Shown piece by piece: positions 1 through 64,000 of a stretch of DNA of 64,000 bases. Numbering within the stretch: position 1 is the first letter of the stretch; every line of letters starts with the position of its first letter. The stretch is from Malus domestica (Eukaryota; Streptophyta; Magnoliopsida; Rosales; Rosaceae), in the NCBI RefSeq assembly GCF_042453785.1, contig NC_091663.1, positions 36,167,001 to 36,231,000 on the forward strand, written 5' to 3'. A program made the translations under genes and the position numbers. Under the pieces are notes generated by a model. The model was not told the origin of the DNA and made no database searches. It was given only the letters and a program-made list of their open reading frames with translations.

Positions 1-299
1 AATGATCCAACTATAAAAGTGGAGTGGACCACTTCTCCGTTCTCTTTCCATAGGATACTTGATATCAAAGCTTTTAATATGCCAATTTTTGGGGACCACT
101 TTGTGACCTTTTTTGGGTTTGTTCTTCTTCTTAATGTGCCATATGGGCAAAGGCCTCACATTCATAGGTGAAGGCCCATCTCCACAACCCTCACATATCT
201 TGGTCCTATAGCCCATTTCATACGTGGGAATCTTAATTAGTACATCAATATATTTTTACATGAAGGGAATTAGAAGTTCGATTAAGTTATATAGTGGAC

Positions 300-395
300 A
301 ACTTAATTTTGTGTCGAGTTCGCCATCCACAAAATTCGAACCTAAAATCTCTCACTTCTAAGTGGGAGGAATACCACCAAACCGTAGAACTGAGT
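300..395 (-). repeat. Decayed SINE-like repeat remnant
   Basis: Read on the minus strand, this stretch has the same phrases as the copy near 31520 (a short run about a base that 'accepts' followed by a Tyr/Leu-tRNA-like 'cttacaagtgagag' and a 'gttcga' box). A similar but poorer match lies near 21240. The family looks tRNA-derived, but no target-site duplication is visible, so this is a weak call from internal similarity only. Confidence 0.35.
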
Positions 396-399
396 GACT

Positions 400-1440
400 C
401 CTTTCTAAAACTCTTGTGGTGTGTTTGTTTGGGCTCGTTAATCTTCATTGGACTACACGTTAGTGTAGTCCTGTGTTTGTTACTTACACGGACTAAGTTT
501 AATGGGATAAAGCGGGACTCGTGTGGACCATCTCCTTCACTAGGAGGTCTTAGCGAGACCCCCCGAATACCATGGGATTGCTAAAACCTCGTCTTCTAGC
601 TTCGCCAACATTGTCTACACCCGCCAACCCAGAACCACGGAGAACCTAGAATCTAGAATCAAGTCATCTCGTTTCGAATCGTGGAGAACCCAGAATTGCC
701 AACTCGTCATTCACTTGTTTTGAATCGAAGATAACCCAAAACCCAGAAGCCAGAAGCCAGAAGCCAGAATCACCAACTCTTCGTTCGTTCTTTCGCGAAG
801 AACCTACAATCTCCAACTCTTCATTTGCTCATTTTGAATCTCGAAGAACCCATAATCAAGTCACGCTCTCTCTCCTCTCTGCTTTCTCTGCTCTCGCCAT
901 CGTCTTTTCACCTCCGAGTACGCTTGGGCCTTCGTCGGTAGACAAAGACAGAGAACTTGGCAGGCGAACAACTATGGTCGATGCCCACTTTCATTTGCAA
1001 CCACAACTTCATCTTAGTTTGCTGCACATCTGCACAAATTCGATGGAATAAAAAACCCAGATTCGGTGGAAGTGCAAAACCAATCTTACCCAAATTCGAA
1101 TCGGTAATTACAAGTCCTAGAGAGAGAGATTTCTGAAAAACTAACCTATTTTCAATAGAGGGAGAGAGTGTTCATGCGATAGAGTTTTGAAAAACTGAGC
1201 GAAAGGAGAGGGAAGAATGTTCGATAAAAAGGTAAGGGAAAAAAAAAGAAAAAGAAAATGGAAAAAAAGAAAAGAAAAATATTATTTAGTTTGTTAGTCC
1301 GACACTGCACCAAACGCTTTACTAAAATAGTCTAGTTTAGTCTGGTCTAAGTCAATTCAGTTTAGTCCCTAAAGCTAGTCCAGTTCGAAATAATTCAGTG
1401 CAATAAATGCACACTTGAATACCAAACAAAAAAATTGCAA
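400..1440. other. Intergenic; possible decayed non-autonomous element
   Basis: No gene is supported here. The left side (430-500) and right side (1290-1400) share inverted phrases around 'ggacta' and 'gtgtttgt', and the middle has a run of imperfect 'gaacccagaa' repeats (600-800). This could be an old DNA-transposon derivative, but I found neither clean terminal repeats nor a target-site duplication. From 1440 to 2020 I see only AT-rich sequence. Confidence 0.25.
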
Positions 1441-2023
1441 CTTAAAAGTAAAATTAGACCAAGCTTGTAGGCTGGTAGGATAGATAGAACTTGCACAACA
1501 TTTTGAGGCATATATTAAAAAAATTGGACAAGACTTAGTTTCCGAAATTTCTGTACGTGACCTTGTTCATCATTTTAAGTCTAAACATAAATACGACAAT
1601 AAGAAGAGGTAAGACAAAAGTGAGTAAACTATAAAAACGAGATATAGTTGATTGATTTTCCGGCTGCCATCTTATGGTTCTTCAAGGATCTTTTTATGCA
1701 TTATATTAGATATCAAGGAAAATCAATTTTGTCTTCGAAGGATATTCAAGTACTATGTTATAATTAGGTGAACTTATACGTCACATCGTATTTCGTGATT
1801 TTCTTAAGGAGTATAGATGCAAAGAGTCAACCAAATTTGAGAGTTAATAAACAGACCATCTAGCTTTTAGTTTAATTATATGACACCTTACATTTGTGTT
1901 TCAATTATTAGACCCGATTAAATGATGACAAATGTTTAAACTTTAGAATTCAATCTATGCTCAAAGTGATTAATTTTAATCTTTCATAGTTAGAAGATTT
2001 ACCAAAATGTCATTTGAATTAAA

Positions 2024-2165
2024 AGAAAACTAATGAAAAGTGCTTGAAAACTTTGAGTTCTAACGAAAATGACAAAAATGTGTTGTAAATGAATAGTATC
2101 ATAATTGATTTTTTAGAATAAGAATGTGATTTTTTATTTAAATGATGAACTTTTCATTAGAGCTC
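2024..2165 (+). mobile_element. Foldback MITE, family 1 (copy a)
   Basis: Starts with an 'aaaactaatgaaaagtgc' type end, contains the motif 'gaatagtatca', and ends with an inverted 'cttttcattag'. The same arrangement recurs near 2848, 26546, 33956 and 49560, which marks it as a multicopy miniature inverted-repeat element. It has no coding capacity. Confidence 0.6.
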
Positions 2166-2393
2166 TGTTTAATTAAAGCTTTGATGAGTTTCTTGGTACT
2201 CATGGGACCAAAATATATGATAGATAAGTAAAGTATGGAATACAACAATAATAATAATAAAAGCAAAATTACGGAGAGAGCTAGGATGACGAATTTGGGG
2301 AAAAAGAAAAAAAATGAAAAGGAGAGTTCTGGAAGAACGGGGAGTGAGGGAGTTCTTTCTTCTTTTTCCTCTCTCCACGAGCGCTCTCTGATT

Positions 2394-2638
2394 ATGGAGG
2401 GAGTCGAAGACGCGGCGTCGGTGATCAACTCCGCCAATACTAGGCGGCCGCCGTTTCTGAACAAAACTACGATTGGTGGATGACCCTCCACCGGCGCCGT
2501 CGTCTTCTGGAGCAACGGCAACAAGTAACAACAGCTTCTTCGATCGTCTGGAACGTTCCCGAGTTCTGGAGGGACCTCCTGCCCAAGTATTTCAAGCACA
2601 ACAGTTTCTCTAGCTTCGTCATGCAGCTGAATAATTAT
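2394..2638 (+). pseudogene. Heat shock transcription factor, first-exon fragment
   Basis: An ATG at 2394 opens a peptide that leads into the HSF DNA-binding-domain signature: PPFLNKT, then in shifted frames [16 protein letters not shown], and finally [20 protein letters not shown] and [10 protein letters not shown]. In HSF genes this pattern encodes helices 1-3 of the DNA-binding domain, and the only intron normally interrupts it just after the RQLNTY motif, which is where the similarity stops here (about 2638). At least two frameshifts lie between 2465 and 2545, and the usual Arg of the FVRQLN motif is Met. No second exon with the rest of the domain, the HR-A/B oligomerisation region or an activation motif is seen downstream. 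I read it as a dead fragment of an HSF gene. Confidence 0.75.
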
Positions 2639-2847
2639 GTGGTATTTCTTCCCTTTCTTAAATTTTGATTCTTTGGGGCTTTTTCTGCATTTAATATGTT
2701 GTGACCCCTTTGTTTTAGTTGTTATTGCCAACATAACTTAGTTAATTATATGATTATTATTTCTCAAATTCAAAAGAATTCTGAACGTTTTAATATGGTT
2801 AACTATGAATCCGTTTAGTGCGCGGGAAGTATATCTTATGCGGCTAT

Positions 2848-3004
2848 AAAATAAAAGGAGTTTTAACAAAATATTTTTGGTATTGTTCATTTTTATCGAA
2901 AAATTATATTTTTACATTTTCTTATTACTATTCATTACACCTTTATTTATCATTTTTCATTAAAACTAAAAAAAATTCAAATTTTTCATTAATTTTTCTT
3001 AAAA
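2848..3004 (-). mobile_element. Foldback MITE, family 1 (copy b)
   Basis: This is the reverse orientation of the element at 2024. It has 'gttttaacaaaat' at one end, an internal 'tattcattacacc', and 'ttttcattaatttttctt' at the other. It lies 210 bp downstream of the HSF fragment and shows no coding potential. Confidence 0.55.
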
Positions 3005-5452
3005 TAAAAAGAATTTAATTGGTACTACAAAATTCAATTCATAATGCTAGTGAGTCTCGGGATTAAACTTTTGGGGCGTCACAAATGATAATTTTCTTTA
3101 GTGGTAATTTTTTTTTATACAAACCATAATAGCAGTGGGTTAAATTATTAAATGTTAGATAAGAGAGAGATCGGTGAGGATCAAGCTCCATCAAAGTGCA
3201 TAAATATGATTGTACAGCAGTACAACAATTAAGCAAAAAAATTATTCTGCAAGTTGCGCAGAAAAATCAAAGAGAAAAATGGGTTCACGATTAGCCTCAC
3301 ACATGAAATTCTGATTTAGTCACTGCTAATTACTTTCTAATACAAAGAGATCGGCTTAGGAGTAAAAGTGGAAGCACATAAAGTGACAGTCCTCAAATAT
3401 ATACCACCAGAGCTTCTGCCACGGCCCGCGGCAGTTTTAGAGTAATTAAAACCCTAATCGGAGTTCGCTCAGTGTCGGTAAGATCTGATTGAACCTTGAC
3501 TCAGATGCAGAAAGTGGAGGATACTGCCCTATTTATATAACTAGCGGATAGTGCTACTCACTTTCTTCTATTTGTTTAATATAACGTTCGACGTCTAAAA
3601 GTTGAGAAATTCGGCACCTGAAAGTTGAGAGATGTGTGTGAGATCAAAAGTGGGCGTGGGAATGATACTACACATAACTAGCCACATGATCAAGTGCTAG
3701 CTGGCAAAATCTAACAAACTTCTGTGATTATCAACTGTTTTCGATTTCTGCGTGTTCTGTGAATTTCGTAAGTATCCAATCTTTTATTTTTGCCTCCAAT
3801 TTTGTGACGATGAAAAGTCGTCGATTTTGTTCGAGTAGGGTTTCAGAAGTAGATTTTTGGATCAATCACTAGATCGCTGCTGATGATGAGAAGCATAAAG
3901 GCCATAACCAACGGCGACGTTTATGCGCTCTGTGTGTGGATTCATATTTCCTCCACATACATGGGTCGTTAGTTGGGATGGGGAATGTGCCAATATGCTA
4001 ATCTGAGGCCCCATCTTCCCTTCCCTTTATTCCAAACTCCGTTTTTTAAATCTTAAGGGACTGTTTGATTTCCGAGAAATTGCAAGAATCTGGTTGAAGA
4101 ATTTAAAATCCATAATGTTTCAGTATAAAACGTACATTACTGAGTTTTTATCTTAAAACAACTATACAGAGTCGAGAGTGGAGTCAAATTGATTAATCCT
4201 CTATGTGGCAACCACAATGAACAATAAAAAAGAAGCAATAATCATCGACATAGATTTGTCATAATAGATCAGTAGTAGCAGATCCAAAACTGCAGAGCAC
4301 AGAAGCCATGGCTAAGTGGTGAGACCACACAAATTGCTAGGCGGCACAAGCATACACAAAAAACAACTAAGTCGGGAAGGAAATCACCGTCGACTTATCT
4401 CCACAACAAAGAAGCAGTGCACGCTGGTCCCAACCATTTGCAACGCATATGCACTAGTCACGACTCAATCAGGGTGTATTTCTCACATATTTGGTCAATG
4501 AGGGCGATTCGATCACATATGGCCATGGGTGTGCAACCATCAACGAATCAAGCTAGATTCGCAATAGTTATAGCCCTTGGAGGGTGGATTGGACTCGAAT
4601 ATGAAGCAAGGAAGCGACTTAGCAACTAGAACGCCAACATAGAGATGATTTTGACCCACCACAACCAAAGCCTGACCCAAACCCATGAATCTATCCTCAA
4701 AAGACAACATAGAGATGGTTTTGAGAATGGCACTCCATTTAAGCATGGAGGATTGCTCACAAAATAGTGAGTAGAGAGATGGGGAAGGGGGAGCCGCAGG
4801 GAGGGGGGGGGGGAGGGAAAGAAGGGGGGCTGCCTCCTACACCAAGCCGTAACAAGAGGCCGGTGGTTGGAGGAGCTTTAGGTAGGGTTTGGTGTTTGGG
4901 TTGCGGGGGAGATGAAAGGCAAGAGGTTTTTCAGAACTGGTGTTCCTATTCGTTCAGCTTCATTGGAGCGTCCAATTCGCACACAATGCGAGTTCACCCT
5001 TTTCATTGTTGTAAGTAACACTTGGACTTGGATTAGATGCAAGTCCGCCCTTTTCATTCTTGTAACTAATGCGTGGATGGTAATACCAAGTGGCGGTGAC
5101 ACTTAAAATTTTCAACTCATCAAGAACTGATCTCAAAGTCGGGAAGTGAACCAATCCCACTAATTCTTTGTGGCCAAAAATATCGTTGTTAAAAAGAGTT
5201 GTTTATGGTTTGCTACTAAAAGTGTGTAAAAGTTAAAATTTCTTGCAAAGAGATCAATGTGTTGATTTCACTATGCTTAGGTTCACTGGGTGGGTTCTAA
5301 TTTATTGCTAGCTTCATTAGAGCTTGCAAACCGTGAATGATGTGAATTCACCCTTTTCATTGTTGTCAGTAACATATTTATTGGCAACACAATGTGACAA
5401 CGATCGGATGACTCAAAGTGGGAGCAGGTTTGAAAAAGGATCTTAGAGTGTC
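3005..5452. other. Intergenic region, no gene recognised
   Basis: Short open frames here have no recognisable domain. A phrase of about 25 bases around 'gaattcacccttttcattgt' occurs at about 4985-5010 and again at about 5340-5365, pointing to a small internal duplication. A G-homopolymer-rich patch lies at 4800-4830. Confidence 0.5.
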
Positions 5453-5457
5453 TAGGG

Positions 5458-5847
5458 TGTTGGAATCCAGCAATACAACTAATATAACTAAGTCTAACAG
5501 GATTTGAGAGAAAGATTGTAAGATTTAGAAGATGAAATCAGAGAGAGAGAGCACACACAGAGCATAGCCTTTCAACTTCTATCATTGTATTGCATTATGG
5601 GCATAACAACCCGAAGAGACATATATCTGATGACAAAGATGAGAGAGAGAGAATCATAACCTCAATTCAATCTCAACCAACCATCACAACCTATCTTAAG
5701 ATCAAGACACTTGTCAAATGATAAGCCCTATGAGACTTAATCAACACATCACAATTTTACACAATAGCTCAGCCTATGAGCTGAGACATGACACACATAA
5801 CAATCTTGTAATGTTTACTAATCAGTACAACAACTTACATACTAACA
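5458..5847 (-). repeat. copia-1 3' LTR
   Basis: A 390-bp repeat identical to 10037-10426. On the minus strand it begins TGTTAGTATGTAAG; the TAA of that sequence is the stop codon of the polyprotein, so the last 13 coding bases lie within the LTR. Confidence 0.96.
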
Positions 5848-8800
5848 CTCTCCTTTAAGTTGTGAACTGATTTCACTCCAAGTAGATTTCTCAAGTAAGT
5901 GAACTGCTCCCTTGCCAATGCTTTTGTAAAGATATCTGCCAGTTGCTCCTTTGTAGGACAGTGAATCAAATCAATTACTCCTTGCTGTAATGCTTCCTTT
6001 ATGAAGTGATATCTTCGGTTTATATGCTTGGTCTTCTGATGAAAGATGGGATTCTTGGTAATGGCTATGGCAGATGTATTGTCACAATTCATTGGTGTTG
6101 CAACCGTTTGCATTTCACCAAAATCCTCTAGGACAAATCTCAACCAAGTAGCCTGTGCTGTTGCTTCAGAAGCACTGATATACTCTGCTTCGACTGTGGA
6201 TAATGCAACACATTGTTGCTTGACTGAAGACCAAGAGAAAATCCCATTTCCAAAAGTAAAAGCATACCTGGATGTGCTTTTCATGTCATCCTCTGAACCA
6301 CTCCAGTCACTATCACAGTATCCCATTAAGAGTGTTCCTTCACCTTTCTTATATTCCAAACCAAAATCAAGGGTTCCTTGAACATATCTCAATACTCTCT
6401 TTGCTGTTCCATAGTGCTTGTTAGTGGGACAATGCATAAACCGAGCTAAGAGACAAGCAGCATACATTATATCAGGTCTAGTTGCTGTGAGATACAGCAG
6501 ACTACCTACAATCTGTCTATACTGAGCTTCATCTGCATTTCCACTTCCATCTTCTCTTCTCAGTTTGTCACTTGGAACCAAAGGAGTACTCACTGATTTG
6601 CAATTCTGTAGTCCGAACTTCTTCAGAAGAGATAAGGCATAATTTCTCTGATGAATGAAGATACACTCCTCAGTTTGGATTACCCCCATACCAAGGAAAT
6701 GGTGTAAGAGACCAAGATCAGTCATCTCATACTTAGACATCATCTCAGCTTTGAAAACATCCATTAACTCTTGACAATTTCCAGTATATATAATATCATC
6801 AACATAGATGGATACTATGATCAATTCTGTGTCTCCCTTGTATTTGGTGTACAGAGTTGCCTCACTGATACTTTTCTTAAATCCACAAAGCATAAGATAT
6901 GAGTCTATTTCACCATACCAGGCCCTAGGTGCCTGTTTTAGACCATACAAAGCTTTATGTAATCTGTAAACCTTTTCTTCCTCTCCTTGCACTACAAACC
7001 CATCTGGCTGTTCAACATATACTTCCTCTTCTAATACTCCATTCAGAAAAGCTGATTTCACATCTAGTTGAAATAACTTCCATTTATTCTTTGCTGCCAG
7101 TGCAATTAGAGTTCTAACTGTGTCTAATCTTGCAACAGGTGCAAAAGTCTCATTAAAATCAATTCCAGGCTTTTGTGCATAGCCTTTTGCAACAAGTCTA
7201 GCCTTGTTCTTTTGAACTGTTCCATCCAAATTCAGCTTTGTTTTATACACCCATTTCACTCCAATCACAGGCTTATTTGAGGGTCTTCTCACCAACTCCC
7301 ATGTCTGATTTTTTTCAATCATATTCATTTCATCCTTCATTGCCTTTTTCCAAGCTTCATCCTGTGCAGCTTCATCAAAGGATTCAGGTTCAACAATACA
7401 TAAGTGACATCTCTCATAGATCTCACTCAAATTCCTATACCTCAGTGGAGTATCATCATACTGAGCAGAGACCCGTGAACTACTTGATTCACCAATAGCA
7501 GTAACTGTAGAACTTCCAGCTTGAATTTGAGACCCATCAGATCCTTCTTGTTCATGAGATTCAGACATCTCATCAATTTTATCCACCTCTGAAGACTCAA
7601 TTGCAGATAAAGGAATACAGACTTCCTTGACTTTGTGTTTCTCCCAGTCCCATCTACCATGTTCATCAAAAATTACATCTCTAGACAACAAGACCTTTTG
7701 AGTTAAGGGATTCAGTACTCTATACCCTTTTTCACAGGTTCCATATCCAATGAAAACACCCATGACACTTGTTTCTTCTAATTTGTGTCTTAGATTCCCT
7801 GGAATAAGAGAATAGCAAACTGAACCAAACACCTTCAAATGTTTAACCCCAGGTTTTCTTCCACTGAATTTCTCAAAAGGTGTAGTATTCTTCACTGCTT
7901 TTGTAGGACTCCTGTTAAGCAAATACACATATGTGTTTACTGCTTCACACCAGAGATTGTTTGGAAGTCCTTTCTCAAAGATCATGCACTTTGCCATCTC
8001 CACAATCGTCCTGTTTTTCCTTTCTGCTACTCCATTCTGCTGTGGAGAGTATGCAATTGTGAGCTGTCTTTCTATCCCCAAATCTTCACAAAATTTTCCA
8101 AACTCATTTGAGTTGAACTCACCTCCCCTATCTGTCCTTAGCTTCTTTACATGATATCCACTTTGAAGCTCAACCATGGCTTTAAATTTCTTAAACACAT
8201 AGAAGGCCTCTGATTTGTTTCTCAAGAAATATACCCAGCACATTCTTGAAAAATCATCTATGAAAGTAATGAAATATCGATTGCCACTCAAACTTGATGT
8301 TTGCATAGGACCACACACATCCGAGTGTATTAGTTCAAGAGGTTCCTTTGCTCTCCACATTGATTCTTTGGGAAATGGTTCCCTGTGATTTTTCCCCAGT
8401 GCACAACTTTGACATACAGTTTCACTGTCTTGGATTTCAGGCAGCCCCAAAACCATTTCTTGACTCTGTAACAGTTTGAGACTTCTGAAATTTAGATGAC
8501 CGAACCTCTTGTGCCAAATTCTAACACACTCCTGCACATTTGTCCTCAATGCAAGCTCCTTGTTTGTGTTGAGGATTAAGGGAAAACATCTATTTCCTCT
8601 CTGTTTCACACTGACCACCAGGTTTTGTAAGGATCTATCATCGAACACATCCACTTTATAATCTCCAAATAACAGAAAATAACCATGCTCAGTCATTTGT
8701 CCCACACTTAACAAATTTTCTGTAAGACCAGGTACAAGCATAACTTCTTTTATATATCTTCGACCTTTTACAGTTTCAATGATCAGTGTTCCCTTCCCTT

Positions 8801-9953
8801 CAACTTCAACCAAAACTCCAGTGCCAACTTGGACTTTTGCTTTCACTTTCCTGTCAATATCAACAAGTAGATCTTCTCTGGATGTCATATGATTACTACA
8901 TCCACTATCTATATACCATTCATCACTTATCTTCCTTACTTCTACAGAATGATTTGCATAAAACAAGTTTCCAGTTTCTTCAACCTGATTAGCAAAGTTC
9001 ACATGCTGCACAGTCTTGTTCATATTACAATACCTTGCAATATGCCCAATTTTGTTACACTTGTGACACTTAACTTTGTTTTTAACCCAACACTCTCCAT
9101 AGTGAAGTTTATCACAAAACTTGCACTTATCTCCAGTATTGTTTGCCTCATTTTTCACAGTGAATCCACCCTTATTGCTCCAATCACCCTTGTTACTCCA
9201 TTGTTTCTCTTTTGGCTTAAAATTCTTGTGATATTTGTTACTGTTTGGCTGACCATTGAACTTATTTGACCTCGGGACAAACTTCAAACTAGCAAATGCT
9301 TTCTCCATACTACTCTCTCCATGTCTATCCAACCGTTGTTCATAACCTTTCAAGATAGCTACAACATCCTGTGCATCTATGGTGTCTAAATCCTTAGTAT
9401 TCTCTATCACTGCTGCAATACTATCATAGGACTTAGGTAAACTGATTAACAATTTCTGAACAACTCTTTGATTACTCAGATCTTCACCATAACTCTTCAT
9501 TTGATTAATCAGATCAAACAACTTAGCAATATACACAGAAAGAGATTCACTATCATTCATGCGAGTATATTCAAAATCTCGCCTAAGACCTTGAAGTTTC
9601 ACAGATCTTACTTGTTTATCACCAACGAACTCTTGTTTCAGAATGTCCCACGCAGCCTTCGCACTTTCCTGAGTTGCAATCCTCGGGAAAATTTGGTCTG
9701 AAACTGCACCTTGAATAATACCCAGTGCTCGAGCATCCTTAACTACATTCTCACGCAGCAGCTTCCTCTCCGCCTCTGTGAGTTCCTCTTCCTTCGCCGG
9801 AGCTCTGTACCCACTCTCAACCATATTCCACAGTTCATACGAGCGAAAGATGGTCTTCATTTTGATTTGCCAGAAATCAAAATTCTCACCATTGAAAATT
9901 GGTGCCCGGAGTTCTCCTCCTCCAGATCCTGCCATATTAGATACTCGAATCAC
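5835..9953 (-). CDS. copia-1 gag-pol polyprotein
   Basis: A single frame of 1372 residues. If translation starts at the second Met (9935) the protein begins MAGSGGG, a common form for this family; the first Met gives six extra residues. In order: a gag domain (about 15-230), a CCHC zinc knuckle [14 protein letters not shown] near 297-310 that binds RNA, the aspartic protease motif DSG near 350, the integrase zinc region (H-x-x-H, C-x-x-C) followed by the catalytic core with [16 protein letters not shown] near 611 and [13 protein letters not shown], reverse transcriptase with [11 protein letters not shown] and the catalytic YVDD near 1050, then RNase H with YCDSDWSG and the tail motif KTKHI. 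No stop or frameshift is seen. It encodes everything needed for copying and integration. The exact copia lineage is not assigned. Confidence 0.96.
5848..5856 (-). promoter_or_regulatory. copia-1 polypurine tract
   Basis: On the minus strand this reads AAAGGAGAG, immediately before the 3' LTR. This is the expected primer position for plus-strand cDNA synthesis. Confidence 0.85.
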
Positions 9954-10024
9954 CGCAATAAGCTTTTGCTGTGAATCCGAGACCCACTCGTAGAAACAAC
10001 GCCCAGAAATCTAGATCGAACTCG

Positions 10025-10036
10025 GCTCTGATACCA
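10025..10036 (-). promoter_or_regulatory. copia-1 primer-binding site
   Basis: On the minus strand this reads TGGTATCAGAGC, the classic complement to the 3' end of plant initiator Met-tRNA used to prime minus-strand cDNA synthesis. It touches the 5' LTR with no gap. Confidence 0.95.
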
Positions 10037-10426
10037 TGTTGGAATCCAGCAATACAACTAATATAACTAAGTCTAACAGGATTTGAGAGAAAGATTGTAA
10101 GATTTAGAAGATGAAATCAGAGAGAGAGAGCACACACAGAGCATAGCCTTTCAACTTCTATCATTGTATTGCATTATGGGCATAACAACCCGAAGAGACA
10201 TATATCTGATGACAAAGATGAGAGAGAGAGAATCATAACCTCAATTCAATCTCAACCAACCATCACAACCTATCTTAAGATCAAGACACTTGTCAAATGA
10301 TAAGCCCTATGAGACTTAATCAACACATCACAATTTTACACAATAGCTCAGCCTATGAGCTGAGACATGACACACATAACAATCTTGTAATGTTTACTAA
10401 TCAGTACAACAACTTACATACTAACA
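10037..10426 (-). repeat. copia-1 5' LTR
   Basis: A 390-bp repeat directly next to the primer-binding site. It should carry the promoter for the genomic RNA. A (GA)n tract is present in both LTRs. Confidence 0.96.
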
Positions 10427-11027
10427 TAGGGTTGGGCCAGGAGGGTCTCCTAATGCCTTCTTTTTTCTTCTCATCGAAGTTATTTCACAAATGGTTCTTT
10501 TTATCCGGGGATAGGTGGAGGTTATCTAGATTATGATCCCTATGAGGCTTGTATCGAATCTATATCTCCAACTCGAGTTCATGGACCTGTCATGTGGATT
10601 GGTCATTTGTTTAGCTGAACTTTGATCAAATTGGGAAATTACAACTGGCTCTATAGGGGAATTTTTAATATTTCATGACCTAATTGTAAATTGTAAGTAG
10701 ATCAGTGATGCAAGTTAGAATAGTAGGTAGACAGATTGTCTGGTTTGACTTGCAGGTTTGGTGGTAAGAGTTGTTAGAAGTGTCTGCACATGAACTTCGT
10801 ATATGCTTCGACTTCTACGGTAAGTAATCTCTCAGACTGCCTGCCTGCAACTGTTCCCATTTCCCACTTCCACGTTGATTTTGTTTACATACAGTCAACT
10901 GAAAACTTGTTTAGTTAGCTTTGATATTCTATTCTCTATTCGGATCAGCTACATCTAGGCAGTCTTACTTTTGTTGCCTCATTGGGTGGTGGCTGCGGCT
11001 GTTAAATTGTAAGATAGAGGGCTAGTG

Positions 11028-11822
11028 ATGGATCCTGGAGGACCTGGTGGAGGAGGACCGGGCGGTGGCGGTCCAGGAGGAGGTGGCTGGGGAGGCCCAG
11101 GCGGAGGTGGCTGGGGAGGCCCAGGCGGTGGTGGCTGGGGAGGCCCAGGCGGTGGTGGATGGGGAGGCCCTGGGCCTGGAGGACCTGGTGGATGGGGCAG
11201 CCCTGGAGGATGGGGCGGCCCTGGTGGATGGGGCGGCCATGGACCTGGGGGACCTGGCGGATGGGGGCCAGGGCCTGGGGGACCCGGTGGATGGGGACCC
11301 TTGCCTGGAGGACCTGGTGGCTGGGGCTTTGGCATGGGAGGCCCTTGGGGTCTTGGTTTCATGGGAGGAGGACCTGGCTTTTTTGGAGGGTTTGCTGATG
11401 GATTATGCAGCATGATATCTTCTTGGTAATTACGATAACACACCCTTACAGCATTTTTGTTTCTGATCATTATTCTTATGCACCATTCTGATGTTTATTT
11501 ATTTTGACACTGCTTGCAAAGTTTGTCGTTTCGGCGATTTTAATACTTCTCAACTAGCATCCCGAACTCTACTTGCGAATGCATAAAAAAGTTATACATC
11601 TTCGGTTTTGGAGTTCAGATAAAAGAGGAGTGTTAAAATCGCTTCCCTTTAAATATTCGAAGGTTATGAATTGAAATCTGAAGTGTTTACTTCTTGTTAT
11701 TGCTGGGGAAACTGGAATATTGCAGCTTCTACTTCTTGTGCTGCTGCGGTTTGCTGCATGAATGCTTCGGCGGAGGTCCTCATGGTGGATATGGACCTCC
11801 AGGAGGACCACCTCCCTACTGA
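11028..11822 (+). CDS. Gly-rich protein with Cys-rich hydrophobic tail (paralogue A)
   Basis: Two exons: 11028-11425 and 11726-11822 (intron 300 bp, GT-AG, phase 2), giving 164 residues. The first 115 or so residues are Gly/Pro/Trp-rich repeats of the form PGGGGWGG and GGPGGWG. The C-terminal exon adds a compact hydrophobic Cys cluster, CFYFLCCCGLLHECF, followed by a Gly/Pro/Tyr tail ending PPPY. The arrangement of a disordered Gly/Pro-rich head and a short CCC-containing segment resembles plant CYSTM-like or Gly-rich membrane-associated small proteins, but the assignment to a named family is uncertain. No signal peptide is seen. Its exon junction matches that of the gene at 14435. The antisense frame is also open (proline-rich) only because of the repeat composition. 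Confidence 0.75.
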
Positions 11823-12349
11823 ATCTTGTGATGCCAATTTGTTTTACCACTACACTGTTTATTTTTAGAAGTGTGTTACTTTATTCATTGACCAGGGTAC
11901 AGAGTGTGAATTCTGAATCATTTTGTTAAACTATAACTTTGAATAATCTTGTTCTTTAATCTCTTCCAAATCGATGATGTACTGACTGAGCAATCCTCTT
12001 GAGAAAGAACCTCGTTCTTTTTCTCATCAAATTCAGAAGTCCTTTTGCATTTTTTCCAATTTCTTTTTCCAATAAAATAACGGATTCAGATCATTTTATT
12101 GACATGAGTGTTTATATCGAAAAAAAATTCCAACTACAAGCATACTGCAAAATCTGCCAACCTTTATGTCAAAGGAATTGTGAGATAGAAAGGAGTTCAA
12201 CGACTTGTTGGAGATGCTCATGTAGAAATCGCTCCTGCTCATAGCGTTTTGCTACAAGCACATGATTTTTATTGAAAATTCAAGTGCTGAGAAGAACGTT
12301 TAGGTTGTACATCATTTTACAAAGCATTTTGCCTCTTCTGATCGATGGG

Positions 12350-13270
12350 GCTCAGAGGGAGCTAGCACTGCCTAGTGCCTACAAGTTATAAATATTATTC
12401 TACGGCTGTTTGCTCCCCAAGTAGCGATTGATGCATATTAGGCAGGACTTATGAAACCATCATAAAACATTTTCCTATAGTAATCGCAGAACAAGCGCTC
12501 GTTAGCAAGGTGGACCGGAATGCTACAGGAATTTGGATCTCGCTAACGTCGTTAGCAAGGGATCATCTTGCCTAAATCCCATGGGACAGTACCCGGATCA
12601 TCCTACCACGACCACAACTCATCACCATTCGCCATCACAATTAACACATAGCTAGAACCTAGTGGTTACCCATTTCGGCCAAATGCGTACCATACCATCT
12701 CCACCTGTTTGAGTCATGTCAATGAGTTCAAGAGCCAAATAATCAGCAAAAGATCAAACGCCATTACCAATAGGCCATACATTAAGCGCGCAGTCGCAGG
12801 AGGAGGAGGATCTTCAACCTCCGGTGGTGCTGTCCTCTACATAACCAATCTGTTTAAAGCCAATCAATGTTGCCGGTAGAGAACCCAAAAAGAACCTGGC
12901 CAAGTAATATTGAATTGAATTGACCAAGGTCCCCAAGTTAATTATATATTATATATTGAATTGAATTGACCCCAAGGTCCCCAGGTTAAATTTTTATATA
13001 TATATATATGTGCATAAGATATATATCTAGTTAGTTTTATTGAGCGGATATAAATAGGATTGTGTAAATAGGATTGTGTAAACATATACCGTGCGGCCTA
13101 AAGCTTAACCCTTAACAGTCCATGAACAGTGGAACGAGGTCCCCTCTAACAAGTCGACCGTAAATACGTACTTCTTGCTTATAAGTTTCCAACTTTTTCA
13201 GTGTCCAGACATCCTTACCAACAAACAGAAGATGAAAATGTCTGAAATTAACAGTCACGCTACTTCTTTA
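12350..13270 (-). pseudogene. Decayed NHX exchanger 3' region (exons 9-13)
   Basis: Pieces match exons of the intact NHX gene in the same order and strand. 12400-12530 resembles the last exon (shared 'cggttgatgcatatt'-type and 'accatcat.aaacattttcc.atagtaat' phrases). 12690-12730 matches the exon 11 border (shared 'ccacctgtttgagt' phrase). 12898-12925 matches exon 10 (shared 'gccaagtaatat'). 13160-13260 matches exon 9. The open frame is lost everywhere, exon 12 is barely visible, and exons 1-8 are absent. It sits tail-to-tail with the Gly-rich gene at 11028, as the intact NHX does with its Gly-rich neighbour. Confidence 0.68.
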
Positions 13271-14434
13271 TCCAAGTTTCATGTATTAATTTGTATATAT
13301 TTACAGATTTACTAACAGTGGTCGCTGCAGTGTGAAAACAAAACACGATCACATGACAATCTTTGTCCATGTATGCGGGTTCCAAGTATAATTTGTACAT
13401 GAGAACATGTCTGTGCAATTGTGTCTGATTTATTAGAACTAATTTTTAAGAACAGCCCATTAATTACTCCGCTAATTGTTGACGATCTCATCGAAATATA
13501 GTAAAATATACTCGTTAATTAATTACTCCATTAATTAAATGTTGAGGACTTGACCATTTCAGTCTTTCATTATTTGCGAAATTATAGAATTATTGGCTTA
13601 ATTAGGGACTAATTAATTAAAACATATAAATTGTTGACTTGAATTTATAACTCACTACTTAACTTAACCATAACGTAATCAACTGCATGCAAGTTGCTGA
13701 TGATGTAATTAGTTGTCTGGTATGACTTGTGGTTTTGAGTGAAGAGTTGTTTGATGTGTTAATTTGTACATGTTCACCTTCAAGAGCTGGTATTGTCAAG
13801 ACCCGAGCGTATACTTGCGCGGACTAGTTATATATATGTATGTATATGTAGCAACTTAAAGTTATTATGAATGCATGAATTAAATCATGTATCCTATTTA
13901 TGCATGATGGAACTAATATGCCAAAGGCTTGGTTTACCTAGAAATAAAGTTCAAGTAGAATCATATATTGCAACTAGGTAGTAAACTAAATGGGAGAACT
14001 TGAAGCTTGAGAGTAACAAACAGCAGCTAAGTACTGCTTAAAACCAGTGTCGCCAAAATGAGATTTCAATTGTGTTAAATTGGAAATAAAAGACAGAAAA
14101 ACACGACATATGCTAATTTTCTTTTCAGTATTGAAAAGGTCTCAAGTTCGTATTCTTCTCGGAACCTCCTATTGATAAAAGAAAATTTTGAAAGTACAGA
14201 ATGCATGCCACATGCAAGTCTTGCAACAAATCAATTAGTTATGATATAGAATGAAATATAAAAAGACCTTAAAACAAGTGGGACTAATTGGTAATCAAAC
14301 TCAACTTATTGAGATTTCTATATATTCTTATTGGGATCAGACTGATCAGAGCAACATCTCCAAAGTCCGATTGAAATTAAGTTGTCTTCTTTTGGGTTGG
14401 CATTTGCTACTCTCACTTGTTTAAAGGGTTAGTG

Positions 14435-14883
14435 ATGGCACCTGGCGGCGGCGGAGGAGGCGGTGGTGGAGGAGGGGGTGGAGGTGGTGGTGGTGGAGGT
14501 GGAGGTGGAGGTGGTGGAGGTGGCGGTGGAGGAGGAGGGCCTGTAGGCGGAGGAGGAGGGCCTGGAGGCGGCGGAAGAGCACATGTCAATGTCGCAGGAG
14601 AATCTAGCGGCGCTGCAGGAGTTGACAGTAGTGCTACTTGGTGTTCTTGGTAATTATGATCTGTGACCAACAACCCCTTTATATTTTTATTTCTAATTAT
14701 CATTCTTTTTTATAGAGCATAAGAAGTTATGAAATCAAATCTGAAATGTGTTGCTGTCGGTGGTATTGCAGGATCTTGTGCTGCTGTGGTTGCTTCAATG
14801 ATACTCCCACTAAGCCTAAGGATGACACTCCCGATAAGCCTGGCGATGATACTGCCTCGAAGCCTCTTCTCGTCACTACGTAA
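14435..14883 (+). CDS. Poly-glycine protein with Cys-rich tail (paralogue B)
   Basis: Two exons: 14435-14649 and 14772-14883 (GT-AG, phase 2), giving 108 residues. After MAP comes an uninterrupted run of 32 glycines (14444-14539), encoded by mixed GGN codons, then two shorter Gly blocks and a hydrophilic stretch. Exon 2 supplies a hydrophobic Cys cluster, WILCCCGCF, and a charged Lys/Asp/Pro tail (DTPTKPKDD and similar) ending LLVTT. The splice junction falls at the same place in the Cys segment as in the gene at 11028, so the two are paralogues. The codon that is Cys at the junction of copy A is Trp here. Function is unknown. It ends 727 bp from the end of the convergent NHX gene. Confidence 0.7.
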
Positions 14884-15609
14884 GGAGATAGAGATCTGAG
14901 AGTGTCAATCAGGTGAAGAGAGAAACAAAGAGCATCACATCGAGTTTATTTCAGGGTGATGAGTACAAGTTGAAGTTATGGTGTGAAATTGGAGTCATCT
15001 GTCATGTTGTTATTTCGAATAAAGTAATATTTTACTTACTATCTTAATCTTGTTTTGCGTGGCCTTGTGTAATTCTTTATACTATTTCACTCACGGTTTG
15101 ACCTTTGTCTACTTTATGTCTGTTTCCGACGAGGCTTTGGTTTTATGTCCTCCTCCTTGTATTGACTGAAAACACTATCTTGTACACCAAGGCACAGTAC
15201 AATTGATCCTATTTCTTTCATAAGCTCCATATACAATACTACAAAATATTGTTTGGATGTACTTTTAAAATAACTAAAAGCGTTTTTGGTGAAAATGTTT
15301 TTGGAACCAATCCTTAGTAAAAATGTAAATAAATTTTGAAAAAGCACTTAAATGCTTCCTGGAAGAAGTACATAACTGGTGCTTCTTACAAAAACACTTA
15401 AAGTGCTTTTGGAACCCAAAAACATTTTCCCTAAAAGCGCTTTACATTTTAAAAGCACATCCAAATGAGTCAAACTCTATACACCAAAAACATTTATTTT
15501 TCAGGGCGTATCGTGTTTGTTAGACTGATGAGGCTCAGGAAGAACTGCCTATAAATTATAATTTTGACTATTTACACCAAAGTAACCCAACGAACAATCA
15601 ATCCTGAAG

Positions 15610-18230
15610 TTACAACTCCACAATTTTCTGCTCACTGAGTAACGGTTGATGCATATTTTCATTGGGTGAACCGGCAGCATAAGGAACGAATCCTCTACCG
15701 CCAAAGACAGGACGCATGTAACCATCATCAAACATTCTCCAATAGTAATGGACAGAACGAGTTGGTGTCGTCAAGAGCATGCGCAGGCTGGATGGACGAG
15801 GAATGTTATCGCTAGACATATTTGACTTTGGATCTTCCTCATTAGCGAGGAGCGGCATAGCCAGAGACATCTCCGACTCAGAGGACATCATCATGCTATC
15901 TAAGTGATTCTGTTGCGGCAACAAGAACCTTACGAGAGGCTTAGTCAATAATCCGCACACCTACAATGGCCAAAGACCGATTTGGAATTAAAGAATGAAC
16001 TCATGAGAAAATAGTTAATCATATGAACTGAAAAAAGTTAACCAGCGATTTAGTATTGTACCACATTAGTGAAGAGAACTACTGTTATCGTACTAGTGAT
16101 CATGATTGCAATTCCACGCTGTTGAGTATGCGTTGACATTGCAAACTGAAGAAACACAGCATAATACAAACTTCCTTACATTAAAACACAAATGCAGATG
16201 AATGACGAGTGCTTGTAATTGTACGCAATCTGTATAAACCAAATAAAATATTGGGTGGCAGTAAAAGAAAACTAGGAAACACATTAAATTTGATCCTATT
16301 CTTACCCAATTATAAGCAAGAGCCACGGATACAGCACCACGCATGAGTCCTGCCCACCATACTGTCACCTGTTTGAGTTATGTCGACCAGTCAATCACTA
16401 AGAAATTCAAGAGGCTGAAAAGTTTGAAGTAGCAGATTTGGAAAATAGCTAACCTGTTGCTTAAACCCGATTTTGTCAATCTGAGATGTCCTGGTTAAGT
16501 TTGATAAGAAACATAGAGGAAATACAAAAGCTGCTCTTCCAACAAGAACTAAGCCAAGTAATATCGAACTGACTCCAATTGATGTCCCAGGGCTGTAAAC
16601 GAACAAGGTGTTGTGCGGAAGCGTCAAATATGAAACCAATAAGCTACAATGGCAAAATATGATAAGACAAATAATTCAAATGACACAAGTATTTATACTG
16701 GTTCGGCATAAGCCTATGTTCAGTTCCGAGACGGTCAGGAAATTCCACTAATATCAAAAGGAGATTACAAATAGAGTTTTAACTCTCAAACCCACATCCC
16801 ACATACACCCAATAGCTCTCACTCTCACAAAGAACAAACGGAGAAGAAGAAAATACATACCAAATCCTCCTCTCCCAAAAGCTACACAACATGTAGCAGC
16901 AACATCTTTGATTGAGGGATTACTAACAAAAGGGGATTACAAACAAATGGGAAGGAGCAACACTGTTTCAAATGGGAGAGTCGAACACTCTCCCTAGTAT
17001 GGCTCTCATCTGATGCTGCTCCCCCACCCAACCAAAGGCATAATCGAATGCCTTAATATAACCAAAAGACTCTACCTTCTCTCTCTCCTCTTCTCTCTTT
17101 CGGCTGCACTCATCAACACAAGGCCACTCACATTTTCTTCCCCAACATCATAATTTCTGCATAATCATTAAAGCAAAAGCAACCACATTTTTCTATTTTC
17201 TTACAAGCATCATCATTGTGTCTTTACCCATGATGATGTCCACCAAACTTTTCTTTGTTTAGTTTAAAAGCCGAGAGGCATTTGGCTTGTTGTCCACTTG
17301 GCCACTAATTTGGCCACTATCCAACACAAGGAAAATAAGCTCCATTTGGACGAAAGTGAAAAATGCATGCCTGTCATAATGAGTTATACGTTTTACAAAT
17401 TATATGACGTGCATGTATATAGGTGTTACCTCTCCTTCACGAATTTCCACTTCTCAATGTCCAAGGCATCCATACCAACATATAGAAAGATGAAGATCTC
17501 AGAAACAAACGAGAACGTTGCAAAAGCATGCCTGCACTTGCGGAAATAGCACGTGAGAAACAGACACAAGACATCTTTGTCCAAGTTCTGTATTTTTATA
17601 TACATTTACATCTGTGTGCATTTATATGAGAAAAAGAAATTAAGTTTCGTTGCTACGCAAACTATTGGCAAAGTTGGCTTACTTGGTTGTAACTCTTGAA
17701 CTTTCAGTTACATTATGCCAGGTATAGTGTGACATGACAAGCCCGCAAAAGAAAACGGTAAGAATACCACTTAGATTGAATAGCTGGAAGATGAACAAAA
17801 TTGGTCAGAATTGAACAAGAAATAAATATCTGGAGCTAAACTAGATGGAGCTTTCAGTCCAAGAGGTTATGGAAATCTTACTTCTGCCGCCATATATGAC
17901 AAATAAGCCATTAGAATCATAAGTGCAACTTCACGATCAGTCGAGTGCCTGGACAAATTTTAAAAATTATTATCAGAGAAACAGTGACATGATCATTGAA
18001 AAATAGGGTATTATTATAAGAAATGGTCATCAGCACTACCTTCCGAGGTACAACTTCTTTATGATGTACGCGCTAAGCAATCCAACCTACAAGTGGATAT
18101 CATGCATGGAAATTGATTTAGGTTACATTTCATGAAACGGAGAAAATTTACATGCATGCTCTTCAAACAAACACACACACACACACAGAGGGAGAGAGAG
18201 GGAGACGGAGGGAAGGATGGGGAGGGGGGG

Positions 18231-18268
<38 letters not shown>

Positions 18269-19801
18269 CCGCTGCACCAAGCACCATGCTTGTCAACAAC
18301 AGAAATACGAAATTGCCACTAAACTTCAAGGCAATGGTTGAGTTGATGCGAGAGAGATCAAATTTCTGAATTGCGTTGAAAAGTACCACAGATGTGGCAT
18401 CATTTACAACACCTTCTCCAAAAACTAGACTGTAGAGTAAAGGTGTCTCATCTTGATTAAGCACTTGCAGGGTGCAAACTGAATCTGTAGCCGAGAAGAT
18501 TGCTCCGAGTGCTACAGAAGTGAAACAAAAAATAAGAGCACATAAAAGGCAAACAAAACGAAGTATTTTTCAAATACAAAACAATTATTAGGGCAAACTC
18601 AATTGAATGTTATGTAGACTAAAATAAGAAAGTAACGACGAGATTACCTAGATAATCTCCCATCTCAAGGAAACCAACGTCCAAATTTTTAAACAAATGC
18701 ATTGAACCTGCATCAAGATCATGAAGTTGCAAACATTAAAAACCGTAGCTTTCGTTAGTTTCTCTTGTAATATCAGCCTTACCATGGCATGTTTGGATAT
18801 CTAACCTAGCCATATTATTACGAATGATACTAAACTGCCGACAGCACCCAATGACGTGATTGTCATGAAGTTCTGGAAAAACCGCTTCTTTTTCACCTGA
18901 AATCTGGTGTGGGAAAAGAATGAGACCAGGAAAGGAAAGATAAGTATAAACTTTGGTCACAGAAAAACAATCACAAACAAGCCATGAGGAAAAAGTACCG
19001 ATAAAACCCTAGTTTAAGACACCTCAATATAACACACAATGAGGAATGATGCAAGAATAAAACAACTTAACATTTGTATCCATCCCATTAGAGACATGTT
19101 AAATGCCAAGCAAAATGTTACTTAAACGACTCAGATTTGATCATGATGAACCTTCCCTCCTTTTGAATATATTGCGGCCAAGGAGCACACGCACAAATAA
19201 GCGCGCACACAAACACAAATCACAATGAGAAGGAAGAGATATGAAATAGATACGAAATACATAGCTTACCCGGCGTTAAATATAATAGGCGGCAGAAGAT
19301 ATATAAAGAAGAGATCTTCATTAAATACTAAGATGTGTGAGCTTTTCCCCTTGGTAGTTAGTAGAATAACAATTCCAATACAAAGACCCTGCAATCAAAC
19401 CCCAATAACAGTCATCCACAAATTTCAAAACAATTAGGTAATATCCGATTCTGCTCATAAGTGCTTCTGCTAGACTAGAAACATACTCAGACTTTTATTA
19501 AATATCTAAGTGCTTTTCCAGAAGTACTTACATATTAGTTAACAAATGTGGTTAGAAGCACCTTTGACTTTTCGATTTAGAGAAGCAATCGAATTCCTAA
19601 ACCGGTTCTAAAGCATAAAAATCTGAGGAAACTTACAATGAGAAGCGCTGTTACCGATTCCGTCATCCATCGAGCCTTCTCCAGAAGATGACCAATCACA
19701 ATGCATAAACATAGGAGAACCACGAACAAAGTGATCGAATCTACGGAAGCTTCACTGGTGGCCGATCTCACCCCCAATCTCACCAAAGTAGAGACCTCCA
19801 T
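15610..19801 (-). CDS. NHX: Vacuolar-type Na+(K+)/H+ exchanger, NHX class I
   Basis: Thirteen exons join to 545 residues: 19637-19801, 19270-19388, 18806-18903, 18648-18707, 18270-18511, 18040-18086, 17882-17948, 17683-17783, 17430-17531, 16454-16592, 16306-16368, 16062-16145, 15610-15960. All introns are GT-AG and all phases close. The protein has the family's many membrane segments, the amiloride-binding motif LFFIYLLPPI (81-90), the acidic transport residue in FSATDSV (Asp157) and the Asn-Asp pair of EGVVNDATS (184-185). A soluble tail contains HYYWRMFDDGYMRPVFGGRG. Length and motifs fit tonoplast NHX1-4 proteins, which exchange Na+ or K+ for protons to load vacuoles and set pH. The tail has features seen in both NHX1- and NHX4-like proteins, so no subtype number is given. 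Confidence 0.93.
16609..17326 (-). mobile_element. Solo LTR inside NHX intron 9
   Basis: A 718-bp block with TGTTG...CAACA ends, flanked by the 5-bp duplication caagg (16604-16608 and 17327-17331). Typical LTR phrases are present ('ttatactggttcggcataag'). No internal domain or second LTR is present, so this is the scar of an LTR-LTR recombination. Only 16 bases separate it from exon 10 (upper end 16592). Orientation is inferred from the TGTTGGATAG start on the minus strand. Confidence 0.85.
18170..18266. repeat. Compound (AC)n/(GA)n microsatellite at NHX intron 5 donor
   Basis: An (AC) run, a G-rich interruption, then a pure (GA) run. On the gene strand the (CT)n starts four bases after the intron 5 GT donor (GTGACT). 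Confidence 0.93.
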
Positions 19802-20285
19802 CGGCCACGAAACCCTACCAAAACTTCACCGTCCCAAAAAAATAAAAAATAAAAATCAAGCATTCGATCGTATACGCTAATGAAGATTTTAACCAAACGT
19901 TAACAAAAATTTAATGAAATTCAAACACATAGAACAAATACACTAAGTGCGATTTTCAGGTAAAGCTTAAGGCTTTAAGAAATCTTAAAAGAAAGTTTCC
20001 TTTTCTTTCTAAGTAAAAAAACTTTCTTTTCAAATTTTCTTCCACTTTCTCGGAAACCAAACAGAAGTCAGAAAAATAACATCGCTCACCTGTGATCGCA
20101 ATCCACAGCAGAAGGAGAGAGAATTCGAGTCGGAGTACAATCGGCGTAGGCGGAGTTTCAGATACAGAAGAAATCAAAGAGTTCTAGAGAGAGAGTGACT
20201 GCGAGGGAGTTATTAACGAGTATTTAGAGAGAGAAAAGCAGAAACCTGAAAGACCCCGAAAGAAAGGAGAAAGGAGTATTTATAG
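19802..20285 (-). promoter_or_regulatory. NHX 5' UTR, UTR intron and TATA box
   Basis: On the minus strand a TATA-like ctataaatac lies at 20276-20285. A good donor, ACAG|GTGAGC, lies at 20089/20090 and an acceptor, TAG|GGTTTC, at 19815. Together they predict a 275-bp intron in the 5' leader (19815-20089) ending 13 bases before the ATG. Leader introns are common in NHX genes. This is prediction without transcript support. Confidence 0.55.
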
Positions 20286-20550
20286 GCAACGGTGACGGGG
20301 ACTGTTGGGTTAGATACGGCGGGAGATATACGGCCGTTGGATTGAAGTGGGATCTGGATCTAACCGTGTTGTGCAGTCTACGCGACGAGGAAATTATAAT
20401 ATTCCCCGCCAATTGGGCAACTAACAGCAACGGCCGGCTTTGAAGTTTGAGTAGTTGTTGCTTATAATTAGTCGTTGTTGCTTATAATAACTACAAAAAC
20501 TCTGACCTTGTTTTTGTAGACGATTAAGGAAAAGGAAACAAATTAATTAA

Positions 20551-20700
20551 AGGGGTGTGCTATCCACACACCCCATTTTACTTCTCACACACTCCTTGAT
20601 GATTTATGTCCGTTGATCTTCTTCAATTCATCCGATCCGACGGCCGAAAATTAAAAAGGTGTGTGAGAAGTAAAATGAGGTGTGTGGATATCACACCCCT
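20551..20700. mobile_element. MITE, family 2 (150 bp, AGGGGTGTG ends)
   Basis: Terminal inverted repeats of about 42 bp begin aggggtgtg(c/a)tatccacac and end in a tgtgagaagtaaaat-type arm, with few mismatches. The flanks are a 7-bp duplication, taattaa (20544-20550 and 20701-20707). The centre (20590-20650) is unrelated spacer. A shorter relative is at 48218. Confidence 0.85.
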
Positions 20701-20707
20701 TAATTAA

Positions 20708-23700
20708 AATGAGAAATGTTAGCTACATTTCCCTTTTTTATCTTAATTGTCATTCTCACTTGTTTCGAGGACAAATTTTTTAATGTGACGGATTACGACT
20801 TAGTATATCAAATATAATAATACAATTAATTGAAAATTTGAGAAAAAAATTCTAACAAATTATATCATTACTCTTGATGTATCAGACCGTATTTTATGCA
20901 ATGAAATGATGTGATCGTTGATGGTTGAATTATTACTTAATTACTGATTAACGTGCTTATTTTTTTATTAGTGACACATCATTTAATTTACAAATTTAAT
21001 TTAAAATTTTCGTCTTCCCAACGTTATCTCCTAATTACCCAAAGTAAAACTCTATTTCCCAAGTCAAGTTGGACATTGACAAATGAGAGCAGGACAAGAG
21101 TACAAATAGATATCCAATACAGAGATGCCACTTGGCATTTTTACATTTTATTCCGACATTTGGCTCCATTCTCACAAATAGCTTCACTTCTACCAGCAGC
21201 TTTCCAACAAACTTAAATCTCTATTTTTAGCATCCAATACTACGGTATGCTGGTATTTTTTTTTACTTAGAAATGAGATGTTTTAGTTATTCAAATTAGG
21301 CTGTTCATTGTATGACTTAGCTGAACTTCCCTTCCTTTTAATGTAAAAAATATCGATGCACTCAAAAAATCTTATTTTTTTGCTATATGCACCCATGAGA
21401 ATATTAAAGGTGACAACTTCTTCAACTTGGTCAGTTTGCCAACCATACAAACCAGAAGAGAATCGTCATTAGCGATGAGTTTCAATTTTAGAGCTTTGTT
21501 TACTTGGTTGATCTTTGCAGTCTGCATTGTGCCTCGAACCTAATATGGACAGCTTCCGCTGCCGGGACAACAAGAGCTATCGAGCAAAGGCTTCCAAAAC
21601 TACGATCAATGCAAACGGTACTCCTACTCCTAGACATCCTTTTCTTCTCCACTTGCTGACTTTTCTTTTGCAAATTTTCTAGCTTCCTTTCCAAATATGC
21701 AGGCTGCCTTCTTTGCCTGCTTCCCCAGCACTTCAAACCAAACCCAACGTGATCCAAATACAATTGCAGATTCAACGTCAATGGATGTCGACTTTCCTTC
21801 TTAAGATGATCATCATTCACAACAAATGCAGATTCCTCGTCCATGCACGCTCGTAACAATAATCTTTCCTTAAGCAGATTCTTCAAATGAGGCAGATATA
21901 ATATCCAAATTCATCTGCCATTTTTATACTTATTTAAGAAAAAAATAGTCCCCTTTGTAAAAATTGATCAAGTCTCTTGAGTTTTCATCATCAATCTTCA
22001 CAAGCCATCCATCAAAAACAGAAGTAGCAATCGTACTTGAAACATTAGACCATCGGCCAAGACGAGAACTAAATTTTCTACACAGTCACAGTGATCTTTG
22101 GTCGCTGACCTCCCAGTTAATGAAAACTATCCACCAATGACACTACCCCATATTGAAAACTAGGTGCATTTGTCCAGACAAGAAATAAGCATTTGGAAGG
22201 ACTACGTGACTGCGTCTGGATACATACCTATTCACTCAAATCTGGAGAGAAAAAGGTTCAATAACCTTTATCACGAATTATCCTATGAGAGCAGGACAAA
22301 GGTACAGAGATGCCAATTTTTCATTATATCTGAACATGGGTGGTACACCACGTGTTTTTATATAAGTGGTAGGAAATTTCATTTTTGTAAGTTATTAACT
22401 TTTTAACACACATATCCCACGATTTGTATAATAACACGTAGTGTATCATCTCGTATTCCGATCACACTGAAAAATCCCTTCCAAAAATTCTAGAACGGAT
22501 TGGTTCATGTCATTGTCATAGATAATACTTGTGTGCAATTTAAGCGATCTTAACTTTTCAACGGTCGAATCATATAGCCAAAATAGTAAATATGCCAATA
22601 TCTAGTCTCTATTTCTGCAATACTTGTGTGGCATTAAATGCTCATAACCTTGCAACAATTCACATAATATGGTAAACATGTCATTATTTACTTACTGTGC
22701 GACAATATGTGTGCGCCATAAGTGCTCACAACCTTTCAACGGTACAATTCACATAACGAAAATAGTTAATTTTGCAATATCTACTTATTGTTATGACAAA
22801 ACTTAGAACCTCGCAATTGTCAAATTTCCAAAAACAAAACAGTAAAATTACGTCAATATATATTCATTATTACGACAATACTTTCGCGCCATTAAGCGCT
22901 CAGAAACTTTCAACGGTTGAAAAAAATCTAACCATTTAAAACCAAATCCACTCCAAATCAATAAATTAAATCCAACGGGTTAATGCAAAAGTGTTCAAAG
23001 GGGAGGTTATGCCCGAACCACTCTCCATTCCACTATCATGTCAAAATTGTTCAAATGCCATGTTTAATCTTATCAATCCATTGTTGGGTTGGGCTAAACT
23101 AGAAAAACCAAAACCCATTAATCCAATCCATCCAGAACTATCCAAACCCGGAACCAAACTCGAATTCGGACAATAGGAACTAGGAAGTATATGGATAAGG
23201 AGGAGGGAGTGTATTGGTAACAGAACCCATCATCTGCCATCACAGTGTTCTCTTCTCTCAGCGGTGCAGCGCAAAAACACTGATCACCAAAGCCATGTAA
23301 ATCCTCCGCGCCCAAATTCACATCATTTTCGCAAATGGGTATCAGTCTCTGACTCAAAATCTGGTCCTGTAAGCTGGTTTCTGAGGTTGGTTTGGCTCAA
23401 TCTCTGTAGAAGTGTGAAGCTTTAATGGTTTATCCGAGACGTTAGACTTTAAGTTTCTCGTAGGGTGATTTTGCAACTGTTGGAAAGAGAGATCTGTGGG
23501 AAAATATCAGATTTTGATTCTATTTGGCGGTTTGATCTGTACTGGGTATGTTTCAGTTATTGGATTTATCAATGATATATAGGATGGTGTTTATTGGATT
23601 CACATTTGAGGGAAGAAATTTTATATTGAATTGTTAATGGTTGGCTACTTTGATTGAAAGCATCAAACTTTGGTGGTTTAGGTTTCTGGGTTTTGTTTCT

Positions 23701-23837
23701 TAGGGCTAATTATCTTACATTTCATGGTGAAGTTCTGGTTTTTTGTGATGAATGTGGGTTAATCTGGAGAGGTTGGAGGGTTTGTACAAAGTTTTGCGGT
23801 TTTGAGTTTTGCGAAGGCAAGGGTTAGGGAAGCAGCG
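20708..23837. other. Intergenic region before the TLP gene
   Basis: AT-rich sequence with no supported gene. A minus-strand open frame of 128 residues at 21500-21886, rich in Arg/Lys/Ser/Leu, has no domain I recognise and no splice context. A weak SINE-like remnant lies near 21240-21370. The last few hundred bases (from about 23200) are probably the TLP 5' leader and promoter, as they contain pyrimidine-rich and TTG-rich plant leader-like sequence. Confidence 0.4.
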
Positions 23838-26164
23838 ATGTCTTTTAAGAGTATGATTCAAGATATGAAAGGTGAGTTGGGGAGCATTTCTAGGAAAAGC
23901 TTTGATGTTAAATTTGGAATGAGATCGAGGTCTCAGCGGGTTGTTCAGGATACCTCGTTTCGCGTTGATGCTTTGAAGCAGAGTTGTTGGGCGAATATGC
24001 CTCCGGAGCTTTTGAGGGATGTGTTGATGAGAATAGAGGCCTCTGATGATACATGGCCTCCGAGGAAAAATGTGGTGTGTTGTGCTGGTGTTTGCAGGAA
24101 TTGGAGAGAAATCATGAAAGAGATTGTGAAATCCCCAGAAGTTTCGGGCAAGCTGACATTCCCGATCTCTTTGAAGCAGGTTTGTGAGACCGGCACGCAT
24201 CCTTCCTAGTAAAGATTCTTGTTCATATATTTTCCAATTGTGCTTTATAATGTATTTATTTTTCGTTAATATGTTTCTTGGTATAACTTAGAATTGATAT
24301 TCAGAGTTAGGAAAATATGCTTATATCGTATGTAACAATGCTAGCTGGCAAATTTTGACATGCATATTCATGAATTATGATGGACACTGTGTATACTGGT
24401 ATGAGTGTTTCACTTAGTAATGGTTATAACGCTCACGTTATGTGATCTTTATAATTTTGAAGGACCAAATGAAAAGTTTTAATGTATAGGGTAGGCAACA
24501 ACTGACTAGCTCAAGTGTTGATGTTTTGTAACATTTTGGATGGATTTGAAAGTTTTCCAAAGACGATAACATTCTTGTGATTGATGTGATTTTTTAAAAT
24601 TTGACATATATTCTCATTAAGAGTTTTCGTAAGGCTTCTTTGATTAATTTCTTATTACTCGACACGTTAAAATTTTGTAACATTTTGGACTGATTTGAAG
24701 GTTAACATTCTTGTGATTGATGTGATTTTTTAAAAATTTGACATATATTCTCATTAGAAGTTTTCATAAAGCTTCTTAGATTAATTTCTTATTACTCGAC
24801 AATCATGTTGTTATCATATCTACCCCTTCTCCATTGAAATATCAGTTGAAGTCTTTGTTTACTATTTTGCAGCCTGGTCCAAGGAACTCCCTCCTGCAGT
24901 GTTATATAAAGCGGAGTCGTAGCAACCAGACATATTATCTTTTTCTGGGTTTAAGTCAAGGTAATTACTGAATGTTTTGTCCTGTGTGGTTGTGCTTGCC
25001 AAGTTTTTCTTTTATAGGGTTGTCTATAATGCTCATGGTAAAAGGTTGATAAGGTTTTGATTTCGGGTTTCATTAAGTTGCTAAAACATAGATTTTAAGT
25101 TCAGGTTTTCTTCCCAGATGTAAATATAATTGTTTTAGCATTTTGTACTTGCCAGCCTCAACTGATGATGGGAAGTTCCTTCTTGCGGCAAAAAAGTGTA
25201 GACGCCCAACCTGCACAGACTACATCATCTCTTTGAATGCCGAGGTTGTGTCAAAAGGGAACAGTGCCTTTGTTGGAAAACTCAGGTATGCTCATCAGCC
25301 CTGTAACATGACTACATCTTGATCATCTTTTAGCCCTAAGTTGTTTGGCCCATTTTCCTCAAACAGATCAAATTTTCTGGGCACTAAATTCACAATCTAT
25401 GATGCGCAACCTACTAATAGTGGAGGCAAAGTCACTAAATGTCGTTCAACCAGGCTTGTGAATAAAGTCTCTCCCAGAGTTCCTGCTGGCAACTATCCTG
25501 TGGCCCACATTGCTTATGAGTTGAACGTCATGGGTGCCAGGTATGATAAACTTCTTTTTGAAACTTCCTGGTCTTTGCCTTTAAATGAAACTAACGTTGA
25601 AGACAATTTACCAAAAGCTTTAAGATGGTAACTTTCCTTTTTCTTGTGGTTTTTTTGTGAGTAACATTTTATGTAAATACTGTCAATATCAGAGGTCCGA
25701 GGAGAATGCAGTGTGTAATGGACTCCATCCCTGCCCGTGCTGTTGAGCCAGGAGGTGTGGCACCAACACAGACTGAATTTCTGCATAGCAACACGGATAG
25801 TTTTCCATCCGTCCCTTTTTTCAGATCAAAATCAACCCGGACAGAGAATTTCCCATCTCCACTAGAGTCTGGTGAGAATGAAGGCATGCTGGTATTGAGA
25901 AACAAGGCGCCTAGGTGGCACGAACAGCTCCAGTGCTGGTGTCTCAACTTCAATGGACGAGTAACAGTTGCCTCAGTCAAAAATTTTCAGCTGGTTTCTT
26001 CTCCGGAGAATGGAGTTGCGGGCCAGGAGCATGAAAATGTCATTCTTCAGTTTGGAAAAGTGGGTAAGGATGTCTTCACCATGGATTATCGGTATCCAAT
26101 CTCAGCCTTTCAGGCATTTGCCATTTGCCTTAGCAGCTTTGACACCAAGATTGCGTGTGAATGA
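23838..26164 (+). CDS. TLP: Tubby-like F-box protein
   Basis: Five exons: 23838-24179, 24873-24960, 25156-25285, 25367-25540, 25693-26164. All introns are GT-AG, and the join gives 401 residues, the usual size for plant TULPs. An F-box lies at about 49-100 ([18 protein letters not shown]). From 115 on is the tubby domain, with [10 protein letters not shown], the internal [12 protein letters not shown] stretch, and the C-terminal signature [20 protein letters not shown] ending FDTKIACE. Tubby domains bind membrane phosphoinositides; the F-box links the protein to SCF ubiquitin ligases. Plant TLPs are plasma-membrane-tethered and can be released to the nucleus under stress. The start at 23838 gives the conserved [13 protein letters not shown] beginning. 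Nothing appears broken. Confidence 0.95.
24525..24800. repeat. Tandem duplication in TLP intron 1
   Basis: Two copies of a 130-150 bp segment run from 'gtaacattttgga' to 'ttcttattactcgac' (about 24528-24664 and 24677-24799). They are clearly related, with a small deletion in the second. The duplication is confined to the 693-bp intron 1. Confidence 0.85.
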
Positions 26165-27344
26165 TCGGCAAGTAGGTTGCAATCCACTGTCGTAATGCTT
26201 GGACTCCAAGTAGTTTGTAGTTTTGTACTTAGATGAAAACTTTTTCCTTATTCTTTCTTTTTATTTTATTTTTCGTATTTTTCGAAATCTTTCGGGTTAA
26301 ATTATGGCTCAAACTTCTTTTTCCTTTAAACTGGAATATGATGGTCTCCTCTCGTTTCGTTTGTGGGAGTTTGGATCGCAGGTTCAAAGAAGAGAGGGGA
26401 AACCATTCTCCGTTTTTCTATCCCGAGAATCAGGATTGGATGGGATTAGAATACGCCATGTTTGGTGGCGTGGATTGGATGGGGTTAGGAACTAGGAGCG
26501 GATTGGTGGAGAAGAGAACTACCATTGGATTATTCAAGAATATTAAGGAAAACTAATGAAAAAGACTTAAAAACTTTGAATTTTAATCAAAATGACAAAA
26601 ATATGTTGTAAGTGAATAGTATCAGGAGTGATTTTTTAAAGTAAAAATGTCTTTAACGTTAAAAAGTGAACAATACTATAAATGTTTCATTAAAATTCTC
26701 AAAATATTACTAGGTATACGGAGACTTGGGCCCGGTACCAAGCAAGGAAACCAAGGTCTACCTTGGGCCTCACTTGAGTTAAGGGTCTCATTTTACAACA
26801 CTGCCCTTTCAACCCAATATATTTTCCTTAATTTATCAAGGCATTCTATATTTCCCTAATTGTTGTATATTGTATTTAGTTTTTCGTTTTATAAACTAAC
26901 AATTTTATGTATTTGTTTAACCAAGTAAACATAAAAAAAAATACTTATTTTTCTCAAAAATAGATTGTACATTGTTCAATGTACTACATTATTCCATTTT
27001 ATCTCCTTTAAGGAAGAGATTCTGCACTTCCTATGCGTACTTTCCTTCCCTTTTTATAGCCTTTGGGTTGAACAAACAGAAGAGTGCATAAGGAGAAAAT
27101 GCGAGCGAAAAAGTTGTAATTCAAGAGCAATCTTCCAGAAAACAAAATAAAAACTCAAATATTTGGATTCTGATTAAATGAAATGAGAGAGAAAATGAGA
27201 GGATCCAACTCCTATATATCAAAGGAAGAAGATTACATGACCAAATCATCATAAGGGAACTTGAGGCAATTTATTTTCAGCCAAAGAGAACCTACATATA
27301 AATAGAAAACATAGACATGCATGATCGTCTAAGCTTTGAGCTGC
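26165..27344. other. Intergenic region between TLP and protease
   Basis: TLP 3' sequence, then AT-rich DNA with no supported gene. It contains the family 1 MITE at 26546 and short open frames of no recognisable kind. Confidence 0.5.
26546..26705 (+). mobile_element. Foldback MITE, family 1 (copy c)
   Basis: Opens 'ggaaaactaatgaaaaag', carries 'gaatagtatcaggagtga', and ends 'tttcattaaaattctc'. It matches the copy at 2024 closely in layout, and the terminal inverted phrases are imperfect. Confidence 0.65.
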
Positions 27345-29288
27345 TCAAGAATTCTTAGCACAATCCTCTGGAGCAAACTTGAGTAGGCTCCTTTTAAGGT
27401 CAAATATGTATCTGTAATCGCTTAGTTGCCATGATCCAAAAATAGTACGAACATCATCTGAAGCGAACGCCAGGCATAAAATATCTCTGTTAGACGACCG
27501 GTCGTGCATCAATATGAAACCGCTTTCGGGTGCGACGTCAATGTTAGGATGGTTCGGACCATCAAAGTGAAAGGTAATAGTAGGGAGGGCCTCGTTAGCC
27601 TCGCGCGGAGGCGGCGACCAGTTGTCGCAAAGCTCAAACTTCGGGTAAATAGGGGGAAGAACCTTATTAAAGCTAGGGTATCTCATAAAATGGTACTCCA
27701 GATGCATAACCAATGCCTTGTGAGCAGGGTTGATGAGAAGAGTAAAAGAACTTCCATTGTCTATAATACATCCTCCTTCTGTCCCCCGCTTCCGGATCTC
27801 AAAAACCGTCGGATTAATTAGAAGCTTGTGTCCATCCACACTTATTGCCTTCAAGTTGACATGGTAATAGGGTACGAGATCAGAAAGAACTAATGGCGTG
27901 ACGCGTACGCCACCAAGTGGTTGGGGGATGTCGGAACCAAATCGGAGATATGTTTGAACATCTCTCCGGCGTGTTAGGCAGAATGAGAATGCTCCATCAA
28001 TAAGATGGGATATTTGGTTTGGAAAGGAAATAGGATTATATCCCAAACCCAACATTCCGGATACCTTATAGTCCTCACCCGCGCCAAAGATGTCCGCCGT
28101 CGCTTCATAAGCACAACCCAACACTATGTTACCAATAGCCTGTGCACGCCCGCTGGTTGTCAAAAGACTGAAAGCTTCACCTGCAATGAAATGAGAAATT
28201 ATACGGAATGACATTTTCATTAGTGAACAACTTTCGTGTTATGTGTCAAGTTAGTTGTGCTAGCCGGTGCACGTACTAAATATCGATGTAAGCGAACATA
28301 CAAAAGGTTTAGAAAGAATGTTATAATACCATTAAAGTTCAGATATGAACAAAATATTAGATATAAGGACCATAACTAAAATAAATATCGATATCATGAG
28401 ATAATTAAATTAAAATTTTGTTGGCCAATGAGTATTTGGTCTTGTAAAGTTAAGTGGTGAACATGAACTTTTCAAATAAGAAAAAAAAATGTTACTTAAG
28501 CATACAAAACTGACAAACACTCTAAAAAATCTGCATGAAAAAATTATGGTGGTGTCCATCTAGCTCTATTTTGTATGTAACTAATAAATATTGCAAAGAT
28601 TTGGATAATATTATCAAAACTTAAATTTAATGTCAAAATCCATACTTCCGAGAGTAGTACGGACACCGCTGCCGTCCTGGTACTTAGAGTCCATGGAGCA
28701 GATACCCCCTTTGCATTTGCCTGGCTTGCAAAGGCGGTGGCCACCACAAGGAAGAGGCATATAGGTTTTGGACTGGCTGTTAGGGAAGGGGGGATCCCTG
28801 GTTTTAAAGCATTTCGGTTGAGGCTTTTGCTTTAGGCAGTCCTCACACAGAGTCCAAATGAGTTGGCTCCCGGTGTCTGTGTACAAGTAGTATGTTTTGA
28901 ATGTGCTGGCCGGGAACTTCGCATCGAAAGTGCCAAGCCCAAGTTGTACAATGTACATGCCATAAGGGTAAAATTCGAGTTTAAGACGAGGCAATTCATC
29001 AAGAGGGTTCTTTGAAGTTTGTGACATATTATTGCTGAGGGCTGCTGCAATGGTAGCATCTATGTACCGCTTTCGCGCATTTGTTTGTTGTAAGAGGAGT
29101 TGATTTTCTTCTGTGTAGGAAATGTTTCCGGGGTAAAGAGGCGATTGTGGTGAAAAGATGTGTATGAGTTGGGTGCTGAAACCATTGTTTGGTTTGGCTA
29201 CAACAATTGTACCACCCCACAGTAGTGAGAGCAGCAAGAGCAAACTAATATTTGATAGTTTGTAAACAACATGATCAACTGCAGTCAT
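27345..29288 (-). CDS. Nepenthesin-like aspartic protease with atypical second active site
   Basis: Exons 28646-29288 and 27345-28180 (intron 465 bp, GT-AG, phase 1) give 492 residues. A hydrophobic N-terminal segment (LLLLLSLLWG, about 1-32) predicts secretion. The first catalytic motif is DTGS (Asp138), followed by the Cys-rich insert typical of the A1B/nepenthesin group (CEDCLKQ...KC, PCGGHRLCKPGKCKGGIC). The second catalytic motif is IIDNGSS (Asp355), where family members usually have D-[ST]-G-[ST], so Ser/Thr is replaced by Asn. The catalytic Asp is still there. Substrate is unknown. Two decayed paralogues lie at 37216 and 43930 on the other strand, and the first of these retains the usual IIDSGAD. 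The choice of donor rests on homology of the region (GSEAF), not on transcripts. Confidence 0.85.
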
Positions 29289-29368
29289 TATTTTCTGCTA
29301 GAAGGGTTCAATGTCTTTTTCTTTTTCCAAATTCAAGGTGGTTTGGGTTGGCTGGATGGTGCTTACTG

Positions 29369-29376
29369 CTTTATAG
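29369..29376 (-). promoter_or_regulatory. Probable TATA box of the protease gene
   Basis: On the minus strand this reads CTATAAAG, about 80 bases upstream of the ATG. It sits inside the block that recurs further upstream (29860 and 30105). Confidence 0.6.
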
Positions 29377-29712
29377 TATATGGATATATGGCCTTAATTA
29401 ATAATTAAGAATATTAGGATTTGTTTCCTTTTCTTAAAATTCCATAAATATTAGCATATTCTCAAAAAAAAAAAAAAAGAAAAAAAAAACTCCCATATTA
29501 GCAGTCAAAACCCATATAAGTAAGTATAGAAATACCTTGTTAAAAAAATTATTAATACAAATATGACTTTAGCCACTGAAACTTAATTTTCTCTACAAAA
29601 AAAACCCGACGTAAGTTTTTTATTCTAATAAAACGCATTAATTAAATTCCACATTAGCAAATTCATTAATTATGTTTGATTTTACACGTTTAAATTTTGT
29701 TGGATGTCTAAA

Positions 29713-29796
29713 CCATTCTTATCTGAATTTTTTGTGTAGAACATTCTTATCTGAATTTTTTGTGTAGAACATTCTTATCTGAATTTTTTGTGTAGA
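29713..29796. repeat. Three 28-bp tandem repeats
   Basis: Three near-perfect copies of a 28-bp unit (attcttatctgaatttttt then gtgtagaac). No function is evident. Confidence 0.9.
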
Positions 29797-30685
29797 CTAT
29801 TAATTCCATGCGGATTGTAAGAGAACATTAATGATTTTACAAAAAGAAAAATAGGGGTGCTTGCTGCTCATAGTATATGATGTATGAGCCATAATCAATA
29901 AATTAATGATATTAGGATTTTTTTTTCTTCCTGTGATTAAACTTCCATATTAGCACAATAAAAAAAAAAAAACTCCCATATTAGCATATTCTAAAAAAAA
30001 AATAAAAAAACACACACTTTACTGGGAAAATGATAGACTTATCATTAGGGGAACGAATTTCGCACAAATGAAGTATGCGTAGAATGACGTCGTGATTAGG
30101 GGTGCTTACTGCTTATAGTATTTGATATATGGGTCATAATTAATAAAGTAATGATATTAGGATTTTTTTTTCCTTTGCTTAAACTTCCATATTAGCACAA
30201 TTCAAAATAAAAACTTCCATGTTAGCATATTAAAAAAAAAAGAGACCCTTTTGTGGAGAAAATAATAGACTTTTAAATATTAAGATTTTTTTCCTTGCTT
30301 AAAATTTGATATTAACGATTTTGACACAAACGCAGAATGATGTCGGTGTTCTTGCACACAAGAAAGAAAAGATTGTTAAGACCTTGTCACATTGGTGTGA
30401 TGTGAACCAAAAGCTTTCCAATGCTTAAGCTAAACTTTAGATATTAGATTAGAAGCCGACAAGATTTGAACCTATGCCGTAATGTAAGGCCTCAACACCT
30501 TTTTACCACTATTGTAAAGAGCCACCAATAAAGTCTTTGATTGCATGAGATAATTAAGTTATTATCTTTTAATTATTTTTAAATGAGTATGACATTTACT
30601 AAGGATAATTGTTCACTCATATTAATTAATTATTGTTGATTGATTATTAAATGAGACAATTTTATCATGAAATACATGTGAGAAG

Positions 30686-31343
30686 TGTCACATCCCGGCC
30701 CGAGCCCCCACCACATCCCGGGTTCAACTCTACCGTAGCACGATATTGTCCGCTTTGGGCCCCTACCATACCCTCACAGTTTTGTTTCTGGAAACTCATA
30801 TGAGAATTTCCCAGTGGGTCACCCATCATGAGAATACTCTTGCGCGAACTCGCTTAATTTCGGAGTTCTGATGGAACCTGAAGCCAGTGAGCTCCCAAAA
30901 GGCCTCGTGCTAGGTAGAGATGAGAATATACATATAAGGTTTATAGGATCCACTTCCTTGGGTGATGTGCGATGTTACAATCCACCCCATTTAGGGACCC
31001 GACGTCCTCGTCGGCACACTTCCAACCAGAGATTAACTCTGATACCAAATTGTCACATCCTGGCTCGGGCCCCCACCACATCCCTGGCTCGGCTCCACCG
31101 TAACACGATATTGTCCGTTTTGGGCCTCTACCACACTCTCACGGTTTTGTTTCTGGGAACTTGACGAGAACTTCCCAGTGGGTCACCCATCTTGGGAATG
31201 CTCTCACGCGAACTCGCTTAACTTCGGAGTTTTGATGGAACCCGAAGCTAGTGAGCTCCTAAAAGACCTTATGCTAGGTAAAGATAGGAATATACATATA
31301 AGGCTTACATAATCCACTCCTCTGGACGATATGAGATGTTACA
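30686..31343 (-). mobile_element. Cassandra TRIM retrotransposon carrying 5S rRNA-like sequence
   Basis: Two LTRs, 30686-30979 (294 bp) and 31051-31343 (293 bp), flank a 71-bp centre, with a 5-bp target-site duplication agaag (30681-30685 and 31344-31348). The ends are tgt...aca. Each LTR holds, on the minus strand, a sequence derived from 5S rRNA (for example 'gggtcacccat', 'gcgaactcgctt', 'cggagttctgatgg'). The centre has a Met-tRNA primer-binding site (TGGTATCAGAGTTAATC on minus) by the right-hand LTR and a purine tract by the left one. It encodes nothing; Cassandra moves with help from autonomous elements. LTR divergence is roughly 13% by eye, so it is old. Confidence 0.95.
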
Positions 31344-31496
31344 AGAAGCATGCCATATAGAAATATGTTGTATATTTACGTTTCATTTTCTTTCAAGTAT
31401 AAAATTAAACATAAAAAAACTTTTGGTACTCAATAATAGACAAGACAGATTACTACGCCACCATTGTATTTGAAAAAATAAAAAAAAAAAACTATT

Positions 31497-31650
31497 TAGC
31501 CACTTAGTATTACAGTCTAGTGGTATTCCTCTTTACTTGTAAGTGAGATGTTTTCTCGCCAAAGACAAATTTAATTTGAACCACATTATTGCTAGCTCTT
31601 TGTGAAGCTAAACACATCCCCTCCCCTTAGTGTAGATAATATCGTTTATT
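31497..31650 (+). mobile_element. tRNA-derived SINE-like element, decayed
   Basis: Starts 'gccacttagtattacag', carries an A-box-like stretch with 'cttgtaagtgagatg' followed by 'tctcgcc' and 'tgaaccacattattgctag', and ends 'ccccttagtgtagataatatcg'. This order recurs, in pieces, at about 300 (minus) and 21240. The B box is damaged. No clear target-site duplication. Confidence 0.5.
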
Positions 31651-32189
31651 AAAAATAAAAATAAAAACCTATATAGTTCTACAATGCTCATCCTATAATC
31701 TTATTTTCTTACTCACGTTGAATTTTCACCCACCATAAAATGTTTAAAAAACCAAACACTCCATTTCCACCCACTTGTATTCCAAAAAATATCCCTAACA
31801 TGTTTAAATTTTAAATAAAATAAATATAAAGAATGATTTAATCCTGGAGATTTTCGAAAATGGAACTGCCACAAAAGTCCCCACCCACCTAGCTGAAAGC
31901 AACCACATATGACTGCAGTAGCTCATTTTCCCTTTGCTGCTGGAAAACTTACCTTCCTTTCTTTGTCCTCTCCTTTCTTTGTTTTTCTAGATCTCTTTCT
32001 CTCTCTCGTTACCAGATCTGGAATTAATATTCTTATCCATATTTATTCTCGAATTCCAATTGAGTACTAAGGGTTGAAAAGTAGGGAGAAAAGAAAAGAC
32101 AGAATTTGGCGTGGGGTAGGTGGGGTGGATGCAAGAGATAGAAGATGGAGGACGATAAAAGAGTTAGAAAGGGATGAAGAGAAAAATAG

Positions 32190-33225
32190 GGGACGTTCGA
32201 TTCATTTCTCATTTTAATTTTTTTTGGAGACTTTAGATGCGGTCTTTAGCTATAAATATTTTTTTATTGAAATCTTGTTGATTTTTAATTTTTGATCGAG
32301 ATTCCTAAAATCAATGTGATAATTCATTTCTATGTACGTTACTATAATTTTTAAATTAAAAATTAGAAATTTTAGTTGTTTATATAAATGAGATTTTAAA
32401 TAAAAAACCATAATTTGTGGGATTAAAAATATTAAAATATAAATATACTATTGTGTGTGTGTGTATATATATATAAACATGGGTACATTCATCAAAATTA
32501 ACCAAAAACATTATTGTATCAAAACATGGGTACATTTTTCAAAATCACAAAAAAAAAAAAAAAGATATTAGGCTTAATAACATTAGTAAATTTCTTCGAT
32601 TAAACTTGACATGGATACATTTTAAAATCAAAGAAAAAAGAATGTACCCATATAAGTTTAAAAATGTATTAAAAAAATTGAATAGATTATATATACAAAA
32701 AATTGTACATTTTACATATAACAAATTGGTATATTTAAGAATGAGTACATTTTAAGATTAAAAAGTTTTACATGAATGGGTACATATAATTAGCATGGGT
32801 ACATTCAGCAAAAAAAAAAAAAAATACAAAAGAAAAATATATGGGTACAAATACAAATAAACTTTAAAAAAATATATGGGTACAAATACAAATAAACTTT
32901 AAAAAATATGGGCACAAAAAGAAATTAATATATGGGTACAAATTAAAACTGAAAAGAAAATTGGTACAAATTAAAAAAGAATTATAAATTAAAAATGGGT
33001 ACAAACTAAAACTAAAAATATATGATAAAAAATTTAGTCATAAATATAAATATACTAATTGTAACATTTTTAACATTAAATGAATATATTTAGAAATAAA
33101 AATATATTTTATTATTGAAATAATTAATGACGTTATTAATACCCAAGACCATGATTAAAAATTGAAAAGGAACAAGATTTTAATCAATGGAATAGCAAAA
33201 TAAAGAATGAGAACCTAATTTTTTT
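32190..33225. mobile_element. AT-rich non-autonomous element with atgggtaca motif array
   Basis: The two ends share a 35-40 base inverted phrase ('attgaaatcttgttgattttt' type at about 32260, its reverse at about 33170). Between them, the nonamer atgggtaca (or one-off forms) appears about 12 times from 32479 to 33000, joined by (A)n and 'caaata' runs. No protein is encoded. The two ends and composition suggest a foldback DNA transposon, but no target-site duplication was found. Confidence 0.45.
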
Positions 33226-33955
33226 TTTCCTGCTCCTTTTTATCTTTGACTACAAAGAATATATAAAAGTAATAGTTTTTAACAAGGTTTTGAAGTTTTT
33301 TTACATAAGGTTAAATTTGGTATTAAAGTTTTCATTGAAAAGTGGGTAGAGAAATAAGATAATAAGGTGGGCATATCAGCACTCAAACTACAAGGGCACG
33401 TTGGTAGAACGAACATCACTGGATTTTGCTTTGGACTGTTAGACTAGGATTAGATTGGATAGTTTGTGTTTTGTGTTTATTGTTTGGTTTAGACAGCCTC
33501 AATAGGATTGGATTGGATTGAAAACTGAATTGGTGAAACATAATGGGGAAGGCGTGACCTACCTATTTACTAACACCCAGAACGCCCGTTCACAACCCGC
33601 CAACAACGTCGTTCGCAACCCACACCCACGACGGTCCTGACAACACTGCTACCTGCTTGTGATGCCAGATCCAACGACTGTGCTCCCGACGATTCAAATA
33701 GCCCTTGCTACCCATCCCCATAGTTGCACGCGAGAGAGAGAGAGAGAGAGATGACAATGACAGAGATGCGAGAAAGATACTAACCGAAAAGGAGGAGGTG
33801 CGATGAATTCGTATCCCATGAATCTTTGTGCTATTCTGAACTTGGATCCAAATAGAAATCCAATCCATGATGTTCTTTAAACGCATCAAATAACGCTTTT
33901 GGACTCAAGTCCATTTTAAAGGCCCATTACATGACTCATCAGCCCACGGGGTTTT

Positions 33956-34112
33956 AATGGAAACTTCAACGAAAATTTTTCAATACTGTTTATTATAACG
34001 AAAAATCATATTTTTACACTTAAAATCAATCATGGTATTATTCACTTTACTTTTTATTTTTTCCTTATCATTCAAATCATTTTAATTAGTTTTCATTTTT
34101 TTAATTTGTTTT
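33956..34112 (-). mobile_element. Foldback MITE, family 1 (copy d)
   Basis: Minus-oriented relative of the copy at 2024, with 'ttcaacgaaaatttttcaatactgt' at one end and 'ttttaattagttttc' at the other. No other gene is supported in 33226-34880; a 100-base piece near 34290-34390 is shared with the foldback at 44966. Confidence 0.5.
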
Positions 34113-35085
34113 GCAAATCTTTACAAAATCCATTACAAAGAAAGGGAAACTGAATCTGAATTAGATTTTTCAGTTGTGCTAGATGTTGATGGTCTTCGTA
34201 ATGTCATCTTCCCTTCATTTTCAGCTGAAAAAAAAAAATTCCGATCTCCCATCTAATTGTCAACTCATCTCATACTTAGATAAGCATGGATCATCTACTC
34301 TACTTAACGTGGGACGGTGCAGTACCAGACACCCACAACTGCGTCTTATTCTCCCTCAAGTCTTTTACTTGGTTAAGTTTGCAAACTGAACTTTAACAGA
34401 AACCTTTCAAGGTACTTTCGTCTCATGATAAACTTCGTAAAATTCATCCTCTTTTTTTTTTCAACGTCTGTGATTTTCTTGCGTCCATACACATTGCAAA
34501 CCCTCGATTAAATAGGGCATAAATAATCTTAAATCAAATTAGGGGTAACATGAACTCATCAACTCAAGGGCATAACTAGACGTTGGTTGAGTTGGGAGAC
34601 ACAGTCAATGGGTTTATATGGTTGTTGATGATTTGATTATTACTTAAGTGTTGAGTAACATGCTATCAGATGGTGTAAAGTGTAGTCTAAAAAATTGGTA
34701 TATCTAACATTGCTCTCATTTCTCTTATTTTCATTCAATCAATTTTGTAGAAAACTAGATTTTAATCCTTAAATAAGAGGAAGTTTGGAAAAATGTCTTA
34801 TACAAGATTAAAAATTGATTTTAGTCTTTAGACTCTATTTAATGTCAACATATGCATTAAATGTCTCCTTTTTTTTATATAATTTTAGGGTAATTCTATT
34901 AACATCCTACAATTTTATGAATACATCCCATAATTTTATTTTTTCAGTTAAAGTTCCGTTTTTACCATGATGAATTAAGCTCTGAAGTCCAAAATAAACC
35001 CCATCCACCCCCTTATACCGACTGCCAACCACCACAGTGTTTGGGCAAAAAATCCCAACCACTCGCCATGCTCTCTCTCCATATA

Positions 35086-35092
<7 letters not shown>

Positions 35093-35121
<29 letters not shown>

Positions 35122-35146
35122 TGTATGTATGTATGTATGTATGTAT
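35093..35146. repeat. (ATGT)n microsatellite
   Basis: About 13 tandem copies of a four-base unit, following a short (AT)n run. The flanks (34880-35470) carry inverted phrases around 'tatgaatacatccc', hinting at a decayed element with the microsatellite inside. Open frames reading YIHTYIHT come from it and are not genes. Confidence 0.9.
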
Positions 35147-35569
35147 CCAATCACCAGCCACTTGCCGGTAGGTAATAGGGAATTGGGAGATGGGGTGTAT
35201 GAATTGAGAGTGTTGGGCAATTATCGGTCTGTTAGAGAGTCAGTCTTGGCTGTCAACTTCCGCGACGAGGGGCGTTTTTGGCTGTGCTAATATCGATGAC
35301 GGATATCTCTTATATGGGTGGCCCGTGGCTGTCGAGCTAGCTTTTTTGCCATCATTTGTTTATGGGGATGGGGTGGCTTCAGAAAAATGGAGGACAAAAC
35401 TGAAATTTTTGAGGCACATTTTAGATGTGGGGTGTATTCATAAAGATAATAAATTTTATGGTTTCCATGAATTAAATTTTAAATGAAAAATACTGTAAAT
35501 TTTAATATTCAAATGAATTAGCTTTTATTTTTTGACATTTTGCATCACCGACTTATGGTATAAGTATCT

Positions 35570-36084
35570 TGTTGATGCACAAAATCAACGAGAACTTTGG
35601 TACAACAGAAAGTGTTAAGTTTGTGACCTTCGCTAGATTGCTCCGGTCACTAGTGTGGATAAGTATGTAAATGGATAGAGACAGGGAAGCAAACACAAGA
35701 TGTACATGGTTCACCCAGATTGGCTACGTCCACGGAGTAGATGATTTCTTATTAATTGTGAAGGGTTTACACAAGTACATAGGTTTAAGCTCTCCTTTAG
35801 TGAGTACTAGTGATTGAGTTAGTACAAATGACATTAGGAAATATTGTGAGCGAATGATCTCTATTTATAGAAGAGAGTTTCTAGTTTCATTTCGACATTG
35901 ACATGTGTCGTGTTGTGATTGGTTTCTGATATTGACACGTGTCGCGCTATGATTGGCTTCTTATGTCGACATGTGTCGCGCTGTGATTGGCCTCCTGGTT
36001 GGAGGGAAACTATTCTGGGTCCTTGACGGTATAACGTTGACCGATGCTCAGTAGTTTCGGGATTGGTCAACTAGGGTACAAACA
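35570..36084 (-). mobile_element. Solo LTR (515 bp)
   Basis: Ends TG...CA, flanked by the 5-bp duplication tatct (35565-35569 and 36085-36089). The minus strand has a TATA-like tataaatag near 35875 and a start TGTTTGTAC. Repeated 'gacatgtgtcg' phrases lie at about 35900-35990. No second LTR or coding domain. Confidence 0.85.
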
Positions 36085-36561
36085 TATCTTATATAAGAAA
36101 ATATTTTGGTATGGACTTTTCGTTACACTTATGTTTTTGCATATTTTCTTGTGTACCACTAATTTCTTGCAATATATTTAGGTATTGACATTTCGTTACA
36201 CTAGTTTAGTAAAATCTAATAGGTATAGACGTTTACGTACACTAATTCATTATAATTTGAATAGGTACAATGTTTTCTGGTTTAGGAACACTAGTTTATT
36301 ATAATGTGTCACAATTTCTTTTTTCTAATGTTTTCCGATTTAGGCATTTATAAGAAAATAACTAGAGGAAGTTAAATAAATTTAATGAACTAAAATATAA
36401 TAAATTAAAAATTAATGGGGAGGCATTCAATATAACATTAAATATTAAAGCAAAAATATAATGTGAATTTGATTTTTTTGGCTTTGAATTGAATATGAAT
36501 TTGATTAAATACACATCAAATGACTAAAATTAATATGTAATCCAACACCAATATTTTTCTC

Positions 36562-36758
36562 TTTAACCACAGCAAGTGGCCCAGTTGTAAGGGAGCGGAT
36601 TGCGGCTCCCCAATAAACAAAAAATATGTGGGAGGTCCCGAGTTCAATGCTCCAAGTTAATGAGTCTATTGGACTGTGGCCACAAATAAGGTGAAATTCC
36701 CCATAACCTCTTCGGGGCCCCGAAAGGGGTGGATAACTGTGGCTTGCCAAAAAAAGCA
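36562..36758 (+). mobile_element. tRNA-derived SINE
   Basis: An A-box-like 'tggcccagttgtaaggg' and a B-box-like 'gagttcaatgctcc' are 70 bp apart, followed by a tRNA-unrelated body and a short A run (gccaaaaaaag). Flanking AT-rich phrases (caatattttt and caattttttt) may be the duplication. No relation to the Au-type copy at 60311 is obvious. Confidence 0.6.
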
Positions 36759-38261
36759 TCAATTTTTTTATTAAATTTCAATCTTTTTCAAGAATTAAAA
36801 TTCAAAAACCCATAAATTTCATTTAAACATAATCAGTCGATTTGCTTTTTCTTATTTGAGTTTTATTAACAATATATACAGTAGGACTCTGTTATATTAG
36901 AACTTTTCATACAAAGTCACCTTAGTTAAAGTGAGATCTTTCTTCGTTTAAAACTTAACTTTATTTAATAAAGAAATTAACCCTTTGATTCTGATATTAA
37001 TAAAACTAAATCCTGATTTAAACTTTAAAGAAAGAGAGAAAGAAGGTGGGAAAACAAAGAAGATATCCAGGATGATAATTTAGTGAATTTAACTTTTAAC
37101 CTTTAAAGATTTTTGAGCATTTTGTTAGATGTATAAATATTGGCATCTCTCACTGAAATTAAGCCACAACAACCATCGCCCAAACATAGAAGCCATTGAT
37201 CATATAATCAGTGCCATGGCCAAACCAATAAGCCTTCTCTTCATTTTATGTGCAACCTTGTTTCTCTTGAGTACTACTATTACTCTTGTACTTGGGAATA
37301 AACCCAATAGCTTCACCATGAGGCTGATCCACCGTGACTCCCCCGACTCACCCTTCTACCCCGGCAACCTTATACCCATGCTCAAACCACTGAACTACTT
37401 GTTCGTCGAACCAAACCTCGCGCGCAATACCTTTCTACCATTCGTTCTTTGAAAAGAGGTATCAGCACTAATAGTACCACAAGTCCTAACCTTCTTCGCC
37501 CGAAGGCTGAATTTCAGCTTCATGGTGTGATGACCACGTTCCTCGTTGAGGTAGGCATTGGCAACTTCCCAACTAGAACCCCAAAATACATACCATACTT
37601 CTTGACACAGGCAGCGATACCATATGGACACAGTGCGAAGGTTGCAATAGAACCGGCCACTGCTTCCACCAGGTTCAACCCATCTTTCCTAATAGTCAGT
37701 CCACCACCTTCCGGCATGTCCTCAGAGGCCGCACTCCTATCAAGTTCAGAGAAGAATACCTTGACAATTCATCCGTGAGTGGAATTGCGGGACGTGAAAC
37801 CTTCACTTTTGGTTCAGTAGCTGTTCGTGATATAGTGTTTGGGTGTGCAACCGACTGTATTGGTTTCGGTCATTACGACAGAATCCCAGGAAATCGTCTC
37901 GCGGGAATAATGGGTGCAGCTTGGGGTTCATCTTCAGTTACATGAAAAAAGGGTAATCAGCGGTAATTTTTCTTACTGCATGCCGGCGTTTGGGCAAGAT
38001 ATCGGCGCCCCACCTTCTACTTTCTTGCGTTTCGGGGATGACATTCCCCGAAGACAAGGCATGTCTACAACAAGTTTGGTGGAGTACCGTGGGGAAAGTT
38101 CACTACTACGTCAACTTGGTTGGCATAAGCCTTGCGGGTACGTAGATCACTTCAGATACCTAGAGAAGTCTTTGTTCGTAGGGGACACAACACCGGGACC
38201 ATCATAGATTCCGGGGCAGATTTATCAGTACTTGTTGGCACCGCTTTCAACGTGCTGGAAC

Positions 38262-38511
38262 TAAAGAAACTTAAAGAACAGAGAGATTATTCCTATCTTA
38301 ATATTCCTCTTCTCATTTACTTTTCACAACTTGTTTTTACACTTACATTTCGATAACTATATATAGTTAAGGCTATGTACCAAAATATCTATGACAGCCT
38401 GTAAACATAACCACCTAACTAAACTATACAATTGTAATAATACAGTTATAACAAGAATGATTTTCTAACTACAATTATATGAACTGTTATGACTTGGCAT
38501 CTTTATCTTTA
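38262..38511 (-). repeat. copia-2 3' LTR
   Basis: 250 bp. The stop of the pol frame lies inside it (38487). One mismatch to the 5' LTR. Confidence 0.95.
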
Positions 38512-40590
38512 CACCCCCTCAAGCTGAGCTTGGAAAGACTAGGAGTGCCAAGAGAGAGCTTGGATTGAAGGAAGAGAAACCGATGTTTAGACAGAGATTT
38601 GGTGTGAATATCGGCGATCTGATCCTGACTACAAACATACTGAATTTTAACCAGATTAGCAAGGACCAGCTCCCTGATATAGTGGTAATCGATCTCCACG
38701 TGCTTAGTGCGGGCATGAAAAACAGGGTTGGATGCAAGTGAAATGGCAGAGATGTTGTCGCACCAGATGGTAGGTTGGAGCGGGAGGGGGAAACCAAAAT
38801 CTCTGAAAACCTTGCAGATCCAGGTAATTTCAGCGGCAGTGTGAGCAAGAGACCGATATTCAGCCTCAGTAGAAGAACGAGCTACTGTAGACTGCTTTTT
38901 AGCACTCCAGCTGACTAAATTGGAGCCAAGATACACACAAAATCCACTCGTGGATCGTCTATCAAAAGGGCAGCCAGCCCAGTTGGCATCAGAGTAAGCT
39001 GATAGAGTAAGAGGACCCTTAAGAAACCAGATGCCATGAGAAGATGTACCTTTGAGAAAACGCAAAATTCTCTTGGCAGCTTGCAGATGTAAGTCAGTAG
39101 GAGTATGCATAAATTGGCATACTTGGTTGACGGCAAAAGAGATATCAGGCCGAGTCCAAGTGAGATACTGAAGACCTCCCACAATGGATCGATACTCGGT
39201 TGGATTTGCCAAAGGTGTACCACTGTGATCCAGTTTGACAGTACCAAGAGGTGTCGAACAAGGCTTAGCACCCTCCATTTTTGTCTTGTGCAAAAGATCC
39301 AACAAATATTTCCCTTGATGTAAAAATAATCCGTCTGTGGTGCGTTGGACTTCAAGTCCCAAGAAGTAATGTAAGGGACCTAAGTCTTTGACAGGAAACA
39401 AAGAACTTAGCTTCTGAATGAACAGATGGCAGGCAGAAGAATCCGGACCACTGACCAAGATATCGTCTACATAGACAAGTACAACCACAAGAACTGGAGC
39501 TTTGAGAACAAAGAGAGATGCATCAGAGGAGGACTGAGTAAAGCCGAGAGACTGAAGAGACTGAAACAGCTTATCAAACCATGCCCGTGGAGCCTGTTTG
39601 AGTCCATACAGGGACTTTTTCAATTTACACACATGATTTGGATAGTTTGGATCACTGAAACTAGGTGGCTGATGCATGAAGACTTCTTCCTTTAAATCCC
39701 CATGAAGAAAAGCATTGCTAATATCGAGTTGATGAAGAAACCAATTAAACTGGACAGCAAAGGTTAACAGTATGCGAATGGTGACAGGCTTGGCGACAGG
39801 ACTGAATGTCTCTTGATAGTCTAGACCCTCTTGTTGGTGAAAGCCCTTGGCAACAAGCCGGGCTTTATACCTGTCAACTGTTCCATCAGGCTTCTTTTTT
39901 ATTCGAAATACCCATTTACAGCCAACAATATTCTGATTGGAAGAAGGAGGAACCAAGATCCATGTACCAGTGGATTGGAGGGCATTAAATTCGGCCTGCA
40001 TTGCAGTTCTCCACTCAGCAAACTTAGAAGCTTGATTGTAAGTGGTGGGGATATAATCAATAGAGGATGAGAGGGGATGTTTGGTAGCATTGTAGGCCCG
40101 AGGCTTAAAAATACCATTTTTCGATCGAGTGACCATTGGATGTGTGTTATGACTTGGCAAAGGTGGAGGAGGTGATGGAGATTGAATCGGGACTTGGGAG
40201 ACATGAGCAGTAGGAGAGGAAGCAGGGGTAATAGGGTTGATAGGAGGAGAGCATGTTGGAGCAGAGGTGAGGGTAGAAATAGGAAAATGTAGATCAAAGG
40301 TAGGAGAGATAGGAAGGGTAGAAGAAGAGAATGAAGATGTCTTGGTAGTGAAGGGAAATGAGTTCTCATCAAATTGGACATGCCGAGAGATGTAAACTCG
40401 GGCAGTGGCTATGTCTAAGCACCTATAACCCTTATGTTGTAAGCTGTACCCAAGAAAAACACATTGCTTGCTTTTGCCATCAAGTTTAGAGTGAACATAA
40501 GGTTTTAACCATGGGAAGCAACTACACCCAAAGACCCGTAGGCAAGTGTAGTCAGGGAGTGTGAAATAGTAACTCCCATGGAGATTTTAG
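38487..40590 (-). pseudogene. copia-2 reverse transcriptase and RNase H part
   Basis: The frame is open from about 40590 to 38487 and overlaps the previous frame with a one-base-type shift near 40545-40590. It contains the integrase C-terminal region (GYSLQHKGYRC), then reverse transcriptase with [14 protein letters not shown] and the catalytic YVDD, and RNase H with DANWAGCPFDRRSTSG and the tail ARTKHVEIDYHY. The stop TAA lies within the 3' LTR. Only two lesions, this shift and the stop at 40708, separate the copy from an intact polyprotein. Confidence 0.9.
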
Positions 40591-40707
40591 AAGACCAGAA
40601 ATGGGTAACCTGTTGATCAAGTAAATGGCAGTGGAGAAGGCTTCAACCCAATAAACTGAAGGGACTTGAGAAGCGACTAACAGTGTTCGTGCTGTTTCTA
40701 CAAGATG

Positions 40708-42753
40708 TCAATGCTTGCGTTCTACACATCCATTCTGTTCAGGTGTATGTGGGCAGCTGTACTGATGAGAAATGCCATGCAAATTGAGATAAGACTGAAA
40801 AGAAGCACTAGTGAACTCACCCCCTGAATCAGAACGTATAGTCTTTATTTGATTGCCAACAGATTTTTCCACATAGTTCTTGAAATTTACAAAGGTAGAA
40901 AACACCTCAGATTTTCTTCTTAATGGAAAGAACCAGCTATATTTGGTGTAATCATCTACTAACAACAGATAATACTGAAAACCACTCACAGAAGTCACAG
41001 GGGCAGGTCCCCATACATCACAATGAATTAAAGCTAAACTATGAGGAGTTGATGACTTAGCAGGAGAAAAGGACAGTTTGTGATTCTTAGCAATGGCACA
41101 ATCTGAGCAGAAGAAGTCAACTGAGGATTTACCATGCAGTGCAAGACGATTACTAGAGATTACTTTCCGAAAAATGGTAGAGGAGGGATGACCCAATCGA
41201 CTGTGCCAAATCTTCACTGGAGCTTTAATACTGACAAATGCTGATGAAGAAACAGAAGAGATACCTCTGGAAGGAAAGCTTTGCAAAGGATAGGATCCAT
41301 CTCTAACGGGTCCCCGCAAAAGCATCTTCCCCGTAGAACGATCCTTTACAGAGGATCCATCAGAGTCAAGGGTTAATGAACATGAATTGTCATTAACAAA
41401 TTGAAAAGCAGACAATAAGTTGTGCTTCATTTGAGGAACATGAAGTACATTGTTCAATTTAAAGGAATGATGAGGAGCATGTAACAAAGAGGAACCAGTA
41501 TGAGTGATGGGAAGACCTTTACCATCACCAATGTATACTTTATCTTCACCAGTATAAGGAGATGGAGACGAGATGTTGGAGATGTCATTGGTTATGTGAG
41601 AAGTTGCTCCAGAATCAATGAGCCAGGAAGGAGAAGAGGACTTGGCATGATAGTGCGCACACATTGCAGCAAGCTTTGCTGGAGGGATTTTACCAGAAAT
41701 ATCTGGATTCATGCGATCAAAGCAATCGATTGCCTCATGACTTGTATTCCCACAGATCTGACAGGAATTACGAGCACCCGATGAAAATGAACCACGAGAG
41801 GAGGAATGCTGACCACGATTGGATCCAGAAGTGAAGCCATGAGTGTAGTTGCCCCGATGATTGCCTCTGTGACCTCGATTATTAGAAAATCGATTATTCC
41901 GGCCACGATAGGAGTTATATCGAGAAGAGTTATGGAGAGGAGGCTGTTGAGCAGCAAAAGCCTGAGGTGGTGTAGGAAGAAGAGGCGGTGAAGCGTGAAC
42001 CGAGAGAGCATGAAACGGTTCAGTAGGTGCAGAAGAGGCAAGTTGCTTCCGTCGATTCATGGAAAGCTCCTTGGTGAGTAATAATCCGTGCAACTCATCA
42101 AGAGATGTGGAAGAGAGACGAAGCATGATGGAGTCGATGAATGATTCGAACTCATCAGGAAGACCAACCAGGGTAGCAGCAATTAGATCTCGATCTGAAA
42201 TCGAAGCGCCTGCTGCAGTGAGTGAATCTGAAATTTCTTTGATCTGCTGCAGATAATCCGCCATTGATTGAGAGTTCTTCTGAATGCACTGAAGGCGAGA
42301 ACGAAGCTGATGAATGTGCGCATCAGAAACACCACTGAAGCGCTGCTCAAGTTTAAGCCACAGATCTCTGGAAGACGAAACGCCGACAGTGAAGGGAATG
42401 ACTTCTTCAGAAAGTGTTGAATTGAACCAGATGAGAAGATTCTGATCTTTCTCATACCAACTCTCGAAAGCAGGATTAATCGATCGATCTGGTAGAAATG
42501 GCGCCGGACAGGGCTCAGTGCCATCAATGAGTCCGAGAAGCTTGTACCGGCGAAGAATAGGGGCAAAGAGAGCACACCATGGTAGGTAATTCGAACGCCT
42601 GAGCTTGATCGGCACCATGCTGCCAATGTTCTGAATCGTGAGAGAAGCGTACGAATTGGACAAATTAGGGTTTGAAGAAGAGGAATTGGGATTCGAAGTC
42701 GGAGAAGAGGAACCGGTGGGCGACGCCATCAGATAACAAGATGTAAGATCCAA
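40708..42753 (-). pseudogene. copia-2 gag, protease and integrase part
   Basis: An open stretch of 681 residues with gag (about 35-230, containing YLPWCALFAPIL), a zinc knuckle CQICGNTSHEAIDC near 330, the protease motif IDSGATSHIT, the integrase zinc region HSRLGHPS...CSDCAIAKNH, and the start of the integrase core, HCDVWGP, RSDSGGEF, and PEQNGCVERKH. It ends in an in-frame stop (40708-40710), which is most easily explained by a C-to-T change, CGA to TGA, because the frame continues in the same reading frame past the stop for about 40 more codons. Confidence 0.9.
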
Positions 42754-42881
42754 GATGCGAGATCGAAGAACAACACTAGTAATATCTCACAGATCGAAGA
42801 TGAGATGAGTGAACGGAGACGAGAGCACGGCGGAAGAGAGGATGATCGAAGAGAGCCGTGAGGCGGCGGCGATTGATACCA

Positions 42882-43131
42882 TAAAGAAACTTAAAGAACA
42901 GAGAGATTATTCCTATCTTAATATTCCTCTTCTCATTTACTTTTCACAACTTGTTTTTACACTTACCTTTCGATAACTATATATAGTTAAGGCTATGTAC
43001 CAAAATATCTATGACAGCCTGTAAACATAACCACCTAACTAAACTATACAATTGTAATAATACAGTTATAACAAGAATGATTTTCTAACTACAATTATAT
43101 GAACTGTTATGACTTGGCATCTTTATCTTTA
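42882..43131 (-). repeat. copia-2 5' LTR
   Basis: 250 bp, beside the primer-binding site TGGTATCAAT at about 42872-42881 on the minus strand. Confidence 0.95.
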
Positions 43132-43919
43132 GGAACAAGGCTTAACGAACCTATTTCATCAAAAAGGTTACATAAAAATGTTAAACTATATGGTTTTTAT
43201 TTATAAGGTTAACCCCTTTATATATGTACATCACAAAGTATTGGGTTTCAAAAATTAGGATTAGTCCTTTGGAGAGTAAGAAAGGCTAATCTACAATTAA
43301 TTACAAAACTTGTGTGACAAGAAAACCTAACTGGATCTTATTGTCTCAGGTTATCACCCAGTTCCGCCTACGTTTAGCCTTGATGTGTGCTTTTCAAGAC
43401 CTCCCTCTGTAGGTTATCGACAGCTTCCGAGCATCAGCTTCGTGTTTAGTGACGGTGCGTCTCTTGAAGTTCCAGCTCGCAACTTGTTTGTACTGGGGGA
43501 TGCCGGTAAACAAATTTTTTTGCCTGGTAATGTTACCGAGCCCAGACGGAAGTTCTTTGATTGTAGCCTACCAGCAGAGAAATATGCGTGTCATTTACGA
43601 CATCCAAAACAAGAAACTACATTTTGGCTTAGAACTTTGTAATAATAATTCATGAGGATTCATGAGTCTCATGACACCATCATGCATGTTACTTTATATT
43701 CTTATGGAAATTAAACATGATTTCAATAAAGAAGAATAAGATTAAGTTTCATCCATTCATAGCAATTTTATAAGCTTATCCATTCATAGCCGGAATCCCA
43801 TGAACATGGGTGAATGGGGGGGACTTTTGGGGAGTCAGGAGTGTGATTGAATTCGGACAGGATTATGTACATATCTCCTGGTCAAGTAGAGAAAATCAAA
43901 TCATGTGTAGTTCAATATG

Positions 43920-45360
43920 TGAACTTTGGAGAGCAAAATGCTACTGGTTCATCGAACCAAAGCTCGCGCGTATTACCTTTCGACCATTTGTTCTTTGAAA
44001 AGACATATCAAAACTAATAGTACCATAAGTTCATACCTTCTTCCCCCCAAGGCCGAATTTGAGTGTCATAGCGTGATTGGCACGTTCTTTGTTGAGGTAG
44101 GCATAGGCAACTTCCCAACTAGAACCCGAAAATACATACCATGCTTCTTAGGCTTTGACACCGGCAGCGATTGCATATGGACACAATGCGAAGGTTGCAA
44201 TAAAAGCGGCCACTGCTTCCACCAGGTTCAACCCATTTTCCAAATAGTCAGTCCACCATTTTTCAGGCCTATCCTCAGCTGCCGCAATCCTGTCAAGTTC
44301 ATAGAACAATACTATCCGTAAGCGGTATTGCAGGCCATGAAACCTTCACTTTTGGTTCAGAAGCTGTTAGTGGCGTAACTTTTGGGTGTGCAACCGACTG
44401 TTTAGGTTTCGAACTATACGATAAAATCAAGGCAATCGTATGGCAGGAATGATGGGTGCAGCTTGGGGTCCGGATTCCATAATAACCTAATTACATGGCC
44501 GTGGAGAGATCAACTGTTATTTTTCATACTGCCTTCCATCGTTTGGACAAGATATCGGCGCTCCACCTTCTACTTTCTTGCGTTTCTGGGATAACGGTCC
44601 CCAAAAAACAAGGCCTTTCTACAAGAAATTTGGTGAAGTACCCTAGGGAAAGAAAGCAACTTAAATAAAAGAAGCGTCCTAATATACATTAATACGTGGA
44701 GAAAAACTTGAACATAACAATGCATTATTAGTTAAGAAACGTCACGTGATGTGAATTATTCAAACAAAACTCGTTCTTATGGATAAACTACTCCGTTGGT
44801 AGGCATAAGATTTGCGGGTAAACCACTTCAAATGCCCAATTTTCAACCATAGGAGCCTACCAGCTGAGAAATCTACGTGAATAGGAAGCTATGAGTTATA
44901 CCCACAATATCATTTTTTGAATTTACAATTTTGCCCCCTCAATGTCGACTGAAAAGTCCCACGTGAATAAGACGCAATGGTGGGTGTCTGGTTCTGAAAT
45001 GTCCCACGTTTACTAGATTTCGAGAACCATGTTTATGATGTTGTGCTGAAAGAGATATTTTCAATCCACATTACAACAACAACAAAACATTTTCTCATTA
45101 AGTGGTCTTTTTCCATTAAGTGATGACCACTTCATGGGAAAAGACTTTGTTGTTGTTGTAATATCGACTGAAAAGATCTCTTTCCGCACAACATCATAAA
45201 CATGGGTCTCATAATCTAGTAAACGTGGGACATTTCAGAACCAGACACCCACCACCGCGTCTTATTGTGCCTCTCGTATCTTTTGCTTAGGTTTGCAAGT
45301 TGTGTTTGGTCAATGGTGACGCTTCAACTTTGGAGTTATGTAATTCTGGAATTTATTCTT
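43920..45360 (+). pseudogene. Aspartic protease pseudogene 2
   Basis: A second decayed copy of the same gene, lacking its start. It preserves KAEFECHSVIGTFFVEVGIG, the first active site with its Cys insert (FLGFDTGSDCIWTQCEGC at about 44150), then breaks after about 44320. The match to pseudogene 1 runs on in shifted frames to about 44650 (for example the DNA for 'FTFGS' at 44350 and the 'GAPPSTFLRF' segment at 44560). A further fragment at about 45290-45350 resembles the SFVFSDGASLEV region. The foldback element at 44966 lies between these parts. Similarity of about 80-90% to pseudogene 1 indicates a tandem duplicate. Confidence 0.8.
44966..45266. mobile_element. 301-bp foldback (near-palindrome)
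   Basis: Arms of about 140-150 bp pair almost perfectly; both contain 'ggtgggtgtctggttctgaa', 'cccacgtttactagatt' and 'catgtttatgatgttgtg'. The centre near 45110 is a short loop. A 90-base piece of the same sequence sits alone at 34298-34385. It could be a foldback element or the product of an inverted duplication. It lies in protease pseudogene 2. Confidence 0.85.
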
Positions 45361-45805
45361 CTGTTTTTCAAAACCGACGTATCGATAATTTATAGAGCAA
45401 ATGCGTAAGACTCGACGCACTGTCCTGACCAACTAAAATAACCTATGTCTTCGAAGTTACATTTCTATTATCCCATTTGATCACTACAAAGGGAGAAGCC
45501 TAATACAAGTACAAGATGGTTCATCTTTCAGAAATAAGCAAGCAAAGGGTCCGAACTACAGCTTCAAAAGCTAAATACAAGATTAACAATAAATATCCGT
45601 AATCTAACTTTAATAGCATCTTAATTTTCTCAGGGACTGCATACCAGTGTTTTGATGACCCTAGCAAAATGTTCTAACTTCTTGTCCGGATCGATCTCAG
45701 TAAAAACTCTTTTAATCTGATTGTCAAAGCTGTTGAAGAAGAAGGTGATGTGTGAATGGGAGGTAACAAAAGTCTGGTCTAGTGTCATATTTTCTTGCCA
45801 TTCTA

Positions 45806-48029
45806 TCAGCGATCCATCTTCGCGAAACGTCCTTTAATTCTCGTCCTACTTTCTGCTCGAACCTTCCGTGATTCGTATCTGATTTGTTTCTCATACCTGG
45901 TTTTTGTTTCCAAGCAACATATATACGTCAATTGACAAGGTCCAAAGACGATGACAGATCAAGCAGAAATGGAGGTGCATAAATAATTAAGGTTATAGTT
46001 ACATCACAACAACCACCAGATGGGCAGACAAAGCCAACCATTGATGAAAGGAATTCATAACTACTTTCCCTAATTCCGAACTTTTCCATCAATCAGTCGA
46101 AACATCAGATGATCACCCACAAAAGATTCAACAAGTCTTCGAACATAAAAAGTAAAGGCCTCCGTTACTAAACATATATCATACTCTAACTGGATTTTAC
46201 AGTGTCAATGCCTATTAGTTTCGAACTTCTAGTTGTCAACATGAATTGAGCACATAAAGGATGTAAAATCTTAATCTTCCTTACTGCAATCAAACAAATT
46301 CCTAAACTTTATGAAATCCTTTTAATCAACTCTAGAATCCGAAACAGTAAACTCATAAAACTTCAGAATGTCAATGGCTCAAAACGATTTTCGCAATCCT
46401 CTAATCAATTTGTAACTCAGAAGAGATACTTGTGTAGAAATGGGGATGTAATACCTCCTTGTTTTCTTCTTCTCCTTGTACCGCGAGAGAGCGGTCTCTC
46501 TGTTTTGACAACTTATCTCATGTGGAACAACTTTCGGAAAACCTGCAGAGGCTTCAGAGTTCATTTGCCCTCCATGACCCTCGTTAGCACGACTTCCAGT
46601 GCCATCGTTGTACGAATGTTTGTCAGGAGCTACACAGCAGTCCTGAAGGTAGCTCCTCATTGATGTTTTCGGGCACGAATCATGATTTGCAGCCTTGCAA
46701 CCATTATACTGCGATTCATGTGCCTACATGAAAGGAACACGGTTAACCATTTTTCAACTTAAAACTAAAAGTACTACAAAATAGACTCACACCTCCTGCG
46801 CAGGAAATGCAGTTGGCTCTGTATCATATCCAAAACCTGTGAGGAAGCTTCCTGGTTGCGTATTTTGTTTGGACGCGAGGAATTGGAATCCCTTGAGAGA
46901 TTTAACATCCACATCTTCGCTAAACAGGTTGGGTTCCGACTTGACAAGCAGACGAAGCTGATGAATTATCTCTTCCTTGTGTTGGCCACAAGCAGCATTG
47001 CGATTCTGATACAACAACAATATCCTTAACCGTGCCAAAAATTGCAGTAAAGGATAGATAAACCCAAGTTCCATACTTTGGACTCTATAAATTCAAATTT
47101 TCTGTATATTTTTGTAAAACAAAAACTGAATATTTACCAGAAATCTTGAGAGAACAAAAAAAAACAAGTAATCCAGAAATATTACTTGAAAATCATTTCT
47201 TTTGGGAAGGGGAGAGAAGAACATCATTGAACTTTGCTTCTACTGAAAAGGCATGCAAGAACTAGTAAAAGTTGTTAAAAATATGCAGACGTGTGCTAGG
47301 TCAGTTGGCTAAAAGAGTGTGCTCGCCCCTTGTGAGGCGGCTTGAAACCTTGTTCTGTAGATTAGAGTAGCTTAGAATACAGTACTCTCGAAAAGATAAA
47401 CAAAAGAAAAAGGAGGTTAAAATCCAGACCTTAGGCAGAGGAGGAACTCCCATGGCCTGAAATTTGTAAGCCGGATTGCTAACGATCAAATCATCAAGAC
47501 TAATAACAGAGGGAGTATCCCAAACCAGAAAGTCTGAAAACCCATCTTCCAAATCCGAAAAGCCATCAACCCCACATCCCAAAAACCCACCACCACCTCC
47601 GCCGCCGCCCTCATCACTCAAAAGCAGAGCTTTTTTATCCATATTCTCAAACCCAACAAACGCAAGCAACTCACTCAAACAAGGACACCCAGAAAACCCC
47701 TCCAGCGGCCTCCTATCGTGCACGGCCGTTGCCGCCGCGGACGACGAAATGTTGTGGCTTTCCCAGTCACAGTTCTGGCACAGAACAGAGCCCTCCGTCG
47801 TGCAAAAAATGGAGGCAGGGGATTTATCACATGCGTCGCAGAGCAGCGAGCGAGTGTGCTTCGTGAAAAGCTGATTGGCCGAGTGGACCTCGCGGTCGCA
47901 GGAGAAGCAGAGCTTGGCGGAGTCCGCTCTGCAGTACAGCAGCGCCATTGAAGTCCCACAGTAATCACAGACGCGCTTCTGGGTCGCTCCAGGTTCTTCA
48001 TTTCTCGTACCACCATTCATTTTCTCCAT
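45806..48029 (-). CDS. CONSTANS-like transcription factor (B-box, CCT)
   Basis: Four exons, 47430-48029, 46793-47005, 46455-46723 and 45806-45896, give 390 residues with all phases closing. The first B-box lies at 21-63 (CDYCGTSMALLYC...CFSCDREVH), the second from 64 is diverged (CDACDKSPASIFC...CQNCDWESHN). The CCT domain (about 345-388) is split by the last intron: ALSRYKEKKKTRR then YEKQIRYESRKVRAESRTR, ending FAKMDR. A Gly run (8 residues) sits near 140. This layout matches the group III CONSTANS-like genes (COL9-COL15 type), which act in light and flowering-time control through CCT-mediated DNA binding. I do not fix a COL number. The start at 48029 gives MEKMNGG; the next Met is three codons on. 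Confidence 0.9.
47285..47400 (+). mobile_element. SINE-like insertion in COL intron 1
   Basis: An A-box-like 'tgctaggtcagttggctaa' and a B-box-like 'ggcggcttgaaacc' lie about 50 bp apart, and 'agtactctcg' ends the block. A related A-box fragment appears near 63812. No duplication was found, so the ends are approximate. Confidence 0.4.
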
Positions 48030-48217
48030 CTCTAAATTTTTCTGGCTTCTGGGTTTTCAGATTTCCGTACAAATCTCTCTGGACTTTCAAACTTTTCTGG
48101 GTTTTCAGATTTTTGTATAAATCTCTTCTTCCTTTTTATATGAATTTTCTTATCCGTTTTTTATCCAAAGTTTGGAAACATTTTCGTTACTTGGTGAAGA
48201 AGAAGGAATATTAAATA

Positions 48218-48316
48218 AGGGGATGTGCTGGTGTATTTTACTTCTTACATACCTTTTGTTAATTTATTAGAAGGGTGTATGAAAAGTAAAATGGATTTTG
48301 TGAATATCACACCCCT
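48218..48316. mobile_element. MITE, family 2 (99-bp copy)
   Basis: A shorter relative of the element at 20551. Terminal arms are aggggatgtgctggtgt and its counterpart ending cacacccct, with a 'tacttcttacat' internal arm. The 5-bp duplication is aaata (48213-48217 and 48317-48321). Confidence 0.75.
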
Positions 48317-51002
48317 AAATAAGGTTCATTGATTTGTAGCTTCTTTTTATATGAATGTGAAGTTCTTCTAAAATGACTGCGTTTTTACATAAAATAATTT
48401 GAATTTTAAAAACACTTCAAAGATACGTAACTTTTGATTATTGTAAAAAATACTAAAAACATTTTTGAATCATTTTAAAAATACTTTTAAACCGTATTAA
48501 AAAAAGTTATAAAGACTAAATCAATGGGAAAGTTAGATTTTTAACCTTTTGGTTAGAAGTTGCAGTAATTATGACTGGTTTTTTGCTCAGAGAAAAAGGT
48601 AGGATTTGGAAGTTGCTAGTTGATACTTGCAGCAGAGGATGAACGTCTCTCCTATTTGTGTGGACTGTGAATAAAAGGGAATAAAATAAATAAAAAATCA
48701 GAAGAAGATTCAAGTTTTGGGACCTTCGAGCTTCGATGTTTCGTATGGTGGCTGATCGTCCATGTCGATGGAATATTGGATTCATCCGGATTGGCTTTGT
48801 GGGACTTTTAAGAATTTTTACATTTTAATTATTTATCGTGTATCGTGTAATTAGAAATTATTTGATTTTTTATTTAAATTAAACATAAACAGTATTTGAC
48901 AAAAATTAACCATACTATATACGATGAACGGTTAGAATATGAAAATATCTAAGATTCCACAATGTGAATCCAGAGAAGATCCTCACGTCGACGGTCTTTA
49001 TTTTTGAAAAAGCTCCAAAAGAACTAATAAAAAATTGAACAAAATCATAAAGTAATGAGTAATATCTCTTTATGAAGTTTGAGTTCTAGTCCAAGTAGTT
49101 TACTTGAATTTTTGCTTTGTCGTATATCTGTCTTGAGTAATCCTTAGACTAAATTTATAAAATAAATTTACAAATTAAATTATGTGTGATTCAAACATCA
49201 ATTTTCATGTTATTTAATTTATAAAATTTAATCTTCCTAATATTACTCATTAGTCTTATAGTTTTGTTGCTTTCAGTTCAATTTGTCAAAGTTGATTTTT
49301 TTTGGTTTTGCACATTTTCTCATTTGAATTTGGAAGAAGTTTTGGCTTATTTGACAAAATAGAATGACGGTATTAAAAAAATGAAATTACAAGGACAAAA
49401 TTACAATAGAACAAACTACAAGGTGTGAACATTCGAATAAACTACAGAGATTCTTAGTGCAATTAACAAAGCATGCGTATGAAATAAAAGAAAATGTGAA
49501 TAACACCATTCTTTTTATAATCCATAGACGCTTTGCGAAACGTTGTCAGAATAGTTTTTTTAAGGAAAATTAATGAAAAGTACCAAAAAAAAAAAACTTT
49601 AGTTTTAATGAAAAATGAAAAATAAATGTGTAGTGAATAGTACCAGAAAAATGTAAAAATGTGATTTTTCATTAAAGATAAATAGTACCAAGAGTGTTTC
49701 GTTAAAACTCTTTTTTTTTATTACCTAAACACATTTTTAGTAGGACAATGATTGTCTGCCCTCCCACTTCTTGTGCCCTACTGTTGTATGTGATCATGGT
49801 TAAGCCACATCAACATTTTATATTACTATTCATTTTGTCTTATTATCTCTATAAAAAATAATATAAAATGTTGACGTGATTTAACCGTGACCGCACAAAA
49901 TAAAAGGGCACTGAAAATGAAAGGACAGAGAATCCTTGTCCTTTTTAGGAAAAAATAAATACGCCCGCAAGATGGTTCTCTCAAACTACAAGTTGGTGAT
50001 GTAATCAATGATATCATGAATTGAAGATATGATCACATTCACAAGCCTCATAAATGGGGTCCGCTTCATCAATTCATCAACAGCCTTGTTGTCTACGAAG
50101 GGGTCAACACATCATAAAGTTGAAGATGCACACAGACAATCCACAACGTCAATCACCACTATTCACTCCTTTGTCTCACTACCAAGTACCAAAGTTGGTC
50201 CAAATTCATTTTCTAGGGTGACCAATTCCAATTTGTGCACCAAAATTCACGTGAGAGGAGGGATGTCAATTTTCAGTACCTTGTGGCCCAAGTTCTCAAC
50301 CCTCAAATCTTGCAAAAAGACTCCGCCTCTGTACCCTATGCCCGGTTCTTTTTTCAAGGCTCTCGTCGCGCTTGCCGACAACCCGCCAGCGGAAGAAAAG
50401 AAACTACTTCGTAGGACAAAGTCCGCTTTTGTCCCTTCACTTAGGGCTGCGAATCAGGGCCTAGATGTTAAGAGAGAGGTCTGACTGCCACACCGCTGCG
50501 TAGTGTTTACCCTTACCAATCCATTCATGCAGTCAGCTAAAGAGAAATGTTATAATTCATGTTGTTCGATTTGAAAAACTACCATTACAGCGTCTTGTGA
50601 TCATAAGGAAGAAATAGCGGTCGAAATCACGAACCAAACATGACAGATTTCTATCTTCTCATACAGATTAAACTTCACAAAGCAAAAAGCAAAGAAATTT
50701 CTTGAGGCAGGCATGACAAATTGCTCACTGGCAATTACCACAGAGATATCACGAAAAAATAACTCAATTCAGGCTATTCAAGTTCTCCTATCGCTTCGAC
50801 AATAACTTGATGATTTGATATTAATTGGATGAACCAATGGAACCTAGTCAATTACAGCAGCTGTAGATTCTTTCATGCACTTGGCGTACACGCGGCAGAG
50901 GCACGAGAGGACAATTCTGGTCCAAACCGATGAAAGCATAGCCAAAAGAGTCTAATCTGCACTGCATAGCCTTCGCATATTCACTAACCTTTCAACAGAA
51001 CG
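48317..51002. other. Intergenic region, no gene recognised
   Basis: AT-rich sequence. A plus-strand open frame of 151 residues at 50029-50484 (Ser/Thr-rich, ending NQGLDVKREV) has no recognised domain and is probably not a gene. The family 1 MITE copy e is at 49560. Confidence 0.4.
49560..49716 (+). mobile_element. Foldback MITE, family 1 (copy e)
   Basis: Begins 'aaggaaaattaatgaaaagt', carries 'gtgaatagtacc', and ends with 'ttcgttaaaact'. Its internal 'gtgatttttcattaaagataaatagtacc' pairs with the left arm. Closest copy to the family consensus as far as I can judge. Confidence 0.65.
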
Positions 51003-54000
51003 TCATTGATGGTTTGTAGGTCTATCTATTACTCTGGTGTTGTATGAATTGCAGTTGCCGCACTTGTGTCCAAAAATGTGAAAGGGGGCGTTGCTAGTTG
51101 TGTTGCAATCGTTGCAAAGAATTGATACCTGGCAAAAAGCATTACAAGTGCAACTTTTTACATTCCATTTGTTCCCGAAATGGTGTAGTATATAGATACG
51201 CTTACACTTAGGTGAGGAAAAAGAATCACATAATAAATAGAAATGCAATTGTAATTTGACAATTTCTGTATGTATCGGGCTAGGAATAATAGAGTACTAG
51301 ATAGTGCTATGCTGATATAATATTGCATCTAAAAATTCATTTCTTCTAGACCGAAAAACGATTTGTGTAAAAGCATGCAATGATCAAAGACCTCATCAAT
51401 GAAAGCCAATTACAAGGCCTGTAGATGCACAAGGTCTGTAAACTATGGCTAAGTTAACTGAAAGATGGACCAAAAAAGGGTTAAAGCAACTACCTCATAT
51501 TGGTATTCCGCAGGCATAGCAGTGGCTTCAATCTATCACCCAAAAGAAAAGAACTTCAGAATCACAGTGACGATGTGTAAGATAGCAAGCGGCAGGCATA
51601 AATATATATATCAAAAGCCACTAAAACCAGATAGTTTTATCTACTAGAAATCATGGTCTGTGACAACTGTGCTAAGAAAAACAACAAAACAAGATTGAGA
51701 GCACCTGATAACCAATAAAAGAAATCTACAACGGTATCGCCCTAACTAGGGAAGGGAGGGGGAAGAATTAAACAGCGGCTTGGGATTAGAAATATAAGGT
51801 GATGGAAGCACAAGTTATGCAAAGCTACACTTTTGATTATTTGAAAACGATTATCACCATCAAAGTGACTATAGCAACTTTCCGGGATGGTTTTGCTTTC
51901 TAAATATCCAAAGAAACTGCCATGGGAAATACATGCCGAGCACTGGAATACCTAAGTTCTACTATAAAACTTGAGGATAATCCACGAGAAACTAAAAGGT
52001 GCAAATCCAGAGCCTAAATAGAAACAAAAATAAAAATACTAAAAGCACGAAGGGGGCAGAAACAAAGCAGGGTAGGGAACAACTCCACTTGAGAATTCCT
52101 CATGTTTAGGGTGTCTAGAAGCAGGGGCAGGGCACAGTTCCAGTGGACTCCCTTATGGGGGACATTACCTGCTTCTAAGGGAAAAAAACACAGAATCACA
52201 CTAAAACAGCTCGTGAAATTTTAAACATGAGTGGCAAACACCAAAATCAATTATATGTTAACTAATAAACACAAAAGTAATGTAGACTACAAGGATTAAA
52301 GCGGAATCAGCGAGAACAGAATACATACTTCTGCATCCAACAAGTTCCACATATGACCCATTTCGAGCACTGTCTTGGAGCAAATGGGACAGCGATATCT
52401 GGAAGATAAATCCAAAACATATTATGAGCAAACAACTACTATTTGAGTTTAAATCATCAAAGTTACAGAGTAAACTATCTCGGAATAAAATGTAGTTAAC
52501 TGATTTTGGTTTTGCATCTCAATGAAGCAATCTGAATGCATTGTGTGTCCACACTTCATAATATTTGTGACTTTAACCGAGTCAAAAAGATACTGTCAGG
52601 ATAACAAGAAAGTTGTTAGAACAACAGCATTGTTATTTTAATTTATTTTATTGAACTACTAAATTAATCTCAGACCTCATAGCAAACAGGGCAGTGATTC
52701 TTCATTGAGTCTTCTACACATAAGTGGTTATCACGCAGACCCACTGCATAGCAAGAACCTGTTTTCATGCAAGATGATCAGAAAACGCAAATCAGACCTC
52801 ATGTTACACCCCTTGGCCCTTGCTACAGATCTGCTATCTCTACCGTGATTTTCCTACTTCTGAAAGGAAAGGTTGTTCATTTTTTGGCCAATTATAGGAA
52901 ATGAGGCATTTGAACCCCTCACTACCATGGTCTCAACTTTCTAGCCACAAGCTCTAACTCTCTGAGTTATATAAGCCCCACTCCATCTTCAACAAATATT
53001 TTCTTGGGGAGTATCCTAAAATCATGGAATTTTTCCTCTCTCCAAGTTAAGATGTGAAACAACTCTTTGTAGATAGGTGCAAGCTCGGACGAGTATGATT
53101 GAAAACAAAAATAACAGGGAATGCAAATATTAAATTTAAAAAACCAAATAACAAAAAACAGAAAAACAAGGTAAGGGCATACCACACTTCTGACAATGGA
53201 AGAAATTCTCGCTACCACCAACTCTGATAATAAAATATCCAACGAAAGCAATGGTTCAGTTTGAAATAAGGGCACGATTAGAAAAACAGAAATCAACAAA
53301 AGGTAGAAGACCAGTGGCTAACCTACAAATTCCGCACTCATTGCAATGAAATTGTCCCTTGTGAGTCTGCATTATTAGCCAAACAGTATATCTGATATTA
53401 AATACTAAAACTTTTGAAACCTAAAGAATGGAAATCCAATTTCAGACACTTCTATCTAATTCAATGAAGCTAATTATCCTACTTCGTCATCGAAGAACTT
53501 GCAAATGTCGCAATAGTATTCCCCCATGTTGACACCGCAGTTAGAACAAAGCTGAGCAACCTGGAAACAGATTACAATGAAGGCAAAATAAAGCTCACCT
53601 AAAAGGTTCCAAACCATTCAAATACACGACAATTGCGAAAATCGAACCTGTTGCTCGGTGTTGCAGACTGAGCATACAACCTACAAAATGAATTGCAAAA
53701 CCCAATTAATAATTTCCATCAAAACCTACACTAATCAACACTATGATTAAACACAACACTGAAAGTATGGACAAATATATGCGGGGGCAAAGGGCGTACC
53801 TGCTTGACATCGTGCCTGACAAGCTCATGGCGGTCTTTCGGGTTGTTTAGCGAGCTCTAATTACCACAAAACATACAAAATCAAATACAAAAGTTAAAAA
53901 ATCCCAAATTACATATGAACACATACGTAGACACACACACACAGATATATATCTTACCGCGGCTTCGTTGTGGCAGTGGCGGCAGGGGAAAATCTGGTCG

Positions 54001-54193
54001 CAGCAAGGGGCACGAATCTTGCATCGTCTCCGATAATGGTCGCATCTATGAGAAACAAGAACGAACATTAGCAGATTCAGCGGTTGTTGAGATAAAACCC
54101 GCGAAAACACGAAACCGAAAATTACCCGTATTCCATCTTTCCGAAATCTTGGCGGGTAAGAGTGGGCGGCGCAGCCGAAGAGTCTTCCCCCAT
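51003..54193 (-). CDS. CHY/CTCHY zinc finger RING-H2 E3 ligase, MIEL1-like
   Basis: Twelve exons: 54126-54193, 53958-54045, 53800-53856, 53648-53680, 53483-53560, 53323-53366, 53183-53223, 52676-52758, 52501-52592, 52329-52398, 51494-51532, 51003-51128. They join to 272 residues, all introns GT-AG. The N-terminus has the conserved DFGKMEYG, then CHY zinc-binding residues ([15 protein letters not shown]...CRHCHNE), a CTCHY region ([13 protein letters not shown]...HCNECGIC), a RING-H2 at 159-201 (C-x2-C-x15-C-x-H-x2-H-x2-C-x11-C-x2-C), and a C-terminal zinc ribbon (LCNDCN...[12 protein letters not shown]). These proteins are E3 ubiquitin ligases; Arabidopsis MIEL1 targets MYB factors and its relative RZPF34/CHYR1 acts in ABA signalling. 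The sequence looks closest to MIEL1, but I did not align it. No defect is seen. Confidence 0.95.
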
Positions 54194-55020
54194 GGGTGGT
54201 TGCTGCGGCGGGAGAATGCCCGAGTTGTTGAATGGATTGGAGGTAAAGAGAGTTTGAGGAGACAAGGTAGCTGTCTCTACGGACTTGTCAAATAAGTCCG
54301 AGGAAGAAGAAGACGCCTGAATGATTGGGCCTTGGACCCATTCCTAATTCATGCAGGCCCAATACTATTTTTAACGGCTAAAAGACCCGCATTGGCTAGA
54401 GCAGATACGCTATTTAAAGTATAACACCGCTTGTACAAGAAAAAAATTAGAAACATGAGGTAACAGTCATTATGTTTACTATAAATAAAGGCGAGATAAA
54501 AGACATACAAAGAATTTCTCTATACCTCTCTTTTCACTTTGTATGTTGTTGTACTCTCTTTTTCAAGTATTTGGATTACGGATTGTAATGTGAAATCCAT
54601 AAACCTTTTAAAGTCAGAAGTCGATAAAATTTCACTACTCATTTGTTAGCAAATGGAGAGAATTCAAATAATTTTTCAATACCCTTGAAATTGCTCATTT
54701 TGAGTAAGTAAACATGGTATTAGGGTAAATCTCATACACGAGAACCTTTTAGTTGTACTTGAAACGATGTCAGGTAATGCTCAAATTATAAAATGTAAGA
54801 AATTAGCTGCATTATAACACGTGAAACAGTAACACACGTGATGTGCTAACAAAAGAGCACTAAAACAACAAAGGCAACTTTAATTGCATGACTACATACT
54901 TGAATGAAAATTTTACACTGCACTTACATCAAACATGAAGGAAAAAATAACAAAAAAATTGTGAAAATCAAACGCGATCCGTCCTCTGCAACCGAAGCTG
55001 CAGAGAGCCTGCTACCCAGA

Positions 55021-55738
55021 TTAAAGGAGGGTGCAAGAGCATGAGTTCATCTTTTGCATATCTTTCTGGTTTTTACCTGCACAAAACTCATCCCATATAG
55101 ACATTAGGCACTGATCATCCTCCATGAACATGCAGGAAATTCCACAGACCCAAATATTTCATAACTAACAAAACAAGATCGTACTTCAAAGATTTCAAGA
55201 TTTTTCGAACAAAAAAAAACGTCAATCTGCACTTGTGACGAAACAACTTGATTATAACGAGGATTTAAACAAGTTAACCTGTCTTTTTGTTTTTGGGTAC
55301 AAGAGGCTGTACTACGGCATGCATGATCACAGCCTCACCGGTCTGATTACCGGCGGTTATTCTGGAATCAGCAAGTGTCTTGCTATTCTCTAAAACTCTG
55401 CCACCATGTATGATTTTCACTTCGTCTACTGACTTCGGCGTCACTGTTTTTGCTGCTGTGATCGAAACATGTATACATACATTAAATGCAGCTAAATTTT
55501 GTATGAATGTATCTATTTATAGCAGGATCAGTTCATCAAATCTCGTTTTCAGCAAATCAAGTTCATCAGATTCCAATTTCATCGAGCAAAGAATAATCAA
55601 ATTACCTTGAGGCCACTCATCAAGTAACCTTTTCTTAAGAGATGATACCGTCATAGATGGTGCATAACTATTGTGTCCTATATCTGTCCCGTCATAAATC
55701 CGGAACTTGAGTGCTATATGCTCCCCTCTTTGCCCCAT
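55021..55738 (-). CDS. MUB: Membrane-anchored ubiquitin-fold protein
   Basis: Three exons, 55606-55738, 55279-55455 and 55021-55076, give 121 residues. The ubiquitin-fold segment includes ALKFRIYDGTDIGHNSY, VSSLKKRLLDEWPQ, and VKIIHGGRVLENSKTL. The last exon ends NSCSCTLL; the final CTLL is a CaaX box whose Leu end predicts geranylgeranylation, so the protein should be lipid-anchored at the plasma membrane. MUBs recruit certain E2 enzymes to that membrane. Start: Met at 55738 fits the family length (117-124); an in-frame Met at 55798 would add 20 residues (SVWDFDFGEEEG) not typical of MUBs. Confidence 0.93.
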
Positions 55739-55984
55739 AGCATATGTTCCCCCCCTTCTCCCTTCTTCTTCCCCAAAGTCAAAATCCCAAACAGACAACT
55801 TCCTCTACTCGAAAATTTCAGACTCCCGCAGCCCACCTGAAAAAATAAACAGGGCATAAGAAACCCCCAAATTTGTGATATCAAATCTCGTTTCTCGAAA
55901 ATAATATTCAAGACTAGACTACACATGAAAGAGAGCTCCTCATAATCTTTAACAAACAACATTCAAGAATACTTGGTGCAAACA

Positions 55985-56890
55985 AACATTCAGACTCCTC
56001 CCATTCCTTCTTCAGGATTGTTTATACAATAAGCAATAAGCACTCACCATTGCTTTTCAACGATCTGAACAGTCAATCTTCCTAACTCAAGACTGAAGAA
56101 TGCATAGTGTAAACGAAAATTCAGACTCCCCACAATTCCTTTTCCGAGGACTGTTTTCATGACATCCACTCAACATTGCACTTCAACGATCTAAACAAGT
56201 TTATCTTTTCAACTCAAGACTCAAAGAATGTGTAGTGTACACAAAAATTCAGACTCCCCAATTCCTTAATTGGGACTATTTATTACCTCTACTCACTTGG
56301 CATTGTGTTTCAACATCCGAACAGTCTATATTTTCAATTCAAAACTCAACAATGCTCAGTAGTCTAGACGAAAATACAAAATTCAGAGACCACCAATTCC
56401 TTTTCTGAGGGCTGTTTTTATGACATCCACTCAGCATTGTATTTCAACGATCTAAACAAGTTTATCTTTTCAGCTCAAGATTCAAAGAATGTATAGCGTA
56501 AAGGAAAATTCAGACTCCCCAATTCCTTAATTGGGACTATTTATTACCTCTACTCACTTGGCATTGTGTTTCAACGTCCGAACAGTCTATTTTTTCAATT
56601 CAAAACTCAACAATGCTCAGTAGTCTAAACGAAAATACAAAATTCAGACTCCGCCAATTCCTTTTCCGAGGGCTGTTTTTATGACATCCACTCAGCATTG
56701 TATTTCAACGATCTAAAAAAGTTTATCTTTTCAACTCAAGACTCAAAGAATGTGTAGTGTAAAGGAAAGTTCAGACTCCCCAATTCCTTAATTGGGACTA
56801 TTTATGACCTCCACTCCCTCGGCATTGTGTTTCAACGATCCGCAGAGTCTATATTTTCAATTCAATACTCAACAATGCTCACAAGTCTTA
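55985..56890. repeat. Tandem array with 261-bp period (two 131-bp half-units)
   Basis: The phrase 'cagactccccaattccttaa' begins at about 56250, 56511 and 56772, spaced 261 bp. Between them, variant half-units ('ccttttccgagggctgtttttatgacatcc') are offset by about 131 bp. Six or seven half-units can be followed from 55985. The array lies 250 bp upstream of the MUB start and probably overlaps its leader intron or promoter. Confidence 0.9.
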
Positions 56891-58159
56891 ACAAAAACAC
56901 AAAATTTCGCGGAGAAAACTCGATTCTTACCTCTGCGAAATCAGCAAATGACGATTGATTCTTTGAAAGAACTGGAAAAATCTGCACATCCGAATCAAGG
57001 GCTTGGGGACCAATCCAACCAAGTAAGAACCTCATATGACCCAAGTGCTTCAAGTACTCGATGGAATCGATATCTCTGCACACGATGAGATAATGCCGAA
57101 TCTATTCATTTTATAAATATTCATAAAAATCGAATCGCAAGTTCCGAAATGCAATTCGACTACCAAAAAATCAAAAAAATATATATAATTAACAAGATGT
57201 GCGATCCGTGCCACGATCTTTTACCAAATAAATCCTAGCATGAAAATCTGCTTAATTAATTGCGTATCAAATTATATAAAATAAAATAAAATACAAATCC
57301 GTAAAAACAGAAATCTCACTTTCAGTGATTGTGGAACTTATCAGGCGTGAGATTAGATTTTTCACATTCGTAGGATCAAGATTGTTGCAATAACAGTAAA
57401 TTAAAGATCCGAGAAATCTCACATTTTCCGTCGAAATCCTTCATTTTCTCGGCAACCAAACAGGCGGTAATCGAATCGATTCTGGAACGAAAAGAAAGAA
57501 ACTGTAACGATTTCTAGCAGTGATCTGCAGGGAGGAGGCTTATTTGTGACCGCCTCGAATGACTAATATACCCCTCATTTGGTGTTACGGATAGTGACGT
57601 GTCGTGTTTTGATTGATCAGGAGGAGGTTTGAGAAGTGGTCTAATATACGAGTTCGTTACTGTTAGTTACTTCAGAATAGTTTTACCGGGCAACGCTCGT
57701 GTGGGGTAGTGCTCAGGGTAAGTCATATGGACCTCACCAATATAATTTTATCAATTATTATGGGTATAAATTCATTATTAAAATCGTTATTATGTTAATT
57801 TTATTGTTGAGACAGGTGGGGATTGTTTTTTTTGTTGTTGAAAAAGATGCTCAAATAAAAGTACAGGAATAGTAAAATTCATTCAAAACTCAAGCATGAA
57901 TATCATGAACTAAAGTTGCATATTAATTAAAAGACGCATTGCCTGATTAAACACGAGATGCTAAACAAAATGGCTTACAAAAAACTAGCACAAAATTAAA
58001 ATACATAGACTTCCATAGAGAAAACAGCAAGTTGGAAGAAAACGGGAGTGATGTAGGCAAAACTTTTGCGAAGAAAACTACTTGAGACAAAACTTTGAGA
58101 TAGACAAAAAAGAGTGTCACACATGCTTGAAATTCAACAAATACCAAGCACTGCCTAAA

Positions 58160-58195
58160 GGGTTTGGTTGAAGAAATATTTCTTCAATCAAACCC
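58160..58195. repeat. 36-bp palindrome
   Basis: The sequence gggtttggttgaagaaatat continues into its own complement with one mismatch pair. A partial second right arm ('aaatatttcttcaaccaaaa') follows at 58214-58234, so the left arm can pair with either. Confidence 0.85.
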
Positions 58196-58496
58196 ATCTG
58201 GTAGACTGGTAAAAAAATATTTCTTCAACCAAAACTAATTGGAGATGGATGGAGAGATATCTAATTGTTTTTTAAGTAGCAAGATTTCCATCTCTCCAAC
58301 ATCGAATACTCTCAACACATCCTCTCTCGTGCATGGCATCAATTTTTATGTGTGAGAACGTACGTGATCATTGAACCTGATACATAAATAGCCTACTTTG
58401 ATAGGATATTAGAATATGAATATTGGCTTGACCATGTGTGCAAGTCGTTAGAAAGACTTATATAGAACGAGTTCACCGTCATCGTGGCGTCCCTTT

Positions 58497-58546
58497 CCAA
58501 TAATATAAGGACATGTGTAATGTTACATGTGACATTATATTATTGG
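58497..58546. repeat. 50-bp imperfect palindrome
   Basis: Runs 'ccaataatataaggacatgt' to its mirrored complement 'acattatattattgg' around a short centre ('aatgttacat'). No coding context. Confidence 0.75.
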
Positions 58547-60310
58547 ATTGGTTCACGTACATGCAAACCCTTTCATGTAAAATCTTGCAAGTCGCCCAAG
58601 TTTGATAGTTTCCTAGTTTTGTGTGTAGTTCACTTCTTGTTCACGCTTATAAAACCCTAATTTACTAAAAGTACATATTTTAGCGATGATAGCTTGGGGG
58701 TACACAACTGATTCGAAACCCTAATGAACCATAAACGCAACCAGTTTTGAATTGGATTCTGCAGGCCATGGGTGCAAACCATAGATATAGTTGTATCACC
58801 AAAGTCCAGGTGAGGCAAATGCATGCCTGCCCTAATTTCCCCTTGCTTCCAATTAAAAACGATAACACTGTTTTCTTTTGAATTTTCCAGATTAAGATTG
58901 ACGGTGATTGATCATCAAAAGCCAACAATGAATCTTTGTTCTACAGTGATTATCTGGGGCAGCTCACCACTCGGCACTCACTTAAATGATTTTCTCCTTT
59001 TCTCTCAACTAAACTGGTGTGCTTGTCTCACTCCAGTAGGGAATCTTCAGAGTACTTAATTCCGGTACGATTTTTCGTTCAATTTCTTCATGTGCAATGA
59101 CCTAGGAGTTTAAATTATTTGAGATGTCTAGGGCTATAGGACCATTGCAACTGGAGTCTAACTTGCTAAATGACATCGAGAGGGGGACCATTCACTTGAA
59201 AAATTAGATGCTTGTAGCTGTCTTTGTATTTAGCATATATACACACATTAAGCCTCATCCCCACCGCAGATATGCCATAGTGCATGTGAATCCTATAAAC
59301 CCTATTTAAAACTCAAAACCCTAGTATTATGTCAGGAAATCAAAACCTTGCATAATAGTTTTAATAACATTCGATCTCTAGCTCCATCCACTTTCAACTG
59401 GTTCTGAGTCGCATGCTCATGACATTCTAATATGGACACGTCACACACGTTCTTTATCATCCGATTCCATAGACCTCTCCATCCATCAATTAGTCTTGGG
59501 CTAGATGCTCCCAAATATCTTAATAATTCATCGTTTGACTATACGAAATACCATCATATTCTTCGTAATTTCCTCTGCACCATCCAAGCTACCAGCCGAA
59601 TGAATGTTAGATAGTACTAGTTATAACTTATAAGTGTAAGTTGTACTAGTAATTGTCATATTTTCTCTATAAGAAGGATATGTCTGATACAATGAATCCG
59701 AAAAGGAATATATATCGGAGATACGAATGCTATTTGCTCCCGCACTAATAATAATGGAAACTGTAATTTCCATGACACGAATGATAATGTTGACACTGAC
59801 TGCCAAAAACAAGTCTATCGTTGGTGGGAGAGGAGCAAGAAGAGAATAAAAGAAAAGAAAAGGAAACGAAGTGGTAAGGCAAGAATGTAATACCTTTCTT
59901 TGTCTGTCATAAAGTTGAAGAATCTATGCTTAGAAAAATAGACCTCTTCTTCTTTTCTTTATACGCTTCCCATATGACTATGAGGGAAGGCAAGATTGGA
60001 CTGCAGTAGTCAGATTTTATTAATTTGTCTCCCTCTACAAGTTCTGAACTTTAGGCGATGTTCAGCAAGCTTAATTCATCTGCATTGCTTCGATTTTTCA
60101 GTTACAAGCATCGATCTGTCCTTATAATGTTTAAACAATGTGTGTATCTGTTTCCCAAAAAAAAAAATGTGTATCTCTGTTTATTTATCACATGTTCAGA
60201 AAAATGAATCTCATTTTACTTGTAACAAAATTGAAAAGCAGGTAATTAAAATTCACAACTTTACAGTTTGAAAGCGAGTTAATTAATATCCCGTAGATAT
60301 TTTCAGAGAG

Positions 60311-60480
60311 AGAGAGAGGGTGGGCTTTGGTGCAAAGGAAATGTTGCTCCTTTGTGACCGAAAGGTCACGGGTTCAAGTCGTGGAAACAGCCTCTTTGCA
60401 AAGTAAGAGTAAGGCTGTTTACGATAGACGTCCCCCCACCCTCTCAAAGCAAGGAGCCTTGTTTGGCTTGGGTGGCCTTT
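60311..60480 (+). mobile_element. Au-type SINE
   Basis: About 170 bp with the tRNA-like B-box region 'aaggtcacgggttcaagtcg' followed by 'tggaaacagcctctttgc' and 'gtaaggctgtttacgataga', the signature of the plant Au SINE family. A target-site duplication of about 17 bp, tagatatttt(c/t)agaga(g/a), flanks it (60294-60310 and 60481-60497), with one or two mismatches. It encodes nothing. Confidence 0.88.
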
Positions 60481-60595
60481 TAGATATTTTTAGAGAATTT
60501 TCAGGGCTTTATACTTTAATTTGTTCATAGGATATTCTACATGTAGGTTGACTGTAGGAACAAAAAGGCAGAAGTAGTAGAAGAGAAAGAATATT

Positions 60596-61662
60596 GGGTA
60601 AATTACATAGTAACCCCTCAGGTTTGATGTCAATTACAACCTCATACAACAACTTTAAAACATTTCACTTTCATACCTCTAGTACCATTTTATTTCAAAA
60701 TAACACCTCCGTTAGATTTTCCATTCATTAGTCTGTTAAATGCTGACGTGGCTGCCACATTTGTGTTGATGAGGCTGCCACGTGGCAAAAATAATAATTT
60801 TATAATTTAAAAAAAAAATCTAATCTTCTAAATATTAAAAATAAAAAAAATAAAAACCTGAAAGCTTTACTCGCGACCCCCAAACCCAGAAACCAATTAA
60901 TCCCAAACCCATCTCCCCATTAATCCCCCCAGAAACCCAGCGCAACAACCTCCTTCTCCCCCCCCACCCCCCAACGACCCATTCCCATCAAATCCCCATT
61001 CCCCCCGACGACCCACTCCCGTTAAATCCCCCTCCCCGACGAGATGGGGTTTTTTTTTCTCCTTTTCTTTTCTGGGTTGCAGATACTGGGTGCGGAGGAG
61101 GAAGTGGAGGATGGGTGCACGGTGGGTTTGGGGAAGACGAGAGGGAGGAGAAAGGGGTGGGTTGCATGGAAGATGAAAATGGGGGGTTTTTTTTTCTCTC
61201 TTTTTTCTTTCTGGGTTGCAGGTTGGGCTCGGGTGGGGGTGAAAGAGATGGGAAGATGGGTGTGCAAAGGAGGTGGAGGATGGGTGGGAGTGGTTTTGGA
61301 TTTGGGTTACAGAGAGGGAGGACGGATTGGGAAGATGAAGGAGATGGGGTTTCGGCGGGGTATAGGTTGGGGGAATATGGGAGCGGGGAAGAAGAAGGTT
61401 GAGGGTTTTTTTTTTTTTTTTAATAGGGTTATATTATAATATTTTTAATGTATAAATAATTAATTTTTTTTACCACGTGGCAGCCACATCAGCACAAATG
61501 TGGCAGCCACGTCATCATTTAACAGACTAGTGGATGGAAAATCTAACGGAGATGTTATTTTGAAATAAAATGGTACTTGATGTATGAAAGTGAAATGTTT
61601 TAAAGTTGTTGTATAGGGTTGTAATAGACCTCAAACATGATGGGCTATTATGTAATTTATCC
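60596..61662. mobile_element. Mutator-like non-autonomous element (1067 bp)
   Basis: Terminal inverted repeats of about 190 bp, roughly 90% alike, start ggg(or gga)taaattacata. A perfect 9-bp target-site duplication, aagaatatt (60587-60595 and 61663-61671), fits Mutator-like elements, which make 8-11 bp duplications. The centre (60840-61420) is very different: C-rich on the left, then G-rich, with 'ctgggttgcag' seen twice. It has no transposase. Open frames in the G-rich centre are low-complexity. Confidence 0.88.
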
Positions 61663-61876
61663 AAGAATATTTCTTCCTCATGTTCAATAAACTTAGTTAG
61701 AGGTAATTCACTTAAATTTTGGTTCCAAGTTGTAGAAAGAGAGCTTTTCATTCTTTCTTTGTATTTATTTCTACAATCTGCATTACTGCAATATTTAGAC
61801 TAAGCATATAAAAAAATTTCTAACATGAACATATTCTATAAATTGCTCTATGTGCGGAGAAGAGGATACTCAAGTA

Positions 61877-62774
61877 CAGGCCCAATTTGGGCAGGGCGAC
61901 TGTCCGGGGCCCAAAAAAATTGGGGGCACCAAATTTATTAGGGTGATATATTTATATATGTTTTTATAAGAGTTTAAATTTATAAAATTTGGTTTAGTGA
62001 CAAAGGAATTTAACTAGAATTTGTGGTTTTGTTGTTTAAAATTAATGAGGAGGCCTTAGATTCAAAACACCATGTGTGCTTATTTACATTTCATTTTTTA
62101 CAAATTTATTTTCATAACAGTATAAATTTATAAAATTTGGCTAAATGATCAAGAAGTTTAATTAGAAGTAATGGTTTTCGTTGTTTAAAATTAACGAGAG
62201 GTCCTAAGTTCGAAATGTTATGTGCATGTTTATTTTATTTTTCAATTTTTACAAATTTTTGTTTGGTTGTTAATTTATTTAATAGCTAGTAGCTACGTGG
62301 GTTGCTATTTTTAAATATCCGTTCCAATTCAATTTTAATCTTCAACAAAAAGTAATGCGTAGACTAAATTTGCAAATAATATTACGTGTCATCCAAAATG
62401 TTTAATTTAGTGTTAATTCATTACTTATACATATCCTTAAAGACTTGAAAACATTATTATTATTTTAGTCTTATATTGACGAGATTAGTAAATAAGAAAA
62501 AATATCTCACGATTTATACAAAAACACTTTAAAAGTTCACATGGAAAACAAAACTCATAATCTATCTACTTGTAAGCTTGAAGTTTTTTGGTTTCCTTCT
62601 CTCGATACAAAATAAATTAGTTATTCCGTGTTTCCAAATTATTGAGTTTGAAGTGTTTTTCTAAATATAATTTTATCGATGTCTTACGTGTGAAAGAAAA
62701 TAAATTATTTATATGAAGTGAGAGCACATTTTTTTGCATCGCCCAGGACCTCAAAAATATCTAGACCGGCCCTG
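61877..62774. mobile_element. hAT-like non-autonomous element (898 bp)
   Basis: Ends caggccc... and its counterpart ...ggccctg, with inverted 'cagggc' and 'ctgggcgatgc' phrases, as in hAT elements. The 8-bp target-site duplication is ctcaa(g/a)ta (61869-61876 and 62775-62782; one mismatch). Inside, a unit of about 140 bp with 'ttgtttaaaattaa.gaggcc' occurs twice. No transposase frame. Confidence 0.75.
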
Positions 62775-63030
62775 CTCAAATAATGGTGCACCAAGACATA
62801 TAGTAAAGCTACTTCATTAAAAATAGGAAACATGGTTTAGGTTACAAGCTATAGCTGATCAAATCTTACAGAATACAATACACATGAAACACTACATAAG
62901 TATTTTAAGGAGGAAAAACAAGAGCACTACATAGACTTTTTTAATACAAAGCTCACTACAGTACTAATTTGAGCCAGTTTATTTTTATTTTCAACATGAT
63001 ATTTGAGTAGTTAACTAATTAAGACATAGT

Positions 63031-63330
63031 CTACTGCTGGTAAGGCTTCAGCTTTGGGATCAGCTGGCCTTTTAGGTGGAGGGACATGACTTCGTTGGTC
63101 GATCCAATGAGATTTCCACCTATGAACACAGCGGGCACTGGCGCGGTACACCCCATCCTCGTAAGAGCCTTCTCCATTTCCCGGCCCTCGGGATCTTGGT
63201 CAATCTCATGAACCACAGGACTCACCCCAATTTCTTGGAATAGAATTTTGACTGCGTAACACAGGCAACATGAGCTCTTGCTAAAAATCACCACACCCTT
63301 CTCTGATGCCAACCTCATTACTTTGTCCAT
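63031..63330 (-). CDS. CC-type glutaredoxin (ROXY family)
   Basis: A single exon of 99 residues. The active site is CCLC (residues 21-24, in SKSSCCLCYAV), a form of the plant-specific CC-type motif. GSH-binding residues are present: TAPVPAVFIGG (the cis-Pro loop) and GSTNEVMSLH. The C-terminus, KLKPYQQ, lacks the ALWL motif that some ROXYs need to act with TGA factors. CC-type glutaredoxins with CCLC (such as the Arabidopsis GRXS3/4/5/7/8 group) are small, intronless and often nitrate- or nutrient-responsive. No defect. Confidence 0.95.
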   Translation of the reverse strand: MDKVMRLASEKGVVIFSKSSCCLCYAVKILFQEIGVSPVVHEIDQDPEGREMEKALTRMGCTAPVPAVFIGGNLIGSTNEVMSLHLKGQLIPKLKPYQQ

Positions 63331-63596
63331 CTTGGAAAACTTGTTTGATCAGGAATATCTTCCCAATATGGCAAACTTTTGCCTTGAAAGGAAAAGTAAA
63401 CCAAATATGGCAAAGTTTTACCTGAGAATACTTGTTAACTTAAGATTTGATCAAAACCATCGGATCAAATTCAGACTGAACTCGATCCAATGGTTGGATT
63501 GGGTTTTGGAATTAGAAGAGAATTAGATGGGCTAGCTAGAGAGAGGGGTTGAAGGCTTAAGGTTGTTTGCATATTAATTTGAGCTCTCATGCTGGA

Positions 63597-63606
63597 CTAT
63601 TTATAG
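63597..63606 (-). promoter_or_regulatory. Probable TATA box of the glutaredoxin gene
   Basis: On the minus strand this reads CTATAAATAG, about 267 bases upstream of the ATG. No splice site is evident in between, so a leader of about 230 bases is predicted. Confidence 0.65.
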
Positions 63607-64000
63607 AAGCAGCGTTGGGTGTGGACTGCTTGCTTCCTTTCAACAACAAAAATATTCAAAAGAAGATGGTCTTTACTTAGATGCCCTAATAAAAAATCTA
63701 CTTTTTTATGATAAAGACTAGCATGTTCTGTTAGACTGAACAAGTTGCAGATGCTTTTCCTGCATGCAATACATGCTTAGCTACTGATTCAAGTAAAGTG
63801 AAGAGTTGTGCGTTAGGTCAATTGGCGAGGGTAGTGTATATGTCCTATATGTCCTTTGCACACGAATGAAATGAATTAATTAGTTTACTAGATATAATTG
63901 AGTGGTTAAATTGATATATGACACACGTGGATGGCCTATGCACCATTTCTTTTCAGGTTGTGAAGATTTAACCCAAACAAGACCAAATAAATACTCGCTA
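63607..64000. other. Upstream of the glutaredoxin gene
   Basis: AT-rich sequence. A SINE-like A-box fragment ('cgttaggtcaattggcgagg') sits at 63811-63832; no B box follows. No gene is seen. Confidence 0.4.

Follow-up and report, generated by a model that had tools for sequence, protein, structure and literature searches.

Results

Two Gly-rich genes and an intact exchanger

The 64,000-nucleotide window analysed here (C3:36167001-36231000), from the 651-Mb, 19-contig genome of the apple Malus domestica, contains two small glycine-rich genes, Gly1 and Gly2, each of which is followed tail to tail by sequence of an NHX Na+/H+ exchanger (Table 1). Behind Gly2 the exchanger gene is complete, as an earlier note on this DNA had proposed: with exon limits set by hand, the 13 exons (19801-15610, minus strand) encode 545 amino acids, 12 of 12 introns are GT-AG, and there is no internal stop. 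The product covers the whole Na_H_Exchanger domain (PF00999), from position 4 to position 374 of the 375 in the profile, at 180.9 bits (cut-off, 26.2), and scores 242.8 and 106.3 against the NCBIfam CPA1 models TIGR00840 and TIGR00831, below their own cut-offs of 251.25 and 279.6. NHX proteins exchange Na+ or K+ for H+ at the vacuole; by analogy this member, which from Arabidopsis sequences we take to be of vacuolar class I, most likely does the same. It shares 90.6% of 544 residues with an intact partner gene on contig C11; over 544 codons Ka is 0.044 and Ks 0.218 (Ks 0.18-0.22 by two methods), a substitution pattern that indicates purifying selection on both contigs.

Table 1. Features of the Gly/NHX locus, in window positions
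Feature	Position	Strand	Basis
Gly1 upstream block, with a second copy upstream of Gly2; marks the left edge of the duplicated segment	10665..10783	+	alignment, controls
Gly1, Gly/Pro/Trp-rich protein, 164 aa	11028..11822; exons 11028-11425, 11726-11822	+	gene model
NHX pseudogene	12398..13305	-	chain, tblastn, exon-by-exon scoring
Pseudogene: exon 13 tail with 47-base gap	12398-12495	-	
Pseudogene: exon 11 start and intron flank	12684-12719	-	
Pseudogene: exon 10 piece	12885-12918	-	
Pseudogene: exon 9	13160-13252	-	
Pseudogene: intron 8 piece	13250-13305	-	
Stretch expected to hold the duplication junction (NHX intron 8 side / Gly upstream side)	13306..13643	.	
Gly2 upstream block	13644..13759	+	alignment, controls
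Gly2, 108 aa, 32 straight glycines	14435..14883; exons 14435-14649, 14772-14883	+	gene model
Complete NHX Na+/H+ exchanger gene of 13 exons (545 aa)	15610..19801	-	gene model, Pfam

The exchanger genes of the two contigs differ in their introns. A stretch of 726 bases in intron 9 on C3 (16607-17332), starting 14 bases from the exon 10 acceptor and with no inverted repeats found in it, is absent on C11 and is likely an inserted element. Intron 6, present on C3 (window 18040-17948), is missing from the C11 gene, in which exons 6 and 7 are contiguous with the same junction residues (39710668-39710781). Since the C11 base before this junction matches the end of the C3 intron (CAG) and not that of the C3 exon (AAG), deletion at the DNA level would fit this loss better than copying from mRNA.

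Gly1 and Gly2 have the same exon junction, a single phase 2 intron that interrupts a codon behind its first two bases, TG, just ahead of a CCC block. The junction codon reads TG/C (Cys) in Gly1 and TG/G (Trp) in Gly2, the Cys-to-Trp change described earlier, and Gly1 has two residues more than Gly2 between the junction and CCC. The 32 straight glycines of Gly2 are spelled by a mixture of codons (13 GGT, 12 GGA, 5 GGC and 2 GGG). Aligned to each other, the 3' parts of the two genes score 48 (maximum in 50 controls, 34), and the Cys block of Gly2 scores 57 against the C3 copy of Gly1 (maximum of 1000 shuffles, 40) and 48 against the C11 copy (shuffle maximum, 44). The C11 copy of Gly1 is 118 amino acids long; between contigs Ka is 0.038 and Ks 0.466 over 117 aligned codons, in which the repeats align poorly, and the last 52 codons give Ka 0.052 and Ks 0.225. 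By these ratios Gly1 looks like a real, constrained gene, and for Gly2 the splice signals and the mixed glycine codons are only hints of the same. Neither protein matched Pfam at E up to 1, and no likeness to the Gly tail at E 0.1 lay beside other NHX genes in any of five ten-kb stretches picked from the genome's 69 PF00999 places.

The DNA upstream of both Gly genes also matches, again as the earlier note had stated (10736-10783 against 13713-13759; 81% of 48 columns, E 3e-6). Window segments 10670-10759 (matched at 13687-13735) and 10730-10819 each beat 50 of 50 controls; the outermost part of the block, to 10665 and 13644, is an extension of the local alignment without a control of its own, which places the start of the likeness left of Gly2 at about 13644, or at 13687 when controlled matches alone are counted. 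Farther out, the Gly1 left flank at 10495-10581, which C11 has, is not repeated left of Gly2, and the score of segment 10490-10579 was equalled by 12 of 50 controls. The distance from upstream block to start codon is some 430 bases greater in Gly2 than in Gly1 (window 13760-14290), perhaps through an insertion in the Gly2 promoter region.

A decayed partial copy of the exchanger gene

Between the two Gly genes, six collinear pieces at 12411-13305 match NHX 15629-17610 on the same strand with a chain score of 235 bits; the controls went no higher than 73.2 bits (100 dinucleotide shuffles) and 72.3 bits (40 pieces of the window). When NHX exons were scored singly with 15 flanking bases (intron 8 without flanks), exons 9, 10, 11 and 13 and intron 8 beat all of 50 control pieces, about half of the exon 11 match being intron flank; the score of intron 10 was reached by one of the 50. 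Remnants of exons 9 to 13 had been expected here in the right order. The order was borne out and so were four of the exons, exon 12 being the exception, its score reached by 33 of 50 controls. For exons 1-8 and 12 as a group, 10 to 48 of the 50 controls score as high, and the NHX 5' flank (19802-21500) is not distinguishable from controls. Intron 1 beats 50 of 50 controls with a match out of order at 12230-12288 (36.5 against a control maximum of 32.5), which may be a short repeat that the two places share. With tblastn the relic is weak: the best four matches have E values of 0.002, 0.002 (both exon 13), 0.034 (exon 9) and 0.59, and ten further listed matches (E 1.4 to 7.6) are chance-like.

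The 47-base gap in exon 13, the stops and the undetected exons 1-8 and 12 leave the relic without coding ability, and it most likely does nothing. It ends on the right at 13305, opposite position 17610 in intron 8 and about 70 bases from exon 8. From there to the Gly2 upstream block, comparison of 13306-13643 with window 15400-24000, window 5000-11100 and the C11 stretch gave nothing at E up to 1, except where the final bases of a chance-like C11 match (13290-13308) reach into it. The remainder of NHX, its 5' flank and the Gly1 left flank have no match in this interval, and no trace of exons 1-8 or the 5' flank was found in 13306-13712. A 29-base likeness joins the pseudogene intron piece (13276-13304) to DNA upstream of Gly2 (13749-13777); either homology at the junction or chance in an AT-rich stretch could account for it.

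The partner locus on C11

On C11, Gly1 is followed by a shorter relic and then by the intact NHX gene, in a region collinear with C3 and inverted relative to it. Of the 16 matches listed for the window against C11, thirteen place window 1-26431 in one inverted collinear order at C11:39703415-39716687; past window 26431 this order is broken by the other three. Where window 27311-28189 and 28747-29267 match C11:39700135-39701732, the orientation is opposite to that of the rest, which suggests a local inversion at window 26431-29267.

No Gly2 was found at the matching place on C11 when 30 kb were searched by tblastn with the Gly2 tail. The single match that this search gave, of 11 residues (E 0.005; 39721325-39721357), was set aside, being chance-like and outside the locus, about 7 kb beyond Gly1. 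The C11 sequence joins the relic (at the equivalent of window 12728) directly to the NHX 3' flank (window 15464), an arrangement that would follow if Gly2 had been lost together with the outer relic in one step. Between Gly2 and NHX, C3 has an inverted-repeat element (15252-15465) with 20-base ends that are 95% complementary, to which sequence at C11:39695344-39695522 is related. The C11 joining point may be merely where this element interrupts the alignment, and a 7-base likeness there (AATGAGT) need not be microhomology, its C3 side being the edge of the element.

The 47-base gap in exon 13 is common to both relics, and the intact NHX gene of each contig has the missing bases. Across the 94 columns common to both relics and both genes, all 4 informative sites group the two relics together, at distances of 0.269 between relics, 0.16 between the NHX genes and 0.28-0.31 between relic and NHX. 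By the common gap and these sites, the duplication and the damage to the relic precede the split between C3 and C11, a rough dating that draws on a short alignment with few sites. A second relic piece of 100 columns has 7 differences between the contigs (K 0.074); given 0.269 in the one piece and 0.074 in the other, the age of the duplication is resolved no further than before the split.

Upstream of Gly1, window 5458-10426 is a young LTR retrotransposon with identical 390-base direct repeats (5458-5847 and 10037-10426), a 5-base target duplication (TAGGG) and one long open frame, which we take to be of the Copia type. It is absent on C11, where 8 bases separate the matches to window 5409 and 10495.

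From the collinearity and the Ks of 0.18-0.22 we infer that C3 and C11 are partners from the Maleae whole-genome duplication. A literature search found no paper that states this partnership, and none of the titles listed in others concerned this locus. The available text of one source (PMC8558331) places a proposed Maleae genome doubling at about 50 million years ago.

Discussion

The collinear chain and the extent of the pseudogene support the proposal of the earlier note that a Gly/NHX pair was duplicated in tandem and that one exchanger decayed. The history that we favor, at a probability of roughly 0.6, is a duplication whose end fell inside NHX and left the first exchanger copy truncated from birth, with a later loss of Gly2 on C11. 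The starting point would have been an ancestral tail-to-tail pair of a Gly gene and an NHX gene, from which a segment reaching from about 10665, just upstream of Gly, to about 17611 in NHX intron 8 would have been duplicated to give the order Gly1, NHX 3' half (exons 13 to 9), Gly2, complete NHX. Without a promoter and exons 1-8, the first NHX copy could have made no transporter and would have decayed, losing 47 bases of exon 13 before C3 and C11 parted; Gly2 and the outer pseudogene would afterwards have disappeared from C11.

Because survival is limited to the part from intron 8 to the 3' end, with exons 1-8 and the 5' flank undetected, a segment ending inside NHX fits better, and we infer that truncation occurred at the duplication itself rather than later. 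The chief competing history, which is that of the earlier note and is possible if on the doubtful side, has both genes duplicated whole, with a first NHX that was complete and redundant and that later lost exons 1-8 and its promoter by deletion, and then decayed. Deletions are indeed evident in the pseudogene, in the 47 bases gone from exon 13 and in an exon 12 that is undetectable in the middle of the remnant, and had exons 1-8 been deleted later from a complete copy, the sequence would be identical to that of a copy truncated at birth. In addition, at least 338 junction bases are without assignment, and truncation at birth leaves the out-of-order intron 1 match without explanation. However, duplication of a whole copy requires an extra large deletion, of all eight 5' exons and the 5' flank, that stopped near the Gly2 upstream block, and no trace of those exons or of that flank was found. 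A duplication from about 10665 to about 17611 gives the observed order in one event, and a whole copy followed by deletion needs one more; we put truncation at birth ahead by about two to one.

A history in which the C11 arrangement of Gly1, short remnant and NHX is the older, and Gly2 a later insertion on C3, is suggested by the absence of Gly2 from C11 and by the direct joining of relic to NHX 3' flank there. We rejected it as very improbable: the C3 pseudogene continues past the C11 breakpoint (12728) in order, through exons 10 and 9 and intron 8, and Gly2 has diverged from Gly1 far more than the two Gly1 copies have from each other. The possibility that the NHX-like phrases at 12350-13270 are due to chance, with which the weak protein-level matches (best tblastn E 0.002) would agree, is practically negligible, since the DNA chain, at 235 bits, scores three times as high as the best control (73.2 bits, among 100 shuffles and 40 window pieces) and the same gap recurs on C11.

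The statement that one member of the pair was kept twice and the other lost needs two amendments. It holds on C3 and fails on C11, where Gly2 and the outer pseudogene are missing, so that the Gly copies fared differently on the two contigs; and the word "lost" suits the exchanger poorly, as the pattern of remnants fits a first copy that was never whole better than the loss of a whole gene. The event is duplicate-gene evolution of an ordinary kind, well resolved here, and overturns no known biology. The relic is badly worn, yet the earlier note placed it correctly. Its interest is that the unequal fate of duplicated neighbors may be set by the position of a breakpoint and not by selection on dosage or function, and that a partner contig dates the event against the C3/C11 split and reveals a different second step.

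Comparison with known systems

Like plant NHX exchangers of the CPA1 group (PF00999), the intact gene has a full-length domain; five other PF00999 loci fetched from the same genome match it exon by exon, and the solved structures nearest to it by sequence are NHE6, NHE9 and one more named only as an exchanger. The adjoining relic is the sole unusual point seen that sets it apart from other NHX loci.

The Gly proteins, perhaps small membrane-associated proteins, resemble CYSTM proteins (PF12734) in having a low-complexity N-terminal part and a C-terminal Cys block, which in C11 Gly1 reads LCCCCLLQECF, a spelling similar to what we take to be that of CYSTM. They differ from CYSTM in the Gly-rich N-terminal part, in a tail beyond the Cys block, and in a Pfam score below the cut-off, on which we did not accept them as members: the C11 Gly1 tail reaches 10.1 bits against a gathering score of 25.2 (E 0.97; a shorter piece, 0.93), with none of 10 shuffled versions matching PF12734, and neither the C3 Gly1 tail nor the Gly2 tail matched it. 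CYSTM members are described in the available text of two sources as tail-anchored and as acting in stress responses (PMC8049917, PMC10030403). That the Gly genes form a divergent CYSTM-like membrane-protein branch, kept beside a vacuolar exchanger by joint salt-stress regulation, with the exon 13 piece of the pseudogene controlling Gly1 in antisense or yielding small RNAs directed at NHX, is a speculation to which we attach very little weight.

The relic itself resembles HvARM1 of the Triticeae, a partial copy of HvPUB15 from an old duplication that, in the available text of its source, acts in mildew resistance (PMC6092874). Unlike HvARM1, the partial NHX copy has a broken frame and is eroding, and C11 lacks part of it. 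Its closest counterparts are the unprocessed, or duplicated, pseudogenes that arise by partial tandem duplication, in which, as here, introns and order are kept, coding ability is lost and the parent adjoins; the relic is collinear with its parent and retains intron sequence in the intron 8 piece. It does not differ from them in kind, and what this locus adds is a collinear partner contig by which the event can be dated against the C3/C11 split.
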